This document shows positions 1-64,000 of a stretch of DNA of 64,000 nt, piece by piece. The first letter of the stretch is position 1. Each line of letters opens with the position of its first letter. Below the pieces are notes generated by a model. It saw only the letters and a list, made by a program, of their open reading frames with translations, had not been told where the DNA came from and searched no databases. Made by a program: the position numbers and the translations under genes. The DNA is from Terriglobales bacterium (GTDB lineage Bacteria; Acidobacteriota; Terriglobia; Bryobacterales; Bryobacteraceae), in contig JAIXQP010000038.1 in assembly GCA_027485675.1 (NCBI GenBank), positions 1-64,000 on the forward strand, read 5' to 3'.

Positions 1-1
1 A

Positions 2-103
2 ACCGGCACCTCGGCGGCACAAGGGCAACCTCAACTCCAGACCACAGAAATCACCGCCACAAGTCCTTTGCTATCAATTCAGACCCAACCGGTCTCCGGC
101 TAA
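2..103 (+). pseudogene. Possible C-terminal fragment of a truncated gene at the window edge
   Basis: One forward frame is open from the window edge to a TAA at 101-103 and encodes about 33 residues. The segment ITATSPLLSIQTQPVSG resembles the stretch that leads into the plug domain of Oar-type TonB-dependent receptors (a pattern such as VTVTAEAPLL). If that resemblance is real, the stop falls far too early for a receptor, so this would be a decayed remnant or the tail of a short protein. The resemblance is weak and the upstream sequence is not visible, so this is only a suggestion. Confidence 0.25.
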
Positions 104-275
104 TTTGGACACCAGTGGGGTAGCGTCGTGCTTGCTCACGATTATCAGTACTCATTGAGCATAGTTCTGTTTTCGCGCCAAGGAGAGACGGGGGAGATTT
201 ATGGCCGGATAATGCCGTCAAGATGCCACACCCCGATGGTTCTGAAGGCTTCAATGAAGTAGCAATCCTAAAGAC

Positions 276-698
276 TTACTTCTTTCCCTTCATCAGATCG
301 TCAAAGGCCGAGGATCTAGGCGGGAGTTCGAACAGCGAAGTGCTCTTGGGCGTGGGTGTAATCGGCGGTATCGGGGCAGTTTGAGGTAGCGTGAGGACTT
401 GGGGGCTCCGGAGGATCGAAGGTCTTGGGTCATTCAAGAAGTCCCAAACGGCTTTAGGCATCGCCCCGTCTATGTTTGCGATCTCGGAAACAGTGAAGAA
501 CTGGTTCGAAAATCTGGCACGAAATAAATGGGCTAATTGGGCAGCTGATCTATTCGAGATCAAGAATACCTGTCCTGGCAAAAGTGTGTACCAATTCAAT
601 ACCTCTTGCCTAGTGTCGAGAAACGTGAGAATGTAATCTATCTTTAGCTCAATCGGATTATAAGATAACTGAAAGCACTTTAAAGTTGAAATTAGCAT
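276..698 (-). CDS. Hypothetical protein, 140 aa
   Basis: I do not recognise this protein. The N-terminal two thirds are mixed polar and hydrophobic with no membrane segment. The C-terminal third is proline- and threonine-rich (TLPQTAPIPPITPTPK) and ends in a basic GKK. I chose the ATG at 698 because its first A is also the last base of the upstream gene's TGA (a TGATG junction), with a strong GGAGGAG just upstream; a GTG three bases earlier is possible. It is therefore translationally coupled to the membrane protein encoded just upstream. Base composition is clearly more AT-rich than the rest of the window, which hints at foreign origin. Confidence 0.55.
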   Translation of the reverse strand: MLISTLKCFQLSYNPIELKIDYILTFLDTRQEVLNWYTLLPGQVFLISNRSAAQLAHLFRARFSNQFFTVSEIANIDGAMPKAVWDFLNDPRPSILRSPQVLTLPQTAPIPPITPTPKSTSLFELPPRSSAFDDLMKGKK

Positions 699-1153
699 CA
701 CTCCTCCGCGTCTATGATGGGGTTCACGCTTTCGTTTTCTGACTTCTCGGCCACAGAAGCCAATGCCTTCGGATTAGCCACCGGCGGCAGGGTTGATGCA
801 TCAATATATTGATGATTGAGACCCTGTTGGCCAGCTTGTAGTCGTGCCATCTTGTATTCATGTTCCTCGGATCGAAGAAGCTCAGGGCGATTACGGACCA
901 TGTAGTGGTGGTCTCGGAGGAGGAATGGCAGCGGTGCGATTGCGGCCAATAATACAAGCACTCCACCCCATTGGGCTACCGTGCTGCCCTGGGAAATCAG
1001 GTAGAGTGATATTGGACCACCCCCGAGAAAGAAGATACAACACAGTCTCTGCTGCCCAGCAAGTGCACTTTTCGAAGTATAGCGCGTCAAGACGCTTTGA
1101 AAAAAACTTGCCCAAGTATCTATTGCCATATCTCCATCTTCAGCATGGCGCAT
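698..1153 (-). CDS. Hypothetical membrane protein, about 151 aa
   Basis: Family unknown. The middle of the protein carries two adjacent hydrophobic segments (around CCIFFLGGGPISLYLIS and WGGVLVLLAAIAPLPFLL), consistent with a two-pass membrane hairpin, followed by a polar tail of about 70 residues. The start is uncertain: ATG codons lie at 1153 and 1129 and a TTG at 1177, and none has an ideal ribosome-binding site. It is the first gene of a two-gene unit, with its stop overlapping the start of the next gene by one base. Composition is less GC-rich than the core genes to the right. A role as a small accessory system is possible but unsupported. Confidence 0.5.
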   Translation of the reverse strand: MRHAEDGDMAIDTWASFFQSVLTRYTSKSALAGQQRLCCIFFLGGGPISLYLISQGSTVAQWGGVLVLLAAIAPLPFLLRDHHYMVRNRPELLRSEEHEYKMARLQAGQQGLNHQYIDASTLPPVANPKALASVAEKSENESVNPIIDAEE

Positions 1154-1793
1154 CCTCCGGTCTGCCTCTTCAATCAATAACGCTAAGCCACGATCGCACC
1201 CCTAGGCTACCTCAAGAAGAGGCTGCCATTCAACCCACGATGTGCTTTCGGAAAAGTCGATTCAGAATGTTGCCAGAAAACGTTGGAACGGAATGTGACA
1301 TACTTCGCGTCTAGCGGGATCTCGCCGTATCTGGGATGGAGGAAGTGGCAGGGAGATGGCGGCGCAGCAGATGCTGATCAAGTGAGGCTGGCGGCAGGTG
1401 TGCTGAGCGCAATGAAGGCGGCTGAGGCGCGTGCCAGTTCTTCTCTCGGTCGATTGCCCAAGTGCGTAAGACGGGCTGTGCGGCGTATTCACCTGCGGCC
1501 GCGGGTTAACATTCGGAAGTAGGGTTGCGCTCGCGCCAACGCGCTAAATGGGAGTTCAGTGGACAGTCGATGTTTGCAGTAGGCAGAGTGTGACGATTCT
1601 ATGGTGGAATAATAACCTCATCTTTAATAGTCGCGCTTCGACTGTCAGACTACTGGCGATTTCGGTTAGAGGAAGGCGTTCCGTCCGACGGTGAGGTGCG
1701 CATGGCGAACACGAGCAAGTTGTGGTGCGTGTGCCCGTACGGTGGACTGCCTAAAGCGGCCCCCTGGAAGATGGTTACTTTCGCTGAGTGCCG
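1154..1793. other. 640 bp with no convincing gene
   Basis: Several short frames exist on both strands (about 60-160 codons), but none has a recognisable family, a good ribosome-binding site or a coherent hydrophobicity pattern. I see no tRNA, no insertion sequence ends and no CRISPR-like repeat. Together with the two AT-richer genes to its left it looks like accessory or decaying sequence. Confidence 0.5.
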
Positions 1794-2087
1794 TCATTGC
1801 GGAAGTGGAGGCGAGGCAACTTTAACTCCGCGGGCTTCCAGTTCGGCGAGGAGTAGGCGGACGGGTTCGGCGGGTGGGCCTTCGACGATTACCGCCCAGG
1901 TGAGGTTCTCGCGGAACTCCTTCGTGGAGACCTGCCAGGGGCCGTAGGGGTCCGTCGCGCGGATGTTCGAGCCGATCTGGATCATCGTCCAGCGGCGGGC
2001 GAGGTCGCGGGCTTGCTCCGGCGTGGGGCAGGGGCCGCGGACTATGAAGTGGTTGTCCGCCACGACCAGAATGCCTAGTTCCATCAC
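1794..2087 (-). CDS. Small hypothetical protein, 97 aa
   Basis: Soluble protein of about 97 residues with no signal peptide or membrane segment. It contains the stretch GPWQVSTKEFRENLTWAV and a C-terminal helix rich in Leu, Glu and Ala. I do not recognise the family. It lies three bases downstream of the GT87 membrane protein on the same strand and is probably cotranscribed with it. The start is either GTG at 2087 or ATG at 2084; an AGAGGG stretch lies close upstream of both. Confidence 0.6.
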   Translation of the reverse strand: MMELGILVVADNHFIVRGPCPTPEQARDLARRWTMIQIGSNIRATDPYGPWQVSTKEFRENLTWAVIVEGPPAEPVRLLLAELEARGVKVASPPLPQ

Positions 2088-2090
2088 CCT

Positions 2091-3230
2091 CTAGTGTGAC
2101 TCGGCGGGCATCGGGAGGGGCGGCGTCAGAGCAGGGAAGCGCGAACGAAGCTGGTCGCGGAGGGCTATCGCGAACGCCGTCAAAATCAGCAGTCCGTAAA
2201 TGCCGCTGTAGGGCGGCTGCCAGAGCAGCAGCAGATAGACCACCGGGAGAAACAGGATCTGGAAGACCGTCCGCAGCGCGGGGGACTCTTCGCCATCAAA
2301 CAACAGGGCGGCGCAGAGGAGGAGCAGCATCGGGTCCTGGATGTAGGCGTGGAAGTTGATCACCAAACCGGCCATGATCGCGAAGGCAAAACTCTTCTCG
2401 TAGCTCTTTGCTGTCCAAATCAGATAGAGCGCAGCGGCGGCTAGCAGGGCACAGAGCGTCAGATATATGGCGGGTTGGGGGCCTCCGGCCAACGCATAGA
2501 CCATCCCGCGCAGGTTCGGCATCAGCTCCGGATACGGATGGTTCTCCGGACGGCGGAGCAGGGCTATCAATGACAGGAAGACGGGCCAGCCTCCACCGGC
2601 CAAGCCGATGAGAAAGAGAATGACCTCGCCGACCGCAGCCCCGGCGAATAGACGCCAGCGGCGATGGGCGATCATCGCGAACGGCGTCAGGATGAACAGA
2701 TGAAACTTGATGGCGCACAGGGCGAACACCAACCCGGCTGGAAAGTCCTGGCCCCGGCGGGAGAGCAGGATCGAAACCGTACAGAAGAGCAACAGGCTGG
2801 TGACGTCCTGCCCGTTCACCATGTGCGAGATGATCGGAATCGACATGGCCGCATAGACCCAGATGTCCGGCCAGCGGCGGGAGAACGTCCACAGGAAGAA
2901 GAGCAGCGCGGCGAGACTGTAGGCCTGATAGAGGTAGTAACTCGTCAGATAGGGCAGCCAACTGAGCGGCTTGAGAAAGAAGCCGTAAAATGTGGGGCGA
3001 ATGAAGTAGGAGTGGTCGAGCGTGTAGCCGAGAAGCTCGGCTTGCTTAGCGTGATTGGGCGCCTGGAGATGGATGTCCGGCGTGCCGTAGAGGTAGCCGC
3101 CGACGTACCAATGGACGAAGTCGTTCTCCGCGCGGGCCATGCGGCCGAGCGGCATAAAGCAGAACAGCACCGCGCCGATGAGCGCCGCGGCGGCGAGCTT
3201 GATCCAAAAGTCCCGTCTCGATTTCTGCAC
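2091..3230 (-). CDS. GT87-like (DUF2029) membrane glycosyltransferase
   Basis: Polytopic membrane protein of 379 aa with about nine hydrophobic segments. The N-terminus has a first membrane segment followed by an extracytoplasmic loop (residues about 35-75). A conserved-looking NGQ motif precedes a membrane segment (around HMVNGQDVTSLLLF), and the next segments contain a CAIKFHLF stretch; this order is typical of the GT87/DUF2029 family. Members of that family use polyprenyl-phosphate-linked mannose or other sugars to build envelope glycans. The acceptor here is unknown. Start is a GTG with a weak ribosome-binding site. It is divergent from the membrane protein at 3296 and is followed by a small unknown gene. 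Confidence 0.75.
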   Translation of the reverse strand: MQKSRRDFWIKLAAAALIGAVLFCFMPLGRMARAENDFVHWYVGGYLYGTPDIHLQAPNHAKQAELLGYTLDHSYFIRPTFYGFFLKPLSWLPYLTSYYLYQAYSLAALLFFLWTFSRRWPDIWVYAAMSIPIISHMVNGQDVTSLLLFCTVSILLSRRGQDFPAGLVFALCAIKFHLFILTPFAMIAHRRWRLFAGAAVGEVILFLIGLAGGGWPVFLSLIALLRRPENHPYPELMPNLRGMVYALAGGPQPAIYLTLCALLAAAALYLIWTAKSYEKSFAFAIMAGLVINFHAYIQDPMLLLLCAALLFDGEESPALRTVFQILFLPVVYLLLLWQPPYSGIYGLLILTAFAIALRDQLRSRFPALTPPLPMPAESH

Positions 3231-3295
3231 CTGCGGAATTATCGGCGCTCACCGCGAGAAACTTTACCTGGCGGATTCGGCGCTATTCTGTCTGG

Positions 3296-4516
3296 GTGAA
3301 CGACAGACGATACTGGTTGCCGGCCGTGGCGATGATGCTGGGGTGGGGGTTGCGCGGATTTATTGGGGGCGGGCCGTTCGGGGCGATGATTCCGGGGGCG
3401 ATGGTGATCCTGGCGCTGGGGGTGCTGTATCCGCGGCGGGACTGGACCATGCTGGCGGCCTTCGGCGCAGTGGGCGTCGGCTTTGGCGGGGAGATGACCT
3501 ACGGGCAGACCGTGGGGTTCATCGTGAAGGCCGAGACGTTCTGGTGGGGGTTTCTGGGATTGGGATTGAAGGGGGCGATCTGGGGGGCGCTGGCGGGGGC
3601 GGTGATCGTGATGGGGTTCACGCCGCGGACGCGCCTGGTGGCGTACGGCGCGGCGGCGATGATCCTGGCAACGTGGGCCGGTTGGAAGCTGATCAACGAA
3701 CCGAAGCTGATCTACTTTTCGAACCTTCTCGACCGGCCGCGGGCGGAGATCTGGGCCGGGTTCCTGCTGGCCGCGGTGGCGCTGGCGATGGTGGTGGGGC
3801 CGATGGCGCAGCGGTGGGCGGTGGTCTGTTTTGTGGGGGGCTTTATCGGGTTTGGCGTGGGTGGGGCGATTCAAGGCTTGGGGCGGATTTTTACGCCGGA
3901 GTTGAATCTGCACTGGTGGAAGTACATGGAGTTTTTCTTCGGGCTCTGCTTTGGCTGGGCGCTGGCTTGGTGCGCGGCGCATACGGCGCTGCCGGAGGAG
4001 GGTTCGGCGGAGAGTGGGGCGCCGGCGTGGTGGGCGGAGATGGCCGGGGCGGTGGTGATGACCTTGGCGCTGTTCGCGGTGGCCTGGCATCTGGACGTGC
4101 GATTTGCGTATCTGGTGGGTGGGAGCTTGTTGCTGGTGGTGTTGACCCGCTGGCCGTGGCTCGCCAAGCACGTGGCGTATAGCGTGACGTTCGCGGCGGT
4201 GGCGCTGGACCTGGCGCGCTACTGGAGCAAGGAGTATCAGCGGGGTCCGGCGGAGCCGGCCTATGCGTTGGCGGTAGCGGCGGCGCTGGGGTTTGCGTGG
4301 ATGGTGCGGCGGTGGGACGGGGAGCCGGCGCGGATGCTGAACCTGCTGATGTGGGCTTGCGTGGGGGATGCGGTGGTGAAGTTCGCGATTCATCCGAACG
4401 GACTCGCGAACGTGGTGGACCATGTCGCGGCCGGTTTCGTTTGGATGGCCGTGGCGGTGAGTTGGATGATGCGGAGGCACCATGACGGACTTGGCGCGGC
4501 TGTTAGGGCCGATTGA
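3296..4516 (+). CDS. Polytopic membrane protein of unknown function
   Basis: A 406-aa, strongly hydrophobic and glycine-rich protein with roughly ten predicted membrane segments. I see no catalytic or transporter signature. Glycine-rich turns such as GLRGFIGGGPFGAMIPG near the N-terminus and GFIGFGVGGAIQGLG in the middle give it a repeated-helix look. GTG start with a weak ribosome-binding site. Its 3' end overlaps the following methyltransferase start by 35 bases, so the two are probably translated from one message. I cannot assign a substrate. Confidence 0.65.
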   Translation: MNDRRYWLPAVAMMLGWGLRGFIGGGPFGAMIPGAMVILALGVLYPRRDWTMLAAFGAVGVGFGGEMTYGQTVGFIVKAETFWWGFLGLGLKGAIWGALAGAVIVMGFTPRTRLVAYGAAAMILATWAGWKLINEPKLIYFSNLLDRPRAEIWAGFLLAAVALAMVVGPMAQRWAVVCFVGGFIGFGVGGAIQGLGRIFTPELNLHWWKYMEFFFGLCFGWALAWCAAHTALPEEGSAESGAPAWWAEMAGAVVMTLALFAVAWHLDVRFAYLVGGSLLLVVLTRWPWLAKHVAYSVTFAAVALDLARYWSKEYQRGPAEPAYALAVAAALGFAWMVRRWDGEPARMLNLLMWACVGDAVVKFAIHPNGLANVVDHVAAGFVWMAVAVSWMMRRHHDGLGAAVRAD

Positions 4517-5066
4517 TATTTATCTGCTGGACCAGATGATGAAGGGCCGCGTGGCCCCGGGGATGCGGGTGGTGGACGCGGGGTGCGGCTATGGCCGGAA
4601 CCTCGTGTTTCTGCGCAACGAGGGCTATGACGTCTGGGGCGTGGATTGGAACGAAGACGCGGTGGCTTCGTTTGGCGATCCGGAGCGGTTCCGGGTGGCT
4701 CCCGTCGAGAAGATGCCGTTTTCGGATGCGTTCGCCGATGTGGTGATCAGCAGCGCGGTGCTGCACTTTGCGGCGGACGAGGCACAGTTCGCGGCGATGG
4801 TGCGGGAGATGTGGCGGGTGCTGCGGCCAGGCGGGATGTTGTTCGCTCGGCTGGCGTCGTCGATTGGGCTGGAGAACGAGGTGGCCGCACTCGGGGGCCG
4901 GCGGTTTGCCCTGCCCGATGGATCGGAGCGCTTCCTGGTGGACGCGGCGATGCTGGAGCGCTGGACGGAGGAGTTAGGAGGAGAGTGGCTGGAGCCCTTG
5001 AAGACTACCGTGGTGCAAGGGCTCCGGAGTATGTCGACATGGGTGATCCGCAAGGCGGTGGTTTAA
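4482..5066 (+). CDS. Class I SAM-dependent methyltransferase
   Basis: A 194-aa Rossmann-type methyltransferase of the Methyltransf_11 type. Motif I is VVDAGCGYGRN (residues about 30-40), the acidic residue that binds the SAM ribose is in GVDWNEDA, and motif IV to post-IV is VISSAVLHFA followed by WRVLRPGGMLFARL. Substrate is unknown. The ATG follows GGAGG at a four-base distance and lies inside the end of the preceding membrane protein gene, so the two are coupled. The stop codon overlaps that of the convergent gene at 5063 in a TTAA. Confidence 0.85.
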   Translation: MTDLARLLGPIDIYLLDQMMKGRVAPGMRVVDAGCGYGRNLVFLRNEGYDVWGVDWNEDAVASFGDPERFRVAPVEKMPFSDAFADVVISSAVLHFAADEAQFAAMVREMWRVLRPGGMLFARLASSIGLENEVAALGGRRFALPDGSERFLVDAAMLERWTEELGGEWLEPLKTTVVQGLRSMSTWVIRKAVV

Positions 5067-5518
5067 GCACCGCCCGCGGGAGTCACCGTGACCGGCTTGG
5101 GCGCGGCGCCGCTGGGCGTGCCGGAGCTGATGGGCACGAGGACCGGCAGCATGACCCAGGCGTTGGGGTTGAGGCGCTTCAATTCGGCGTTGAGCATGGT
5201 GATGGTGTGGGTGACGTTGTGGGCGTTGGGGTCGGCGGGGGCGCGGTCGACGCGGCCGTCCGGATTCATGCACCAGCCCTGGCTGACCATCTCGGTTTGG
5301 AAGGCGCGGATCCAGGCCCGGGTGTTGGGGCCGCAGACGCCATCGACGGTCATGGTGCCCTTCGGCGCCTTGTACTGGCCGGTGGCGTAAATCTTCTGGA
5401 GGCAATACTGGACGAGCTTGACGTCCTTGAAATAGTTGGCGGAATTGGGGCCGACCGAATAAATCACGTTGTACATCTCGGGGAGTCTGTTGTCCCCAGT
5501 TTGCATTGAGAAACCCAT
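5063..5518 (-). CDS. Peptidoglycan-binding-like protein, 151 aa
   Basis: Residues about 20-80 resemble a PG_binding_1 helical repeat: a KLVQYCLQKIY helix, then TVDGVCGPNTRAWIRAFQ, which is the usual VDGxxGpxT..AIkaFQ signature. The C-terminal third is polar, ending in a Pro/Thr/Ala-rich tail. No signal peptide is visible, which is unusual for a cell-wall binding protein and suggests either a secreted partner or a cytoplasmic use of the fold. I place the start at the ATG at 5516-5518 because AAAGGAG lies just upstream; an earlier ATG at 5554 would add 12 residues without such a site. Confidence 0.7.
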   Translation of the reverse strand: MGFSMQTGDNRLPEMYNVIYSVGPNSANYFKDVKLVQYCLQKIYATGQYKAPKGTMTVDGVCGPNTRAWIRAFQTEMVSQGWCMNPDGRVDRAPADPNAHNVTHTITMLNAELKRLNPNAWVMLPVLVPISSGTPSGAAPKPVTVTPAGGA

Positions 5519-5614
5519 TGTTTTGTCTCCTTTACTGTGGATCGTGCTATGCATCGATCTTCACTTGGGAGGGCGGACAGGGGGGCGGATTTCGATCAAC
5601 GCGGACGAAAAAAA

Positions 5615-6739
5615 TCAACCAAGCCGCCAGCGGGCGAGGCGGAGGACGGAGTAGGGCGGTGGCGGCAGTTGGACGGGGTGGGAGCCGGAGTATTTGGACT
5701 CGTACCAGAGGGTGAGGAGTTGGCCGCTCGGGAGTTCGACGGTGGAGGGGTAGCCGATGTCGCCGGTACCGTCGTCCGAGAGCACGATGGGTTCGGACCA
5801 GGTGCGGCCGTGGTCGGTGCTGAGGCGGGCGTGGTTGCCGCGGGGCGGGCGGCGGTAGCCGTAGGTCATCAGGAGGCGGCCGTCGCGGAGGCGGAGGAGA
5901 TGGGAGGGTAAGCCCCAGACGCCGATGGGGCGGGGGATGGACCAGGTCTTGCCGCCGTCCGACGATTCCGACTGGAGGGTTTCGCGTTCGTTGGGCTGGT
6001 TGTGATTGCGGATGTGGGCGAGGAGCCGGCCATCGGCGGTCTCGACGGCGTGGAATTCGTGATACTGCGTGGGGTCGTCGCCGGGGCGGGCGGGCAGGGC
6101 GCTGAGCCAGTTCCAGGTGAGGCCATCGTCGGTGGATACGGTGAAGCCGATCTGTTCGCCGTTGCGCGGGTAGCGTTTGCCGGCGTGGAGGAGGCGGCCA
6201 TCGGAGAGTTGGATGGGGCCGTGGGGGTTGGTGAGCGGGACACGGTACGGGGTGGACCAGGTGAAGCCGCCATCGGTGGAGCGGAGCATCCAGGCGCCGA
6301 GAAGGGACTCGCGCTGGGCCGGGGTGGTCGAGCGTTGCACGGCCTGCCAGCGGGCGAGGCGGGCGGGGGCCCAGTGCTGCTTGGCTTCGGCTTCGGCGAG
6401 GAGTTTTTCGTAGGCCAGGGACGTGAAGGTATTTAGGAGGAGGGCGCCGGAAGCGGTTTCGCAGAGGCCGGCGTCGCGGTCGTCGATGGGGGTGTCCATG
6501 GCGACCTGGGGCCAGGACCAGGTGCGGCCGTTGTCGAGGGAGCGGGTGAGTTCGAGGCGGCCGAAGGGGCAGATGTGATGTTCGCGGCCGCCGGAGTAGG
6601 CGGCAAGGAGTTCGCCGGAGCGGCGGCGGATGAGAGTGGGCCAGGCGTGATAGTAGCCGGGCTGGTGGGAGATGGTTTCGATGGGCTCCCGGTTAAAGCG
6701 GGGAGCGGCAAGAAGGAAGAGTTGGCGGCGGGTGAGCAT
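5615..6739 (-). CDS. Sialidase-like / BNR-repeat protein
   Basis: A 374-aa protein with five Asp-box motifs of the S-x-D-x-G-x-T-W type: SLDNGRTW, STDGGFTW, STDDGLTW, SSDGGKTW and STDHGRTW. They are spaced as in six-bladed sialidase beta-propellers, and an early RRRSGELLAAYSGG segment matches the usual first blade. The N-terminus MLTRRQLFLLAAP is a short Tat-like signal. Such proteins act outside the cytoplasm on sialic acids or other glycans, but the catalytic residues cannot be assigned here and many relatives are of unknown specificity. The reading frame stays open far upstream, antisense to the next gene; I start at 6739 because of the signal peptide. Confidence 0.8.
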   Translation of the reverse strand: MLTRRQLFLLAAPRFNREPIETISHQPGYYHAWPTLIRRRSGELLAAYSGGREHHICPFGRLELTRSLDNGRTWSWPQVAMDTPIDDRDAGLCETASGALLLNTFTSLAYEKLLAEAEAKQHWAPARLARWQAVQRSTTPAQRESLLGAWMLRSTDGGFTWSTPYRVPLTNPHGPIQLSDGRLLHAGKRYPRNGEQIGFTVSTDDGLTWNWLSALPARPGDDPTQYHEFHAVETADGRLLAHIRNHNQPNERETLQSESSDGGKTWSIPRPIGVWGLPSHLLRLRDGRLLMTYGYRRPPRGNHARLSTDHGRTWSEPIVLSDDGTGDIGYPSTVELPSGQLLTLWYESKYSGSHPVQLPPPPYSVLRLARWRLG

Positions 6740-6754
6740 CGTTAGAATGGGGAG

Positions 6755-7570
6755 GTGAACCAGACGGACAGCATAGCGCAAGAGGCGACGGCGCGAGCGC
6801 GGGCGGCTTGCCCGGAAGCAGAGATGACCGCTTTTTTTGACGAGGTGTGGGGGTGGCGGATCGGCGCTTACCGGATTCCGGATCCGGAGTTGCCGCAGAA
6901 GATGGACCGGGATTGGGCGAAGTGGGCGGCGATTGTCGGGAAGTATCGGCGGGACGTGGGTGACTACTGGTTCCATGTGTACAAGCCGCGGGCGGGGGAC
7001 GTGATCGTCGATATTGGCGCGGGCCGGGGGGAGGATGTGTTCGTGTTCTCGGAGGCGGTGGGGCCGGCGGGACGGGTTTGGGCGTTGGAGCCGCATCCGG
7101 TTTCGTTTCTTGCTTTGCGGAAGCTGTGTGAGTGGAATGGCCTGACCAATGTGACGGTGCGGCAGGTGGCTTGTGTCGAACGGGCGGAGACGCTGCAGAT
7201 TGAGACGATGCCGGTGTGGGAATCGAACTACGTCCGTGGCGGGGCGCCAACGGCGACGAGCGCGACGGTGGAGGGGCGGCCGTTTGACGAGGTGAGCCGG
7301 GAGTTGGGGATTGGTCCGATCTCGTTTCTGAAAATGAACATCGAAGGGGCGGAGCGGCAGGCGTTGCCGGGGTGCCGGGAGGCGCTTAAGCGGACGGAGA
7401 AGGTTTGCGTGGCGGCGCATGATTTTCGGGCGGCCCGGGGCGAGGGGGAGGCGTTTCGCACGCTGGAATTTGTACGGGAGTTTCTAACGGAGGCCGGGTT
7501 CCGATTGACAACGCGGGATGAGGATCCTCGGTACTACGTGCCGTATCATGTTCACGGGGTGCGGGGCTGA
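6755..7570 (+). CDS. FkbM-family methyltransferase
   Basis: A 271-aa SAM-dependent O-methyltransferase-like protein. Motif I is VIVDIGAGRGEDVFVFS (residues about 84-100), followed by WALEPHPVSFLALRKL, where the Glu-Pro-His pattern is typical of FkbM enzymes. FLKMNIEGAERQALPG is the characteristic K-x-D/N-I-E-G-x-E motif. FkbM members methylate sugar or polyketide hydroxyls; the substrate here is unknown. The start is uncertain: the GTG at 6755 sits only 15 bases from the divergent sialidase start, and the ATG at 6824 is an alternative. The stop overlaps the next ATG by one base (TGATG). Confidence 0.85.
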   Translation: MNQTDSIAQEATARARAACPEAEMTAFFDEVWGWRIGAYRIPDPELPQKMDRDWAKWAAIVGKYRRDVGDYWFHVYKPRAGDVIVDIGAGRGEDVFVFSEAVGPAGRVWALEPHPVSFLALRKLCEWNGLTNVTVRQVACVERAETLQIETMPVWESNYVRGGAPTATSATVEGRPFDEVSRELGIGPISFLKMNIEGAERQALPGCREALKRTEKVCVAAHDFRAARGEGEAFRTLEFVREFLTEAGFRLTTRDEDPRYYVPYHVHGVRG

Positions 7571-8151
7571 TGGAGCTGCGGGATGTTTATGGCCCGGCGA
7601 TTGAGCGGGCGCGGAAGAAGAGTCTGCGGCGGCTGGATGGGCACTGCCGGCGGTTTATTGAACTGTCGCCGTTTGTTTGTATGGGGACGGTGGGAAGCGG
7701 CGGTGCGGACGTGACGCCACGGGGGGACCAGCCGGGGTTTGTGCGGGTGGTGGACGAGACGACGCTGGCGATGCCGGACTGGCCGGGGAACAACCGGCTG
7801 GATTCGCTTGAGAACCTGCGGGAGGATGCGCGGGTGGGGCTGCTGTTTCTGATTCCGGGCTTTGAGGAGACGCTGCGGGTGAACGGGCGGGCGGAGATTT
7901 CGTTTGCGGAGGAGTTGCTGGGGCTTTGGGAGAAGCGGCCGAAATCGGCGCTGGTGATCCGGGTGGAGGAGGCCTTTCTGCATTGCGGGAAGGCGATGAT
8001 CCGGAGCCGGCTGTGGGATCCGGCAGCGCACGTTGACCGGAGCGCGCTGCCGTCCTATGGACAGATGATGAAAGACCAGATGGAGATTGCCGATACGGCC
8101 GCCGAGATTGAGGCGTCGGTGGCGGAGGGGTATCGGAACCGGCTGTATTAG
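7570..8151 (+). CDS. PPOX-type flavin-binding protein (MSMEG_1061-like)
   Basis: A 193-aa pyridoxamine 5'-phosphate oxidase-fold protein. Visible family features are FVCMGTVGSGGADVTPRGD near residues 36-54, the MPDWPGNNRLDSLENL segment that lines the FMN site, and VGLLFLIPGFEETLRVNGRA. The last part, FLHCGKAMIRSRLW, matches the group often annotated as MSMEG_1061-type FMN proteins. Likely role is an FMN- or F420-dependent redox reaction on a small molecule; the substrate is unknown. It is coupled to the FkbM gene (TGATG) and ends with a stop interleaved with the convergent gene (TTAG at 8148-8151). Confidence 0.8.
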   Translation: MELRDVYGPAIERARKKSLRRLDGHCRRFIELSPFVCMGTVGSGGADVTPRGDQPGFVRVVDETTLAMPDWPGNNRLDSLENLREDARVGLLFLIPGFEETLRVNGRAEISFAEELLGLWEKRPKSALVIRVEEAFLHCGKAMIRSRLWDPAAHVDRSALPSYGQMMKDQMEIADTAAEIEASVAEGYRNRLY

Positions 8152-8930
8152 TTGGCGCCGAGGCTCTTGATTTCGGCGGCGTTCAGCGGCCGGTTGAAGA
8201 TCATGAGGTCGTCGAAGAGGCCGACGTAGTTGACGCCGAGACGGAGCTTGGTCTTTTCGGGGGCCCAATCGAAGGCTTCCGGGATCTTGTTGGCGGTACC
8301 GATGAGGGTGCCGTTGAGATAGAGTGAGGCGGTGCCGGTGGGGGTGCCGAGGCCCTGGTGGGTGATGGCGACGTGGGTCCACTGGGCGGCGGTGAAGGGC
8401 GGATTCTTGTGGACGACGAGGCGGTTGTTGAAGGCCGGGTTCTTGTCCGGGGGGATGTCGGTGGGGTTCCAGGCTTTGAGGGCGCCGAAGACGCCGAGGC
8501 GGAAGTGGCGGGGGCGTTCGTCCTTGGTGAAGTCGACCCAGATGGCGGAGTTGTTGTAGTCTTTGTCGGTGAGTTGGAAGGGGTCGCAGTAGCCGGGGGC
8601 GAGGTCTTTGTTGGGATCGAGACGGAGCCAGAAGGAGATGGTGCCGGCGGCGAAGTTGACGTTTTTGGCGGCTTCGAAATAGACGGCGTTTTCGTTTTTG
8701 GCGTTGAAGCGGAGGGCGCCGGAGCCGTTGCGTCCCGCGCCGGGGACGAGGGCGACGTTGGGCGCGGCGGCGAGACCGGGCTGGCCGGCAGGGTTGTTCT
8801 TGTAGGTGGCGGCGGAGAAGAGTTGGGCGTTGCCTTTGGCGACGGTGGCCTTGCCGTCCTTTTCAAAAGAAGCGTGGAAGAGGAGGCCGTCGGGTAGGGC
8901 GGCGAGGGCGAGGAGGAGTAAGAGGTTCAC
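8148..8930 (-). CDS. Secreted LamG/concanavalin A-like domain protein
   Basis: A 260-aa protein with an N-terminal signal peptide (MNLLLLLALAALPDG) and one laminin-G-like jelly-roll domain. The family pattern is visible as GTISFWLRLDP in the middle, WTHVAITHQG, then TASLYLNGTLIG and, at the end, LGVNYVGLFDDLMIFNRPLNAAEI. This last segment is the hallmark end of LamG_3 domains. Role is probably carbohydrate or surface binding; no catalytic residues are apparent. Start is a GTG at 8930. It is divergent from the gene at 8968. Confidence 0.8.
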   Translation of the reverse strand: MNLLLLLALAALPDGLLFHASFEKDGKATVAKGNAQLFSAATYKNNPAGQPGLAAAPNVALVPGAGRNGSGALRFNAKNENAVYFEAAKNVNFAAGTISFWLRLDPNKDLAPGYCDPFQLTDKDYNNSAIWVDFTKDERPRHFRLGVFGALKAWNPTDIPPDKNPAFNNRLVVHKNPPFTAAQWTHVAITHQGLGTPTGTASLYLNGTLIGTANKIPEAFDWAPEKTKLRLGVNYVGLFDDLMIFNRPLNAAEIKSLGAN

Positions 8931-8967
8931 GTCGATAGTTTAATCGAACGGTGTCACAATAAGGGCA

Positions 8968-10479
8968 ATGGCTGAGAGCGGAAATCTGACGGCGTTCCTG
9001 GGCGGCGTGCGGCGCCGGTACATTACGACGCAACTGCTGCGGCAGGGCGTGGTGGCGGCGACGGCGGGGTTGGCAGGGTTGATCCTGCTGCTGCTGCTGG
9101 GGACGCAGGTGATGGACTGGGCTTGGCCGGCGGCGCTGTTCGCGCTGGCGTTTGGTTGGGGGACGTGGCGGTTTCTGCGGGCGCTGCCGAGCGCGTATCG
9201 TTTGGCGCAGATGACGGATCAGCGATTGGGGCTGGCCGATGCTCTTTCGACCGCGTTTTATTTCCAGACCGAGCGGGGACCGATTGTGGAGGCGCAGCGG
9301 CAGCGGGCCGATGAGTTGGCCGCGCAGTTGGCGCCGGAGTTGGCGGTGCCGATGGTGTGGCCGAAGGCGGTCTATGCGGCGGCGGTGTTGACGCTGGTGG
9401 CGGTGAGCCTGTTGGGATTGCGGTATGGGATGCTGCATACGCTGGACCTGCGGGCGCCGGTATCGGAAGCGATTGTGGATGTGTTCCGGCCGGCGGACCA
9501 GAAGAAGCTGGCGGCCAAGCGGGCGACGAGTCCCTGGATGGAAGAGCAGTTGAAGCAACTGGGTCTGACGCCGGACGAGGATGCCAAGGACGAGCAGCGG
9601 AAGTTCGACGGTGTGCAGCAGGGCGAGATTACGACGCCGCAGATTCCGGACGTGAATGATCTGTCGGAAGCCGCTTCGAGCCAGCAGGCCAAGGGCGGGC
9701 AGGAGGGGACGGCGACCAACCCGGGCGAGGAGAAGGGCGGGGAGGGGAACCAGCCCAGCAAGGACGGCGATAAGAGCGATAGCGATCCCAACGGGGAGGG
9801 CGGCAAGCCGGGCGGGCAGTCTCCGCAGCAGAAGGGTCAGCAGGGCAAGGACGGCAAGCCGGGTCAGCAGCCGGGCGAGAGCTCGTCGATGCTCGACAAG
9901 ATGAAAGACGCCTTCCAGAACATGATGAACAAGCTGAAGATGCCTAATCAGGACGGCGGGCAGCAGCAGGCTTCGAACAAGCAGGGCGCGGCGGAGAAGG
10001 GCGCGGGGAATCAGCAGCAGAAGGGCGGGGAGAAGGGGCAGAAGCAGGACGGGCAGAAGGGCGAGGGGCAGGAGAACGGCGAGTCGCCGGGCGACCAGGC
10101 GGGCGAAGAGGGCGAGAAGTCGGCCAACGCGAAGGGGCAGGGGGCGGATAGCAACAGCAATCAGAAGGCGCCGCCGGATGCGAAATCGGGCGTGGGGAAG
10201 GCGGATGGGGATAAGGCGATTAAGGACGCTGAGCAGCAGCAGGCGATGGGGAAGATCAGCGAGCTGTTCGGGAAGCGGGCGCAGAACATCACGGGAGAGG
10301 TGATGGTGGAGGTGAGCGGGGGCAAGCAGCAGTTGCGGACGCAGTACACGAAGTCCGGGGCGGCCCACGCCGAGGGCGGCGGGGAGATTCGCCGGGATGA
10401 GGTGCCGCTGCATCATCAGGATTACGTGCAGCAGTACTTTGAAGAGGTCCGGAAGACGGCGCCGGCGGCGAAGAAGTAG
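8968..10479 (+). CDS. Membrane protein with long Q/G/K-rich low-complexity region
   Basis: A 503-aa protein of unknown function. The first 165 residues carry three hydrophobic segments (around 26-46, 51-67 and 130-148). From about residue 210 to 430 the sequence is very rich in Gln, Gly, Lys and Glu with many short repeats such as KGGEKGQKQDGQKGEGQE, and is predicted to be disordered. The last 70 residues regain normal composition (KISELFGKRAQNITGEVMVEV). Similar proteins occur in acidobacterial BatA/MoxR-type operons, but none of those partners is next to it here. AAGGG lies three bases before the start. Confidence 0.65.
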   Translation: MAESGNLTAFLGGVRRRYITTQLLRQGVVAATAGLAGLILLLLLGTQVMDWAWPAALFALAFGWGTWRFLRALPSAYRLAQMTDQRLGLADALSTAFYFQTERGPIVEAQRQRADELAAQLAPELAVPMVWPKAVYAAAVLTLVAVSLLGLRYGMLHTLDLRAPVSEAIVDVFRPADQKKLAAKRATSPWMEEQLKQLGLTPDEDAKDEQRKFDGVQQGEITTPQIPDVNDLSEAASSQQAKGGQEGTATNPGEEKGGEGNQPSKDGDKSDSDPNGEGGKPGGQSPQQKGQQGKDGKPGQQPGESSSMLDKMKDAFQNMMNKLKMPNQDGGQQQASNKQGAAEKGAGNQQQKGGEKGQKQDGQKGEGQENGESPGDQAGEEGEKSANAKGQGADSNSNQKAPPDAKSGVGKADGDKAIKDAEQQQAMGKISELFGKRAQNITGEVMVEVSGGKQQLRTQYTKSGAAHAEGGGEIRRDEVPLHHQDYVQQYFEEVRKTAPAAKK

Positions 10480-10517
10480 TCGCTAAAGAGTTTTTCGGTT
10501 TCGCCCGAATAACGGGT

Positions 10518-11996
10518 ATGGAGCCTCGCTCGGCGAAAGATTTGCGTTGGCTGGCGCTCGGCCTGTGTGCCGGGGCGTTTCTGGTCACGTGGTTGCCGCG
10601 GCTATTTTGGGGCCTGTGGACGGATGAGGCCAGCACGTTCTGGATGGCTTGCGAAGGTTGGCGCGAGGCGTTGGTGCGCGTGGCGATGAGCCCCGGGCAG
10701 TCGAATCTCTACGGGTTTCTGCAGTCGTTCTTCACGAGCCGGGGGCCGTGGCTCGAACCGCTGATGCGGGCGCCGTCCGTGATGGCGATGATTGTGGCGG
10801 GTTGGTACCTGAAGCGGATCAGCGAGACGCTGATCCATCGCGAGGCCGGGTGGCCGGCTGCGGTGCTCTTCTTTTGCGCCCCGGATGTGATCAACTTCGG
10901 CACGTCGGCCCGGCCGTACGCCATGGCGCTGGCCGCGGCGTTGGCTTCGTTCTGGTATCTGCTCGCGTGGTTGGATGGGGGCAAGCGGACGACGATTGTG
11001 CAGTATCTGGCTGCTTCGATTCTGACGCTCTACTTTCACTACTTCTTCGGGTTTATCTTCGTGGTGCAGGCAATCTATTTGATGGCCCGCAAGCTATCGG
11101 GCCAGCCGGTCGGGTTGGCGCTGCCGGTGACCGCGGCGATCGTGCTGCCGGCCAGTCTGATTCCTCTCGTCCGGCATCTGCTGTTGACCGCGAAGGAGGC
11201 CATTACGTTCGCCTTCCCGACTCCACCGACGTTGCTGCAACTACTGCAGATGTGTTTCCATCCGCCGCTGCTGCTCATTTTGGGGCTGGGTTTTGTTTTG
11301 GTGGCTCTGCAGAAGCAGAAGCTGCGTTGGCAGCCTGTCGCGCTGCCGCGGGCATCGTTCACCTTGCTCGGGGTCTGGCTGGTGCTGGGGCCGGTCGTGT
11401 TCTTTCTGGCCGCGCGGCTGACGCCGCATGCATTCTTCTCGACACGGTTTCAGCTCTGGGCCGGCCCGGCGTTTCTGCTGTTGGCGGCGTGGGTGATTAC
11501 GGGGCTTCCTTTTGCGGCGCGGCGGATTATGCTGCTCGCGTTCTTTGCGGGGACGATTCTGCATCCGGGGAACATCCTGCAAAGCTGGCGGGATTCCGCG
11601 ATGAGTTGGCGGGAGCCGATCGAGGTGGTACGCAGTCTCTCGGCGAAGGAGGCGGCGCCCGTGTTTGTGGCGAGCGGATTGGTGGAGTCGGGCGCCATGG
11701 ACTGGCAGACGATGTCTCCGGCCACGCATCGGCTATTCGCGCCGCTGACGGTGTACCCGCTGCGGAATCCGACGGTGCCGTTGCCCTACCAGTTTGGGGA
11801 AGAGGTGAAGGATTTTGTGCAGAAAGCTCCCAAGGCGCGGGAGCTGTATCTGCTGGCGGCGGCCGATTCGGGGCTGGGTCCCTGGATGAAGAGCTACATG
11901 GAGCAGCAGGGATACACGGCGGCCGTTTCGCCGGTGAATGACTATGTCGTGATGCACTTCACGCAGTCAGCCACCAGCGCCCGGCGCCAGGAGTAA
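10518..11996 (+). CDS. GT39-like (PMT/ArnT-type) membrane glycosyltransferase
   Basis: A 492-aa polytopic protein with about eleven hydrophobic segments. The first extracytoplasmic loop contains LWTDEASTFW, where the Asp-Glu pair matches the catalytic DE of GT39/ArnT-like enzymes, and a second acidic element follows further on. Such enzymes transfer a sugar from a polyprenyl-phosphate donor to an envelope acceptor. Donor and acceptor are not predictable from sequence. It stands alone on the plus strand and ends three bases before the convergent parvulin gene. Confidence 0.7.
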   Translation: MEPRSAKDLRWLALGLCAGAFLVTWLPRLFWGLWTDEASTFWMACEGWREALVRVAMSPGQSNLYGFLQSFFTSRGPWLEPLMRAPSVMAMIVAGWYLKRISETLIHREAGWPAAVLFFCAPDVINFGTSARPYAMALAAALASFWYLLAWLDGGKRTTIVQYLAASILTLYFHYFFGFIFVVQAIYLMARKLSGQPVGLALPVTAAIVLPASLIPLVRHLLLTAKEAITFAFPTPPTLLQLLQMCFHPPLLLILGLGFVLVALQKQKLRWQPVALPRASFTLLGVWLVLGPVVFFLAARLTPHAFFSTRFQLWAGPAFLLLAAWVITGLPFAARRIMLLAFFAGTILHPGNILQSWRDSAMSWREPIEVVRSLSAKEAAPVFVASGLVESGAMDWQTMSPATHRLFAPLTVYPLRNPTVPLPYQFGEEVKDFVQKAPKARELYLLAAADSGLGPWMKSYMEQQGYTAAVSPVNDYVVMHFTQSATSARRQE

Positions 11997-11999
11997 CGT

Positions 12000-13028
12000 C
12001 TACTTCTTCGGATCGAGCTGGCCGACGACACGGGCGAGATAGTTCTCGACGTGGGCTTCGTTGCGGACGGCTTCGAGGAACGCGGAGCGGAAGAGCTGAT
12101 CCTTGCGGTTCATGAGCGTTTCGCGGATGGTCTGCTGGACGCGGGGGTCGGAGAGCTCCCGCTGACCGGCCGGCTCCTTCGAGAGGAGTTTGAGAATGCG
12201 GTAGCCTTCGCCCGTGTTGATGACCGGCGAAACCTGGCCGGGCTGCATTTCGCTGACCATGCGCCGCAGGGCGACGTTCGCTTTTTCGAGGGCCGTTTCC
12301 GAAACGAAGCCAAGGTCGCCACCGTTGGCCGAGGAGCCGGGGTCTTCCGAGTAGTTCTGGGCGAGCATGGAGAAATCCTCTCCGGCGCGGATGCGGTCGG
12401 CGATCTGCTGGATCTTGCGCTTGGCCTGATCGTCGTTCTGGGCCTTATCGTTCTTCAGGTTGCGAATGTTGCTGTCGGGCGCCGGGGTGGTCAGGATCTG
12501 CGCGAGGTGGACCTGGGGTTCGGCGAGGTTGAAGTTCTGCTTGTTGGCCGCATAGAACTCGCTCACGTCCTTGTCCGTGATGTTGATCTTCGAAGTGATC
12601 TCCTTGGTGATCAACTTCTCGATGCTGAGCTTCTTGCGGATGTCCGCCTTCAGGTCTTCGGCGGACATCTTCCGCTCGTCGAGGCGCTTTTTGAACTCCT
12701 CTTCGGTGAAGCCGCCTTTGAGCTTGGCGAATTCGGCATCCACGTCGGCCTGTTGCGCGAGCAGCCCGTTCTTTTCGGCGCGCTGCATCATGATCTCCTG
12801 GTCGATCATGCTGCGGAGCACTTCGAGCTTGTTGATCATGGCCTGATCGTCGTTCTCCGCCTGGCCGGGCTCGGTGGGGAACTGCATCTTGAACTGCTTT
12901 TCGAGGTCGGCGAAGGTGATGGCGCGGTCATTGACCGTGGCCGCCACGTTAGCGGGGGGCGTCTTCTTGCAGCCGACGGTAACCATGGAGGCGGCGGCAA
13001 TGACGAGGAGCAGCGAAAGACGATTCAT
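12000..13028 (-). CDS. Lipoprotein parvulin-type peptidyl-prolyl isomerase
   Basis: A 342-aa exported chaperone/isomerase of the SurA/PrsA type. The N-terminus MNRLSLLLVIAAASMVTVGC is a lipoprotein signal with Cys20 as the lipidated residue. A SurA-like N-terminal helical region follows, with an AEFAKLKGGFTEEEFKKRL segment. A parvulin domain spans about residues 165-310, with VHLAQILT, DFSMLAQNYSEDP, NGGDLGFV and FV/EGY..KLL elements. It is the last gene of the receptor-Cas6-protease-parvulin run and would aid folding of exported proteins such as the upstream receptor and protease. The reading frame also allows an upstream ATG at 13061; the lipobox favours 13028. Confidence 0.88.
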   Translation of the reverse strand: MNRLSLLLVIAAASMVTVGCKKTPPANVAATVNDRAITFADLEKQFKMQFPTEPGQAENDDQAMINKLEVLRSMIDQEIMMQRAEKNGLLAQQADVDAEFAKLKGGFTEEEFKKRLDERKMSAEDLKADIRKKLSIEKLITKEITSKINITDKDVSEFYAANKQNFNLAEPQVHLAQILTTPAPDSNIRNLKNDKAQNDDQAKRKIQQIADRIRAGEDFSMLAQNYSEDPGSSANGGDLGFVSETALEKANVALRRMVSEMQPGQVSPVINTGEGYRILKLLSKEPAGQRELSDPRVQQTIRETLMNRKDQLFRSAFLEAVRNEAHVENYLARVVGQLDPKK

Positions 13029-13041
13029 GGAGGAAAGTACC

Positions 13042-15606
13042 CTATTGTAACGTGATCCCATCGCGCGTGATGGTTAACTCTTGCCAGCAGGCTTCCGGGT
13101 TGGGGGATTCGAGGGCCCGGCGAACGGCGAGGGAGAGAGCGGACGGGGCCGGCGGGGCGAACTTGGGGTCGAGAATCCGGGCGATCTGCTCTTTCACGTC
13201 GTCGAGGAAGAGCCGGGTGGGGCGATCCGTGACGCGGGGCAGGGTGCGGGTGATGTCGGCGCTCAGCGACTTGAGTTCTCCGCGATAGAGCCAGCGATGA
13301 GTGGACGGGGCGGCGCCGCCGTTGATGCGCATGTGCATGGCTTCGAGGTAGGTCTGCTGCAGGTTGCGGCGGTAGGGGTCGATCTTCGGGGCGGGGGCGG
13401 CCAGTTCGGTGAAGATCCCGCGGCGGACGTCGCCGAGGAGGTCGAGGGGTTTATAGGCCTTTTCGCCGTCGATGGCTTCCTGCTCGGACATGCGCTGGAT
13501 GCGGGTGGAGGTCAGCAGGCCTTCGAGGACGGTGGCCTGGGCATTGCGGAGCCGGGCGAGGACGCCGTCGGGTTCGATGCGGCGGAGGACGGTGGGGTCG
13601 ACGAGGAACGAGGGGGTGGCGAAGACCTGCGCGTTGAGGAAGTCGACGGCTTTGCGCTGGCGCGGGGCGGGAATGGTGGTGAAGAGTACGCCGGGCTGGC
13701 CGCCGTTCTTCTGTTGGGAGGCGACGCCGCCAACGACTCCGGCGACGTGGAGCATCTCCCGGGTCCACTGGCCGAGGACACGGCCGTACATATCTTCGAG
13801 ATCGTCCCAGGCGTCGCCCTTCTTTTCGGTGGCGGGGAGGAGGATCTTCATGACGCGTTCGAGGTTTTTGACGCCGAGGCCCGTGGAGTAAACGGGGTCG
13901 GCGTCGCCGACGGCTTCGGTGACTTCGCCGGGGTCGGCGCCGCGCGCTTTGGCGGTCATGAAGCGGAACCAGGGGGTCTGATCCTGCTGGCGGGCCCATT
14001 CATCGAGGGTGGGCTTCTCATCGGCGGGGGTCTTGGCGCCGGGAACGGGCTTGTAGCCCCAGGCGGTGGCCCAGATGTCGTAGGGGCCGACGTGGGGGAT
14101 CAGGTCGGCGGCGTCGATGCCGTCTTCGGGCTGGGCGACGTAGTTGAAGCGCGAATAGTCCATGATGGACGGGGTGTGGCCCATCTTCTTCACCCAGGCC
14201 TTGTCGCGCACCTTGGCGGCTTCGTACATGGACGAGGCCTTCATGTTGTGGGGGAAGCCGAGGGTGTGGCCGACTTCGTGGGCCACGACGAACTGGACGA
14301 GTTTGCCCAGGATGTCGTCGGGCAGGGGGAGCTTTCCGGCGCGGGAGTCAAGAGGGCCGGCCTGGATGAAGTACCAGGCGGAGGCCAAGCGCATGACGTT
14401 GTGGTACATCTGGATGTCGGAATCGAGGATCTCGCCGGAGCGGGGATCGTTGATATGCGGGCCCATGGCGTTTTCGGTGTCGGAGGGGAGCCAGCGGACC
14501 ACGGAGTACCGGGCGTCTTCGGGGCTCCAGGAGGGGTCGTCCTTTGGCGCGTCCTTGGCTTGGATGGCGTTGCGGAAACCGGCGGCCTCAAAGGCAACTT
14601 TCCACTCTTCGATGCCGGCTTTCACGTACGGGATGAGCTTGGGCGGGGTGGCGGGATCGACGTAGTAGACGATGGGTTTGACGGGGTCGGAGATGGCGGC
14701 GGAGGGGTCCTTCTTTTCGAGGCGCCAGCGGGTGATGTAGGAGACTTTGGGAGCGCGGGGCTCATCGAGGGAGAAGTCCGTTTTGCGCACCTCAAAGTAG
14801 CCGACGCGATCGTCGACGAGCCGGGGCATCATGGGCTTTTCTGGGAGCTTCACCATGGAATAGTGGAGGACGACGGTGGCGCTGTTGCCGCGCATACCGG
14901 AGGGCGCGAAGGGGGAAGCGGGTGAAGCGGGGGCGGCGTCGGGCGGGGCGACGTAGGTGTGGGTGGCTTCGACTTCGATGTTGGTGGGGAAGGCGGAGAT
15001 GCGGTCGAGGAAGCTACGGGTCGGGTCGAAGCCGCGGGCGCGCAGGCGGTTGCGGGCGCTCAGTTCCGGCACTTCGGAGGAGAACAGGCGGGTGACCTCA
15101 ATCACCACGGTCTTTTTCGCCTTGTTTTCGGCGGCGATATTGACGGCCTGGAGAATGGCGCTGACGTTAGCGTCCTGGACGGCTTTTGCGATCGGCGCGC
15201 TGGGATCGGCGATGATGTCGTAGCGGACGTCGCGGAGAAGGATCTTGTCATCGCGGCGCTCCCAGCGCACGACGCGGCTGCCGAGGGCCTGGCCGCCGTA
15301 GCCAACGCCGAGGGTGGTGCGGGCGATCTGCTGGACCCAGAGGAAGTCCTTGCCGAGTTCAGCGACCGGGATCTCGTAGTAGTACTTGTCCTTCACCTGA
15401 TGGACGGTGAAGATGCCGGGCGTGGATTTGGCTTCCTTGGTGATGACGCGGTCGTAGGGTTGAATCTGCGGTTCGGTGGGGCGTCCGGTGGGAAATGGTT
15501 TCGCCGCCTCGGTCTTGGGCGGTTCGACTTTGGGAGCTTCGGGTTTGGGGGGATCCTGGGCGAGAAGCAGGGCAGAGAGCGAAGATAAGACGGCTAAACG
15601 ACGCAT
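13042..15606 (-). CDS. Secreted zinc metalloprotease (DUF5117/DUF5118 type)
   Basis: An 854-aa exported protease. A signal peptide ([17 protein letters not shown]) is followed by a Pro/Lys/Glu-rich linker. Around residues 437-447 is [12 protein letters not shown], the HExxHxxGxxH zinc site of metzincin-like proteases; a nearby Met-containing turn (SIMDYSRF) is consistent with a Met-turn. The order matches the DUF5117-DUF4953-type proteins that are frequent in Acidobacteria and Bacteroidetes, where they are thought to act on extracellular proteins. The start overlaps the end of the Cas6-like gene by 13 bases, so it is translationally coupled to it. The parvulin gene follows after 13 bases. Confidence 0.85.
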
Positions 15607-16304
15607 TCTTCAAACGGTAACACAGAGACTTTCAGCTCACCTTTGCCCCAAACGGTCTGGCGGCCGACCCCGGTCCATTGCGCGGCGATGAGGTAGGGGG
15701 CGAGGGCGTCGAGGGGGCCGGAGTACTCGGCCCAACCCGTAAATCCACCGAGCGAGTGGACGTTCCGGTTCCGGGTGGAGCGGCGGGTTTCGCCTTCGAC
15801 TTCCTGGATATGCCGGGCGGTCTCGGTGACTTCGTCCGCCTGAGCCGCCAAGGCCGTGAAGTCGACGTGAGCGGTGGAGACGTTCTGGTAGAAGGAGAGC
15901 AGGCTGAGGACGCGGTCGCGGGCGCGGGCGGCGAGCGCGGGGAAGTGGGGGGTGCGGAGCAGTTGACCGCCGTGTTTGAGCTCGGTGGGGGTGAGAAACT
16001 CAACGCGGAGACGGCGGGCCGGGAGGGGATCGAGGGGCCAGGAGAGGAGCTGCGGCTGGACGCCGAGGAGGGCGGCGAGGCGCGGGACGAGGGGCGGACT
16101 GAAGATGTGTAAGGCGCGGGGGCGGAGGACGAAGGGGCGGGGGCGATCCTGGAGGCCGCTGGGGCCGGTGTCGGCGGTCGGCGAGAAGAACTCGTCATAG
16201 AGCGGCTTGTCGTGCCGGTAGAGCAGGTTGCCCAACTGGCCGCGAAGCCCATTGGCGCTCGCCGCTTGCGCGGGTAAGGGAAGTACGGCGAGCGCCAATT
16301 CCAT
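15594..16304 (-). CDS. Orphan Cas6-like RAMP protein
   Basis: A 236-aa protein that looks like the PF10040 branch of Cas6 pre-crRNA endoribonucleases. Visible features are an early [12 protein letters not shown] helix (about residues 20-31), then [11 protein letters not shown], the [15 protein letters not shown] strand-turn, a helix ending [11 protein letters not shown], and the closing [20 protein letters not shown] segment. The C-terminal glycine loop [11 protein letters not shown] (about 212-222) fits GxGxxxxxGxG exactly. The part between the two ferredoxin-like halves is shorter than in typical members. No array or other cas gene is in the window. Its start is 10 bases after the TonB-dependent receptor stop and its end overlaps the metalloprotease start, so it sits inside an envelope operon. 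I start at 16304; the frame is open further upstream inside the receptor gene. Confidence 0.75.
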
Positions 16305-16314
16305 AGGGAGCAGT

Positions 16315-19300
16315 TTAGAACGTAAAGCGGGCTCCGAGTTGGATCTTGCGGCTGCTGCTGGCCACCGTGTTGCGAATACGGCCAAAGGTGGCGGCGTTGG
16401 CGGTGGTGGTGGGGAAGCCGAAGGTGGGCGTGTTACTGAGGTTGGTGGCATCGGCGCGGATTTCGAGCTTCATGCCTTCGCGCAGGGCGATGTCCTTCTG
16501 CAGGGAGGCATCGAGGTTGAACTGGCCGTCGCCCGTAAAGAAGTTGCGTGGGGTGTTGCCCTGGAGGCCGGCGATGCCGCCGTCGATCTTGAACAGGCCG
16601 CGTTCGGTCTGGTCAAAGTAGAAGACCAGGCCCTGGGTGGGATCGGTGAAGGCGCGGCCCATATCGGGAGTGCAGCCGTTGCAGAACGCGGTGGACTGCA
16701 CCGCGTTCGAGACCGTGTTGGAGCCGGAGAAGACGGTGAAGGGGCGGCCGGAAGCCATCGTCAGAATGCCGGAGACGCGCCAGCCGCCGATGACGCGGTC
16801 GACCAGTCCGTTGGTGCTGGACAGGAACTGGGCGCCACGGCCGAAGGGCAGTTCATAGGACCAGGTGGTCTTATAAACGTGGGTGCGGTTGAAGTCCGAG
16901 ATCCCGTAGTTGCCACGGCGGTTCCGAATGTCAAAGGGCGTGGAGGAGGCCGATTGGGCCGCTCCGGAGGCGGCGGTGGTGAAGATCGGGTCGAAGCTGC
17001 GGGTGTCGAGCGACTTGGACCAGGTGTAGTTCGCGTTCAGGTAGAAGCCCTTGGACAGGCGCCTTTCGAGCGTCAGTTCGAGCGCGTGATACGTGGAGAA
17101 ATCGTTCGAGTCAATGGTGACGACACTGCCGAACTGGGGGAAGGCGTTGAAGAAGAACGGCCCGGCGCCGGAGAGATCCGTGACGTTCCGGCCGCCCTGG
17201 ATGCGGGTGGCGAGGCCGGAAGCGAGGCCGGCGACGTTACCGGTGCGGAGGTCACCGGGGAAGAGGCGGCGGATCATGGAGGAGGCCGTTTCGCCGGCCT
17301 GGATCCGCGAGTCGCGGGCGAAGGCGCGGTTGATGACGGCGGACTGGCCGCCCGCGTTGATTTCGTTGAAGCCCTCGAGGAACCCGTTCGAGAAGATATC
17401 GGACTGGTTGGCGTTATAGGCGCCGAAGAGGTTGTAGCCGCGGCGGCCGATGTAGCTGGCTTCGATCACGGTGTTGCGGAAGACCTCGCGCTGGAGCGAG
17501 AACGACCACTGGTGCGTGGTGGGGATCTTCAAGTTGGGATCCACGACCGTGACGCCGGCGGCGCCAAACGGGGCGGGTGTGGAGAGCGTCAGCGGATTGG
17601 CGGTCGGCGGGGTCAGGGCCGGCATGTTGGCAAGCCGGCCGCCGTTGATGCCGTACTGCTGTTCGGCGAGGCCGAAGGTTTCGCCGGGCATGTTGGGGAA
17701 GATGGTCGAGGCGAGCAGGAACGTGGGCATGCGGTCATAGGCGATGCGGTAGTTCGAGCGGACCGAGGTTTTGCCGGTGCCGAAGGGGTCCCAGGCGAAA
17801 CCGACGGAGGGGCCGAAGTTGTTCATGCGGTCGGCGTGGAGCTGGCCGGGGACCCAGGTGGCGGTGTTCTGCGGCGCGGCGCCGAAGACCATCAACTGGT
17901 CCGGCCGGCGGATGCGATTGTCGATATTGCTCGGGGCGGGCTTCATTTCGAGGCGCAGGCCGAGATCGAGGCTGAAGTTGCGGCGGAGCTTATAGGTGTC
18001 CTGGATGTAGAGATCGTACTCGGGGTAGTCGGTGACGAAATCGAAGCGGCCGGCGACGAAGCGGTCGCCCTGGGAGATGAAGCCCTGGGAGCGCTGGCCG
18101 ACGCGGCCGAGCAGGAAGTTGGTGTGGGTCTGCAAGGTCCCGAGGTCGAACTGCTGGTTGACGTCGGTGGGCAGGCCGAATGTGCGCGGGTCGACGGGGT
18201 TGAGGGCCGTTGAGAAGTTCACGCTGGGGTTGGCATTGAAGCCGCCGACGGTGCCGCGGTCATCGTTCTGCCGCTGGAGGCGGATATTGACGCCGAATTT
18301 GAGCGAGTGTTTGCCGGTGACCCAGGAGAGGTTGTCGACGAACTGGGCGGTGCGGACGCGGCGGTTGTTGCCAAACGAGTAGTTGGCGATGAGGTCGACC
18401 GGGGCGGTCAGGGACGGGTTGGTGAGCGAGGCCAGCGGCTGGTTGAAGAAGAATTCGAACTGATTGAAGCCGACGACGAACTCGTTGGTGATGGTGGAGG
18501 TGGGGTTGGTGCGCCAGTTGAAGGCGAGGTTGCTGGGGGTGCGCTGGGTGTCCACCAGGCAGGTGGTGCCGGGGAAGATGGGGGAGCCGCCGTTGACGCG
18601 GTCGCAGTTGGTGTCCTGGCGGCCGAAGGAGTAGCGGAGGTAGACGGTGTTTTCCGGGTCGAAGATGTGGTCGACCTTGAAGGTGACGTCGTGCTGGCGC
18701 TCGTTTTGGGGCGCGACAAAGGTGAATCCCGCGGTGTTGAGGCCGTCGCCGAAGTCGAAGCGGTTGGGCAGGGGGGTCTCGGCGATGAGGGCGGCGATGC
18801 CGCGGTCGGCGCCGATGCGCTGGGGATCATTTTGGAGGATGTTGTGGGAGCCGATATTCACGATCGGGTTCCCGGAGGCGTCGACGCTGCCCCCGGCGAC
18901 GCCGGCGGGGAGGTTGCGGCCGGCGCGATTGTACCGGTAGATGCCCTGCCGCATGGACTGGGTGTAGACGGTGCGGGTGACCTGCGCGGTTTCGAGAGCG
19001 CGGAGAGCCTGGACGTTGGCGAAGAAGAACGTCTGATTCTTGATGATGGGGCCGCCGACCGAGCCGCCGAAGATGTTCTGCACGAACTGCCGCTTGCCGA
19101 GATTATCGAGGTTGTTCTCCCATTCGTTCGCGTTAAAGCGGGGGGTGCGGTAGAACCAGAAGCCGGAGCCGTGGAGGTCGTTGGTGCCGGACTTGGTGAC
19201 CATGGCGACCTGGGCGCCGGAGTTGCGGCCGGAATCGGCGGTGAAGTTGCCGGTGATGACGCGGAACTCGGCGAGGGAGTCGGGGTTGGCGCGAATGGGG

Positions 19301-19905
19301 GAGAAGTTGGAGCCGCCGGCGGAGGTTTCGTTGGTGTCGATGCCGTCGAGGGTGTAGTTCCAGGCGCGGTCGCGGGCGCCGTGGACATGGATGCCGCCGC
19401 CGGTGTTGGAGCCGGAGGTGATGCCGGGCTGGATGAGGACAAGATCGAGGGGGTTGCGCCCGCGGGTGCCGACGATGGGGAGATCCTTGATGATCTTCTC
19501 TTCGAGCAGGTTGCCCATGTTGCCGGAGGTGGAGGTTTGGACGGCTTCGTAGGCGCCGCTGACTTCGACGGTTTCGGTGACGGAGCCGACCTGGAGGGTG
19601 ACATTGACCGTGGTGGGTTGCCCGATGGAGACGAGGTTGTTCTTCGCCGTGAACTTCTTGAAGCCGGCGTTCTCGACGACGACGGTGTAGCGGCCGGACT
19701 GGACCGATTCAAAGACGTAGGTGCCTGCGCCGGTTGTCTTCGTTTGGAAGGTTGTATTGGTCCCTTCGTTGTTCAGGGTGACGGTGGCACCGGCGACGAC
19801 GGAGCCGGAGGAGTCGACGACAACACCCTGCAGCCGGGAGGTGGTTCCTTGGGCGAAGAGGTCAAAACCGAAAAGAAAAGCGAGAGTGACTAACCGGGCT
19901 AACAT
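16315..19905 (-). CDS. Oar-type TonB-dependent receptor
   Basis: A 1196-aa outer-membrane protein. It has a signal peptide ([18 protein letters not shown]), a carboxypeptidase-like regulatory beta-sandwich (about residues 22-105, with [18 protein letters not shown] and the [13 protein letters not shown] end), and a plug domain. The plug carries [34 protein letters not shown] and [15 protein letters not shown], all hallmarks of the acidobacterial Oar-like group. A large barrel ends in the C-terminal aromatic LGARFTF. I see no clear TonB box. Such receptors import or bind glycans or other polymers; the ligand is unknown. It heads the run with the Cas6-like, protease and parvulin genes and is divergent from maf. 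The frame is open to 20457, antisense to maf, but the signal peptide fixes the start at 19905. Confidence 0.9.
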
Positions 19906-19929
19906 GACATGAGTGTAACATCGGAAGTT

Positions 19930-20481
19930 ATGTTGATTTTGGCTTCTCAATCGCCGCGGCGGCGAGAGATCTTGGAACGGGCGGGGATTCCATTTACGGT
20001 GCGCGTAGCGGACGTGGATGAGAGCTTGCGCGAGGGAGAGGGGGCGCAAAGCTACGTGCGGCGCCTGGCGACCCGCAAGGCCGTGGCGGTGGGAAAGGCC
20101 GGCGAGGTGGTGCTGGGGGCGGATACGACGGTGGTGGTGGATGGGGAGATTCTGGCGAAGCCGGCCGACGCGGCCGATGCGGTGCGGATGCTCCGCCGGT
20201 TGGCGGGGCGGAGCCACGAGGTGATCACGGGAATCTGCCTGAAGGTGGGAGGGCAGTTGTACATCGACGCCGAGAGCACGCTGGTGCGGTTCGTGGCGAT
20301 GAGCGAGGCCGAGATTGCCGCCTACGTGGCGACGGGCGAGCCGATGGACAAAGCCGGGGCGTACGCGATTCAAGGCGGCGCTAGCCGGTACATCGACCGG
20401 ATCGAGGGGTGTTATTGGAACGTCGTCGGGCTGCCGGTGGCGAAGGTTTACGCGCACCTGCGGCGGCAGGGCCTGGTTTAG
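19930..20481 (+). CDS. maf: Maf-family nucleoside triphosphate pyrophosphatase
   Basis: A 183-aa house-cleaning enzyme that hydrolyses non-canonical or canonical nucleoside triphosphates to monophosphates. The N-terminal [14 protein letters not shown] is the family signature, followed by the DVDES element, [13 protein letters not shown] with the catalytic acidic residue, and the C-terminal [27 protein letters not shown]. An upstream ATG at 19909 exists, but I choose 19930 because GGAAG precedes it and the family normally begins at this point. The gene is divergent from the TonB-dependent receptor with 24 bases between starts. Its stop interleaves with that of the convergent EVE gene (TTAG). 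Confidence 0.93.
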
Positions 20482-20897
20482 AACTTGACCTTGGGGTAGC
20501 GGGCGCGAACCCAGTCGACGAACTCATCGGGACAGGGCATGGTGGAGAGCCGGCTTTGGCGGACGAGGGCGAAATCGGCGAAGAGGCCGGATTCCTTGAT
20601 GGCGTGGAGGGTGGTGGGGGGATCGAGGCGGCGGAGCAGGGTCAGATCGACGACGGCGGACTTTGGGTTGTTAGGATCGGGGCGGGGAGCGGAGTCGACG
20701 CGGGCGAGACCGACGATGGCGGATTCCCCCATGCTGTGGTAGATGAAGACCTTGTCTCCTTTTTGCATATTCCGAATGGATTGGACGGCTTGGGCGTTGG
20801 TGACGCCGTCCCAGACGGTTTTCTTATCCAATTCAAAGTTGGAAATGCTGTAGGTTTCCGGATCGGTCTTGGCGAGGTGGAAGCGGGGCGCAGGCAT
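20478..20897 (-). CDS. EVE-domain protein
   Basis: A 139-aa protein composed of a single EVE domain, a PUA-like fold that binds modified bases in nucleic acids. The family features are [15 protein letters not shown] at the start, [40 protein letters not shown] and the terminal [13 protein letters not shown]. Function in bacteria is probably sensing or processing of modified RNA or DNA bases, but no target is known here. It stands alone and converges on maf. Confidence 0.9.
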
Positions 20898-20965
20898 AGG
20901 AAATTGGTTCTAAGCAACTGTAGAAAAACAGGTTAACCGGACGGACTAAGGTGTTTTGGGTGAGA

Positions 20966-21003
20966 GAACTGGAACCCTTAGTTCCAATGGGCTGGTATAC
21001 AAT
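20966..21003 (+). promoter_or_regulatory. Candidate promoter and inverted repeat before the polysaccharide export genes
   Basis: An extended -10-like sequence TGGTATACAAT lies at about 20993-21003, some 70 bases before the export gene start. Just upstream are two overlapping small inverted repeats: GAACT/AGTTC (20966-20984) and GGAAC/GTTCC (20971-20985). They could be an operator. No good -35 hexamer is obvious. Confidence 0.35.
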
Positions 21004-21073
21004 AAAGAGACGATAACGCAAACTGGGCGAGGATAGCCAGAGACGCTGGGTATTGCGTGTAAAGAGAGGCTTT

Positions 21074-21709
21074 ATGGATTTGCAGCATGGACTGCGCACT
21101 GCGCTTGCCTTAACCTTCCTGATGGCGACGGGAGGGCTGCAGGCGCAAAATGCGCCGAAGCCGACAGCGCCGGCGGTGGAAGAGACGAAATCGCCCAACG
21201 CGAATGCGACGCTCGAGGCGGCGGCTCCGGTGGATCCAAAGGGCTACAAGCTGGGTCCCGAAGACGTGATTGGGGTGAAGGTGTGGCGGGAGCCGGAGCT
21301 GAGCGGCCAGTTTGTGGTGCGGCCCGACGGCAAGATCACGCTGCCTCTGAGCGGGGACATGCTGGTGGAGGGCAAGACCCTCGATGCCGTGAAGGACGAG
21401 ATCACGAAGGCCTTTGGCGAGCAACTGAACCGCCCGGAAGTGACGGTTTCGCTGCTCCGGGTGGGGAGCAAGAAGTATTATTTGGTCGGTGAAGTGAACC
21501 GAACCGGGATGTTTCCGCTGATTGTGCCGATAACGGTCTTAGAAGCGATCAACGCCGCCGGTGGTCTGCGCGAGTTTGCCAACAAGAAGAAGATCGTCAT
21601 TCTGCGGGGCAGCCAGCGGATCAAGTTCAACTACGACGAAGTGATGAAGGGTAAGAAACTCGAGCAAAACATTTTTATCGAGAACGGGGACCAGGTTTTC
21701 GTTCCTTAG
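21074..21709 (+). CDS. Polysaccharide biosynthesis/export protein (Wza-like)
   Basis: A 211-aa exported protein with a signal peptide ending near LQAQ and no lipobox. A Poly_export domain spans about residues 60-145 (YKLGPEDVIGVKVWREPELSGQFVVRPDGKITLPLSGDM pattern, with the typical VRPDGKITLPL element). One SLBB-like beta-grasp segment follows (YYLVGEVNRTGMFPL). In exopolysaccharide systems this protein forms the outer-membrane or periplasmic channel. It is short compared with E. coli Wza and has only one SLBB repeat. The ATG at 21074 has AGAGAGG upstream. It is followed by the chain-length determinant and tyrosine kinase genes. Confidence 0.9.
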   Translation: MDLQHGLRTALALTFLMATGGLQAQNAPKPTAPAVEETKSPNANATLEAAAPVDPKGYKLGPEDVIGVKVWREPELSGQFVVRPDGKITLPLSGDMLVEGKTLDAVKDEITKAFGEQLNRPEVTVSLLRVGSKKYYLVGEVNRTGMFPLIVPITVLEAINAAGGLREFANKKKIVILRGSQRIKFNYDEVMKGKKLEQNIFIENGDQVFVP

Positions 21710-21736
21710 GGCGGAGCCGCGAACGGAAGGAACGCT

Positions 21737-23431
21737 ATGCAAACGCAGGAAGCTTTTAACGTCGGACGCCGGGCGATGGACATGGAGGATTATGTCGATA
21801 TCCTCCGCCGTCATAAGTCCTGGATTTTGGGTCCGCTCTATGCGGGGGTGGTGATCGCCACGGTGGTTGCGTGCTTGTGGCCGGACACCTATGTGTCGTC
21901 GGCCGTCGTGCGGGTGACTCCGCCGCAGGTGCCGGAACGGTTTGTGCAGTCGGCGCTGAATCAGATGCTGAATGAGCGGATCAACAGCATCTCGCAGCAG
22001 GTTCTGAGCCGGAGCACGCTGATCAACATCATCCAGACGTTCGACTTGTACGAACGGGATCGCCGGCGTCTTCCCATGGAAGACGTGGTGGACCGGATGC
22101 GCAACAAAGACATCGTGATCGGCATGGTGAGTTCGCTGCAAGGGCAATCGGCCCGGGCCGGCGCCTTCCCGGTGACCTTCAAGTACGAGGACCGGTACAA
22201 AGCGCAAAAGGTGACGCAGGAGATCGTGAGCCGGCTGATTAGCGAAAACACCCGTGTGCAGTTGGGTGTAACGCAGAATACGACCGAGTTCCTGACCGAA
22301 GAGGTGCAGAAGGCCAAGACGCGGCTCGATCAGATCGAACAGTCCCTGACAAACTTCCGGATGAAGAACGCCGGGCGCCTGCCTGACGAGCGGACGATGA
22401 ACTTCACGGCGCTGCAGAGCACGGAGACGCGAATTGCGTCGATCAACGGGGCGATTCAGCGGATCAATCAGGAAAAGCTGATGCTCGAGGCGCAGATGCG
22501 GCTGCAGCGGGAGCAGTTCAATCAGGCGGTTGCCGCCAGCGCCGCCGCCGCGACGGCCGGTGGGGCGAGTGAAGTGGTGAAGACGCGGGTGGCCAACGAG
22601 AGGCTGGTGGCTTTGGAACGGGAGATCCTGAATTCCGAACAGATTCTGGCCCGGCTGCGGGAGCAGTACAAAGAGAATTTCCCGGACGTTCAGCGGGTGA
22701 AGACGAATCTCGAAGCGCTGCAGAAGCAGCGCGAACAGCTGCTTAAGCGGGAGGAAGACAGCCAGCGAGCGGAAGCCGCCAAACCGGCCCCGGCGAAACC
22801 GGTAAACTCCTCGGTGCCGCTGACGCGGGAGATGCAGGCGATGCAGTTGAGCCTGAAGCAAATGGAGACGCTGATCCAGGCGAAGCAGAACGAAGCGCAA
22901 GACTACTCTGCTGAACTGGTGCGGTTGAATTCGCAGGTGCGGGAGTTCCAGAATCGGATCGGCTCTACGCCGATTGCCGATCAGGAGTTCTCGGCGCTGA
23001 GCCGGGACTATGAAAGCGCGAAGCTGGAGTATCAGCAGCTGCTCGCCAAGCAAAGCGATGCCAAGCGGGGTCAGGAAGTGGAGCGGCGCAATCAGGGTGA
23101 AACGCTCGAACTGCTCGACGCTGCTTCGCTGCCGATCGAACCGACCGAACCGAAGCGCCCGGTCATCATCGGCTCCGGCGCTGCGTTGGGCCTGTTGCTT
23201 GGACTGTTGTTGGTTGGCGTCCGGGAGATGAAAGACACCACGCTCAAGAATCTCAAGGACGTGCAGGCTTACACGCAGCTGACGATTCTGGGGTCGATTC
23301 CCCTGCTCGAAGAAGACATCGTGGTGAAGCGCCGGAAGCGGCTGACGATGCTGGCTTGGGCGACCGCCATCCTGGTGGGGCTCCTGGTGATGGCCGGATC
23401 CTTCTACTACTACATTGCAACGAAGCCGTAA
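21737..23431 (+). CDS. Wzz/GNVR-type polysaccharide chain-length determinant
   Basis: A 564-aa inner-membrane protein. An N-terminal Wzz domain begins near residue 15 (EDYVDILRRHKSWIL) with a first membrane helix at about 35-52. Long periplasmic coiled-coil helices fill the middle, including a GNVR-like region (NFPDVQRVKTNLEALQKQREQL). A second helix pair at about 475-495 and 535-557 follows. It polymerises around the export channel and sets glycan chain length, working with the kinase encoded next. GGAAGGA precedes the start. The cognate kinase domain is on a separate gene, as in Gram-positive-like or split BY-kinase systems. Confidence 0.9.
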   Translation: MQTQEAFNVGRRAMDMEDYVDILRRHKSWILGPLYAGVVIATVVACLWPDTYVSSAVVRVTPPQVPERFVQSALNQMLNERINSISQQVLSRSTLINIIQTFDLYERDRRRLPMEDVVDRMRNKDIVIGMVSSLQGQSARAGAFPVTFKYEDRYKAQKVTQEIVSRLISENTRVQLGVTQNTTEFLTEEVQKAKTRLDQIEQSLTNFRMKNAGRLPDERTMNFTALQSTETRIASINGAIQRINQEKLMLEAQMRLQREQFNQAVAASAAAATAGGASEVVKTRVANERLVALEREILNSEQILARLREQYKENFPDVQRVKTNLEALQKQREQLLKREEDSQRAEAAKPAPAKPVNSSVPLTREMQAMQLSLKQMETLIQAKQNEAQDYSAELVRLNSQVREFQNRIGSTPIADQEFSALSRDYESAKLEYQQLLAKQSDAKRGQEVERRNQGETLELLDAASLPIEPTEPKRPVIIGSGAALGLLLGLLLVGVREMKDTTLKNLKDVQAYTQLTILGSIPLLEEDIVVKRRKRLTMLAWATAILVGLLVMAGSFYYYIATKP

Positions 23432-23451
23432 CGGAGAAGAGAACCACTAGC

Positions 23452-24420
23452 ATGAGCAGAGTTCACGATGCCCTTCGCCGCGCCGAACGCGCGGGAATGT
23501 TTCAACCCACCCAGGGATCGCCGATCGCCACCACGATGGTACCTGCCTACGCCCAGCAAGCGTTGCAAAATGCCTCCGCGATGGCGAACGACCCGGTCAA
23601 TCTGCAGGGGCTCCTCGAAAAGATCGAAGAGATTCCCTTCCGGCCCTTGGCTGACGCCCACTTGATCGATCCGACCCGCCCCAGCGAGGCGCCGAGCGAA
23701 GAGTTTCGCAGCCTCCGGACCCGGCTGAATCATATGCAGAGCCTCAGCCCGATTCACGCGATCGTGGTGACCTCTCCTTCCCCCGCGGAAGGGAAGTCGT
23801 TTACGGCGGTGAATCTGGCGCTGGCGCAGTCCCATTTGGCCGGGAACCTGACCCTACTCGGCGACTTCGACTTCCGGCGGCCCATTGTTCACACGCTCTT
23901 CCAGGTTGACCGCAGCCCGGGCGTTACGGATTTCCTGCTGGGCCGGGCCAAACTGCACGAGATTATCAAGAAGATCTCCGGCACCAACCTCTACATCATG
24001 CCGGCCGGTGAGGCCGTTCTGAACCCGCTCGAGCTGTTGAACCTGCGGGAAGTGAAGAGCATGATCGACCGGTTGCCGTCGCTGTTCAACTGGGTCATCC
24101 TCGACACCCCGCCGCTGCTGTTCGCGGCCGATGCCAATCTGCTTTCGACCATGTCGCACGGCACCCTGCTGGTGGTTCGGATTGGAACGACCACCATCGA
24201 CTCGGTCACGCGAGCGATGCAGTCGCTTTGCGAAAACAACGTGCTTGGGATTTCGGTCAACGGCGCGCGGCGCGGCGAGCTCTACAGCCGCTACACGTAC
24301 TATCACTCGTACTACTATTCGACGGAAGCGAAGGCGCGCGAGGATGGCGAGGCCGAGGCGCTATCCCGCGCCGAAGAGGCCGCCGAGAAAGCGGAAAGCG
24401 CCGAGAAGCAGGAGAGCTAA
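23452..24420 (+). CDS. CpsD/CapB-family BY-type tyrosine kinase
   Basis: A 322-aa P-loop tyrosine autokinase that partners with the Wzz protein. The Walker A is SPSPAEGKS (residues about 108-116, Lys115), Walker A' is TLLGDFDFRRP, and Walker B is WVILDTPPLL. The C-terminus has a tyrosine cluster (YSRYTYYHSYYYS), the expected autophosphorylation tail. The Walker A' differs from the usual LVDADLRRP in having Gly-Asp-Phe-Asp. An N-terminal stretch of about 100 residues links it to the membrane partner. It ends with a CTAA that also forms the stop of the convergent ketoacyl synthase. I start at 23452 rather than an in-frame upstream start inside the Wzz gene. Confidence 0.9.
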   Translation: MSRVHDALRRAERAGMFQPTQGSPIATTMVPAYAQQALQNASAMANDPVNLQGLLEKIEEIPFRPLADAHLIDPTRPSEAPSEEFRSLRTRLNHMQSLSPIHAIVVTSPSPAEGKSFTAVNLALAQSHLAGNLTLLGDFDFRRPIVHTLFQVDRSPGVTDFLLGRAKLHEIIKKISGTNLYIMPAGEAVLNPLELLNLREVKSMIDRLPSLFNWVILDTPPLLFAADANLLSTMSHGTLLVVRIGTTTIDSVTRAMQSLCENNVLGISVNGARRGELYSRYTYYHSYYYSTEAKAREDGEAEALSRAEEAAEKAESAEKQES

Positions 24421-25670
24421 GCCGGGCGCCGCAGGCACAAGGCGCTGTTCTTGCTCCCAAAGGCGATGCAGTTTGCGATGGCCACTTCAATTTGGAGTGG
24501 CCTCGCGATTGCCGGGACGTAGTCGAGATCGCAATCCGGATCGGCCGCTTCGAGGTTGATGGTGGGAGGAACCACACCGTCCCGCATCGCGAGCAGGCAG
24601 ACGGCCACACCGGCCGCCCCACTGGCACCCTGCGGGTGCCCGATCATGCTTTTGACCGAGGAGCCGCAGAGCCGGTAGGCGTGGTCTCCGAAGGCGAGAC
24701 GCATGGCCCGGGATTCGATGCGATCGTTCAACTGGGTTGAGGTGCCATGGTACTGCACATACTGCACGGCCTCCGGCGCGGCGCCAGCCTCGTTAAGCGC
24801 CATTTGCATGGTGCGGGCGGGCTCTTCACCGCATTCTTCGAGGCGCACGCGGTGGTAGGCCTCGCAGGTGGATCCGTAGCCGCTGATCTCCCCGAGGATG
24901 GTCGCGCCGCGCCGCAGCGCCCGCTCCCGCTCTTCGAGGACGAACATCCAGGCGCCCTCACCCACCACGAAGCCGTCGCGGTCGCCGGAGAAGGGCCGGG
25001 AGCCCCGGTGCGGTTCCTGGTTCCAGCGCTGCGTCATAATCCGCATCAGTTGAAAGCCGCGCAGGATCAGGGGCGCCAAGGGTGCGTCGGCGCCGCCGGC
25101 GAGCATACAGTCGATCATGCCGCATTGGATCTGGCGGTAGGCGTAGCCGATGGCGTCGGTCGAGGAGGTGCAACCCGTCGAGACCACGTGCGACATCCCG
25201 CGCAGGCCGTAGTGCATTGACACCTCGCTGGCGAGGGTGCCGATGGTGGAGGTCGGGATGACGTACACACTGCATTGCTTCTGTTCGCCGCCGAACCAGT
25301 GGCGGTACTGTTGTTCGGTCCACTCCTGGCTGCCGCCGCCCGAACCTAGCACGATGCCGATGCCGCGCAGTTGGTCGAGCGTCATGGCGGCCGGGTCGAT
25401 GCCGGCGTGGGAGAGCGCCTCGCCGGCCGCGGCGCGGGCTAGCGGCGCCACCCGGGATACGTGGGGCCGCTCCTTGGGATCCGTCCAGGCGGTCTCATCA
25501 AAGTCCGTGATCTCACCGGCGATCTGGACGCCGAACTCCGCCGGGTCGAAGCGAGAGATGCGCTTGACGCCGCTTTCTCCGGCGAGGCACGCGCGCCAAA
25601 ACCGCTCTCTTCCTAACCCGTTGGGGCTCATCGCCCCGATCCCCGTTACGACTACCCGCCTAGCTTCCAC
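24417..25670 (-). CDS. Beta-ketoacyl-ACP synthase (KAS II/FabF-like)
   Basis: A 417-aa thiolase-fold condensing enzyme. The catalytic triad is visible: Cys167 in VSTGCTSSTDA, His308 in YHGTSTQLND and His345 in KSMIGHPQGASG. The N-terminus is RRVVVTGIGAMSPNG. It joins malonyl units to acyl carriers. No acyl carrier protein or other fatty acid gene is nearby, so it may serve a secondary pathway instead of core fatty acid synthesis. I start at the GTG at 25670, since the frame further upstream is a Gly-rich antisense shadow of the proline-repeat gene. Confidence 0.88.
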   Translation of the reverse strand: MEARRVVVTGIGAMSPNGLGRERFWRACLAGESGVKRISRFDPAEFGVQIAGEITDFDETAWTDPKERPHVSRVAPLARAAAGEALSHAGIDPAAMTLDQLRGIGIVLGSGGGSQEWTEQQYRHWFGGEQKQCSVYVIPTSTIGTLASEVSMHYGLRGMSHVVSTGCTSSTDAIGYAYRQIQCGMIDCMLAGGADAPLAPLILRGFQLMRIMTQRWNQEPHRGSRPFSGDRDGFVVGEGAWMFVLEERERALRRGATILGEISGYGSTCEAYHRVRLEECGEEPARTMQMALNEAGAAPEAVQYVQYHGTSTQLNDRIESRAMRLAFGDHAYRLCGSSVKSMIGHPQGASGAAGVAVCLLAMRDGVVPPTINLEAADPDCDLDYVPAIARPLQIEVAIANCIAFGSKNSALCLRRPA

Positions 25671-25692
25671 CCTGCTAGTATATGAGTTTCGA

Positions 25693-26376
25693 ATGGAGAC
25701 AATTCCCCCGCCGCCTCCGCCTGCTCCGGAAGAACCTCCCGAACCTCCGCCGTTGGTGGTGATTCCGGCGCCGCCCGTCGCTGTGTTGGCCCCGGCGCTG
25801 CCTCCGCCTGCTCCGGAAGAACCTTCCGAACCTCCGCCGTTTGTGGTGATTCCGGCGCCGCCCGTCCCGGTGTTGGCCCCGGCGCCGCCTCCGCCCGTCC
25901 CGGAAACCACCCATCTCTTGTTCGCTGGTCTTGAGAGTGGGGTGCTGGGGGCGGTGCTGATGATGGTGTGGTTTGCGCTGGACGCCCTCGTGGAGCGGCA
26001 GCACTGGTGGGCCATGCTCAATTTGTGGGGCGCGGCGATTTACGGCAACGCGGTATTCCGGATGAGCCTGGGCAAGGCTTCTCTGGCCGGAGCGGCGTTG
26101 CACATCTTTCTGGGCGGCGTCGCGGGGGCGGTAATCGCCCTGGCGCTCGGCCGCTTGCACCGGTTCAGTTTGATCCTGCTGGGCGCGATGGTGGCCGGGG
26201 TGGTGTGGTACGGTATCCTACAACACGGCATTTTACGGTCCCTCAATCCGCTGATTGTGCGGATGACCCCGCAGCCGGCGACCCTGCTCGCCCACCTGCT
26301 CTACGCCGCGGTGCTTACCCGGATCCCCGGCCGCGGCGTAAGCTTAGCCGCGGCTTGGGGACGGGAGCCGGACTAG
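25693..26376 (+). CDS. Membrane protein with tandem proline-rich repeats
   Basis: A 227-aa protein with a Pro-rich N-terminus and four or five membrane segments. Residues about 8-66 consist of two near-identical 29-residue units (each of the pattern PPAPEEPxEPPPxVVIPAPP followed by VxVLAPA) and the beginning of a third. The rest is hydrophobic with membrane segments from about residue 74 onward (LFAGLESGVLGAVLMMVWFALDAL) and no obvious catalytic motif. The Pro-rich arm could bridge the membrane to a partner. Start at ATG 25693, divergent from the ketoacyl synthase with 22 bases between starts. The stop interleaves with the nagD-like gene (CTAG). Confidence 0.65.
   Translation: METIPPPPPPAPEEPPEPPPLVVIPAPPVAVLAPALPPPAPEEPSEPPPFVVIPAPPVPVLAPAPPPPVPETTHLLFAGLESGVLGAVLMMVWFALDALVERQHWWAMLNLWGAAIYGNAVFRMSLGKASLAGAALHIFLGGVAGAVIALALGRLHRFSLILLGAMVAGVVWYGILQHGILRSLNPLIVRMTPQPATLLAHLLYAAVLTRIPGRGVSLAAAWGREPD
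25714..25887 (+). repeat. Two tandem 87-bp direct repeats
   Basis: Units 25714-25800 and 25801-25887 are near identical (a handful of substitutions), and a third partial copy begins at 25888. The unit is a multiple of three and encodes a 29-residue proline-rich block. It lies at the start of the membrane protein gene. Confidence 0.9.
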
Positions 26377-27149
26377 CGGGCGAGGGCCGGCGTGGGCAGC
26401 AGTTCGGCAATAGATTCGACAATCCGGGTCGGCTGGAAGGGGTAATCGGCGAGCTGGGCGCGTTCCGTTGAGCCCGTCAGAACCAGGACAGAGCGGAAGC
26501 CCAGATCGGTGGCTCCCCGGATATCGGTTTCCATGGTGTCGCCGATCATGGTGATCTCGTCGGTGGAGAGGCCCATGCGCTTGCGGGCCGCCCGCATCAT
26601 GAACGGGTTCGGCTTGCCGACGTGGTAAGCCTTCTTGCCGGAGGCGGCTTCGAGCAGGGCGACGATGGCGCCGCATCCGGGGCGTGGCCCTTCGTCGGTC
26701 GGACACCACGTATCGGCGTTGGTCGAGATCAGTCCCGCGCCGTTCGCGATACAACGATGCGCGACTTCGCACATCTCATACGTGAGCGTGCGTCCCTCGC
26801 CGACGACGACAAAGTCGGGACGGCTGCGGGTGATAGCGTATTGCACTTCGTTTAACGCCAGCAGAAGTCCCCCCTCCCCAATAACAAAGGCGGTGCCGTT
26901 CGGCTTCTGCTTTTGCAGAAAAGCCGCGGTCGCCATGCCGGAGGTGTAGACATGCTCCTGGGTCGTTTCAATCCCCATCTTTTGCAACTTGAACACCACA
27001 TCCAACGGCGTGTAAGTGGAGTTGTTGGTCAAGAACAGATACGGGATTTTCTCTTCGTGGAGATGAGCAATGAACTCGGCGGCTCCGGGGATGGCCGTTG
27101 CCCCCCGGTAAACCACACCGTCCATATCAATCAGGTAGCCACGTTTCAT
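26373..27149 (-). CDS. HAD-IIA family phosphatase (NagD-like)
   Basis: A 258-aa HAD hydrolase. Motif I is LIDMDGVVYRG at residues 6-16 with the nucleophile Asp in DMDG, motif II is FLTNNST, the C-terminal motif III is GKPNPFMM, and motif IV is MIGDTMETDIRGATDLGF. The large C2 cap between them fits subclass IIA. NagD-type enzymes dephosphorylate nucleotides or sugar phosphates. The start codon lies only five bases downstream of a perfect TATAAT, see the separate promoter entry. The stop interleaves with the convergent membrane protein gene. Confidence 0.92.
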   Translation of the reverse strand: MKRGYLIDMDGVVYRGATAIPGAAEFIAHLHEEKIPYLFLTNNSTYTPLDVVFKLQKMGIETTQEHVYTSGMATAAFLQKQKPNGTAFVIGEGGLLLALNEVQYAITRSRPDFVVVGEGRTLTYEMCEVAHRCIANGAGLISTNADTWCPTDEGPRPGCGAIVALLEAASGKKAYHVGKPNPFMMRAARKRMGLSTDEITMIGDTMETDIRGATDLGFRSVLVLTGSTERAQLADYPFQPTRIVESIAELLPTPALAR

Positions 27150-27154
27150 GCCCC

Positions 27155-27160
27155 ATTATA
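27155..27160 (-). promoter_or_regulatory. Perfect -10 box suggesting a leaderless start for the NagD-like gene
   Basis: On the minus strand TATAAT ends five bases before the start codon at 27149. With a usual distance of six to eight bases from the -10 to the start site, the transcript would begin at or within the ATG. There is no convincing ribosome-binding site in the short interval. A -35 hexamer is not obvious. Confidence 0.5.
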
Positions 27161-27183
27161 TAACCTGGGGTGTTGCAATCCGA

Positions 27184-28191
27184 TTAGAAGCCGCGGCTGG
27201 GCCGGTAGCCGGGGCGGGCCCGGACGCGGTACTTCTTGCCGATGTCGCCGGCGATTTCGACGCTGATCTTCCGGAAGCCATCGTTGGGATTGGTCTGCGG
27301 ATAGTAGGTCACCGTATAGGAGTTGCCGAGGTCCTCGCGGATGGATTCGAACGCTTCCACCTGTTTTTGCCAGGTTTTTGCGAAATACGCCTTGCCGCCG
27401 GTGCGGGTGGCGATCCGTTTGAACACGCCGGCCGAGATCGCATCGCGGCTGGCTTCCGCCGTCGAGATCACGTAAATGGGGATCCCTTCGTCTTCGGCGA
27501 CGGCCCGGACATCGTCGGGGGCCACCATGCTGGCGTTATCGGGTCCATTCGAAAAAACGATCACCACTTTGCGCCCGGGGACTTTCGCGGCGTCCCGCAG
27601 AGTGAGCAGCAGCCCGTTATAGAGCGCCGCGTCGTCGCCGGCGACGGCTTTGCGGAGTCCAAGAATGGCGTTGTTGCGGTCCTTGGTGAGATCGGCGGCG
27701 CGGGTGAGGTTGCGGGAGAACGTGTAGACGGCGACGGAGTCGGCGCGGTCGAGACCGCGTACGAAGTCGGCGATGGCGTCCGAGGCGTAGACGAAGCCGC
27801 GATACATGTAATTCGACGTATCGAACAGGACGAAGACATTAGTGCCGACAAAGGCGTCGGACTTCACGTCGGGTCCGGCCTTTTCGGCATCGCCGCCGGG
27901 ATTGAGCGGCTTCATCGAACCATCGTCGAGCACCTGCATGACGGGCTTGTTGCCTTCGGCGAAGGTGTTCAGCTTCTGGACGATACCGTCCTCTAAGATG
28001 CGGAAGTCCGACGGCTTCAGCCCGTTCACGTAACGGCCTTTACTATCCGTGACGGTGAAGCCGAGTACGACCATGTCCACTTTGACGCGGAAGGTCGGCC
28101 GACTCGAATCCTGCGCCAGAAGGTAAACCCCGGTGCCGGCAAACGTCGCTAACCCAAATCCTAATGCCACAATGCTGCGAAGAGACTTCAC
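27184..28191 (-). CDS. Acidobacterial VWFA-type secreted protein
   Basis: A 335-aa exported protein with a signal peptide (MKSLRSIVALGFGLATFAGTG) and a von Willebrand A domain. An opening segment PTFRVKVDMVVLGFTVTDSKGRYV with LKPSDFRILEDG is characteristic of the acidobacterial VWFA group (TIGR03436). The metal-site motif is altered: DTSNYM rather than DxSxS, so the usual metal adhesion site may be incomplete. Downstream elements are VYTFSRN and VIVFSNGPDNASM. Probably a surface or periplasmic binding protein. It lies 22 bases downstream of the 1123-aa gene on the same strand. Confidence 0.85.
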   Translation of the reverse strand: MKSLRSIVALGFGLATFAGTGVYLLAQDSSRPTFRVKVDMVVLGFTVTDSKGRYVNGLKPSDFRILEDGIVQKLNTFAEGNKPVMQVLDDGSMKPLNPGGDAEKAGPDVKSDAFVGTNVFVLFDTSNYMYRGFVYASDAIADFVRGLDRADSVAVYTFSRNLTRAADLTKDRNNAILGLRKAVAGDDAALYNGLLLTLRDAAKVPGRKVVIVFSNGPDNASMVAPDDVRAVAEDEGIPIYVISTAEASRDAISAGVFKRIATRTGGKAYFAKTWQKQVEAFESIREDLGNSYTVTYYPQTNPNDGFRKISVEIAGDIGKKYRVRARPGYRPSRGF

Positions 28192-28213
28192 AACATCCTC
28201 CTGATCTCAGATT

Positions 28214-31200
28214 CTATTCGAGCCCGGCAGCCGAGGCCACCTTCGTCCGCTTGTTTACAGCATCATGACCCACTTGGCGAAGGCTGCGCAAGAGGGCCGG
28301 CCAATCTTCGAGATGGGTTGCGAAAATTCGTTCGACCGTGCTGCGCGTCCACTCCGGAATCACGACGTTCAACTGGCCCGGGTTCATGTAAAGGGCGTCG
28401 GCGACGGAGGCGTAGAAAAGCGCGCTCGATTCCCAGCTTTCGGCCATGACCCGGCTGGAATAACCCATCAGCGTTGGGAACGTCCGCAGGTAAAGGAGTT
28501 CGGGCTGATAGCTATTGGTGAGCGTTGGCTTGGGGGAGCCGAACAGCTTGCTGATGGCGGCATAGTTCACCGACTCAGGCGCGGATTTGGTCAGCCGGCG
28601 AATCTCGCCCGCCAGGTCCTGGTCACCCAGGCCTTCGGTGCCTACCAGGCGCATGGCGAGGACGAACGCCTCGGACGGGGTGACGTTCTCGAGCGCCTTG
28701 CTGATCTCGCCGTCGGCCAGCAGGCGGCCCACCAGGCGGGCGCGCGCGGGGGGCGCCTGCTGCTGCAGCGTTTCGATCACCCGGGTGCGCAGCGACTCAT
28801 TCAAGGAAGCTTCGCCCAGCAGCGCGTCGGCGTAGCGCAGGTGGAGCGCGGTGAAGTGAAGCTGGTTGGGGGTTACCTCCCAATACCGCGGCACTTTCGC
28901 GCTCTGCACCATCTGCGGCACCAGATCGCCCCAGATCAGGGCCTGCTCGCGGCTGGGAATGAGGAAGTTCTGTTCGGCTTCGGCCAGGGCGTAGGACAGG
29001 CTCACGAGCGAGCCCACCAGGCGCCCACCGGCGCTGGCCGGCCAGCCGGTGCCGACCACCTCGGTGTGGCGCCAGGTCTGGTTGGCTCCCTGCATGCCTA
29101 GGAAGTCGTGGCTGCGGACGAAGATCGGATTGGTATACAGGATCTGCGCACCGGGCGGCGCGTAGTGCGCATAGTTGAGCCCGACGAGGGTATCGCGCAG
29201 CAGGGGGGCCAGGCTGCCCTTGATCTCGGAGAGCCGCTCCGGGTTTCCGGCGGCCTTTTCAATGGCGGCGCGCAGGTTCAGCTTGCGCTGGTTTTCGATG
29301 TGGCGCTCGGCGTAGTAGCCAAACAGCAGCGAATTCTTCTCGACGCCCGACAAGCCAGCCCGAGGCAGTTGGACATCGGCAAGCCGCTGCGACACCCGGG
29401 CGATGATCGCGGGGTCGACCTTGCCGCCTTTGCCGATGGCATCGAGGTGGTCGGCCAGGTCGATAATGGCCTTGAGCGAAACCAGCCGCTGCGCCTCGAA
29501 GACCTTCATCAAGTCCTGGACGAGGGCGATGTGGGCCTCGCTCTCCATCTCGTCGTCGAAGCCGGCGAGGAGGTCGAGCATGCGGTCCTGGGGGGAGACG
29601 TCGGGGCGGGACTTGGTGGCCGCCAGCAGCGTCTTCACGCCATCCAAGCCCGCCGCGAAGACGTCCCGCTCGTTCTTCACTTTGCCAAAGGGACTGGTGA
29701 TCTGGTTGAACACCTTGTCGGCGTCAGCCTCCGGAATGCTGCCTTGGCGCAAGAAGATCTGCCAGAAGCTGACCAGTGCCTGCAAGGTACCGGCCGCGTC
29801 GGCGCGGACCCCCTGGTCGCGGATGGAGGCCTCCGCCGTGAGTAGATCGAGGTAGGCCTGGATCGTTTCGTCGGTGAGCCGGGGTGTTTCGTTCAGCACC
29901 GGATACTGGGCGCCGAAGGTGCGGTACTCCCGGGCCAGGCGATCAACGGTGGCGGGAAGCAGGGGCTTCGCCCGGCGCCGGTTCATATCGCTCAACGCCA
30001 TATAGATCCGCAGCGGCTCATTCTCGACCGCCTTCCGGCTGAGCGCGAAGAGCGCTTCGATGACGTCGTCGGACTCTTTCCAGCCGACGGCAGACTTCGT
30101 CAACTTCCCATCGTACTTGCCGTGCGGGTGCTTGACGAACAGGTTCTTCCAGATCTCCACGTTGCCGGGAACGTGAGCGCTGCCGTCCGGGTCGAGCCGC
30201 AGGCGGGTGGTGAGCAGCAAGAGATCGGTGTTGGCGCGAAATACCGGGCGGGCCGGGCCGGGGCTGGTCAGCCGGCCTTTCACGGCGCCATAGTAGCGGC
30301 GCAGACGGGCGGGTTGGGTGAGGAACTCCTGCACCGGGCCGGAGATCCGCGAGATGGAGTCAAAGTAGCTGCAGAGCCAGCCGTCGTCCTTCGCGACCAG
30401 CCGCTCGAAGAAGGCGGCCGGATCGGCGGGCGAGGCACCCGCCAGTTCGGCCCAGATCGCTTCCGCTTTAGGGCCGCCGGGGACCACCGCCTTGCCGTCG
30501 CGGATGTAGAACATGCCACCGAAGAAGTCCAGCACGTGCGAGAAGGCTTTGAGACGCACCACCGGGATGCTGGCCTTCATCTTGTCCGCAGTTTCCCGAT
30601 CGAGTTTTGAGACGCCCAAATACAAACGGCAGAGTTGGGGGTCGCTCAGGAAGGCGTCGATGAACTCGCCCTGTACCTTCTCCTTGGCGCCGAGCCAGTA
30701 TTCAGCGGTATAGAGGATGGGAACGGTCGTGCTGGCGAAGGGGTAGCTGAAGGGCCGGTTTGAGCGAAGCGCCGTTTCGAGTTCGGCGAGGGGGAAGCCC
30801 GAGTCAATGGTCAGGAACGCGCGGGAGGCATTGACCGTTTCGAGGACGACTTCGGCGCCGCAGGCCCCGCGCATCCGGTAGCCCAAGATCTTTAAGAGGT
30901 CCCCGGTGATGGCGGATTCGCACTGATCGATCTGAATCTTCCGGGCGTCGCCGGCGAGCTTGGCCAGTTCGCGGGCCTGGGTGAGATACCGGACCACGAG
31001 TTTCAGGAACTCGGTCTGTTCGAGCCCTTCCGAGGAGTTGGCCGCTTGATACCCATTGGTGACCACGTTGCGGGCGAGAGCCGGGAGAATCTCTTCGGAC
31101 GGCAGGTCCGGCGAGAGCGCGGCCATCCGGTTGAACGAACGTAGCGGCCCTGGGATTTCGATGGTCGTCCACTCCTGGCCGCTGGTCCGCGGCTTCGCTT

Positions 31201-31585
31201 GCGGAATGGCCGCGCCCAGATCCTGCCCGCCGACGTTGCGGTAGGCGGCCAGGTGCGTAGCGGCGGCGGTCCGGTCCCCGTGGAGTAAATCGAGGATCAC
31301 GAGCCGGCGGGCGGTCTGCTTGCGGTCGCCACCGGATTTTTCGAGGAGCCCGAGCAGCTTCGCGTACGCCTCGCGCGCAGCGGGATCGCCGTGCCGGTCG
31401 AGGAACTCGGCGTAGAAGGACAACGAAACCGGATCAGTAGGAGCGTTGCGGACCGCTTCGGCCAGCAGGTCGCGCGCCGCGGCGCCGCTCCCCTTGGCTT
31501 CCAAGTTGCGAACTTGGGTAGCCAAGTCCTGGGCGTTTGTGATTCCCACAAACCCTGCAATGGATAACAAGAGCAGAAGCCGCAT
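28214..31585 (-). CDS. Large secreted protein of unknown function, 1123 aa
   Basis: A 1123-aa protein with a signal peptide (MRLLLLLSIAGFVGITNAQ). Residues about 20-90 resemble one or two TPR-like helical pairs (NLEAKGSGAAARDLLAEAV, then NAPTDPVSLSFYAEFLDRHG). The rest is mostly helical with no motif I recognise and no membrane segments. It contains few cysteines and no obvious enzyme signature. It is the first gene of a two-gene unit with the VWFA protein. The combination suggests an exported scaffold or substrate-handling protein typical of Acidobacteria; I cannot say more. Confidence 0.7.
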   Translation of the reverse strand: MRLLLLLSIAGFVGITNAQDLATQVRNLEAKGSGAAARDLLAEAVRNAPTDPVSLSFYAEFLDRHGDPAAREAYAKLLGLLEKSGGDRKQTARRLVILDLLHGDRTAAATHLAAYRNVGGQDLGAAIPQAKPRTSGQEWTTIEIPGPLRSFNRMAALSPDLPSEEILPALARNVVTNGYQAANSSEGLEQTEFLKLVVRYLTQARELAKLAGDARKIQIDQCESAITGDLLKILGYRMRGACGAEVVLETVNASRAFLTIDSGFPLAELETALRSNRPFSYPFASTTVPILYTAEYWLGAKEKVQGEFIDAFLSDPQLCRLYLGVSKLDRETADKMKASIPVVRLKAFSHVLDFFGGMFYIRDGKAVVPGGPKAEAIWAELAGASPADPAAFFERLVAKDDGWLCSYFDSISRISGPVQEFLTQPARLRRYYGAVKGRLTSPGPARPVFRANTDLLLLTTRLRLDPDGSAHVPGNVEIWKNLFVKHPHGKYDGKLTKSAVGWKESDDVIEALFALSRKAVENEPLRIYMALSDMNRRRAKPLLPATVDRLAREYRTFGAQYPVLNETPRLTDETIQAYLDLLTAEASIRDQGVRADAAGTLQALVSFWQIFLRQGSIPEADADKVFNQITSPFGKVKNERDVFAAGLDGVKTLLAATKSRPDVSPQDRMLDLLAGFDDEMESEAHIALVQDLMKVFEAQRLVSLKAIIDLADHLDAIGKGGKVDPAIIARVSQRLADVQLPRAGLSGVEKNSLLFGYYAERHIENQRKLNLRAAIEKAAGNPERLSEIKGSLAPLLRDTLVGLNYAHYAPPGAQILYTNPIFVRSHDFLGMQGANQTWRHTEVVGTGWPASAGGRLVGSLVSLSYALAEAEQNFLIPSREQALIWGDLVPQMVQSAKVPRYWEVTPNQLHFTALHLRYADALLGEASLNESLRTRVIETLQQQAPPARARLVGRLLADGEISKALENVTPSEAFVLAMRLVGTEGLGDQDLAGEIRRLTKSAPESVNYAAISKLFGSPKPTLTNSYQPELLYLRTFPTLMGYSSRVMAESWESSALFYASVADALYMNPGQLNVVIPEWTRSTVERIFATHLEDWPALLRSLRQVGHDAVNKRTKVASAAGLE

Positions 31586-31657
31586 CGCTTTACCGTCCCT
31601 CAGACAATTTTTACGACCAACCGAGATCTTACGATAGCACCAATAAAAAATGGCGGA

Positions 31658-31684
31658 GGGGGCGTATCGGGAATGCCCCCTTTT
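31658..31684. terminator. Possible second terminator-like hairpin
   Basis: GGGGGC (31658-31663) and GCCCCC (31675-31680) can form a six-base-pair stem with an 11-base loop, followed by TTTT on the plus strand. On the minus strand a T-run follows a few bases further. No plus-strand gene ends here, so its role is uncertain; it lies between the 585-aa and the 1123-aa genes. Confidence 0.35.
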
Positions 31685-31719
31685 CGAGTAATAGAGTTAA
31701 CAATTATGTCGGAAGGCGC

Positions 31720-31752
31720 AAAAAAAGGAGAGCGCCGGGGGAGACGCTCTCC
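31720..31752 (-). terminator. Rho-independent terminator of the 585-aa gene
   Basis: On the minus strand an eight-base-pair stem (GGAGAGCG with CGCTCTCC, 31727-31752) is followed by seven T residues (31720-31726). It lies 35 bases after the stop of the secreted protein gene. Confidence 0.8.
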
Positions 31753-31786
31753 TGGAGTGAGGAGGATGAACAACGAACAGAGGGAG

Positions 31787-33544
31787 CTAGTGAACGAGTT
31801 GTTCGCCGGAACCGGTGCCGGCCGTGGTCATCGGATCGGCCACGCGGGCGCGGTCCGGAACCACGAGGGCTTGGTAGCCTTGGGCGAGTTTGGTACTGCC
31901 GAAGTCGCTGACGAAGGCGTACCCATGAGCGAACTGGAATTCACAGTTCACCATCATGTAGCCCTGGAAATTCGGACGCGCGCTCGAAACCGTGAAGGTC
32001 CACTGTTCGCCGCCTTGGAGCACGGGACTCGCCAAGGGCGGGAACTGGGCCTGGGTGGCGGGGGTGAAGGGTGTTGGGAAGAACGTGCTGGTACAACGCC
32101 CCGTCTGGGGGAGTGTGCCGAGCGTGTCCCGCGAACTGTTCACGACGGAAACGCCGGTATCGAAGCCTGCCTGGTTGGTCAGGAACTGGAAGAGCAGCGT
32201 GGTGCGGCAAGCATTCAAGGTGAATGCGGGAATGGGGGAGTTCGGATTCACGTGGCGAGGAATCAGATCCGTGGCCGACGCCGAGGCGCTGCCGCCGAGC
32301 GGACCAAAGCTTCCAACAACACCAATCGTGCCGGCGGTCGGTTGGGGGGAGCCCGCGTAGGAGATGACGATCCCGAACGTTACGGTTTCAACGACGGCAG
32401 GATCCGTCTCGAGAACCTCCCAGTTCACCTCGCCCGATGGCGGCACCAGCGCGAGGCCACCCGCCGCCGAAGAAACAGCAGGCGCCTGCGAGAAGGGTTG
32501 CGTGGGATTCAGCGTCAAGCGCGCCGCGGTCGAAGGCACTGCCGTGGTTCCGATGGTGGACCCCGTCAAGCTCTCCCGCGTGGTGACGAACAGCTTGACA
32601 TTGGCGGGAATATTGCTGAAGACGGCCCGCAGAATCGTTCCGCTATCCGCCAAGCCGATGCGGTTGAGTCCGTTGGTAGCCGGGAACAGCGAGTTGTAGA
32701 AGCCGCTCTCGGTGTTGTAGTTGCCCTGCGGTAACTCCTGGGAACTGACCGCGGCAGGGTTCGCCGCCGTCGTGCCGGCGTTGCGCCTCTTGAAGGAATT
32801 GGGGAAATTCTGCGTCTCCGAGAACGCGAGCAACATGCTGAGGCCACCCGGAGTGGAGAACTGGGCGGCGTTGTTGTTCGCCAGATCGACGTTGTTGCCC
32901 GTGCAAGTGACATAGCTCAGGGGGGCCGTCAGCAGGGTGTTGCTCGGGGAACGCAACTCTCCGGCGATCCCGGAGCGGACCGAGGCGACCGTTTGCTGCG
33001 GATTGACGAAGCTGCCGACAGACGCACCGGTAACCGACAGGAAGACCAGGGCGGAGCCGGAAGTCGGCAGGTTGTTCGTATTGACGCGGATGTTCTTGAA
33101 TTGGAGTATCCGTTGGGCGTTCGGGCCCGGGGGATTCACCGGGATGTTCGACCAGGACAACGAGTTGAACGACTCGTAACGCCCCTGGAAAATGTTGTCG
33201 GTACTGTTGCAAACGGCCGTGACGCAAGGAGCCTGGACTGCGGGGGCGGGGTTGTCGATGAGCAGGATCGCTTCGGTGATCGGCGGCGTACCAGGCGCCA
33301 CGATCCGGCTGGTCACCGCCGTGTTGAAGAACATGCTGACGTTGATGGTCGGGAACGCCCCCGTGGTGACGGGCGTGCCGCCCGTACAGGTGATCACGAT
33401 GTCACCGGTCAGTTCAGCCACGCCGCCTTGCCGGATCGTCGCGGCGGCGGGCGGGGTGGCGGTGCACGTCATGCTTTGGGCAAAGCCAGGCACCGAACAT
33501 ACGGCGAGGGCTGATCCCAGAAGAAACAGTGGTTTCATGGACAT
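31787..33544 (-). CDS. Secreted protein of unknown function, 585 aa
   Basis: A 585-aa protein with a clear signal peptide (MKPLFLLGSALAVCSVPGFAQ). The mature protein is rich in Thr, Ser, Asn and Pro and looks mostly beta-stranded. It carries several cysteines that could form disulfides (TCTATPP, VITCTGGTP, CVTAVCNSTDN, NACRTTLLF, GRCTSTFF, VNCEFQFAHGYAFV). I do not recognise the family, though secreted beta-rich proteins of this style are frequent in Bryobacter-like genomes. AAGGAG is spaced six bases before the ATG at 33544. It is flanked by terminator hairpins on both sides, so it is likely monocistronic. Confidence 0.7.
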   Translation of the reverse strand: MSMKPLFLLGSALAVCSVPGFAQSMTCTATPPAAATIRQGGVAELTGDIVITCTGGTPVTTGAFPTINVSMFFNTAVTSRIVAPGTPPITEAILLIDNPAPAVQAPCVTAVCNSTDNIFQGRYESFNSLSWSNIPVNPPGPNAQRILQFKNIRVNTNNLPTSGSALVFLSVTGASVGSFVNPQQTVASVRSGIAGELRSPSNTLLTAPLSYVTCTGNNVDLANNNAAQFSTPGGLSMLLAFSETQNFPNSFKRRNAGTTAANPAAVSSQELPQGNYNTESGFYNSLFPATNGLNRIGLADSGTILRAVFSNIPANVKLFVTTRESLTGSTIGTTAVPSTAARLTLNPTQPFSQAPAVSSAAGGLALVPPSGEVNWEVLETDPAVVETVTFGIVISYAGSPQPTAGTIGVVGSFGPLGGSASASATDLIPRHVNPNSPIPAFTLNACRTTLLFQFLTNQAGFDTGVSVVNSSRDTLGTLPQTGRCTSTFFPTPFTPATQAQFPPLASPVLQGGEQWTFTVSSARPNFQGYMMVNCEFQFAHGYAFVSDFGSTKLAQGYQALVVPDRARVADPMTTAGTGSGEQLVH

Positions 33545-33653
33545 AGCAAACTCCTTCCGGGGACAATCATTAAGGTCGAGCCCCTTCAGGCTTACTGTAC
33601 CCTAAAACATTTCAGAATGGAATTGTTTGCAGCGTGGGGTGGTGAAACGGAAA

Positions 33654-33679
33654 TGGCCGGTCGAGGTATCGACCGGCCA
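33654..33679 (-). terminator. Perfect 11-bp hairpin at the end of the tad-like genes
   Basis: TGGCCGGTCGA (33654-33664) and its exact complement (33669-33679) flank a four-base loop. On the minus strand the stem is followed by TTTCCGTTT. It lies about 25 bases after the stop of the TadG-like gene and is most likely its terminator. Confidence 0.7.
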
Positions 33680-33704
33680 AAGCGGAACCGATTCAGCTTG
33701 GGAA

Positions 33705-35204
33705 TTACTGGGCGAGCCGGAGGATCTCCGAGGCGATGCGGGCGAAGGCATTGCCGAGGTCGGCTGAACTGGGAGCGAAGATATAGAGCCCGTTCACCTT
33801 CGTGTTGTCGTAGCTTGAGGAACTCAGGTCGTTCGCCATCCGTTCAAGCAACTCGTCATCCACGCCTCCGTTGCTGCCGAGGCCGATCGTATAAGTAACG
33901 ATGCCCAGGTTGGGATTGTTGCGAGCGGCGACCGCGGCGTTGTCGGCGAGGTTCATGCCGATTCTGGCAATGTTGTTCGGCCGGTCGAGCCGGAGAAAGC
34001 CCGCATAGGCATGGCCCGTTGCGAAGGTGAGTAGTCCGGTCTGGTAACCCGTTGTGTTGAGGCCGTTGGCATCGGTCCACGGCACGTAAGCCAAGTCGTA
34101 CCGCAGGCGCCTTTGGCTAATCGACATCTGGCAGTTGGTGCGTTGGGCGGAGGGGATCATGGGTTCGCCGGTGAACGAAGTGGCCACGGGATTAACCAAG
34201 CCGTTGGTGTCTCCACTCGACGATCCCAGATCGCCCCCGGTGATCACGCCTAGCTTCGGTGCGAACGTTCCCCAGGACGCATTGGTATGCAACCTGCCGT
34301 TATCGTCATTACAGGTGCTTTTGGGGACGTTGCAAAAAACGGTCGGGCCCCCGCACGGTCCATCGGTATAGTCGCGCCGTTGGTCAGCCAGGGTCTTGAC
34401 GGGGAACCGGGCGGTGAAGGCGGTCGGCACGCCATCAGTGAAGAACACGATCATGTTCAGCGCCAGAGGCTGGTTGATCGTCACGAGTTGCTGATAGGCG
34501 TTCCAGTAAGCCTGGGAGGTGTTGGTCCATCCCGAACAGGTGACTTGATCAATAGCCGTCGTGAGTGCGGCGCCCGAGGCCTTGAACTCTTTCGTGGGAG
34601 CATAGGCGTTAAAAACGCTGGCGCCGAAACTGATCATCCCGAGCCGGTCGCGGCCGTTGACGAACATGTTCACGAAGGTCTTCGATGCCGAGATCATGTC
34701 AGTGCACGGTTGTCCTGACATGGATCCAGAACGGTCCAGCACCAGGATCAGATTGACGTCGCGCCGCGAAGCGCGGCCCGTGGAACTGGTCATGGCGGCC
34801 GTGGTGCCGATGTACCGCATGAAGTAAAGCGGAGCGTTTGCCGTCGCCGTCGCCGTCACATTGAGGGTGTTCAGAGTGGCCTGCGTTACCGTAATGGTCG
34901 GGACTGCATTGTTGGTACCCATGTAGCCCGGCGGGAAGTTCGCATTGAAGAAGGCGGTTCCGCGCTGCACCGCGCTCGAGGTCTGTTCCGCCAGGGTGAG
35001 GCCCAGATTCAGATTGCGAGCCGTGGCCAGGGCAGCGGCGTCACAGGCGGCGCTCATTTTGGCGCGGATGAGGTACAGCATCCCCGCATCGATCGCTAAG
35101 CCGACAATCGGAATCGTAAAGATCAACATGAATGCCGTCAACATGACCGCGATGCCCTTCTCGCGGGCGGCGCGGGCTTTCGACGGAGGTATCGTTTGAG
35201 CCAT
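33705..35204 (-). CDS. TadG-like protein with VWA domain
   Basis: A 499-aa protein. The N-terminus resembles a TadE/G membrane anchor (GIAVMLTAFMLIFTIPIVGLAIDAG, then AACDAAALATARNL, the TadG-type helix). A VWA domain follows, with LVLDRSGSMSGQPC carrying a complete DxSxS metal site, and VIFFTDGVPTAF later. The membrane segment lacks the Glu+5 of a processed pilin. In tad systems TadG is a cell-surface adhesin or scaffold. No TadA ATPase, TadB/C platform or secretin is in the window. It is the last gene of a three-gene unit with two TadE-like genes. Confidence 0.85.
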   Translation of the reverse strand: MAQTIPPSKARAAREKGIAVMLTAFMLIFTIPIVGLAIDAGMLYLIRAKMSAACDAAALATARNLNLGLTLAEQTSSAVQRGTAFFNANFPPGYMGTNNAVPTITVTQATLNTLNVTATATANAPLYFMRYIGTTAAMTSSTGRASRRDVNLILVLDRSGSMSGQPCTDMISASKTFVNMFVNGRDRLGMISFGASVFNAYAPTKEFKASGAALTTAIDQVTCSGWTNTSQAYWNAYQQLVTINQPLALNMIVFFTDGVPTAFTARFPVKTLADQRRDYTDGPCGGPTVFCNVPKSTCNDDNGRLHTNASWGTFAPKLGVITGGDLGSSSGDTNGLVNPVATSFTGEPMIPSAQRTNCQMSISQRRLRYDLAYVPWTDANGLNTTGYQTGLLTFATGHAYAGFLRLDRPNNIARIGMNLADNAAVAARNNPNLGIVTYTIGLGSNGGVDDELLERMANDLSSSSYDNTKVNGLYIFAPSSADLGNAFARIASEILRLAQ

Positions 35205-35219
35205 CGGGTGTCTCCTTCC

Positions 35220-35852
35220 CTAGAAAATGCTGCGTTGGTAGACGTGGGTGTTGGTACGATAACCGGGCAAGTCCAGTTCGGGCGTACGGAAGTAAGCTTC
35301 GGCCACGAAGGCGAACTCGCCATCGCCGAGGTTCATCAAGGTATCAAACGCATCGGCGCGCGCCGTCGTGTTCGCGAGATAGTTAGCGGCAGTGATACTA
35401 CCGTCCGTAGTGACGATCGATGACACCGGAGTGCCGAAACTGCTGGACATGAGGCTGGCGTTGCCGATTACGATCCGCTTGATAATCACGTGCCGATTGA
35501 AGTTGGGACACGATGCAGTATTCGCGTAGGTCGGTATGCATTGCGAAGTTCCCGCCTTCATGATCTGGGTCAGAATGACGGTGCCGTTGCCGCCGGTTTC
35601 GGTCATGCCCAGCCCGCGCGCAACCCGGACGATCAACTGCTTGTTGGCCGAGGTGGAAAAATCGACATAGCGCATGAACATTGACCCGGCGTCCCGGGCG
35701 ACCACTGCGGCCTGTACCGATTTCGTCAAACTCATGCCGACCGAGAAGACGCCGTACATAATCGGAAGCAGAAACACGATCACGAGCGAAAACTCAATGA
35801 GCGAGTTACCCCGTTCGGATCGTGCCTGGCGATGTGATTTTGGGAGGCTCAT
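35220..35852 (-). CDS. TadE-like pseudopilin
   Basis: A 210-aa protein with a short basic N-terminus (MSLPKSHRQARSERG) and a hydrophobic segment with the prepilin-like pattern G-NSLIEFSLVIVFLLPIMY, where Glu sits at +5 from the cleavage glycine as in TadE pseudopilins. The mature part is polar and 170 residues long, with one conserved-looking pair of cysteines (SQCIPTYANTASCPN). It lies 15 bases upstream of the TadG-like gene and is presumably cotranscribed. Confidence 0.85.
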   Translation of the reverse strand: MSLPKSHRQARSERGNSLIEFSLVIVFLLPIMYGVFSVGMSLTKSVQAAVVARDAGSMFMRYVDFSTSANKQLIVRVARGLGMTETGGNGTVILTQIMKAGTSQCIPTYANTASCPNFNRHVIIKRIVIGNASLMSSSFGTPVSSIVTTDGSITAANYLANTTARADAFDTLMNLGDGEFAFVAEAYFRTPELDLPGYRTNTHVYQRSIF

Positions 35853-35861
35853 AAGCAGTAC

Positions 35862-36356
35862 CTAACGGCAGGGCGGCGTCGAGGTGCCCGGTAGACTTTC
35901 CGTGCGGTCCGCTGCCGTAACCGTAATATTCAGCGGCGTACTGCTCCGCATCAGCGGAGCGAGCCAGCTGTGGCTATAGTTCTCTACCGAGACTTCAACA
36001 ATGTTACCGGCCGCGTTGCTGCCCACCCCGGTCACGGTCTGGCTCAAGTTGGATGGCGGATGATAGGTAACTTTAATCAACGAATCGTGCGTGTTATTCA
36101 AAAATCCCGCCGAGGAGTTCTTTACCACTTGCCGGATGGAAGCGTCCTGACACATCCCCGACATCGTCTGGTAGGTGACCGCGTACCGCACCCCTTCGCG
36201 GACGGCATGTTGAAAGGTGGCGCGCATAAAGATGGCGAGCGAATAGTCGGTTATGGCGAACAGAATCGCAAACAGTGGAACAAAGACGAAGCCGAATTCC
36301 AGCATTGCGTTGCCTGCCTGCTTCTTTCGCCGCGTTACTTGAGAGTTCTCTGACAT
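35862..36356 (-). CDS. TadE-like pseudopilin
   Basis: A 164-aa protein with a basic N-terminus (VTRRKKQAG) and the pattern G-NAMLEFGFVFVPLFAILFAITD, again with Glu at +5. The C-terminal region has a cysteine near each end (GMCQDAS and the final PPCR). It is the first gene of a tad-like trio; the next TadE-like gene starts nine bases downstream. Minor pilins of this class can form the tip or base of tight-adherence pili, but the machinery genes are not present in this window. Confidence 0.85.
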   Translation of the reverse strand: MSENSQVTRRKKQAGNAMLEFGFVFVPLFAILFAITDYSLAIFMRATFQHAVREGVRYAVTYQTMSGMCQDASIRQVVKNSSAGFLNNTHDSLIKVTYHPPSNLSQTVTGVGSNAAGNIVEVSVENYSHSWLAPLMRSSTPLNITVTAADRTESLPGTSTPPCR

Positions 36357-36448
36357 AAGAGCGGAGGCTAATTTCCTAAGCTCAACAATAGAGGAGAAAC
36401 TCGCTCAAGCCAATGGAGCGCGACACCTAGAAGATGCCCGAAATCGCC

Positions 36449-37243
36449 TTAGCTCTCCAGGGCGGCGGGTACGGACTTCGCCCTAGAAGCCCGCCACAGA
36501 TACGCAGTTCCCGCGACCGCAAACCCCAAACTCATCCATTGTGTCAGCGAAAAGCCGCCCTGCAGGCTCTGTTCATGATGCCGCACGAATTCTACTAAGA
36601 AACGCACTAGGGAATACACCGTAAGGTAGACGCCAATGAGTGTTCCTGGGCGCTGCGGCCGGGCCGCCATCCGGTACAGAACCGCAAAGAGCACCAACTC
36701 CGCTACCGACTCGTAAAGCTGTGTCGGGTGCAGCGGGACGCCCAGCGGCGTGCCGCTGATCGCCGCCGCGTCCAGGTTGGTATACCGAACCGCCCAAGGC
36801 CGCTCACAGTAAGCGCCGTAACAGCAGCCGGCCGCGAAGCAGCCGATGCGGCCCACCGCATGACCCAGCGCCAGTCCCGGCGCGAATACATCCGCCACCG
36901 GGAGAAACGCCAGCTTCTCGCGGCGGACATACCACCAGGCCACGATCAGGGATAACACCAAGCCGCCCTGGAATACCCCAGCGGCCTGCAGCGTAGAGAG
37001 CGTGAAAATCTCCTGGGGCCGCTGCGCATAATACTGCCAGTCGAACAGAAACATCGCCAGCTTGGCCCCAATCATCCCGGCGAAAACCACATACAGGACC
37101 AGATTCGTGATCTTCTCCGGGTCCATCCCCTTCCGGCGGCCCAGCCGCGTGGTGACCATGAGGCCCAGCAGAACACCCGAGGCGACCAGCAAGCCGTAGG
37201 TTGGCAAAAAGAAATCGCCGGTCGAAAACAGCTTAGGCAGCAT
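36449..37243 (-). CDS. lgt: Prolipoprotein diacylglyceryl transferase
   Basis: A 264-aa inner-membrane enzyme that transfers diacylglyceryl from phosphatidylglycerol to the lipobox cysteine of prelipoproteins. Seven membrane segments are visible. The family signature is HAVGRIGCFAAGCCYG (residues about 128-143), with the conserved His and Arg, and later HPTQLYES and FVRHHEQ. It ends in a typical C-terminal membrane helix. Its start overlaps the end of lspA by 11 bases, so lspA and lgt are coupled and provide two steps of lipoprotein processing. Confidence 0.95.
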   Translation of the reverse strand: MLPKLFSTGDFFLPTYGLLVASGVLLGLMVTTRLGRRKGMDPEKITNLVLYVVFAGMIGAKLAMFLFDWQYYAQRPQEIFTLSTLQAAGVFQGGLVLSLIVAWWYVRREKLAFLPVADVFAPGLALGHAVGRIGCFAAGCCYGAYCERPWAVRYTNLDAAAISGTPLGVPLHPTQLYESVAELVLFAVLYRMAARPQRPGTLIGVYLTVYSLVRFLVEFVRHHEQSLQGGFSLTQWMSLGFAVAGTAYLWRASRAKSVPAALES

Positions 37244-37736
37244 GCTCTTCTCCGCGCTGCCGCCAGATGTCGACCAGCAGCAGGCCCGCCCCGACGCAGA
37301 TGGCGCTATCCGCCACGTTGAACACCGGCCACTGGTATTCGCCGATATAGACCAGCAGGAAGTCCGTCACATAGCCGCGCAGGACGCGGTCCCACATATT
37401 GCCCAGCGCGCCGCTCAATACCAAGGCCAGAGCCAGGCGCACCCAATTGGACTGCTTGTCGTGTTTGCGAAACGACATGGCCAGCATCCCGGCGACCACC
37501 AGCGTGACCACCCCGGAAAAGCCGATCAGGACGAGGGCGCGGATGTGTTCGGGCGCGTCGTTCAACAAGCTGAACGCCGCGCCGCGGTTCTGCGCGTGCA
37601 CGATGCTGAAAAAGCCGGGAATCACGGGGTAAGCGTCCCAGAAGTTGACGTGCGTTTCGATCAGACGCTTGGTCACCCAATCGAGCGCGAAGATTGCCGG
37701 AACGATACTGATGATGGCCGCGTGGATTCGGTTCAT
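37233..37736 (-). CDS. lspA: Lipoprotein signal peptidase II
   Basis: A 167-aa inner-membrane aspartic protease that cleaves lipoprotein signal peptides after Lgt modification. Four membrane segments are visible. The catalytic aspartates lie in LSGALGNMWDRVLRGYVTDF and VFNVADSAICVG, which match the conserved GxxGNxxDR and FNxAD motifs. NRGAAFSLL is the conserved Asn-x-Gly-Ala-Ala-Phe element. It starts six bases after ileS and overlaps lgt. This ileS-lspA pairing is common in bacteria. Confidence 0.95.
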   Translation of the reverse strand: MNRIHAAIISIVPAIFALDWVTKRLIETHVNFWDAYPVIPGFFSIVHAQNRGAAFSLLNDAPEHIRALVLIGFSGVVTLVVAGMLAMSFRKHDKQSNWVRLALALVLSGALGNMWDRVLRGYVTDFLLVYIGEYQWPVFNVADSAICVGAGLLLVDIWRQRGEEHAA

Positions 37737-37742
37737 ACCCGG

Positions 37743-40553
37743 CTAGGTGGCGAACATCTCCTTCACCGCGCTGGCGCAGGGGCCGCAGACTGTGGTCAGG
37801 TCCGCATCGCTGCCGATGTCGGCGACGAATTTCCAGCAGCGTTCGCACTTGGCCCCGCTCGCGCGCTCCACCTCGACGGCGATGGGCGCCGAGCCGGAGT
37901 TGGCGAGTTCGACCTGCGAAACGATAAACAATCCCGGCAAATCCCGGCGGTGGGCGTCGAGCAGCGCAAACGTGGTTTCGTCCGCCGTAATCTTTACCTT
38001 CGCTTCGAGCGGGGCGCCAATCAGATTGGCCTGGCGGGCGGCTTCAAGCGGCTTGGTCACCTCCGGCCGTAGCGCCATGAGGCGGTCCCAATCGGCGAGC
38101 TTGGCGCGTTGCTCCTCCGGAATCCCGGCCGTGAGGCCGGACGCCTCGGGGAAATAGGCCAGATGCACGCTCTCGGCGTGCCCGAGGCTCCGCCAGATCT
38201 CCTCGCACGTAAAGCTCAGGATCGGCGCGAGCAGCCGGACCAGAGCATCCGTCAGCCGGTACAGCGCCGTCTGCGCGCTGCGGCGGGCGTGCGACCGCGT
38301 GGCCGTCGTATACAGCCGGTCTTTCAGCACGTCGAAATAGACGGCGCTGAGATCGGTGGTGCAGAAGGCGTAGCAGGCCTGGTAGATGCGGTGGAAGGCG
38401 TACTCTTCGTACCACCCGCGGCACTTCGCCACGAGTTCCTCCGCCCGGACGAGAATCCACTGATCGATCGGCTCCAACTCCGCGGCGGGAACCGCGTCCG
38501 TCTCCGGGTGGAAGCCGTGGAGGTTGCCGAGCGTGTACCGGAAGGTATTGCGGATCTTGCGGTAGGCCTCGGTGAGCCGCTGCAGAATCTCGTCGCCCAG
38601 CCGGACGTCCTCCCAGAACTCGACCGAACTCACCCAGAGGCGGAGGATCTCCGCGCCGGCCTGCTTGATCACTTTCTCGGGTTCGATCACATTGCCGAGC
38701 GACTTCGACATCGCGCGGCCCTTCTCATCGAGCGCCCAGCCGTTGGTCAGGCAGCCGCGGTAGGGCGCGTCGCCCTTGGTGCCGACGCCGACGAGGAGCG
38801 ACGAATGAAACCAGCCGCGGTACTGGTCGCCGCCTTCGAGGTAAAGGTCGGCGGGCCAGGGCAGGTCATAGCGGTCACAGAGAACGGCCAGGTGGCTCGA
38901 GCCACTGTCGAACCAGACATCGAGAATGTCCGTCTCCTTCGAGAACTCGCCGCCGCCGCACGAGGCGCAGCGGTAGCCCTCCGGCAGGAGCTCGGCTGCC
39001 GTCTTCTCGTACCAGAGATCGGCCGAATGGGTCTTGAACCGTTCCACCACGGCGTCCAGCACCGTGCGGTCCTTGACGAGTTTCTCGCAACTCGTGCACG
39101 TGAACGCGACGATGGGCACGCCCCAGGTCCGTTGCCGGGAAATGCACCAGTCGGGGCGACCGGCGATCATGTTCGAGATGCGCTCTTCGCCCCATGCCGG
39201 CATCCACTTTACGCGCTTGATGGCCTCGAGCGCCTCGTGGCGAAGATTGTTCTTCTCCATGCCGATGAACCACTGCTCGGTGGCCCGGAAGATGGTGGGC
39301 TTGTGGCAGCGCCAGCAATGCGGATAGGAGTGCTCGATGGACTTATGGCCCGCCAGCGCTCCGGCCGCGGTGAGGATCTCCATCACCTTGGCATTCGCTT
39401 GCCAAACGGTCAGGCCCACCAACTCCTCGGGGAGATGGCCGGGCTCGGCTTCGGTGTGATACAGGCGGCCGCCGGCGTCCACCGGGCAATAGACCGCCAG
39501 GCTGTTCTGCAGGCCGACGATGTAGTCCTCCATGCCGTGGCCGGGGGCGGTGTGGACGATGCCGGTGCCCTGTTCGAGGGTGACGTGGTCGCCGAGAATG
39601 CCCTTGCTTTCGCGTTGGGCAAACGGGTGGGCGAAGACGGCTCCGTTGAGTTGAGCGCCGGGGAAACGGGCGAGCACCGTGTGGCTCTCCCACCCGAGAT
39701 CCTTGGCCACCTGCGCCAGCAGACCGTCCGCGACGAGGAGCACGCCTTGCGGCGAATCCACCGCGACGTATTCGAGACGCGGGTGAAAGCACAGCCCGAG
39801 GTTGGCGGGGATCGTCCAGGGGGTGGTCGTCCAGATGAGGCCGAACAGGTCGCGGCCGGCCAGAGCGGGGTCGATGGCCGAAGCGTCCGAGGTCAGCGCG
39901 AACTTCACCCAGATGGACGGGCTCTTGTGGTTCTCATACTCCGTCTCGGCTTCGGCGAGCGCCGTCCGGCAGTTGATGCACCAGTTCACGGGCTTGAGGC
40001 CGCGGTAGATGTAATCGTTCGCGTAGAAATCGACGAACGCGCCGGCGATGGCGGCCTGATACTCCGGGGCCATCGTCAGATACGGATCGTCCCAGCGGCC
40101 GAAGACGCCGAGGCGCTGGAAGCTGCTCGATTGCAGGTTGACGTACTTCTGGGCGTACGCCCGGCAGGCGCGGCGGATCTCGGCGGTCGACATCTGCGCC
40201 TTCTTGCTCCCGAGTTCGCCGTCGACCTTGATCTCGATGGGCAGGCCGTGGCAGTCCCAGCCGGGCACGTAGGGCGCATCGTAGCCGGACATGGTCTTCG
40301 ACTTGACGATGAAGTCCTTCAGCAGTTTGTTGAAGGCGTGACCAAGGTGGATGTTGCCGTTGGCGTAGGGCGGGCCATCGTGGAGGATGAACCGCGGTTT
40401 CCCCCGGCGGCTAATTCGAATCTGCTCGTAGAGCTTGCCTTCTGACCACTCGCCGAGCAGCTTGGGCTCGAGCGTGGGCAGATTGGCTTTCATCGAAAAC
40501 GCCGTTTGCGGCAGGTTTACGGTCTTCTTAAGGTCCAGCGAACTCCAATCCAT
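37743..40553 (-). CDS. ileS: Isoleucyl-tRNA synthetase
   Basis: A 936-aa class Ia synthetase. The HIGH motif is NIHLGH (residues 67-72), the KMSKS motif is the variant AMSKSLGN (about 605-612), and the editing domain and WFDSGSSH are present. Cysteine pairs CTSC and CASC lie in the middle, and a C-terminal zinc finger has CERCWKFV and CGPCASA. This is the bacterial form of usual length. It begins at the ATG with AGAGG upstream and heads the ileS-lspA-lgt run. A GATAAT-like sequence lies close upstream. Confidence 0.97.
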   Translation of the reverse strand: MDWSSLDLKKTVNLPQTAFSMKANLPTLEPKLLGEWSEGKLYEQIRISRRGKPRFILHDGPPYANGNIHLGHAFNKLLKDFIVKSKTMSGYDAPYVPGWDCHGLPIEIKVDGELGSKKAQMSTAEIRRACRAYAQKYVNLQSSSFQRLGVFGRWDDPYLTMAPEYQAAIAGAFVDFYANDYIYRGLKPVNWCINCRTALAEAETEYENHKSPSIWVKFALTSDASAIDPALAGRDLFGLIWTTTPWTIPANLGLCFHPRLEYVAVDSPQGVLLVADGLLAQVAKDLGWESHTVLARFPGAQLNGAVFAHPFAQRESKGILGDHVTLEQGTGIVHTAPGHGMEDYIVGLQNSLAVYCPVDAGGRLYHTEAEPGHLPEELVGLTVWQANAKVMEILTAAGALAGHKSIEHSYPHCWRCHKPTIFRATEQWFIGMEKNNLRHEALEAIKRVKWMPAWGEERISNMIAGRPDWCISRQRTWGVPIVAFTCTSCEKLVKDRTVLDAVVERFKTHSADLWYEKTAAELLPEGYRCASCGGGEFSKETDILDVWFDSGSSHLAVLCDRYDLPWPADLYLEGGDQYRGWFHSSLLVGVGTKGDAPYRGCLTNGWALDEKGRAMSKSLGNVIEPEKVIKQAGAEILRLWVSSVEFWEDVRLGDEILQRLTEAYRKIRNTFRYTLGNLHGFHPETDAVPAAELEPIDQWILVRAEELVAKCRGWYEEYAFHRIYQACYAFCTTDLSAVYFDVLKDRLYTTATRSHARRSAQTALYRLTDALVRLLAPILSFTCEEIWRSLGHAESVHLAYFPEASGLTAGIPEEQRAKLADWDRLMALRPEVTKPLEAARQANLIGAPLEAKVKITADETTFALLDAHRRDLPGLFIVSQVELANSGSAPIAVEVERASGAKCERCWKFVADIGSDADLTTVCGPCASAVKEMFAT

Positions 40554-40640
40554 GGTAAACCTCTATTATCGAACAGACTGGGCCGAATCCGTGAGGACGA
40601 AGATCGCCCGGCGAATCCGGCATGCTTTACCATCAAACGT

Positions 40641-41411
40641 ATGCGGGCTTTTCTGTTCCTCTTTGCGGTGGCGGCCCCGGCGCAGGTGATGACGTTGACG
40701 GTCCTGGGCTTTGATGCCGCCGGCAAACGGGTTTGCGCCGAGGAGGGACGGCTATCGAACGAGCCCGGCGTGGTGGAGACGCCGCGGGCCTGTTTTTCCC
40801 GCGCCGAGAAGATCGTCGCCCGGACGCCGGCCGGCAATGAACTCGCTTTCGCCACCGTGCGCGGCGACGACGTGAGCCGCGGCCGCGTCCTGCTGGGCTT
40901 TTCGCTGCCAACCACGGGCCAGGAGATGCTGTTTTCCGCGCAACCCGTGCAGGTGCAGACCCGGAAGCCGGAGACGCTGGCCGAATGGAAGAAAGGCCTC
41001 GATCCGGCCGCCGAAGCCAATCTGCGCGCCGGGGCGCCGCTACTCGACCGGGGCAATCCCGCCGGGGCGATTCCGCATCTGCGGAAAGCCGTGACGAAGA
41101 AGCCGGACTTCGCGGAGGCCTGGTACCTGCTCGGCCTCGCCTATGAACGCACGGGCGAAGCGAACGAAGCGATCAAGGCGCTCGAAAGGGTCTGTGCCCT
41201 GGACCCGTTTCACGTCACCGCGGCACGGCATCTGGTGGTCGCGTATTTGAATCAGAAGCGCCAGTTGGAGGCGCAGGCGCTGGTCTTCGATGTGCAAAAG
41301 ACCAGCCCCTTCGTCGCCATGCAACTGCAGAATACGATCAATCTCTACAAGCTGGAACTTACGCTTTCCGGCGCAGGGCTTCCCGGCCAGCCTCTAAAGC
41401 AGCAGCAATAG
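40641..41411 (+). CDS. Exported TPR-repeat protein
   Basis: A 256-aa protein with a short signal peptide ([15 protein letters not shown]). The N-terminal half is beta-rich ([16 protein letters not shown]) and may be a small domain of unknown type. The C-terminal half has two to three TPR-like helix pairs ([43 protein letters not shown] pattern, positions about 135-195). Start is the ATG at 40641, since the signal peptide begins there; the open frame further upstream overlaps the divergent ileS start. Its 3' end overlaps the convergent dehydratase gene by 53 bases. Confidence 0.7.
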
Positions 41412-43317
41412 CGTCTACATCGTAAACGCAGCCGCCCCAGGGTCCGCCGCTCACATCCTGGAGCAGGCCCCAGAGGCGAGTGTCCTTTGGCAGCAGCGGA
41501 TCGGGCTGGATGCCGGGGTGCGCTTCGCGATTCGCCAGCAGCGCGGTGCCCGAGGCTACCGTGCCGTCTTCGCCCAGGAGGTTGACATGGCCTTCAAGGG
41601 AGTTGCGGTCGATGATGATCTCAATCGTGTCGCCGTCGCGCAGCCGTCCAACCGGGCCGCCCGCGAGGGCTTCGGGGGAGACATGGCCGATGCAGGCGCC
41701 GGTGGAGACGCCGCTGAAGCGGGCGTCCGTGATCAGCGCCACGTGCTTGCCAAAAGGCAGATGCTTCAGGGCGCTGGTGACCTGATAGGTCTCCTCCATG
41801 CCCGAACCCATGGGGCCGCGGGACATCAGCACCATGATGTCGCCGGCCTCAATCTTGCCTTCCTTGATGGCCCGGATCGCCGCCGGTTCGCTCGTGAAGA
41901 CCTTGGCCGGGCCGCGCTTGCGGTAGACGTTGTCGGCGTCGATGACGGTGGGGTCGATCGAGGTGCTCTTGATCACGCTGCCGTCGGGCGAGAGATTGCC
42001 GGTGGGGAAGCAGACGGTGGAGCCGATGCCGCGTTGGCGCGCCGTATCGGCGGAGAAGATGACGTTGTTGGGGTCGACGCCGTCGCGGTCGCGCAGCACT
42101 TTGTGGAGTTCGGCGCGGCGTTCGCTCTGCTCCCACCAGTTGAGCGAATCGTCGAGGGTGCCGCCGGCGGCGGTCTTGGCCTGCAGATTCAGCAGGCCCA
42201 TTTTGCGCAGGTGCAGCATCACTTCGGGGACGGCGCCGGCGAGGAACACCTGGACCGTGGGATGGTTGCGGGGGCCGTTCGGCAGGGCGTCGACGAGGCG
42301 CGGAACCAGTTTGTTGATGCGGGACCAGTCGTCCACCGTGGGGCGCCGGAGGCCGGCCTGATGAGCCACGGCGGGGATGTGCAGGATGAGATTCGTGGAG
42401 CCGCCGAAGGCCGCGTGGGTTACCATGGCGTTTTCGAGCGCGGCGTCGGTGAGCAGCGTGGACATGGTCCAGCCGAGCTTGCCGAGTTCGAGTACGGCGC
42501 GACCGCTGCGCTTGGCCATATCGAGCCAGATGGGGTGGCCGGAGGGGGCGAGCGCGCTGTGTGGCAGCGTCATGCCGAGCGCTTCGGCGACCACTTGCGC
42601 CGTGGCCGCAGTGCCGAGGAACTGGCAGCCGCCGCCGGGAGAAGCGCAAGCGCGGCAGCCCATGTCGGCGGCCTCTTCGAGGGTGATCTGGCCGTGCGAG
42701 AAGCGGGCGCCGATGGTCTGCACCTTGCCCGCGTCTTCGCCGTCTTCGGCGAGGAGCGTGACGCCGCCGGGGACGAGGACGCAGGGCATATCGTGCTGGG
42801 CGGCCAGGGCCATCATCATGGCGGGCAGGCCCTTATCGCACGTGGCGACGCCGATGACGCCGCGGCGCGTGGGCAGGCTGCGGATGAGCCGGCGGAAGAT
42901 CATGGCCGCGTCGTTGCGGTAGGGCAGGGAATCGAACATGCCCGGCGTCCCCTGGCTGCGGCCGTCGCAGGGGTCCGTGCAGGCGCCGGCGAAGGGCACA
43001 GCGCCCAGGCGGCTGAGCTCTTCGGCCGCCGCCTCGACGAGCAGGCCGACCTCCCAGTGGCCGGTGTGATAGCCCAGCGCTACCGGCGAGCCATCAGGCC
43101 GGCGGATGCCTCCGTGCGTCGACAGCAGCAGAATTTCCCGGCCGCCAAGCTTGGCGGGATCCCAGCCCATCCCGGCGTTCAGCGTCCAGCCGAACAAGTC
43201 GCCGGAGGGCCGGTTCAGAAGCATCTCGGGAGTGATGGGCAACTGGCCCTTGGGACCAGGGACCTTGGTGCGGATATCGTAGAGCGACGCGTCGCCGGAA
43301 TCAAAGATGGTTGACAT
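41359..43317 (-). CDS. YjhG/YagF-type sugar-acid dehydratase (IlvD/Edd superfamily)
   Basis: A 652-aa iron-sulfur dehydratase. The cluster ligands are visible in [11 protein letters not shown] (about residues 112-122), [12 protein letters not shown] and [15 protein letters not shown]. The C-terminal domain contains [23 protein letters not shown], which matches the IlvD/Edd ending. Overall length and layout fit the YjhG/YagF branch, which dehydrates D-xylonate and related acids to 2-keto-3-deoxy acids. It is divergent from a Tat-exported Gfo/Idh/MocA oxidoreductase. The 3' end overlaps the convergent TPR gene. Confidence 0.88.
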
Positions 43318-43362
43318 GGGCTAAAGCGACAGTCTATCGCGGGCAGTGATATGATCGCCGCC

Positions 43363-44699
43363 ATGTCGAGTTCCCGCCGCTTCTTTCTCGGCGCCGCGAC
43401 GGCTGCGGCTGCCACCCGTGTCTGGGGGGCGAACGATCGCCTGCAGGTTGGATTCATTGGCTATGGGCTGATTGGCGCGCAGCATGTTTTCGACTTCAAG
43501 AACCAGCGCGATGTCGATATGGCCGCGCTGGCGGAGGCCTATCAGCCGCGCCTCGAAGAGGGTCTGCAGGCGATGGGCGGCAAGCCGCGGGCGTATCGCG
43601 ATTTCCGGAAACTGCTCGACGACAAAGAGCTGCAGGCTGTCGTGGTGTCCACGCCCGACCACTGGCACGCGCTGATGACCATCATGGCGTGCGGCGCCGG
43701 CAAAGACGTTTATGTCGAGAAGCCGATGACCCTGTTCCACGCCGAAGGCCAGTGGATGATCAAGGCCGCGCGGAAGTACAACCGCGTGGTGCAGGTGGGC
43801 ACACAGCAGCGCTCCGGCCGGCACTATCAGAAGGCGCGGGACCTGCTGCGCGAGGGCGCGATCGGCAAGATCCACCACGTGCGCATGCAGGCGACGCGAA
43901 ACGTGATGCCAGGGTTCGGCATGCCTCCCGGCGGGGCGGCGCCCTCGAATTTTGACTACGACATGTGGCTGGGCCCGGCGCCCATGAAGCCCTACTCGCC
44001 GCACCGGGGCATTTATCACTTCCGCTGGTTCTGGGACTTTTCGGGCGGCCAGATGACGAATCTGGCGGCGCACTCGATCGACATCATGTATTTCGCGCTG
44101 GCGCCGAAAGGGCCGCAATCCGTGGTGAGCGTCGGCGGGCGGTATGCGCTTGAAGACGACGGCGAAACGCCGGATACACAGGACGCGCTGTTTGCCTATC
44201 CAGGCTGGTCGGCGGCGTGGCACCATCGCGAGGCTTCGCGGGGGACGCCGCGGAGCGGGTCGCTCGAGTTTTTTGGAACGAAAGGCTCGCTGGTGATTGA
44301 CCGGGGCGGCTTCCAGATTGTGCCGGATATGAAGGTGGATCCGGCGAACAACATTCCGCGGTTCAAGGGGACGCCGGGCGGCGGACCGCAGCGGAGCGAG
44401 GCGCCGCCGGAGCCCTGGACGCAAGCCATGAAGGTGCCGGGATCATCGGACGAGCAGTTCGATCTGCATGTGCGAAATTTCCTCGATTGCGTGAAGACGC
44501 GGCAGCGTCCGGTGGCGGATGTGGCCGATGGCCACGCGGTCGCGACGGCCTGCCACCTGGCGAACATCTCGCTGCGCGTGGGCCGCAAGCTAACCTGGGA
44601 CGCCGAGAAGGAGACCATCGTCGGCGATGCGGAGGCGGCGCGGATGCTGACGCGGCCGTACCGGAAGCCGTGGGATCAGGTCTTGGCGAGTTTCAAACT

Positions 44700-44703
<4 letters not shown>
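43363..44703 (+). CDS. Tat-exported Gfo/Idh/MocA-family oxidoreductase
   Basis: A 446-aa NAD(P)-dependent oxidoreductase. The N-terminus SSRRFFLGAATAAAATRV is a twin-arginine signal. The Rossmann part has VGFIGYGLIGAQH, followed by the family EKPMTLF with its active-site lysine. The typical C-terminal half is present with NLAAHSIDIMYFAL. Such exported relatives often act on sugars or inositols in the periplasm. It is divergent from the YjhG-type dehydratase, so the pair may process sugar acids. An ATG at 43351 would add four residues. The stop interleaves with the convergent redoxin-like gene. Confidence 0.87.
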
Positions 44704-46515
<1,812 letters not shown>

Positions 46516-46548
46516 TTAATTCTAGCGCACTATGCTAACCTCGAATGG

Positions 46549-47028
46549 ATGCAGCTTTGCGATATTTATCTGGGGCTGGGCGAAGCCACGTTCCGGGATC
46601 TGCTGAAACAAATCAGCCTGGGAAAGCTTCGGACCTACCAGCTTTTCGAACGGATTAAACTCCGCCTGCGGGTGGTGAAACTGAATAGCGAGTCGCTGAT
46701 GAAGAGCGCTCCGCGGCAGTGGGCGCGCTTGCAGGACGAGCGCGACGGCGACCTGGCGATGGATCTCTCGCAGGCCATCCTCGTTTCGCACGTCGATTCG
46801 CTGATCGTGCCGGTGCTCAACTTTTTGAATGTGCCGCACACGGAGGGCTTCTTCGACAAGGACGCCGACATCTCCTCGCATCTCACGGCCGGCTGGCAGC
46901 AGCGGGTGTGGGACGAGTTCCACGGCAAGATGCCGAAGAGCGTGCTGGTGTTCTACCTGAACCACTTGGCCATGGAGATGAGCCAGGGTACGGAGCTTTT
47001 TCTTCCGGCGGGACAGGAAGGCAAGTAG
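46549..47028 (+). CDS. Conserved-looking hypothetical protein, 159 aa
   Basis: A soluble, mainly helical protein of 159 aa that I do not recognise. Segments that look constrained are GLGEATFRDLLKQISLGKLRTYQLFERIK near the N-terminus and VPHTEGFFDKDADIS in the second half. It could be a helical-repeat protein. The in-frame ATG at 46549 is the first usable start, since no ATG, GTG or TTG lies in frame between it and the purA start region. It lies two bases upstream of the ankyrin gene and is followed by pheS, pheT. Confidence 0.65.
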   Translation: MQLCDIYLGLGEATFRDLLKQISLGKLRTYQLFERIKLRLRVVKLNSESLMKSAPRQWARLQDERDGDLAMDLSQAILVSHVDSLIVPVLNFLNVPHTEGFFDKDADISSHLTAGWQQRVWDEFHGKMPKSVLVFYLNHLAMEMSQGTELFLPAGQEGK

Positions 47029-47030
47029 CT

Positions 47031-47693
47031 ATGTCTCCGGCGCAGGCGCTGCATGCGGCGATCAAGGTCGGCGATGAGGTGCGGGTGGCCGAACTCCTCG
47101 ATGCCGACGCCGCGCTGGTGCGTGGCGGAGGCTCCGCGGGGATGCCGCCGCTGATGCTCGCGGCCTATAGCGGAAAGCGGGAGATAGCGGCGATGCTGAT
47201 CGCGCGCGGCGCCGAACTCGACCAGTTCGCCGCGGCGGCGCTGGGGCATGTCGCGGTGCTGCGGGAGCAATTGAGTGGACCGGATAAGCCGGTGAACATG
47301 CACAGCTCCGACGGTTGGACGGCGCTGCATCTGGCGAGCTTTTTCGGCCAGTTCGACTGCGTCGAGGCGCTGCTCGAACTCGGCGCGAGCGTGAAGACGC
47401 GGAGCGCGAACACGATGGGCAACACGCCGCTGCATGCGGCGGCGGCCGGGCGTCATCGCGAAGTCTGCGCGCTGCTGCTTTCGCACAACGCGGAGGTGAA
47501 CGCGGAGCAGGCCGGACTCTACACCCCGCTGCACTCGGCGGCCGCCAACGGCGATGAAGACCTGGTCCGGCTGCTGCTGGCCCATGAGGCCAACCCGAAA
47601 GCAAAATCTGAAAAAGGTGAAACTGCGCTGGATATGGCGCGCGCGCGAAACCATGGCGGGGTCGTGGCGCTGCTGGAGCGCTTAGGGCAATGA
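47031..47693 (+). CDS. Ankyrin-repeat protein
   Basis: A 220-aa protein with about five ankyrin repeats. Repeat cores are visible at GMPPLMLAAYSGKREIAAML, DGWTALHLASFFGQFDCVEALL, GNTPLHAAAAGRHREVCALLL, LYTPLHSAAANGDEDLVRLLL and EKGETALDMARARNHGGVVALL. It probably binds a protein partner in the cytoplasm. GGAAGG precedes the start, and the stop overlaps the pheS start by four bases. Confidence 0.9.
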   Translation: MSPAQALHAAIKVGDEVRVAELLDADAALVRGGGSAGMPPLMLAAYSGKREIAAMLIARGAELDQFAAAALGHVAVLREQLSGPDKPVNMHSSDGWTALHLASFFGQFDCVEALLELGASVKTRSANTMGNTPLHAAAAGRHREVCALLLSHNAEVNAEQAGLYTPLHSAAANGDEDLVRLLLAHEANPKAKSEKGETALDMARARNHGGVVALLERLGQ

Positions 47694-48712
47694 TCGAAAC
47701 GCAGCTCTCTGAACTGGCGGCCGCAACGGAAGCGCGCATCGCCGCGGTCACGACGGCCGATGAACTCGAAGCGATTCGCGTGGAAGTGCTGGGCCGGAAA
47801 GGCAAGCTGGCCGAGGTGTCCAAGGACATGGGCAAGCTGTCGCCGGAGCAACGCGGAGTGGTGGGCAAGCTGCTGAACGCTGCCAAGCAGACGCTCGAAA
47901 ATGCTCTCACGGCGCGGAAGACGGCCTTCGAACAGGCCGCGCTGGCCGCCCGGCTCGACCGCGAGTGGGTGGACCTGACGGCGCCGGCCCCGGGCGTGGG
48001 TCTGGGCAGTCTGCATCCGTTGACGCAGATTCAGGCCGAGATTGAAGACCTTTTCGTTTCGCTGGGCTTCACGGTGCTTGATGGCCCGGAGGTGGAGACC
48101 GAGTTCAACAACTTCGATGCGCTGAACATTCCGCCCGACCATCCGGCGCGCGACATGCAGGATACGTTCTGGCTTTCGAACGGTCACCTGCTGCGGACGC
48201 ACACTTCTCCCGTGCAGGTGCGCGGCATGAAGAAGCTTGGACCGCCGCTGCGCATGATCGCGCCGGGCCGCGTGTTCCGGAACGAAGAGGTGGATGCCTC
48301 GCACGAACACACCTTCTATCAGCTCGAAGGCATGATGGTGGACAAAGACGTTTCGGTCGCCCACCTGATCTACTTCATGAAGACGCTGCTTTCGGCGATC
48401 TTCAAGCGCGACGTGACGGTGCGGCTGCGGCCGGGCTACTTCCCGTTCGTTGAACCGGGCTTTGAACTCGATATTCAGTGCCTGATCTGCAACGGCGCCG
48501 GCTGCCCGGTGTGTAAGCAGTCGGGCTGGGTGGAGTTGTTGCCCTGCGGCCTCGTGCATCCGAACGTCCTGCGCCTCGGCGGCATCGACCCCGAAGAGTA
48601 CAGCGGCTTCGCTTTCGGCCTGGGGCTGACGCGGCTCGTGATGATGCGCTACGCCATCGACGATATCCGGCAACTGCAAGGCGGCGACCTCCGCTTCTTG
48701 ACCCAATTTTAA
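47690..48712 (+). CDS. pheS: Phenylalanyl-tRNA synthetase alpha subunit
   Basis: A 340-aa class II synthetase subunit. An N-terminal coiled coil (about residues 1-90) precedes the catalytic core. Motif 2 is seen as MIAPGRVFRNEEVDASHEHTFYQLEG, and motif 3 as GFAFGLGLTRLVMMRYAIDDIR. Usual bacterial length. It overlaps the ankyrin gene by four bases (ATGA) and is followed by pheT after seven bases. Confidence 0.97.
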   Translation: MIETQLSELAAATEARIAAVTTADELEAIRVEVLGRKGKLAEVSKDMGKLSPEQRGVVGKLLNAAKQTLENALTARKTAFEQAALAARLDREWVDLTAPAPGVGLGSLHPLTQIQAEIEDLFVSLGFTVLDGPEVETEFNNFDALNIPPDHPARDMQDTFWLSNGHLLRTHTSPVQVRGMKKLGPPLRMIAPGRVFRNEEVDASHEHTFYQLEGMMVDKDVSVAHLIYFMKTLLSAIFKRDVTVRLRPGYFPFVEPGFELDIQCLICNGAGCPVCKQSGWVELLPCGLVHPNVLRLGGIDPEEYSGFAFGLGLTRLVMMRYAIDDIRQLQGGDLRFLTQF

Positions 48713-48719
48713 GGAAGCC

Positions 48720-51017
48720 ATGAAGTTCTCCTACAACTGGCTCGCTGAGCACATTGACGGGTTGACCGTGCCCCCGGCCGAGATCGGCAAGCTGATCACG
48801 ATGAAGACGGCCGAGTGTGAGGGCGTCGAAGCGCATGGCGCGCATTTTGATCATGTCGTCGTCGCCAAGGTGCTGACGGCCGAGCCGATTCCGGGGACGC
48901 ATCTGGCGGTGACCTCCGTGGACACGGGCCGCTATGGCGTGAAGCAGGTGGTCTGTGGCGCGCCGAACTGCCGGGCCGGAATGTTGACGGCGTACGTGCC
49001 GCCGGGGCATCTGGGCGTGACGACCGCGAAGCTGCGCGGCGTGGATAGCGACGGCATGTTGGCTTCCGCTAAAGAGCTGGGGATTTCGGCCGAGGACGAA
49101 GGGATTATCGAGTTTGCCGAAGGCGAGCCGGGAGCGGCGATTGCCGGCTGCACGGCAGATACGATTGTCGAGATCGACAACAAGTCCTTGACCCACCGGC
49201 CGGACCTGTGGGGCCACCATGGCATGGCGCGCGAGGTGGCGGCTATTGCCGGCCGCCCGTTGAAGTCGATTCCCGCGGACCTGCCCGAGGGCGCGCCCGC
49301 GGTGGAGATCGAGATTCGCGATGCGAAGCTGTGTCCGCGCTTCTCGGCTCTGCGCTTTGAGAATGTCACTGTGCAGCCGTCGCCGCTCTGGCTGCAGCAG
49401 CGGTTGGAATCGGTGGGTCTGAACCCGATCAACAACATCGTTGACGTGACGAACTACCTGATGGCGGAGTTGGCGCAGCCGATGCACGCCTATGACGCCG
49501 CGAAGCTGCAGGGCGGGAAGATCATCGTCCGGGTGGCCGAGGAGGGCGAACCGTGCCCGGCGCTGAACGGGCAGACCTATACGCTCGATTCCTCGAACCT
49601 CGTCATCGCGGACGCCGGCGGCCCGGTGGGGATCGCGGGCGTGATCGGCGGCGGACCTTCGGCGATTAGCGATGCCACCACCACGATTTTGCTCGAAGCC
49701 GCGAACTTCCATGCGGCCTCCATCCGCAAGACTTCCACGAAGCTGAAGCTGCGCACCGACGCTTCGATGCGCTTTGAAAAGTCGCAGGACCCCGTCAACA
49801 CCGTGCGGGCGCTGGCCCGGGCGAAGTGGCTGCTGGAGCAGGTCTCGCCCGGCATCCGCCTCGTAGGCGGGTTGGCCGATCTCTACTATCCACTGCCCGA
49901 AGTTGCGCCGATCTCGTTTGACCTTTCCTGGATGCGGCGGAAACTCGGCAAGCCGGACCTGACGGCGGCCGAGGTGACGGCCATCCTGACATCGATTGCC
50001 TTTGGCGTCTCCGAGGCGGACGGCCACTTTACGGTAACCGTTCCGAGTTGGCGCGCTACTAAGGACATCTCGCTGAAGGACGATCTCGTTGAAGAGGTGG
50101 GCCGCATGATCGGCTACGGCAATCTGACGCCGGTGCCGCCGCTCGTACCGAGCGTGGTTCCGCCGCTGCCGCCGGAACGCGCCTATCTGCGCGGACTGCG
50201 GCAGTTGCTGACGGCGCAGGGCTACACCGAGGTCTACAACTACTCGTTCGTCAATGAGGCGCAGGCCACGGAACTGGGCCTGCCGATCGAAGATCACGTC
50301 CGCGTGGTGAACCCGATCGCGCAGGGCCAGGAGCTGCTGCGGACCAGCCTGTTGCCGAACATCAAGCGCAACATCAACGACAACGCCCGCGAGTACGAAT
50401 CCTTCCGGATGTTCGAAATCGGCAAGGAGATCCACGCCCGGGGCCAGGAGCTGCCGGAAGAGATTCCGCACCTGGCGGCCGTAAGTTTTGAGCGGCACGG
50501 CGACGGCGTCGCCAACCTTTTCGAACTCAAGCGCCTCGCGGGCACGATCGCGCCGAGCTGCACCGTGGAGCCGGCCGAGGCCCGTCCGTTTGAGCATCCG
50601 TTCCGGTCGGCGAAAGTCATTCTACGAAACGAAGCCATTGGCCGCTTGTTCGAGTTCCATCCCGCGATGGTCGAAACCGGCCGGGCGGCGGTGCTCGATC
50701 TCGATCTCGTGAAGGTGCAGGCGTTGCGGACCGCGGCCGGCAAATACAAGCCGCTGCGCCGGTTCCCGACGAGCGCCTTTGACCTGACCGTGCCGACGGC
50801 GGAGCGGGAGTTAGCCGGTACAGTCCTTGGGTTCATCCGGGAGCATGCGGGTTCGCTGGCGCTCGATGTCCGCTATTTATATGATTACAAGGGAGATAAA
50901 GGCCGGAGTATGACCTTCCGGATCACCCTGGGCGCCCCGGACCGGACCCTGACCGGCGACGAAGTCACCGCGATCCGCAGCCAGTTGCTGGCGGCGGTCG
51001 CGGCGAAGTATCAGTAA
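48720..51017 (+). CDS. pheT: Phenylalanyl-tRNA synthetase beta subunit
   Basis: A 765-aa protein. Domains in order are the N-terminal B1 segment, an EMAP/tRNA-binding-like domain (about residues 40-150), B3/B4 editing domain with NPINNIVDVTNYLMAELAQPMHAYD, B5, the catalytic-like core and a C-terminal ferredoxin-fold anticodon-binding domain (RRFPTSAFDLTV). The length is at the lower end for the family but no domain appears missing. It ends one base before the RNase P RNA, which is read from the other strand. Confidence 0.96.
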   Translation: MKFSYNWLAEHIDGLTVPPAEIGKLITMKTAECEGVEAHGAHFDHVVVAKVLTAEPIPGTHLAVTSVDTGRYGVKQVVCGAPNCRAGMLTAYVPPGHLGVTTAKLRGVDSDGMLASAKELGISAEDEGIIEFAEGEPGAAIAGCTADTIVEIDNKSLTHRPDLWGHHGMAREVAAIAGRPLKSIPADLPEGAPAVEIEIRDAKLCPRFSALRFENVTVQPSPLWLQQRLESVGLNPINNIVDVTNYLMAELAQPMHAYDAAKLQGGKIIVRVAEEGEPCPALNGQTYTLDSSNLVIADAGGPVGIAGVIGGGPSAISDATTTILLEAANFHAASIRKTSTKLKLRTDASMRFEKSQDPVNTVRALARAKWLLEQVSPGIRLVGGLADLYYPLPEVAPISFDLSWMRRKLGKPDLTAAEVTAILTSIAFGVSEADGHFTVTVPSWRATKDISLKDDLVEEVGRMIGYGNLTPVPPLVPSVVPPLPPERAYLRGLRQLLTAQGYTEVYNYSFVNEAQATELGLPIEDHVRVVNPIAQGQELLRTSLLPNIKRNINDNAREYESFRMFEIGKEIHARGQELPEEIPHLAAVSFERHGDGVANLFELKRLAGTIAPSCTVEPAEARPFEHPFRSAKVILRNEAIGRLFEFHPAMVETGRAAVLDLDLVKVQALRTAAGKYKPLRRFPTSAFDLTVPTAERELAGTVLGFIREHAGSLALDVRYLYDYKGDKGRSMTFRITLGAPDRTLTGDEVTAIRSQLLAAVAAKYQ

Positions 51018-51018
51018 G

Positions 51019-51404
51019 CACTGGCTGGACTATAAGCCGGTTTCTGTACCTCGCTTGCGCGAGGCGGCAGTCATTCGTCTCGACCTGCTATTGCTAGCAG
51101 GCTCTAGCTGCCTACCCGGGGATCGTAACGGGACGGGCCGCCCCTCTCCCCCTATTTGGCATTGCTCCGCGTGGGGTTTGCCCTGCCATCGACGTTACCG
51201 CCGACGCGGTGCGCTCTTACCGCACCTTTTCACCCTTACCCGGCCAAAAGACCGGGCGGTATATTCTCTGTGGCACTTTCCGTAAAGCCGCCTTCACGCG
51301 GCCCCCCCGGCCGTTAGCCGGCACGTCACCCTGTGGAGACCGGACTTTCCTCCAGGCCCGCTTTGCAAGCAAAGCGACCCCAGCGACTGCCCGTCCAACC
51401 AGTG
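51019..51404 (-). ncRNA. rnpB: RNase P RNA, bacterial type A
   Basis: On the minus strand the ends form a perfect 12-base P1 helix (51393-51404 with 51019-51030). Next to it is the GAGGAAAGTCCGG signature (about 51340-51353). Further along are the conserved GGGTGA, a GGTAAGAGCGCACC block (about 51208-51223), GCAATGCCAAATAGGGG and an ending CCGGCTTATAGTC. These are the hallmarks of the catalytic RNA that trims the 5' end of tRNA precursors. Boundaries come from P1 and could be off by a few bases. It lies between pheT and the PIG-L gene, both on the plus strand. Confidence 0.95.
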
Positions 51405-51432
51405 CAGCCTCCATGATGACACACTGAAACGA

Positions 51433-53712
51433 ATGCGGAAGCTTTTGTTTCTTCTCCCCCTGCTGTTGCCGGCTCAGGAACCGATTGCGGAAGACCGGGG
51501 AGCGGCCGGGTTGCGGCGGGCGCAGCTCTCGGCGAAAACGTCGATTCGCGCCATGCACATTGCGGCGCACCCGGACGATGAGGACGGCGCCACCATCACT
51601 ATGCTCGCGCGGAAGCACGGCGTCGACATGTCGATGCTGATCCTGAACCGCGGCGAATCCGGCGCCAACCTGGTGACCAACGATTTCTTCGACGCGCTCG
51701 GAGCGCTCCGCACGGTGGAGGTGCTCAAGTCGGCCGAATACTACGGGGCCCGCCGGGTTTACTTTACCCGCTTCATCGACTACGGCTATTCGAAAAACGT
51801 CGGCGAGACGTTCCGCCAGTGGAAGCGCGAGGAAGTGCTGGCCGACATGGTCCGCATCATCCGCGCCGAAAAGCCGCATATTCTGATTTCGCGCTGGTCC
51901 GGCACGCCGCAGGACGGGCACGGCAACCACGAAGCCTCCGGCATTCTCGCGCAGGAGGCCTTCGCGGCCGCCGCCGATATGCAGCGCTTCCCCAACGCCG
52001 GTCCGGCCTGGCAGCCGCTGAAGCTCTACGTCGGCACGCGCAACCCCTTCGACGGGTTCACGATCAAAACCGAGACGGGCGAGCACGACCCGGTGCTGGG
52101 CCGCAGCTACGCGCAGATCGCGCGCGAAGGGCTCCGCTTCCAACGTTCGCAGGCCACCGGCGGCGCCGTGGGGCGGCCGGGGCCGCAATCGAGCTACTAT
52201 CGGCTCACCCAATCGAAGGTGGGCCTGGCGGATAAGGAGCAGAGCTTCCTTGAACGGATTCCCGACGCGCCGAACGCGAACCCCTGGCCCGAGCCGGGGC
52301 TGACGGTGGAGGCGCGGGTGGATCCGCGCAACCCGGCGACCGGTCCCTTCGCGGCCTTCCGCGCGGCGGAGACATTCGCCGTCGCCGTGCCGGGGCAGAC
52401 CTTCAAGGCGACCGTGAAGCTGCACGGGGCGCCGGCAACGAAGATCGAATTGCTCGCCGCGCCGGGCTACCAGATTACCGAAAACGAACCCGGGCGCTTC
52501 ACCATCAAAGTCCCGGAAAACGCGGCCTACACGAAGGCCTACTGGAGCCGGGCTTCGATTCGCGAGCCGAAGTACGAACTGGCGGGCGGCTTCGCCACTC
52601 CGCTGCCGGAGCCGCCCATCCGCGTGCGGGTCCATCATGCCAAGGGCGTGATGGAGACGACGCTGAAGACCTCGACCGTGGATGCCACGCAGATTGAGCA
52701 TCTCCATGAGCTGGCCGTGGGCCCGCCGATCACCTTGCAGTTTCCGACCGAGGCCGGGATTCTGCCGTTGACGAAACGAACCCATCAGGTGCAGGTGCTG
52801 GTGGGGACCAACGTCGACGGCCCGGCGGCGGGAACCGTGCGGCTGGCGCTGCCGGCGGGCTGGCGGGCGGAGCCGGCCGAGGCGCCGTTTTCGTTCGCGC
52901 GGGAGCGGGAGCAGGCCAAGATGACCTTTACCTTGACGCCGCCGGCGGGCCTGGCGGCCGGCGAGATCGCCGTGCGGGCGGTGGCGCGGTATCAGGGCCA
53001 GGAGTACGCGGCGAGCTTTCAGCCGGTGACCTATCCGGGGTTGCAGACGATCTATTTGTCGAAACCGGCCGTGCACCGGGTTCGGGCGATGGACGTGCAG
53101 GTGCGGAGCGGGTTGCGGATCGGCTACCTGATGGGCTCCGGGGACGATGTGCCGGAGGCGCTGGCGCAGTTGGGCGTTCCCTACGATCTCATCACCCCGG
53201 CGGCCGACTTCAGCAAGTACACGACGATCTTGCTGGGCATCCGCGCCTACGCCGTGCGGCCGGATCTGCCGGCGAATAACGCGCGGCTGCTCGAATTCGC
53301 CAAGAACGGCGGCACCGTCATCGTGCAATACAACACGCCAGAGTTCGATAAGAACTATGGCCCCTATCCGTACACGATGGGCCGGAACCCGGAGGAGGTG
53401 AGCGAGGAGGATAGCCCCGTGCGGTTGCTCGAACCGGCGGCGCCCGTTTTCCAGGCGCCGAACCGGATCACGCTCCAGGATTTCGAGGGGTGGGTGGAGC
53501 AGCGCGGCAGCAAGTTCTTCACGACGTGGGATCCGCAGTACCGGGCGCTCGTCGAAACCCAGGACACGGGGCAGGCGCCGCAACGCGGCATTTGGCTGGA
53601 GGCCAGCTACGGAAAGGGGAAGTGGGTTTACTGCGCGCTGGCGTGGTACCGGCAGTTGCCCTACGCCGTCCCCGGCGCGACGCGCCTGTTTGCCAACCTC
53701 ATTTCCCAGTAG
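51433..53712 (+). CDS. Large exported PIG-L (LmbE-like) deacetylase
   Basis: A 759-aa protein with a short signal peptide (MRKLLFLLPLLLPAQ). The N-terminal PIG-L domain has the zinc-site motif AHPDDE at residues 45-50 and the second metal/catalytic element SGTPQDGHGNHEASG at about residues 155-170. Such enzymes de-N-acetylate GlcNAc-containing substrates. The middle is a beta-rich region of unknown type, and the last 200 residues contain a glutamine-amidotransferase-like fold (LLGIRAYAVRPDL, then NGGTVIVQYNT), a combination typical of the large acidobacterial members. ATG at 51433; no good ribosome-binding site. Confidence 0.85.
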   Translation: MRKLLFLLPLLLPAQEPIAEDRGAAGLRRAQLSAKTSIRAMHIAAHPDDEDGATITMLARKHGVDMSMLILNRGESGANLVTNDFFDALGALRTVEVLKSAEYYGARRVYFTRFIDYGYSKNVGETFRQWKREEVLADMVRIIRAEKPHILISRWSGTPQDGHGNHEASGILAQEAFAAAADMQRFPNAGPAWQPLKLYVGTRNPFDGFTIKTETGEHDPVLGRSYAQIAREGLRFQRSQATGGAVGRPGPQSSYYRLTQSKVGLADKEQSFLERIPDAPNANPWPEPGLTVEARVDPRNPATGPFAAFRAAETFAVAVPGQTFKATVKLHGAPATKIELLAAPGYQITENEPGRFTIKVPENAAYTKAYWSRASIREPKYELAGGFATPLPEPPIRVRVHHAKGVMETTLKTSTVDATQIEHLHELAVGPPITLQFPTEAGILPLTKRTHQVQVLVGTNVDGPAAGTVRLALPAGWRAEPAEAPFSFAREREQAKMTFTLTPPAGLAAGEIAVRAVARYQGQEYAASFQPVTYPGLQTIYLSKPAVHRVRAMDVQVRSGLRIGYLMGSGDDVPEALAQLGVPYDLITPAADFSKYTTILLGIRAYAVRPDLPANNARLLEFAKNGGTVIVQYNTPEFDKNYGPYPYTMGRNPEEVSEEDSPVRLLEPAAPVFQAPNRITLQDFEGWVEQRGSKFFTTWDPQYRALVETQDTGQAPQRGIWLEASYGKGKWVYCALAWYRQLPYAVPGATRLFANLISQ

Positions 53713-53722
53713 TTACAGCCAT

Positions 53723-53752
53723 TTGACAGGTTCGGCTGGTCCGCGTTAGCGT
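53723..53752 (+). promoter_or_regulatory. Candidate promoter of the ATP-grasp/alpha-E/transglutaminase genes
   Basis: A perfect -35 TTGACA at 53723-53728 is followed after 18 bases by TAGCGT at 53747-53752, a poor but plausible -10. It is about 40 bases before the ATP-grasp start and 10 bases after the PIG-L stop, so it could give this trio its own transcript. Confidence 0.4.
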
Positions 53753-53794
53753 TAGAAATTCCTTCTCCGTCGAAGAGCTCGCTTCATAATCCCT

Positions 53795-55273
53795 ATGACG
53801 ATGACTGGCAGTGCCCTAGATCGGCGGAAGTTTCCGGCTCCCTTCGAGAACTACGAACTCGGCGACCCGTTCGACGAGATGTTCCACTCCTCGGGAGCGC
53901 CGCGACAGCACTATCAGGAGATCTACGATTTCTTGCTGGATCTGCCGGCTGAAGAGTTGCGGCTGCACAAGCAGGCGGCCGACCAGACGTTCCTCCACCA
54001 AGGCATCACCTTCACCGTCTACGGCCGGGACGAAGGCACCGAGCGGATTATTCCGCACGACCTGCTGCCGCGCATCATCACGGCGCAGGAGTGGGGCAAG
54101 GTGGAGGCGGGTCTTGAACAGCGCATCCACGCGCTCAATCTGTTTCTCCGCGACATCTACCACGAAGGGCGCATCCTGGCCGACGGGGTGGTGCCGCGCG
54201 ACATCATCTATAGCTGCAAGCACTTCCGGCGCGAGATGCGCGGGGTGCACGTGCCCAAGGGCAACTACCTGACGGTCGTGGGCACGGACCTGATCCGGCT
54301 GCCGGATGGTGAGTTCGTTGTGCTCGAAGATAATCTGCGGGTACCTTCCGGTGTGAGCTACATGCTGACCTCCCGTCAGGTGCTGAAGCGGATCTTCCCG
54401 AAGCTGTACCAGGCCTGCGAGGTGCGGCCGATCGACCACTACGGCCAGGCGTTGCTGGCTACGTTGCGCAACCTGAGTCCGGAGGGGCGGCCGGAGCCCA
54501 CCGTCGTGCTGCTGAGCCCGGGTGTTTACAACAGCGCCTATTTTGAACACTCGTTCCTGGCGCGGCAGATGGGCATTCAGCTTGTTGAAGGCCGGGACCT
54601 TGTCGTGCACGACAACATCGTCTACATGCGGACGACCTCGGGCCTGCGCCGCGTGGATGTGATCTACCGCCGCATCGACGACGACTTTATTGATCCGCTC
54701 TCTTTCCGCCAGGACTCGATTCTGGGGGTGCCGGGTCTGTTCAACGCCTATCGCACCGGCAACGTCACCTTGGCGAACGCCATCGGTACGGGCGTGGCCG
54801 ACGACAAGGCGCTCTATGCCTACGTCCCGAAGATCATCAAGTACTACCTGGGGCAGGACGCGATCCTCCAGAATGTCGAGACGTTCCTGGCCTCCGACCC
54901 CACCGAGCAGAAGCACATTCTGGCCAACCTCGATAAGTTCGTCGTGAAGGCGGTGGGCGAGTCGGGCGGCTATGGCATGTTGATCGGTCCGCACTCGACC
55001 AAGGAACAACAGGAAGAGTTTGGCCGGAAGATCATCGAAGACCCGCGGAACTTCATCGCGCAGCCGACCATCAGCCTGTCAACGGCCCCCTGTTTTGTGG
55101 AGGGCGGCAATATTGAGCCGCGCCATATCGACCTGCGGCCCTACATTCTGTACCAGGGCGAGAAGTCGGTGATTGTCCCGGGCGGGTTGACCCGCGTGGC
55201 GCTGCGCAAGGGTTCGCTAGTCGTGAACTCGTCGCAAGGTGGCGGCAGCAAAGATACCTGGGTGCTGAACTAA
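53795..55273 (+). CDS. Circularly permuted type 2 ATP-grasp enzyme
   Basis: A 492-aa ATP-dependent ligase-like protein. It contains the family features: an N-terminal region with [38 protein letters not shown], the ATP-grasp core with [20 protein letters not shown], and later [28 protein letters not shown] and [12 protein letters not shown]. These enzymes make amide bonds (peptide-like ligation) and are normally linked with alpha-E and transglutaminase-like proteins, as here. The substrate is unknown. Its stop overlaps the next ATG by one base (TAATG). Confidence 0.92.
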
Positions 55274-56232
55274 TGGACATGCTTTCGCGCGTTTGCGACT
55301 CCTTGTACTGGATGTCGCGCTATCTCGAGCGGGCCGAGCATACGGCCCGGGTTCTAGAGGTGCATCTTGGCCTGCAGTTGGAGTCGTTTTCCGCGGCCAG
55401 CCAGAAGCACTGGCAACGGATGATTTCAGCGCTGGGGCTGGAGCCGCCCGAGGGGTTGAGCGATAGCGACCTGGTGCAGTGGGTGTGCTTTGATCCGTCA
55501 AATCGCTTATCGATCGTCTCGAGCATTTCGTTTGCGCGCGACAACGCCCGGCAGGTGCGGGAGCACACGAGTTCGGAGATGTGGGAGCAGATCAATACGC
55601 TGTTCCACCACGTGCGGTCCAATGCGCTGCAGGAGGAGTGGGAGGCCGAGCCGGCCGATTTTCTCCGCAACGTTCGCGACGGCGCCCACCTGTTTCAGGG
55701 CATCACCGACTCGACGATGAACCACGGCCAAGGCTGGCAGTTCATTCAGTTGGGCCGGTATATCGAGCGGGCCAGCGCCACCTCGCTGCTGCTCGATGAC
55801 CACTTCAAGCACTTTCAGCCGGAAGGCGCGGGGACGATCGACTTCCAGGAGCACTCCGAGTGGATCGGTTTATTGAAGTCGCTGACGGCGTTTGAGGCTT
55901 ACTGCAAGGTGTATACGGCGGATTTGAAGCCGGAGCGCGTGGCGGAGTTCCTGCTGCTCAGCGAAGAGTTCCCCCACTCCATCCGTTTCGCCGTGGACCA
56001 GATCGACACCGTGATGAACGCTCTGCCGGATGCCATCCGGTCCGGCGGGAACCGGCCCGCGCGGTTGGCCGGGAAGCTGCGGGCGATGCTGAGTTACACG
56101 CAAATGGATGAGATTCCCCCCAGTGGCATGCACGACTTCCTTGAGAACGTGCAGCGCCAGTGCACACAGATTCACAATGCGGTTCATCAGGTTTACATCG
56201 AATATCCGATCGATGCCGCCCTCGAAGCCTAG
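55273..56232 (+). CDS. Alpha-E domain protein
   Basis: A 319-aa, mostly helical protein of the alpha-E (DUF403) family. Family elements visible are MLSRVCDSLYWMSRYLERAEHTARVLE at the start, NHGQGWQFIQLGRYIERASATSLLLD in the middle, and CTQIHNAVHQVYIEYP near the end. It is the partner of circularly permuted ATP-grasp enzymes, and one-base overlap with that gene supports a shared role. Function is not known; a peptide-bond related reaction has been predicted for the linked trio. Confidence 0.92.
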   Translation: MDMLSRVCDSLYWMSRYLERAEHTARVLEVHLGLQLESFSAASQKHWQRMISALGLEPPEGLSDSDLVQWVCFDPSNRLSIVSSISFARDNARQVREHTSSEMWEQINTLFHHVRSNALQEEWEAEPADFLRNVRDGAHLFQGITDSTMNHGQGWQFIQLGRYIERASATSLLLDDHFKHFQPEGAGTIDFQEHSEWIGLLKSLTAFEAYCKVYTADLKPERVAEFLLLSEEFPHSIRFAVDQIDTVMNALPDAIRSGGNRPARLAGKLRAMLSYTQMDEIPPSGMHDFLENVQRQCTQIHNAVHQVYIEYPIDAALEA

Positions 56233-56244
56233 AATCCTCCTCTA

Positions 56245-57228
56245 ATGTTCTACTCCATTCGACACGTCACCCGTTTTCAGTACAGTTCTCCCGTCAGCGA
56301 AAGCGTCATGGAGGTGCGGATGCGGCCGCGCAGCGAACTGCTGCAGCAGTGTCTGAAGTTCGAACTGCATGTGACGCCACGGGCGCGGGTGCAGTTCTAC
56401 CGGGACTACCTGGGGAACACCGTGCACTATTTCGACGTGCCGGGCCATCACAACCGGCTGGCGCTAATTGCCGAAGCGGTCGTTGAAGTGGAGGAGCCGA
56501 AGGATATTCCCGTGGCCGTGCCGATGGCGGCGTGGGAGGCGATTGATGCGATCTGGGCCTCCGGCGAACTCTACGAGTTTCAGACGCCGAGCCATTTCGC
56601 GCAACCGTCGGCCGAACTCGATAAGCTCATCCAGGAGTTGGGGGTGGACCGCCGGGAGAATCCGTTGACGCTGCTGCGGCGGCTGAACGAGAAGATGTAC
56701 TCGGCGTTTGAGTACGCGCCAAAGTCGACACGGGTGGATTCGCCCATCGACGAGGCGCTCGTGAGCCGGAAAGGCGTCTGCCAGGATTTTTCGCACATCA
56801 TGATCGCCATTGCGCGGAGTTTGCGCATTCCCTGCCGCTATGTCAGCGGGTATGTGTATCCGCGTTCGGAGCAGGACGGCCGGTCCACCACCCTGGCCAC
56901 GCACTCGTGGGTAGAGGCCTGGATTCCCGGTATCGGGTCGAACCAGCAGGGGCTGTGGGTGGGCTTCGACCCGACGAGCAACTGCGTCTGCGGCGACCGC
57001 CACATCCGCGCGGCGATTGGCCGGGACTACGCGGATGTGCCGCCGACCAAGGGCGTCTTCAAGGGCCGGGCGACGAGCGAATTGACGGTGGCGGTGCGGG
57101 TGATGCCGACGAATGCACCGGCCGACGATAAAGAAGAACTGGTCCTGGTGCCGGCGAGCAACAGCGGGTCGTCGCCGGTGGCGGACCACCATTGGGAACA
57201 GATGCAGCAGCAACAGCAGCAGCAGTAG
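56245..57228 (+). CDS. Transglutaminase-like cysteine peptidase-fold protein
   Basis: A 327-aa protein. The N-terminal part is a beta-rich Bact_transglu_N-like domain (SIRHVTRFQYSSPVSESVMEVR). The catalytic triad is visible as Cys179 in RKGVCQDFSH, His220 in LATHSWVEAW and Asp242 in WVGFDPTSN. Family members cleave or form amide/isopeptide bonds. Third gene of the ATP-grasp/alpha-E trio, 12 bases after the alpha-E gene. The C-terminus ends in a poly-Gln tract (seven glutamines from MQQQQQQQ), a likely flexible tail. Confidence 0.92.
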   Translation: MFYSIRHVTRFQYSSPVSESVMEVRMRPRSELLQQCLKFELHVTPRARVQFYRDYLGNTVHYFDVPGHHNRLALIAEAVVEVEEPKDIPVAVPMAAWEAIDAIWASGELYEFQTPSHFAQPSAELDKLIQELGVDRRENPLTLLRRLNEKMYSAFEYAPKSTRVDSPIDEALVSRKGVCQDFSHIMIAIARSLRIPCRYVSGYVYPRSEQDGRSTTLATHSWVEAWIPGIGSNQQGLWVGFDPTSNCVCGDRHIRAAIGRDYADVPPTKGVFKGRATSELTVAVRVMPTNAPADDKEELVLVPASNSGSSPVADHHWEQMQQQQQQQ

Positions 57229-57268
57229 GCGCTGTCCGATTTTGGGAACAAATTCCGAAAAGCGGCGT

Positions 57269-57274
57269 TATACT
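57269..57274 (+). promoter_or_regulatory. Candidate -10 of the SPFH/aminopropyltransferase gene run
   Basis: TATACT lies 20 bases before the SPFH start in the 66-base gap after the transglutaminase gene. A small imperfect inverted repeat (GGAA-CAAA-TTCC, about 57245-57256) lies upstream and no clear -35 hexamer is seen. Confidence 0.4.
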
Positions 57275-57294
57275 CAGCACAGGCTAATTTCCCA

Positions 57295-58371
57295 ATGGGT
57301 ATCAACGACTTTCTCAAGAGCAGCGGATTAAAGGACTTCGTCAAGAAGCAATTTATTGACGTTCTTCAGTATGTGGAGAACGAAGACGGCGTGTTGTCGT
57401 ATCGCTTTCCGATGATGGATATGGAAATCCAGAACGGGGCGTCGCTCACCGTCCGCGAGTCGCAGATGGCCGCCTTTGTTAACGAAGGGCGCATGGCGGA
57501 TATCTTTGGGCCGGGCACGTATAAGGTGACCACCCAGAACATTCCCCTGCTGACCAACCTGATGAACTGGGACAAGATGTTCGAAAGCCCGTTCAAAAGC
57601 GACGTCTACTTCTTCTCGACCCGGCAGCAGTTGAATCAGAAATGGGGGACGCCGAATCCGATCACGATTCGGGACCGCGAGTTCGGCGCTGTGCGGGTGC
57701 GCGGCAACGGCGTCTACGCCTGGCACCTGGCCGATCCGCGCACGTTCCACCAGAAGGTGAGCGGCACGCGGGAGACCTATCGCGTGGCCGAACTCGAAGG
57801 CCAGCTTCGCGATGTCGTCATCAGCCACATGGCCGATGCGTTTGCGCAGAGCCAGATCCCGTTCCTCGACATGATCGCCAACCAGGTGGAGTTGGGCGCG
57901 CAGATCCTGAAGGCGCTCCAGCCGTCGTTCAATGAACTCGGCCTGCAACTCGATACCTTCGTGGTGCGCGAACTCAGCCTGCCCGAAGAGCTGCAGAAGC
58001 GCCTCGACGAGCGTATTTCGATGAACATGATTGGCGATATGGGCCGGTACACCCAGTTCCAGGTGGCGCAGTCGATTCCGATCGCGGCCGCCAACGAAGG
58101 CGGCATTGCGGGCATCGGCGCGGGGTTGAGCGCGGGTTATGGCATGGCGCAGGCGATGACCGGCGCCATGGCGCAGGCCTATCAGCAGCCGCAGCAGCCT
58201 CCGCCGCCTCCCGCGGCTCCGCCGGTGGCAGCGCCGGCCGCTGCTCCTGTAGCAGCAGCTCCCGGGGCCGCGCCGCAAGGGGAAACCAAGTTCTGCTTCA
58301 ATTGCGGATCGAAGATCCTACGCGTGGCGAAGTTCTGTGGAGAGTGCGGTTCGCCCCAGCCTGCGGTATAG
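57295..58371 (+). CDS. SPFH-domain protein with C-terminal zinc ribbon
   Basis: A 358-aa protein of the COG4260 type (sometimes called virion-core-like, related to YdjI). It lacks the usual N-terminal membrane anchor. The SPFH/band-7 domain spans about residues 50-260 (GPGTYKVTTQNIPLLTNLM, YFFSTRQQLNQKWGTPNPI, IVRELSLPEELQKRLDER pattern). A Pro/Ala-rich linker follows at 300-330, and the C-terminus is a zinc ribbon with CFNCGSKI and CGECGSP. SPFH proteins assemble oligomers on membranes; this type may recruit partners through the zinc ribbon. First gene of the polyamine-type run. Weak ribosome-binding site. Confidence 0.9.
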   Translation: MGINDFLKSSGLKDFVKKQFIDVLQYVENEDGVLSYRFPMMDMEIQNGASLTVRESQMAAFVNEGRMADIFGPGTYKVTTQNIPLLTNLMNWDKMFESPFKSDVYFFSTRQQLNQKWGTPNPITIRDREFGAVRVRGNGVYAWHLADPRTFHQKVSGTRETYRVAELEGQLRDVVISHMADAFAQSQIPFLDMIANQVELGAQILKALQPSFNELGLQLDTFVVRELSLPEELQKRLDERISMNMIGDMGRYTQFQVAQSIPIAAANEGGIAGIGAGLSAGYGMAQAMTGAMAQAYQQPQQPPPPPAAPPVAAPAAAPVAAAPGAAPQGETKFCFNCGSKILRVAKFCGECGSPQPAV

Positions 58372-58380
58372 TCTGTGGCT

Positions 58381-58734
58381 ATGGCAATTTCGGGGTGTGA
58401 ATGGGTGATTGAGGCGCTCGGCTGCGATGCCGAGCTCCTCAAGGATCCCGTGGCCCTTCGCGCGTTATTTGCCGACCTGATCGCCGGACTCTCCCTGCAT
58501 CCCGTGGCGGAGACCCAATGGCACCAGTTCCCCGGGCCCGGCGGGATTACGGGATTGTGCCTGCTGGCCGAGTCCCATTTGGCCTGCCATACCTTTCCCG
58601 AGTTCGGCAGCCTATGCTTGAATGTTTTTTGTTGTAAGCCGCGCCCGGATTGGGACTTTGTGTCGTATCTTAAGAAGAACTTTTTCGCGCGGGAAGTACG
58701 AGTGCGTCAGTTGGAGAGGCCCTACGGCTCCTGA
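58381..58734 (+). CDS. Small S-adenosylmethionine decarboxylase-like protein
   Basis: A 117-aa protein of the AdoMetDC proenzyme family (SpeH/SpeD type). The ESHLACHTFPEFG stretch matches the ESH...H..PE.G core. Ser65 (predicted self-cleavage/pyruvoyl residue), His70 and Cys84/Cys85 correspond to the catalytic Ser, His and Cys of class 1B enzymes. Normally FTCG follows a conserved Asp; here the sequence is LNVFCC, with Asn in its place. Product would be decarboxylated SAM, the aminopropyl donor. The next genes include a spermidine-synthase-like enzyme, which supports the reading. Start at 58381; a GTG two codons before is possible. The stop overlaps the next ATG by one base. Confidence 0.85.
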   Translation: MAISGCEWVIEALGCDAELLKDPVALRALFADLIAGLSLHPVAETQWHQFPGPGGITGLCLLAESHLACHTFPEFGSLCLNVFCCKPRPDWDFVSYLKKNFFAREVRVRQLERPYGS

Positions 58735-59378
58735 TGAGTACACGGAACGCCATTTGCCCAAATTGTGGTGCTGAAGTCCGATTCCGCTGGTCTGGCGCGG
58801 TGCAGACGACGTGCGAGTATTGCAAGTCGATCCTCGTGCGCAACGATCTCAACCTTGCGCTCGTCGGCAAAGCGGCGGACCTGCCCATCGATATCTCGCC
58901 CATCCAGATTGGGACGGAGGGCATGTTCAACAATAAGGCGTTTCAGGTGATCGGCCGGATCGTCTACCGCTACGATCTGGGCACATGGAACGAGTGGCAT
59001 CTGATGTTCACCGACGGCAGCAGCGGCTGGCTGTCCGATGCGCAGGCCGAATACGCGGTCTCCTTCGCCAACTCCTTCACGGACGCGCCGCCGGATGCCG
59101 GCGGCCTGCAGCGGGGCATGATGATGGTGCAGCACAACGTGCCGCTCTATCTCACGGTGATTTCGCACGCGCTCTACGAGACCACCGAAGGGGAACTCCC
59201 CTTCACCTCCTACGACAAGGAGAAGTGCTACTTCGCGGATTTCCGAACGAACGACGGCCGGTTTGCGACGGTGGATTACAGTGAGAATCCGCCGCTGCTC
59301 TTTCTCGGGCAGTTTGCCGAGTTCAGCAGTTTGCAGTTGAAGAATCTCAAAGAGTTTGAAGGGTGGCCCACCGTATGA
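58734..59378 (+). CDS. Zinc-ribbon DUF4178 protein
   Basis: A 214-aa protein. The N-terminus holds a zinc ribbon (CPNCGAEV at 9-16 and CEYC at 32-35). The DUF4178 domain spans about residues 55-195 with FQVIGRIVYRYDLGTWNEWHLMFTDGSSGWLSDAQ, a common pattern of the family. No membrane segment. DUF4178 proteins recur next to aminopropyltransferases and DUF350 proteins but have no known function. The gene is coupled at both ends: TGATG with the decarboxylase, ATGA with the next DUF4178 gene. Confidence 0.88.
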   Translation: MSTRNAICPNCGAEVRFRWSGAVQTTCEYCKSILVRNDLNLALVGKAADLPIDISPIQIGTEGMFNNKAFQVIGRIVYRYDLGTWNEWHLMFTDGSSGWLSDAQAEYAVSFANSFTDAPPDAGGLQRGMMMVQHNVPLYLTVISHALYETTEGELPFTSYDKEKCYFADFRTNDGRFATVDYSENPPLLFLGQFAEFSSLQLKNLKEFEGWPTV

Positions 59379-60700
59379 ACCCCACGGCTCCCCGTAAAGG
59401 GTTTGTCCCGAAGGCCAAAGCCCTGAACTGCCCGAACTGCGGCTCGCAGATTGAGCTGCGGGCTGCAGGCGCCGCCTCGGCCGTCATCTGCAACTATTGC
59501 AGCAGCACGATTGATGCGACCCATCCCCAACTGCGGATCATCGGCCAGTGGCAGGCCGCCATGACCATCGAGCCGGCGATTCCGCTGGGCTCGCGCGGTA
59601 AGCTGAAGGGCGTGTTGTGGGAGGCGATCGGCTTCCAGCAGCGGGGCATCAATGTCGATGGCACGAACTACTTCTGGCGGGAGTACGTGCTGTGGAACCC
59701 CTACCAGGGATTCCGCTACCTGAGCGAGTACAACAATCACTGGAGTTTCGTGACGCCTCTGCAAACGCTGCCGGCGCCGACCACCGTGATGGGTATGCCC
59801 GGACTGATTCTGGGCCCGGACACCTACCGGCACTTCCAGACGGCGCGGGCGTACACCTGGTTTGTCATCGGTGAGTTTCCCTGGATGGTCCAGGTGGGCG
59901 AAGCCGTGGACGCCGCCGACTATGTGTCGCCGCCGAAGATGCTCTCGTCAGAGACCACGGACAACGAGGTGACGTGGAGCCAGGGCGAGTACATGACGGG
60001 CGCGGAGATCTGGCAGGCGTTCCAAGTGAAGACGCCCTGCCCGCCGCCCATCGGCATCTTCGCTGACCAGCCGTCGCCGTACGCCGGCAAGGTGGCGGGC
60101 GCCTGGAAGTTCTACGGTCTCATGTGTATGGTGCTGTTCGCCATGATGGTGTTCTTCGCCATCACCGCGCGCGGGCAAAGGGCGTTCGACAAGACCGTGA
60201 CCATCACCCCCAGCCAGATGGCCGGCGAAAAGAGCTTCGTCACCGAGGTGTTCACGCTCGACGGGAACAACGACAACCTCGAAGTGAACATCGACGCCGA
60301 CGTATCGAACAAATGGATCTTCCTGAGCATGGCCCTGATAAATGAAGAGACCGGCCAGGCGTTCGATTTCGGCCGCGAAGTGAGCTTCTATTTTGGCACC
60401 GACTCGGACGGCAGTTGGACCGAAGGCAGCCGCAGCGATGATGTGCTGTTGCCCAACATTCCAGGCGGCCGCTACTACCTACGGATCGAGCCGGAAACCG
60501 ATCCGTCGCTCGCGGCGCCTATTTCGGCTCGCATCCAGTTGGTGCGCGGCGTGCCCTACTACTTCCGGTATTTCCTCGGGATGTTCCTGCTTCTGATTCC
60601 GCCGATCTGGACGAGTATCCGCTCGGCCGCCTTCGAGGCGAAACGGTGGAGCGAGAGTGACTATTCCGGGGGCAGCAGTTCCAGTGACGGAGACGACTGA
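59375..60700 (+). CDS. Zinc-ribbon DUF4178 membrane protein, 441 aa
   Basis: A longer paralogue-like protein. A zinc ribbon with CPNCGSQI at about 19-26 and CNYC at about 45-48 leads into a DUF4178 domain to about residue 215 (EAIGFQQRGINVDGTNYFWREYVLWNPYQGFRYL). A membrane segment follows (WKFYGLMCMVLFAMMVFFAIT), then a 140-residue extracytoplasmic region, a second membrane segment (FLGMFLLLIPPIW) and an acidic Ser/Asp tail. It appears to carry its zinc ribbon and domain in the cytoplasm and an outer beta-rich loop. Start at 59375 from the ATGA overlap. Function unknown. Confidence 0.88.
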   Translation: MNPTAPRKGFVPKAKALNCPNCGSQIELRAAGAASAVICNYCSSTIDATHPQLRIIGQWQAAMTIEPAIPLGSRGKLKGVLWEAIGFQQRGINVDGTNYFWREYVLWNPYQGFRYLSEYNNHWSFVTPLQTLPAPTTVMGMPGLILGPDTYRHFQTARAYTWFVIGEFPWMVQVGEAVDAADYVSPPKMLSSETTDNEVTWSQGEYMTGAEIWQAFQVKTPCPPPIGIFADQPSPYAGKVAGAWKFYGLMCMVLFAMMVFFAITARGQRAFDKTVTITPSQMAGEKSFVTEVFTLDGNNDNLEVNIDADVSNKWIFLSMALINEETGQAFDFGREVSFYFGTDSDGSWTEGSRSDDVLLPNIPGGRYYLRIEPETDPSLAAPISARIQLVRGVPYYFRYFLGMFLLLIPPIWTSIRSAAFEAKRWSESDYSGGSSSSDGDD

Positions 60701-60885
60701 TGAGCAAAATGTACATGGCGTATAGCATGCTGGTCGCCGGTGGACTGGCGGTTTCGAGCATTACCGGGTGGTCCCCCTTTACCCCCTATGACGAGGTGAA
60801 AGGCGTGCCCAAATCCGTTCGCAACAATCCGGGAGCCTACCGCTCCCATTACGCTGGTTATACCCGATACATGGGGGGGAAATAG
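60700..60885 (+). CDS. 61-aa small protein in the aminopropyl gene run
   Basis: A 61-residue basic protein with a weakly hydrophobic N-terminus (YMAYSMLVAGGLAVSSITGW). The C-terminal half carries PKSVRNNPGAYRSHYAGYTR, with Arg/Tyr residues that may contact phosphate or membrane. I know no family name for it. It is coupled at the 5' end by a TGATG and lies six bases before the DUF350 gene, so it is very likely real. It may be a small partner or substrate. Confidence 0.7.
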   Translation: MSKMYMAYSMLVAGGLAVSSITGWSPFTPYDEVKGVPKSVRNNPGAYRSHYAGYTRYMGGK

Positions 60886-60891
60886 CAGATT

Positions 60892-61101
60892 ATGGAATTT
60901 CGCATGGACCACTTTGTGAATGCGGTTGTTTATGCCGCACTGGGCATCGTCATCTACATGGTGGCGTTTTTCGTCATCGATAAGGCCACGCCGGGCGACC
61001 TGCATACGGAGATCTTCCAGAAGCACAACATCGCGGCGGCCATCGTGGTGGGCTTCATGATGCTGGGCATCGGCATCATCATCGCCTCGGCCGTCCACTA
61101 G
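60892..61101 (+). CDS. DUF350 membrane protein, 69 aa
   Basis: A 69-aa protein made of a single DUF350 unit with two membrane segments (AVVYAALGIVIYMVAFFVIDKATPG and IAAAIVVGFMMLGIGIIIA). It is of the YjfL type, where the unit usually occurs once or twice. The linking DK/TPGDLHTE segment is characteristic. Members recur in polyamine-linked and stress gene clusters with SPFH and DUF4178 proteins. Twelve bases before the aminopropyltransferase. Confidence 0.88.
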   Translation: MEFRMDHFVNAVVYAALGIVIYMVAFFVIDKATPGDLHTEIFQKHNIAAAIVVGFMMLGIGIIIASAVH

Positions 61102-61113
61102 CACCGAGCCGGC

Positions 61114-62610
61114 GTGGCGATTGTTCTCTTTATTTCGGTCTTTCTCATTGCGGCCTGCGGGCTGATCTATGAGTTGATCGCCGGAGCGCTGGCGAGCTAC
61201 CTGCTCGGGGACAGCATTCTGCAGTTCTCGACGGTGATTGGCAGCTACCTGTTCGCCATGGGCATCGGCAGTTGGCTGTCCCGCTATATCCATCGCGGGT
61301 TGGTGACGCGCTTTGTGACCATCGAGTTGATGGTGGGCCTGATCGGCGGCTTCTCCTCCTCGCTGCTGTTTCTGGCCTTTGCCTACACCGATGGGTTTCG
61401 CCTGCTTCTCTATTCCCTGGTCACCGTCATCGGCATCCTGGTGGGGCTGGAGATTCCGCTCCTGATGCGGATTCTGAAGGAACGGTTTCAGTTCACCGAT
61501 CTGGTGGCCAACGTCCTGACCTTCGACTATCTGGGGGCGCTGGGCGCGTCTCTTCTTTTCCCTCTGTTTTTGGTGCCGAAGCTGGGTATGGTGCGGAGTG
61601 CGCTGCTCTTCGGGCTGGTCAACGCCGGGGTGGCGGTGTGGTCGATGTACCTGTTTCGCGCGCAGATTGGTCCGGCGCCGTTGTTGCGGGCGACCGGGGC
61701 CGTGGTCATCGTTCTGCTGGGGGCCGGCATGGGGTTCGCCGACCGGATTACGGAGGCGGCTGACAACAGCATCTACGCCGACGATGTCATCTTCTCGCGG
61801 ACTACCCGCTATCAACGGATCGTGCTGACCAAGTGGAAAGACGACCTGCGGCTGTTTCTGAGTTCGCACCTGCAGTTCTCCTCACGCGATGAGTACCGCT
61901 ATCACGAGGCGCTAGTGCATCCTGGTCTGGCCGCGATTCCCGCGGCCCGGCGCGTGCTGGTGCTCGGCGGCGGCGACGGGTTGGCCGTGCGGGAGGTGTT
62001 GAAGTATCCCGGCGTGGAAAGTGTCACCCTGGTGGATCTCGATCCGGAGATGACCGAGCTGTTTACCAAGCATTCGCTGCTCAAGGAGTTAAACGGCGGC
62101 TCGTTTTCGAATCCGCGGGTGAAGGTGATCAACGCTGATGCGTTCGTCTGGCTCGATCAGAACCAGGAGATCTACGACTTCGTCATCATCGACTTTCCGG
62201 ATCCGACGAACTTCTCGCTCGGGAAGCTCTACACGACGGCCTTTTACCGGCTCTTGAAGCAGCATGTGGCGCGGTCCGGGCTGGTGGTGGTCCAGTCAAC
62301 CAGCCCGCTGTTCGCGCGGCAAAGCTTCTGGTCGATCGCCAATACGCTCAAGCAGTCGGGTTTTGCGACGTGGCCGTACCATGTATATGTGCCGAGCTTC
62401 GGCGAGTGGGGATTCATTCTGGCCGGACCCGGCGGATACCAGCCGCCGGAGTCCCTGCCCGCCGGATTGCGGTTCCTGGACAAACGGACCCTGGCGCAAC
62501 TGTTCGTCTTCCCGCAGGATATGGCGGAAGTGCCGGCCGAGCCGAATCGTCTGAACGACCAGGCGCTCGTGCGCTACTACGAGAAGGAGTGGCGGGAGAT
62601 TGCGCACTAG
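61114..62610 (+). CDS. Membrane-embedded spermidine-synthase-like aminopropyltransferase
   Basis: A 498-aa protein. Residues about 1-210 form seven or so membrane segments, including a pair in LIYELIAGALASYLLGDSI. The C-terminal domain (about 225-450) is a spermidine-synthase fold: RLFLSSHLQFSSRDEYRYHEALVHP, VLVLGGGDGLAVREVLKY, VTLVDLDPEM, DFPDPTNFSLGKLYTTAFY. GGGDG and DFPDP are the SAM-type binding and catalytic acidic motifs, and all look intact. It would transfer aminopropyl groups from decarboxylated SAM. The acceptor is unknown and may be a membrane component. GTG start. The stop overlaps the FAD oxidoreductase start. Confidence 0.9.
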   Translation: MAIVLFISVFLIAACGLIYELIAGALASYLLGDSILQFSTVIGSYLFAMGIGSWLSRYIHRGLVTRFVTIELMVGLIGGFSSSLLFLAFAYTDGFRLLLYSLVTVIGILVGLEIPLLMRILKERFQFTDLVANVLTFDYLGALGASLLFPLFLVPKLGMVRSALLFGLVNAGVAVWSMYLFRAQIGPAPLLRATGAVVIVLLGAGMGFADRITEAADNSIYADDVIFSRTTRYQRIVLTKWKDDLRLFLSSHLQFSSRDEYRYHEALVHPGLAAIPAARRVLVLGGGDGLAVREVLKYPGVESVTLVDLDPEMTELFTKHSLLKELNGGSFSNPRVKVINADAFVWLDQNQEIYDFVIIDFPDPTNFSLGKLYTTAFYRLLKQHVARSGLVVVQSTSPLFARQSFWSIANTLKQSGFATWPYHVYVPSFGEWGFILAGPGGYQPPESLPAGLRFLDKRTLAQLFVFPQDMAEVPAEPNRLNDQALVRYYEKEWREIAH

Positions 62611-64000
62611 GCGGCAGATCGTCACGGGTCTGCTCGGCGCGCCGGCGCTGGTGGGACTAGCGCCGAAAACGGACCGGCCCATCGCCGGCGGCTTCGTTTT
62701 CGAGTCGCAGGAGCGCGGACACCGCGTTCGGGACAAGGCGGCGTACCGGCCGCCGGCCGAAGCCAAACGCTCGCCGGTGGTGATTGTCGGCGGCGGCATG
62801 GCCGGCTTGTGCGCCGCTTGGCGCCTCGAGAAGAAGGGATTCCGGGACTTCGTTCTGCTCGAAATGGAGCCGCAGGCCGGGGGGAACTCGCGGTTCGGCG
62901 AAAACGAAGTAAGCGCCTATCCGTGGGGGGCGCATTACATTCCCGTGCCTAACACGGAGTCGGTCCTCGTGCGCGAGATCCTCACCGAGTTTGGCGCGTT
63001 CGCCGATGGGCAGTGGGAGGAGCGGTTCTTATGCCACTCGCCGCAGGAGCGGCTGTATATCCACGGCCGCTGGCAGGAGGGGATCGAACCGGAGATTGGC
63101 GCGACCAAGGCGGACCATGGCGAATACCAGCGTTTCCTGGGGCGAGTCGCCGAGCTGCGGGCCACGGGGGCATTTACGATTCCCATGGCGCTCGGAGAAG
63201 GGAAGGGGGGTGCGGCGTTGGCCGAACTGGATCGGCAGAGCTTCGCCGCCTGGCTCGATCGGGAGGGGTTCCGGTCGCCGTATCTGCGCTGGCTCTGCGA
63301 CTATTCGACACGGGACGACTATGGGGCCGCCCTGGGCGAGGCGTCCGCGTGGGCCGGGTTGCACTACTTCGCGGCGCGGGAGCACGAGGAAAAGGGGCCC
63401 CTGACGTGGCCCGAAGGAAACGGGTGGCTGCTGCGGAAACTGACCGCCAAATTGGGGCGCTACATCCGGACCGGACAGTTGGTGCGCCGGGTCGCCCGGC
63501 GGGGAACCGCTTGGCAGGTCGACACGGAAGGAGCCAGTTGGACGGCGGATGCCGTGATTTTCGCCGCGCCTACCTATCTGGCGCCCCACATCATTGAAGG
63601 CTTCGCCCCGCTGCCGACGCTGAGCTACTCCCCCTGGGTAGTCTCGAACCTGACTCTGCACCGGATCCCGCCGGGGGCCGAAGAGATCGCGTGGGATAAC
63701 GTGATTTACGGGTCCCCCGCGCTCGGCTATGTATCGGCGACCCACCAAAGTCTCCGCACCCGGATTGAGAAGACGGTTTGGACGCACTACTGGGCGCTGG
63801 CCGGAGCGGAGCCTCGCCAAGTTCGGCGGGAAATGCTCGCTTCGTCCTGGGAGAGTTGGCGGGACCGGGTCATTCAAGACATTCGGCGGGCACATCCCCG
63901 GATCGAAGAGTGCATTGAACGCGTGGATATCTTTCGCAATGGCCATGCGATGAGCCGGCCTGGCGTGGGTCTCCGCGGGTCGCCGGATCTAAGGCGGCTT
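62600..64000 (+). CDS. Tat-exported FAD-dependent amine-oxidase-like protein (partial at window end)
   Basis: An open frame of 467 codons that runs out of the window, starting at a TTG at 62600. The N-terminus RTRRQIVTGLLGAPALVGLA is a twin-arginine signal, which fixes the unusual start. The FAD-binding Rossmann motif is VVIVGGGMAGLCAAWRLEKK (about residues 61-80), followed by LLEMEPQAGGNSRFGE, typical of amine oxidase/protoporphyrinogen-oxidase-type flavoproteins. GGAG lies upstream. The gene overlaps the aminopropyltransferase by 11 bases, so it is coupled. A polyamine or amine oxidation role outside the cytoplasm is an inference from its neighbours. The 3' end is missing. Confidence 0.85.
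   Translation, partial: MRTRRQIVTGLLGAPALVGLAPKTDRPIAGGFVFESQERGHRVRDKAAYRPPAEAKRSPVVIVGGGMAGLCAAWRLEKKGFRDFVLLEMEPQAGGNSRFGENEVSAYPWGAHYIPVPNTESVLVREILTEFGAFADGQWEERFLCHSPQERLYIHGRWQEGIEPEIGATKADHGEYQRFLGRVAELRATGAFTIPMALGEGKGGAALAELDRQSFAAWLDREGFRSPYLRWLCDYSTRDDYGAALGEASAWAGLHYFAAREHEEKGPLTWPEGNGWLLRKLTAKLGRYIRTGQLVRRVARRGTAWQVDTEGASWTADAVIFAAPTYLAPHIIEGFAPLPTLSYSPWVVSNLTLHRIPPGAEEIAWDNVIYGSPALGYVSATHQSLRTRIEKTVWTHYWALAGAEPRQVRREMLASSWESWRDRVIQDIRRAHPRIEECIERVDIFRNGHAMSRPGVGLRGSPDLRRL

What the first reader, a model, noticed from the sequence alone, without database searches (positions are those of the whole stretch)
57295..64000. Membrane-linked aminopropyl/polyamine gene run with SPFH, DUF4178 and DUF350 proteins
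Eight genes are packed with overlaps of 1-11 bases or gaps up to 12 bases: SPFH-zinc ribbon, AdoMetDC-like, two zinc-ribbon DUF4178 proteins, a 61-aa protein, DUF350, a membrane-embedded aminopropyltransferase and a Tat-exported FAD oxidoreductase. Decarboxylated SAM made by one member could be used by another at the membrane, and the product could then be oxidised outside. I know of DUF350/DUF4178/aminopropyltransferase neighbourhoods in bacteria, but not of an experimentally established function for the whole set. The product may be a modified lipid, peptide or polyamine.
Basis: partly seen in the sequence, partly recalled or inferred. Interest (0 to 1): 0.85.

Follow-up and report, generated by a model that had tools for sequence, protein, structure and literature searches.

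The report
Membrane aminopropyltransferase with lysine-tailed partner peptide
These eight genes look like a machine that attaches a short amine to the last amino acid, a lysine, of a small membrane-anchored peptide on the outside of the bacterial inner membrane, which would be a new kind of protein modification and would name the missing substrate of a known orphan enzyme family.

Summary
The gene run is real and belongs to a known neighbourhood: AdoMetDC, membrane-fused spermidine-synthase-like enzyme, DUF350, DUF4178 (Ravi 2024, passages read; Li 2019, recalled). The enzyme's acceptor is unknown. The new element is the 61-aa ORF that neither Pfam nor NCBIfam names. It is a conserved part of the system whose last residue is lysine. 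In a tally not filtered on the last residue, 90 of 151 loci gave a scoreable short membrane ORF at this position and 89 of the 90 end in Lys, against 89 of 1449 background ORFs. Where the short ORF is missing, the same GK/HK end is often on a lipoprotein or fused to DUF4178. A tail was found for 132 of 151 loci; the other 19 are listed. Span parity, lipoboxes, positive-inside charges (118 of 118) and Tat-like signals place the tail, transferase domain and oxidase outside. In 10 partner proteins read from peptide-spermidine-ligase-type sets the last residue is Gly or Ser instead. Most likely the transferase aminopropylates the terminal lysine, and an amine-oxidase-fold enzyme then acts on it. 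The anatomy is shown; the chemistry is inferred and testable by mass spectrometry.

The parts
57295..58371 (+). SPFH/Band-7 protein with C-terminal zinc ribbon
   Evidence: PF13421 1.2e-73, PF13240 1.5e-05; HMM hits in 44 of 81 loci
58375..58734 (+). S-adenosylmethionine decarboxylase, class 1b; Ser63, His68 and Cys83 (T. maritima numbering) conserved, Ser55 replaced by Thr by my count on the printed alignment
   Evidence: PF02675 4e-25; alignment to 1tlu; only AdoMetDC found in the genome
58734..59378 (+). zinc ribbon-like N-terminus + DUF4178 (first copy), soluble
   Evidence: PF13785 3.6e-13; the zinc-ribbon matches are below their cut-offs
59375..60700 (+). DUF4178 (second copy) with membrane span(s) and an acidic C-terminus
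   Evidence: PF13785 1.1e-18; one span called in this protein at the strict threshold, two in 51 of 60 tail-less proteins of this kind
60700..60885 (+). 61-aa single-span peptide ending in Lys (codon 60880-60882); candidate aminopropyl acceptor
   Evidence: no Pfam/NCBIfam family
60892..61101 (+). DUF350, 69 aa, half-length
   Evidence: PF03994 1.5e-15 over profile positions 4-65 of 133
61114..61743 (+). 7-TM transporter-like N-terminal part of the aminopropyltransferase (residues 1-210); acids E20, E71, E113, D138 invariant in 49 of 49 aligned sequences
61744..62610 (+). spermidine-synthase-like domain, predicted outside
   Evidence: PF01564 4.5e-39; NF002956 700.6 bits; 1uir best fold match
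62600..64000 (+). FAD amine-oxidase-family protein with Tat-like twin-arginine signal (ORF runs to contig position 64159)
   Evidence: PF01593 3.9e-14; RR motif; putrescine oxidase/MAO fold for the relative in L004

Best explanation
An extracytoplasmic C-terminal tagging system. AdoMetDC makes decarboxylated SAM in the cytosol. The 7-TM/SpdSyn fusion holds its aminopropyltransferase domain on the outer face of the inner membrane. It transfers the aminopropyl group to the side-chain amine of the C-terminal lysine of a membrane-anchored tail: here the 61-aa peptide, elsewhere a lipoprotein or the end of DUF4178. The 7-TM part, which carries invariant buried acidic residues, may pass the cationic dcSAM through the membrane. 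The Tat-exported FAD amine-oxidase-fold protein then trims or oxidises the new secondary amine. SPFH, DUF4178 and DUF350 form the membrane scaffold. Shown by sequence: the gene set, the conserved terminal Lys on several scaffolds, conserved catalytic residues, predicted topology. Inferred: the acceptor identity, dcSAM passage, the oxidation step, the scaffold role.
For: Tail: in a tally not filtered on the last residue, 90 of 151 loci gave a scoreable short TM ORF and 89 of 90 end in Lys; the one miss is a spurious longer ORF beside a true ...YHK. Background is 89 of 1449, and 13 of 1449 for [GH]K; both Lys codons occur (AAA 54, AAG 35). The prediction was written down before the loci were read. 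Seven loci carry the end fused to DUF4178, others on a lipoprotein or at another locus with DUF350 or DUF4178. Topology: K+R 9.2 inside vs 2.2 outside, inside greater in 118 of 118; 7 TM helices in the model; tail-less DUF4178b have two spans in 51 of 60, tail-fused ones one (6 of 7) or three (1 of 7); Tat-like motif in 57 of 58 scorable FAD proteins, and by a second rule in 59 of 88 FAD ORFs against at most 7 of 152 in any other family of the run. Chemistry: AdoMetDC Ser63/His68/Cys83 kept; DxxDP motif of SpdSyn kept; no SpeE above cut-off in the genome. Switch: 10 of 10 partner proteins read from ligase-type sets end in G (8) or S (2), and E. coli YjfC and YgiC are annotated peptide--spermidine ligases.
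Against: No experiment. A fixed C-terminal Lys could be a binding, sorting or processing signal. A domain outside needs dcSAM to cross the membrane, for which I know no precedent. 19 of 151 loci show no tail in the stretch read; two genomes with the fusion gave no DUF350 hit (G192, G661). 2 of 10 genomes searched gave no AdoMetDC hit (G123, G125). Topology rests on charge and hydropathy: the short tails as a whole carry mean net +3.9, which by plain counting argues for tail-inside, and only the residues next to the span (49 of 58, with the alpha-amino group counted) argue for tail-outside. Cys depletion of the SpdSyn domain (0.29% vs 0.89%) is weaker within Acidobacteriota (0.53%) and not corrected for descent. 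My FAD HMM finds nothing in many diverged loci. AdoMetDC scores 69.8, below the NCBIfam cut-off of 75.65. Many loci are close relatives, so counts overstate independence.
Confidence: 0.55

Rival explanations
1. The fusion aminopropylates a small amine or a lipid head group, and the lysine-tailed protein is a sensor, chaperone or regulator of that enzyme or of DUF350.
For: The SpdSyn domain resembles small-amine aminopropyltransferases; the tail is cationic (mean net +3.9), as a channel-plug or lipid-binding tail could be; tails also occur next to DUF350 or DUF4178 at loci away from the transferase.
Against: A binding tail need not end exactly in Lys with nothing after it on unrelated scaffolds; the end residue differs with the partner enzyme (Lys with transferase, Gly/Ser with ligase).
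Confidence: 0.25
2. The transferase domain is cytosolic and modifies the tail before export; the 7-TM part is only an anchor or an exporter of the product.
For: dcSAM and AdoMetDC are cytosolic (general knowledge); the solved relatives listed are free-standing synthases without a membrane part, as far as the listing shows; the whole tail is positively charged.
Against: 7 TM helices with the three Lys/Arg-rich loops on one side put the domain outside; Cys-poor domain.
Confidence: 0.15
3. Ordinary polyamine (spermidine) biosynthesis operon in membrane-bound form.
For: NCBIfam names the fusion polyamine aminopropyltransferase (NF002956, 700.6 bits).
Against: Li 2019 (recalled abstract, paper not held) reports spermidine absent and no complementation of a speE mutant; the fusion misses the speE cut-off; an ordinary operon does not explain the lysine tail, Tat oxidase, SPFH and DUF4178.
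Confidence: 0.05

Closest known systems
AdoMetDC + MFS-SpdSyn fusion + DUF350 clusters (Li et al. 2019 Biochem J 476:2579; abstract recalled, seen here only as a citation in PMC11237479, PMC10407285, PMC11107197)
   Same: Same enzymes and DUF350; same conclusion that the acceptor is not putrescine.
   Different: As far as I recall no acceptor was named; the lysine-tailed partner and the outside topology are added here.
PspA/band-7/DUF4178/DUF350/spermine-synthase operons (Ravi et al. 2024, PMC11237479; passages read)
   Same: [quoted passage not shown] another PspA operon in the paper has a band-7 protein with a C-terminal zinc ribbon.
   Different: No PspA or CesT gene in this run; a 61-aa single-span peptide stands where diverged sets have a lipoprotein; the word lysine does not occur in the paper's main text.
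E. coli YjfL-YjfM-YjfC and YgiB-YgiC, peptide-spermidine ligases (Pederick et al. 2023 Biochemistry 62:899, seen only as a citation, and in RefSeq names)
   Same: A polyamine enzyme next to an anchored DUF1190 partner; the yjf set also has a DUF350 (YjfL).
   Different: ATP-grasp ligase instead of aminopropyltransferase; partner ends in GG, not GK.
Diatom silaffin lysine polyamines and eIF5A hypusine (recalled, no call)
   Same: Polyamine-type modification of a protein lysine side chain.
   Different: Internal lysines, other enzymes, eukaryotic/archaeal proteins.

Membership tests
MFS-SpdSyn/AdoMetDC/DUF350 clusters (Li 2019, Ravi 2024) | N-terminal multi-TM part fused to SpdSyn domain | tested here: met
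   NF002956 700.6 bits vs cut-off 472; 7 TM helices
MFS-SpdSyn/AdoMetDC/DUF350 clusters (Li 2019, Ravi 2024) | AdoMetDC, DUF350 and DUF4178 in the operon | tested here: met
MFS-SpdSyn/AdoMetDC/DUF350 clusters (Li 2019, Ravi 2024) | PspA-CesT/Tir pair (Ravi second group) | tested here: not met
   none among the eight genes; PspA-like proteins in some gammaproteobacterial relatives recognised by eye only
MFS-SpdSyn/AdoMetDC/DUF350 clusters (Li 2019, Ravi 2024) | Ctha_1186-type lipoprotein | tested here: inconclusive
   the 61-aa peptide takes its place and shares the GK end with lipoproteins of diverged sets; the supplement that defines the domain could not be read
class 1b AdoMetDC | Ser63, His68, Cys83 | tested here: met
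   alignment to 1tlu; residue roles from a PMC10407285 passage
class 1b AdoMetDC | NCBIfam TIGR03330 curated cut-off | tested here: not met
   69.8 vs 75.65 bits; the PF02675 cut-off is met, 88.7 vs 25
class 1b AdoMetDC | AdoMet rather than ornithine or arginine as substrate (PMC10407285) | not tested
   the diagnostic residues are in a figure that is not held
canonical spermidine synthase SpeE | TIGR00417 curated cut-off | tested here: not met
   141.7 vs 249.55 bits
flavin amine oxidase | PF01593 match and MAO/putrescine-oxidase fold | tested here: met
   53.2 vs 19.8 bits; Foldseek hits to putrescine oxidase and MAO for the relative from L004
flavin amine oxidase | oxidation of an amine | not testable with these tools
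   no assay
peptide-spermidine ligase systems (YjfC/YgiC) | GspS-like ATP-grasp ligase and partner ending in Gly | tested here: not met
   no such ligase in the run; partner ends GGK; the upstream ATP-grasp is the circularly permuted type PF14403

The most novel reading that the evidence does not exclude
A widespread, undescribed post-translational modification: aminopropylation (single, or repeated into a polyamine chain) of a C-terminal lysine on the outer face of the inner membrane. It would be made by an enzyme whose own membrane half carries decarboxylated SAM across the membrane. A sister branch would instead ligate spermidine to a C-terminal glycine, so that DUF350 systems as a class would decorate membrane-anchored tails with polyamine ends.
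Probability: 0.4. Interest if true: 0.92.

Novelty: new variant of a known kind. Interest (0 to 1): 0.8.

Why it matters
Many bacteria are reported to carry this AdoMetDC plus membrane-fused SpdSyn pair, with spermidine absent where it was looked for and the acceptor unknown (Li 2019, recalled). A small co-encoded protein that ends in lysine is a concrete acceptor that one co-expression and an intact-mass measurement can test. If right, it adds a protein modification, gives DUF350/DUF4178 a role, links the aminopropyltransferase and the YjfC/YgiC ligase systems by one logic, and suggests that dcSAM works outside the cytosol.

Tried and rejected
Rejected: the circularly permuted ATP-grasp/Alpha-E/transglutaminase trio 66 nt upstream as part of the system (beside it only in the window and L004 among 81 loci, several of them cut short by contig ends). 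Rejected: that the short ORF is chance. Rejected: that loci without it break the rule; many carry the tail fused to DUF4178, on a lipoprotein, on the other strand (L073, L221) or at a second locus.

Not resolved: 19 of 151 loci. Sixteen of the first set have no DUF4178 or DUF350 in the fetched stretch, several because the contig ends: L033, L037, L044, L045, L048, L049, L051-L055, L064, L066, L070, L075, L078; the rest of their genomes was not searched. The others are L108 and L201 (genomes G192 and G661 gave no DUF350 hit) and L188 (contig edge).

Limits of the counts: one search scored 90 of 151 loci; the other 61 were not scored (46 without DUF4178 upstream in view, 5 gaps under 110 nt, 1 over 900 nt, 9 without an ORF over the hydropathy threshold). 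The tail list favours a GK/HK end, so it counts presence and does not test the rule. Three of its 123 picks (L110, L117, L120) are spurious and were replaced by the proteins read. Nine further tails were read by eye (L107, L109, L115, L118, L123, L180, L182, L195, L209), which gives 132; L119 and L124 are one genome with one tail. Print-outs, and of the longer ORFs, were filtered on a Lys end; one search was not. Of the 8 Lys-ending DUF4178b, five are tail-fused; L073, L081 and L181 are not of that type and have a separate tail.

Ligase side: 10 proteins read (E. coli YjfM and YgiB, L243, L244, Rhizobium, Sulfitobacter, Loktanella, A. oryzae, Pseudarthrobacter, A. indicus); seven plasmid stretches were fetched of 40 listed and 146 found. 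The partner was judged from position or the DUF1190 name; no ligase is in view in L243; DUF350 is in view for only five of the ten (yjf, Rhizobium, A. oryzae, L243, L244); A. brasilense (L249) has a ligase but no such neighbour.
Full report
WHAT IS THERE. Eight ORFs on the + strand from 57295 to the contig end are closely spaced, -11 to +12 nt with the ATG start at 59375. The contig ends at 64541 and the last ORF ends at 64159. Pfam and NCBIfam name them SPFH/Band-7 with zinc ribbon, AdoMetDC, DUF4178, DUF4178, nothing for the 61-aa ORF, DUF350, SpdSyn fusion, and flavin amine oxidase. The closest fusions among the fetched contigs are from acidobacterial MAGs (89% identical in L004).

KNOWN PARTS. 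Ravi et al. 2024 (PMC11237479; passages read) describe operons with a 7-TM/spermidine-synthase fusion, DUF350, DUF4178, a novel lipoprotein and PspA, and mention aminopropylation of other substrates. They cite Li et al. 2019 (Biochem J), whose abstract I recall but could not read: functional AdoMetDC, no spermidine, fusion does not replace SpeE, acceptor unknown. So the neighbourhood is known; the acceptor is the open question. Searches for aminopropylation with C-terminal lysine and for six aminopropyl-lysine wordings returned no paper of the held library, which lacks most subscription journals and preprints.

THE 61-AA PROTEIN. An iterative HMM from this ORF hits 46 of 81 loci (window plus 80 fetched). 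All 46 end in Lys, although the VPxSVRxNPGxYRS-like motif is shared mainly by the acidobacterial, gemmatimonad and one elusimicrobial locus. Many loci without an HMM hit had a gap of about 130 to 200 nt; ORFs picked there by place and hydrophobicity end in HK. I wrote this down as a prediction and then looked at fresh loci. Of 19 further Acidobacteriota loci, 17 were readable and fitted; the other two fitted later (L101; L093 via L226); several of the 19 are close relatives. The tally not filtered on the last residue scored 90 of 151 loci, and 89 end in Lys; the miss (L050) is a longer spurious ORF beside a true ...YHK. Background short TM ORFs of the same loci: 89 of 1449 end in K, 13 of 1449 in GK/HK. 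Other families of the run, complete ORFs ending in K: SPFH 0 of 44, AdoMetDC 2 of 52, DUF4178a 0 of 37, DUF350 8 of 101, SpdSyn 7 of 150, FAD 1 of 59, DUF4178b 8 of 72, five of these being tail-fused. Residue -2 is G 59, H 29, V 1; the Lys codon is AAA 54, AAG 35.

THE TAIL CHANGES SCAFFOLD. In L074, L077, L079, L080, L082, L083 (Comamonadaceae and relatives) and in L106/L126 (same phylum as L069, Bacteroidota) DUF4178 itself ends in ...GGGHK...GGSHK or ...SGSHK. In diverged sets with long DUF350 the neighbour is a protein of roughly 190 to 510 aa, most with a lipobox, ending ...GFGK...RGK...GGK or ...SGK. Where the fusion stands alone, DUF350 or DUF4178 plus a GK-tailed protein is found at another place of the same genome (G069, G327, G436, G650, G704) or further off in the fetched stretch (L218, L221). 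In all, a tail was found for 132 of 151 loci; the 19 without are named under Tried and rejected. Groups covered, by record titles and plasmid taxonomy: Acidobacteriota, Gemmatimonadota, alpha-, beta- and gammaproteobacteria, a deltaproteobacterial MAG, Bacteroidota, Verrucomicrobiota, Leptospiraceae, Elusimicrobia. The fusion itself passes the NF002956 cut-off in 21 of 119, 8 of 148, 12 of 184, 7 of 145, 20 of 120 and 3 of 35 genomes of the groups sampled.

TOPOLOGY. The fusion has 7 TM helices (AF2 mean pLDDT 86.4, pTM 0.71, 49-row alignment). The three loops after TM2, 4 and 6 carry 9.2 K+R against 2.2 in the loops between, with inside greater in 118 of 118 sequences. The N-terminus is then inside and the SpdSyn domain outside. 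Its Cys content is 0.29% against 0.89% in 20 soluble SpdSyn-like proteins (relatedness not corrected, 0.53% in Acidobacteriota alone). Tail-less DUF4178b of at least 380 aa have two spans in 51 of 60 (one in 8, three in 1); tail-fused ones have one in 6 of 7 and three in 1 of 7, so the tail lies opposite the zinc ribbon. Lipoprotein tails are outside by their lipobox. Short tails have the more positive N-flank in 49 of 58, counting the alpha-amino group; but the tail as a whole carries +3.9, which points the other way. FAD proteins have RRx-hydrophobic before the Rossmann motif in 57 of 58; 21 of 79 could not be scored; 15 show a strict lipobox after it. A second rule with a hydrophobic stretch finds it in 59 of 88 FAD ORFs, against SPFH 1 of 46, DUF4178a 0 of 37, DUF4178b 1 of 109, AdoMetDC 1 of 52, SpdSyn 7 of 152. 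Most of this points to one compartment outside the membrane.

CHEMISTRY. AdoMetDC keeps Ser63, His68 and Cys83, with Ser55 to Thr. The SpdSyn domain keeps the GGGDG and DxxDP motifs and its fold matches Thermus aminopropyltransferase 1uir best. The genome (97.4% complete) has one AdoMetDC hit and no SpeE above cut-off. Of ten related genomes searched, eight have an AdoMetDC hit and two (G123, G125) do not. The fusion's membrane half has acidic residues E20, E71, E113 and D138 invariant in 49 of 49 and present in 97 to 100% of 118, which could serve a cationic substrate; this is inference. The oxidase relative from L004 folds like putrescine oxidase and MAO. An aminopropyl-lysine is a secondary amine of a kind such enzymes can oxidise (general knowledge).

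COMPARISON WITH THE LIGASE BRANCH. E. coli yjfL is DUF350, and yjfC and ygiC are annotated peptide--spermidine ligases, after Pederick et al. 2023 (seen only as a citation in PMC12568646, PMC12270671 and PMC10948618). Their neighbours YjfM and YgiB end in GG. Eight further partners end in GG or GS. So in what I read the last residue follows the enzyme: an amine (Lys) with the aminopropyltransferase, Gly or Ser with the ligase. This is the strongest argument that the end is the substrate; it rests on 10 proteins, DUF350 being in view for five.

VERDICT. The gene set is known. The lysine-tailed acceptor candidate and the outside topology were not found in print by the searches named. I put 0.55 on C-terminal lysine aminopropylation and about 0.4 on the full bold form including dcSAM passage.

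Noticed in passing
window 53795-57228: Circularly permuted ATP-grasp, Alpha-E and transglutaminase genes sit 66 nt upstream of the run; beside it only in the window and L004, so probably a separate operon.
   Followed up: partly
L184 9388-10026 and L215 1745-2416 (E. coli K-12 yjfM, ygiB): Both DUF1190 proteins, encoded next to the peptide-spermidine ligases, end in GG; they look like the natural substrates of YjfC and YgiC.
   Followed up: partly
L247 4501-4998 (WP_191082256.1): The record calls this tail-type protein (ends GGSGS, next to a GspS-like ligase) a tRNA-dihydrouridine synthase; the label looks wrong.
   Followed up: no
L069 about 4446-8000: DUF4178b-DUF350 pair is duplicated in tandem before the transferase in Solitalea agri.
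   Followed up: no
L182 5935-12593: A diverged copy of the system (transferase, speD, DUF4178, 510-aa lipoprotein ending SSGK, DUF350) lies on a 600-kb Alteromonas plasmid.
   Followed up: partly
L074, L079, L082, L083 DUF4178b C-termini: Between the membrane span and the GHK/SHK end the tail-fused DUF4178 proteins carry several cysteines.
   Followed up: no
L128 (G192) and L219 (G661): Genomes with the fusion but no DUF350 hit and no tail found near it.
   Followed up: partly
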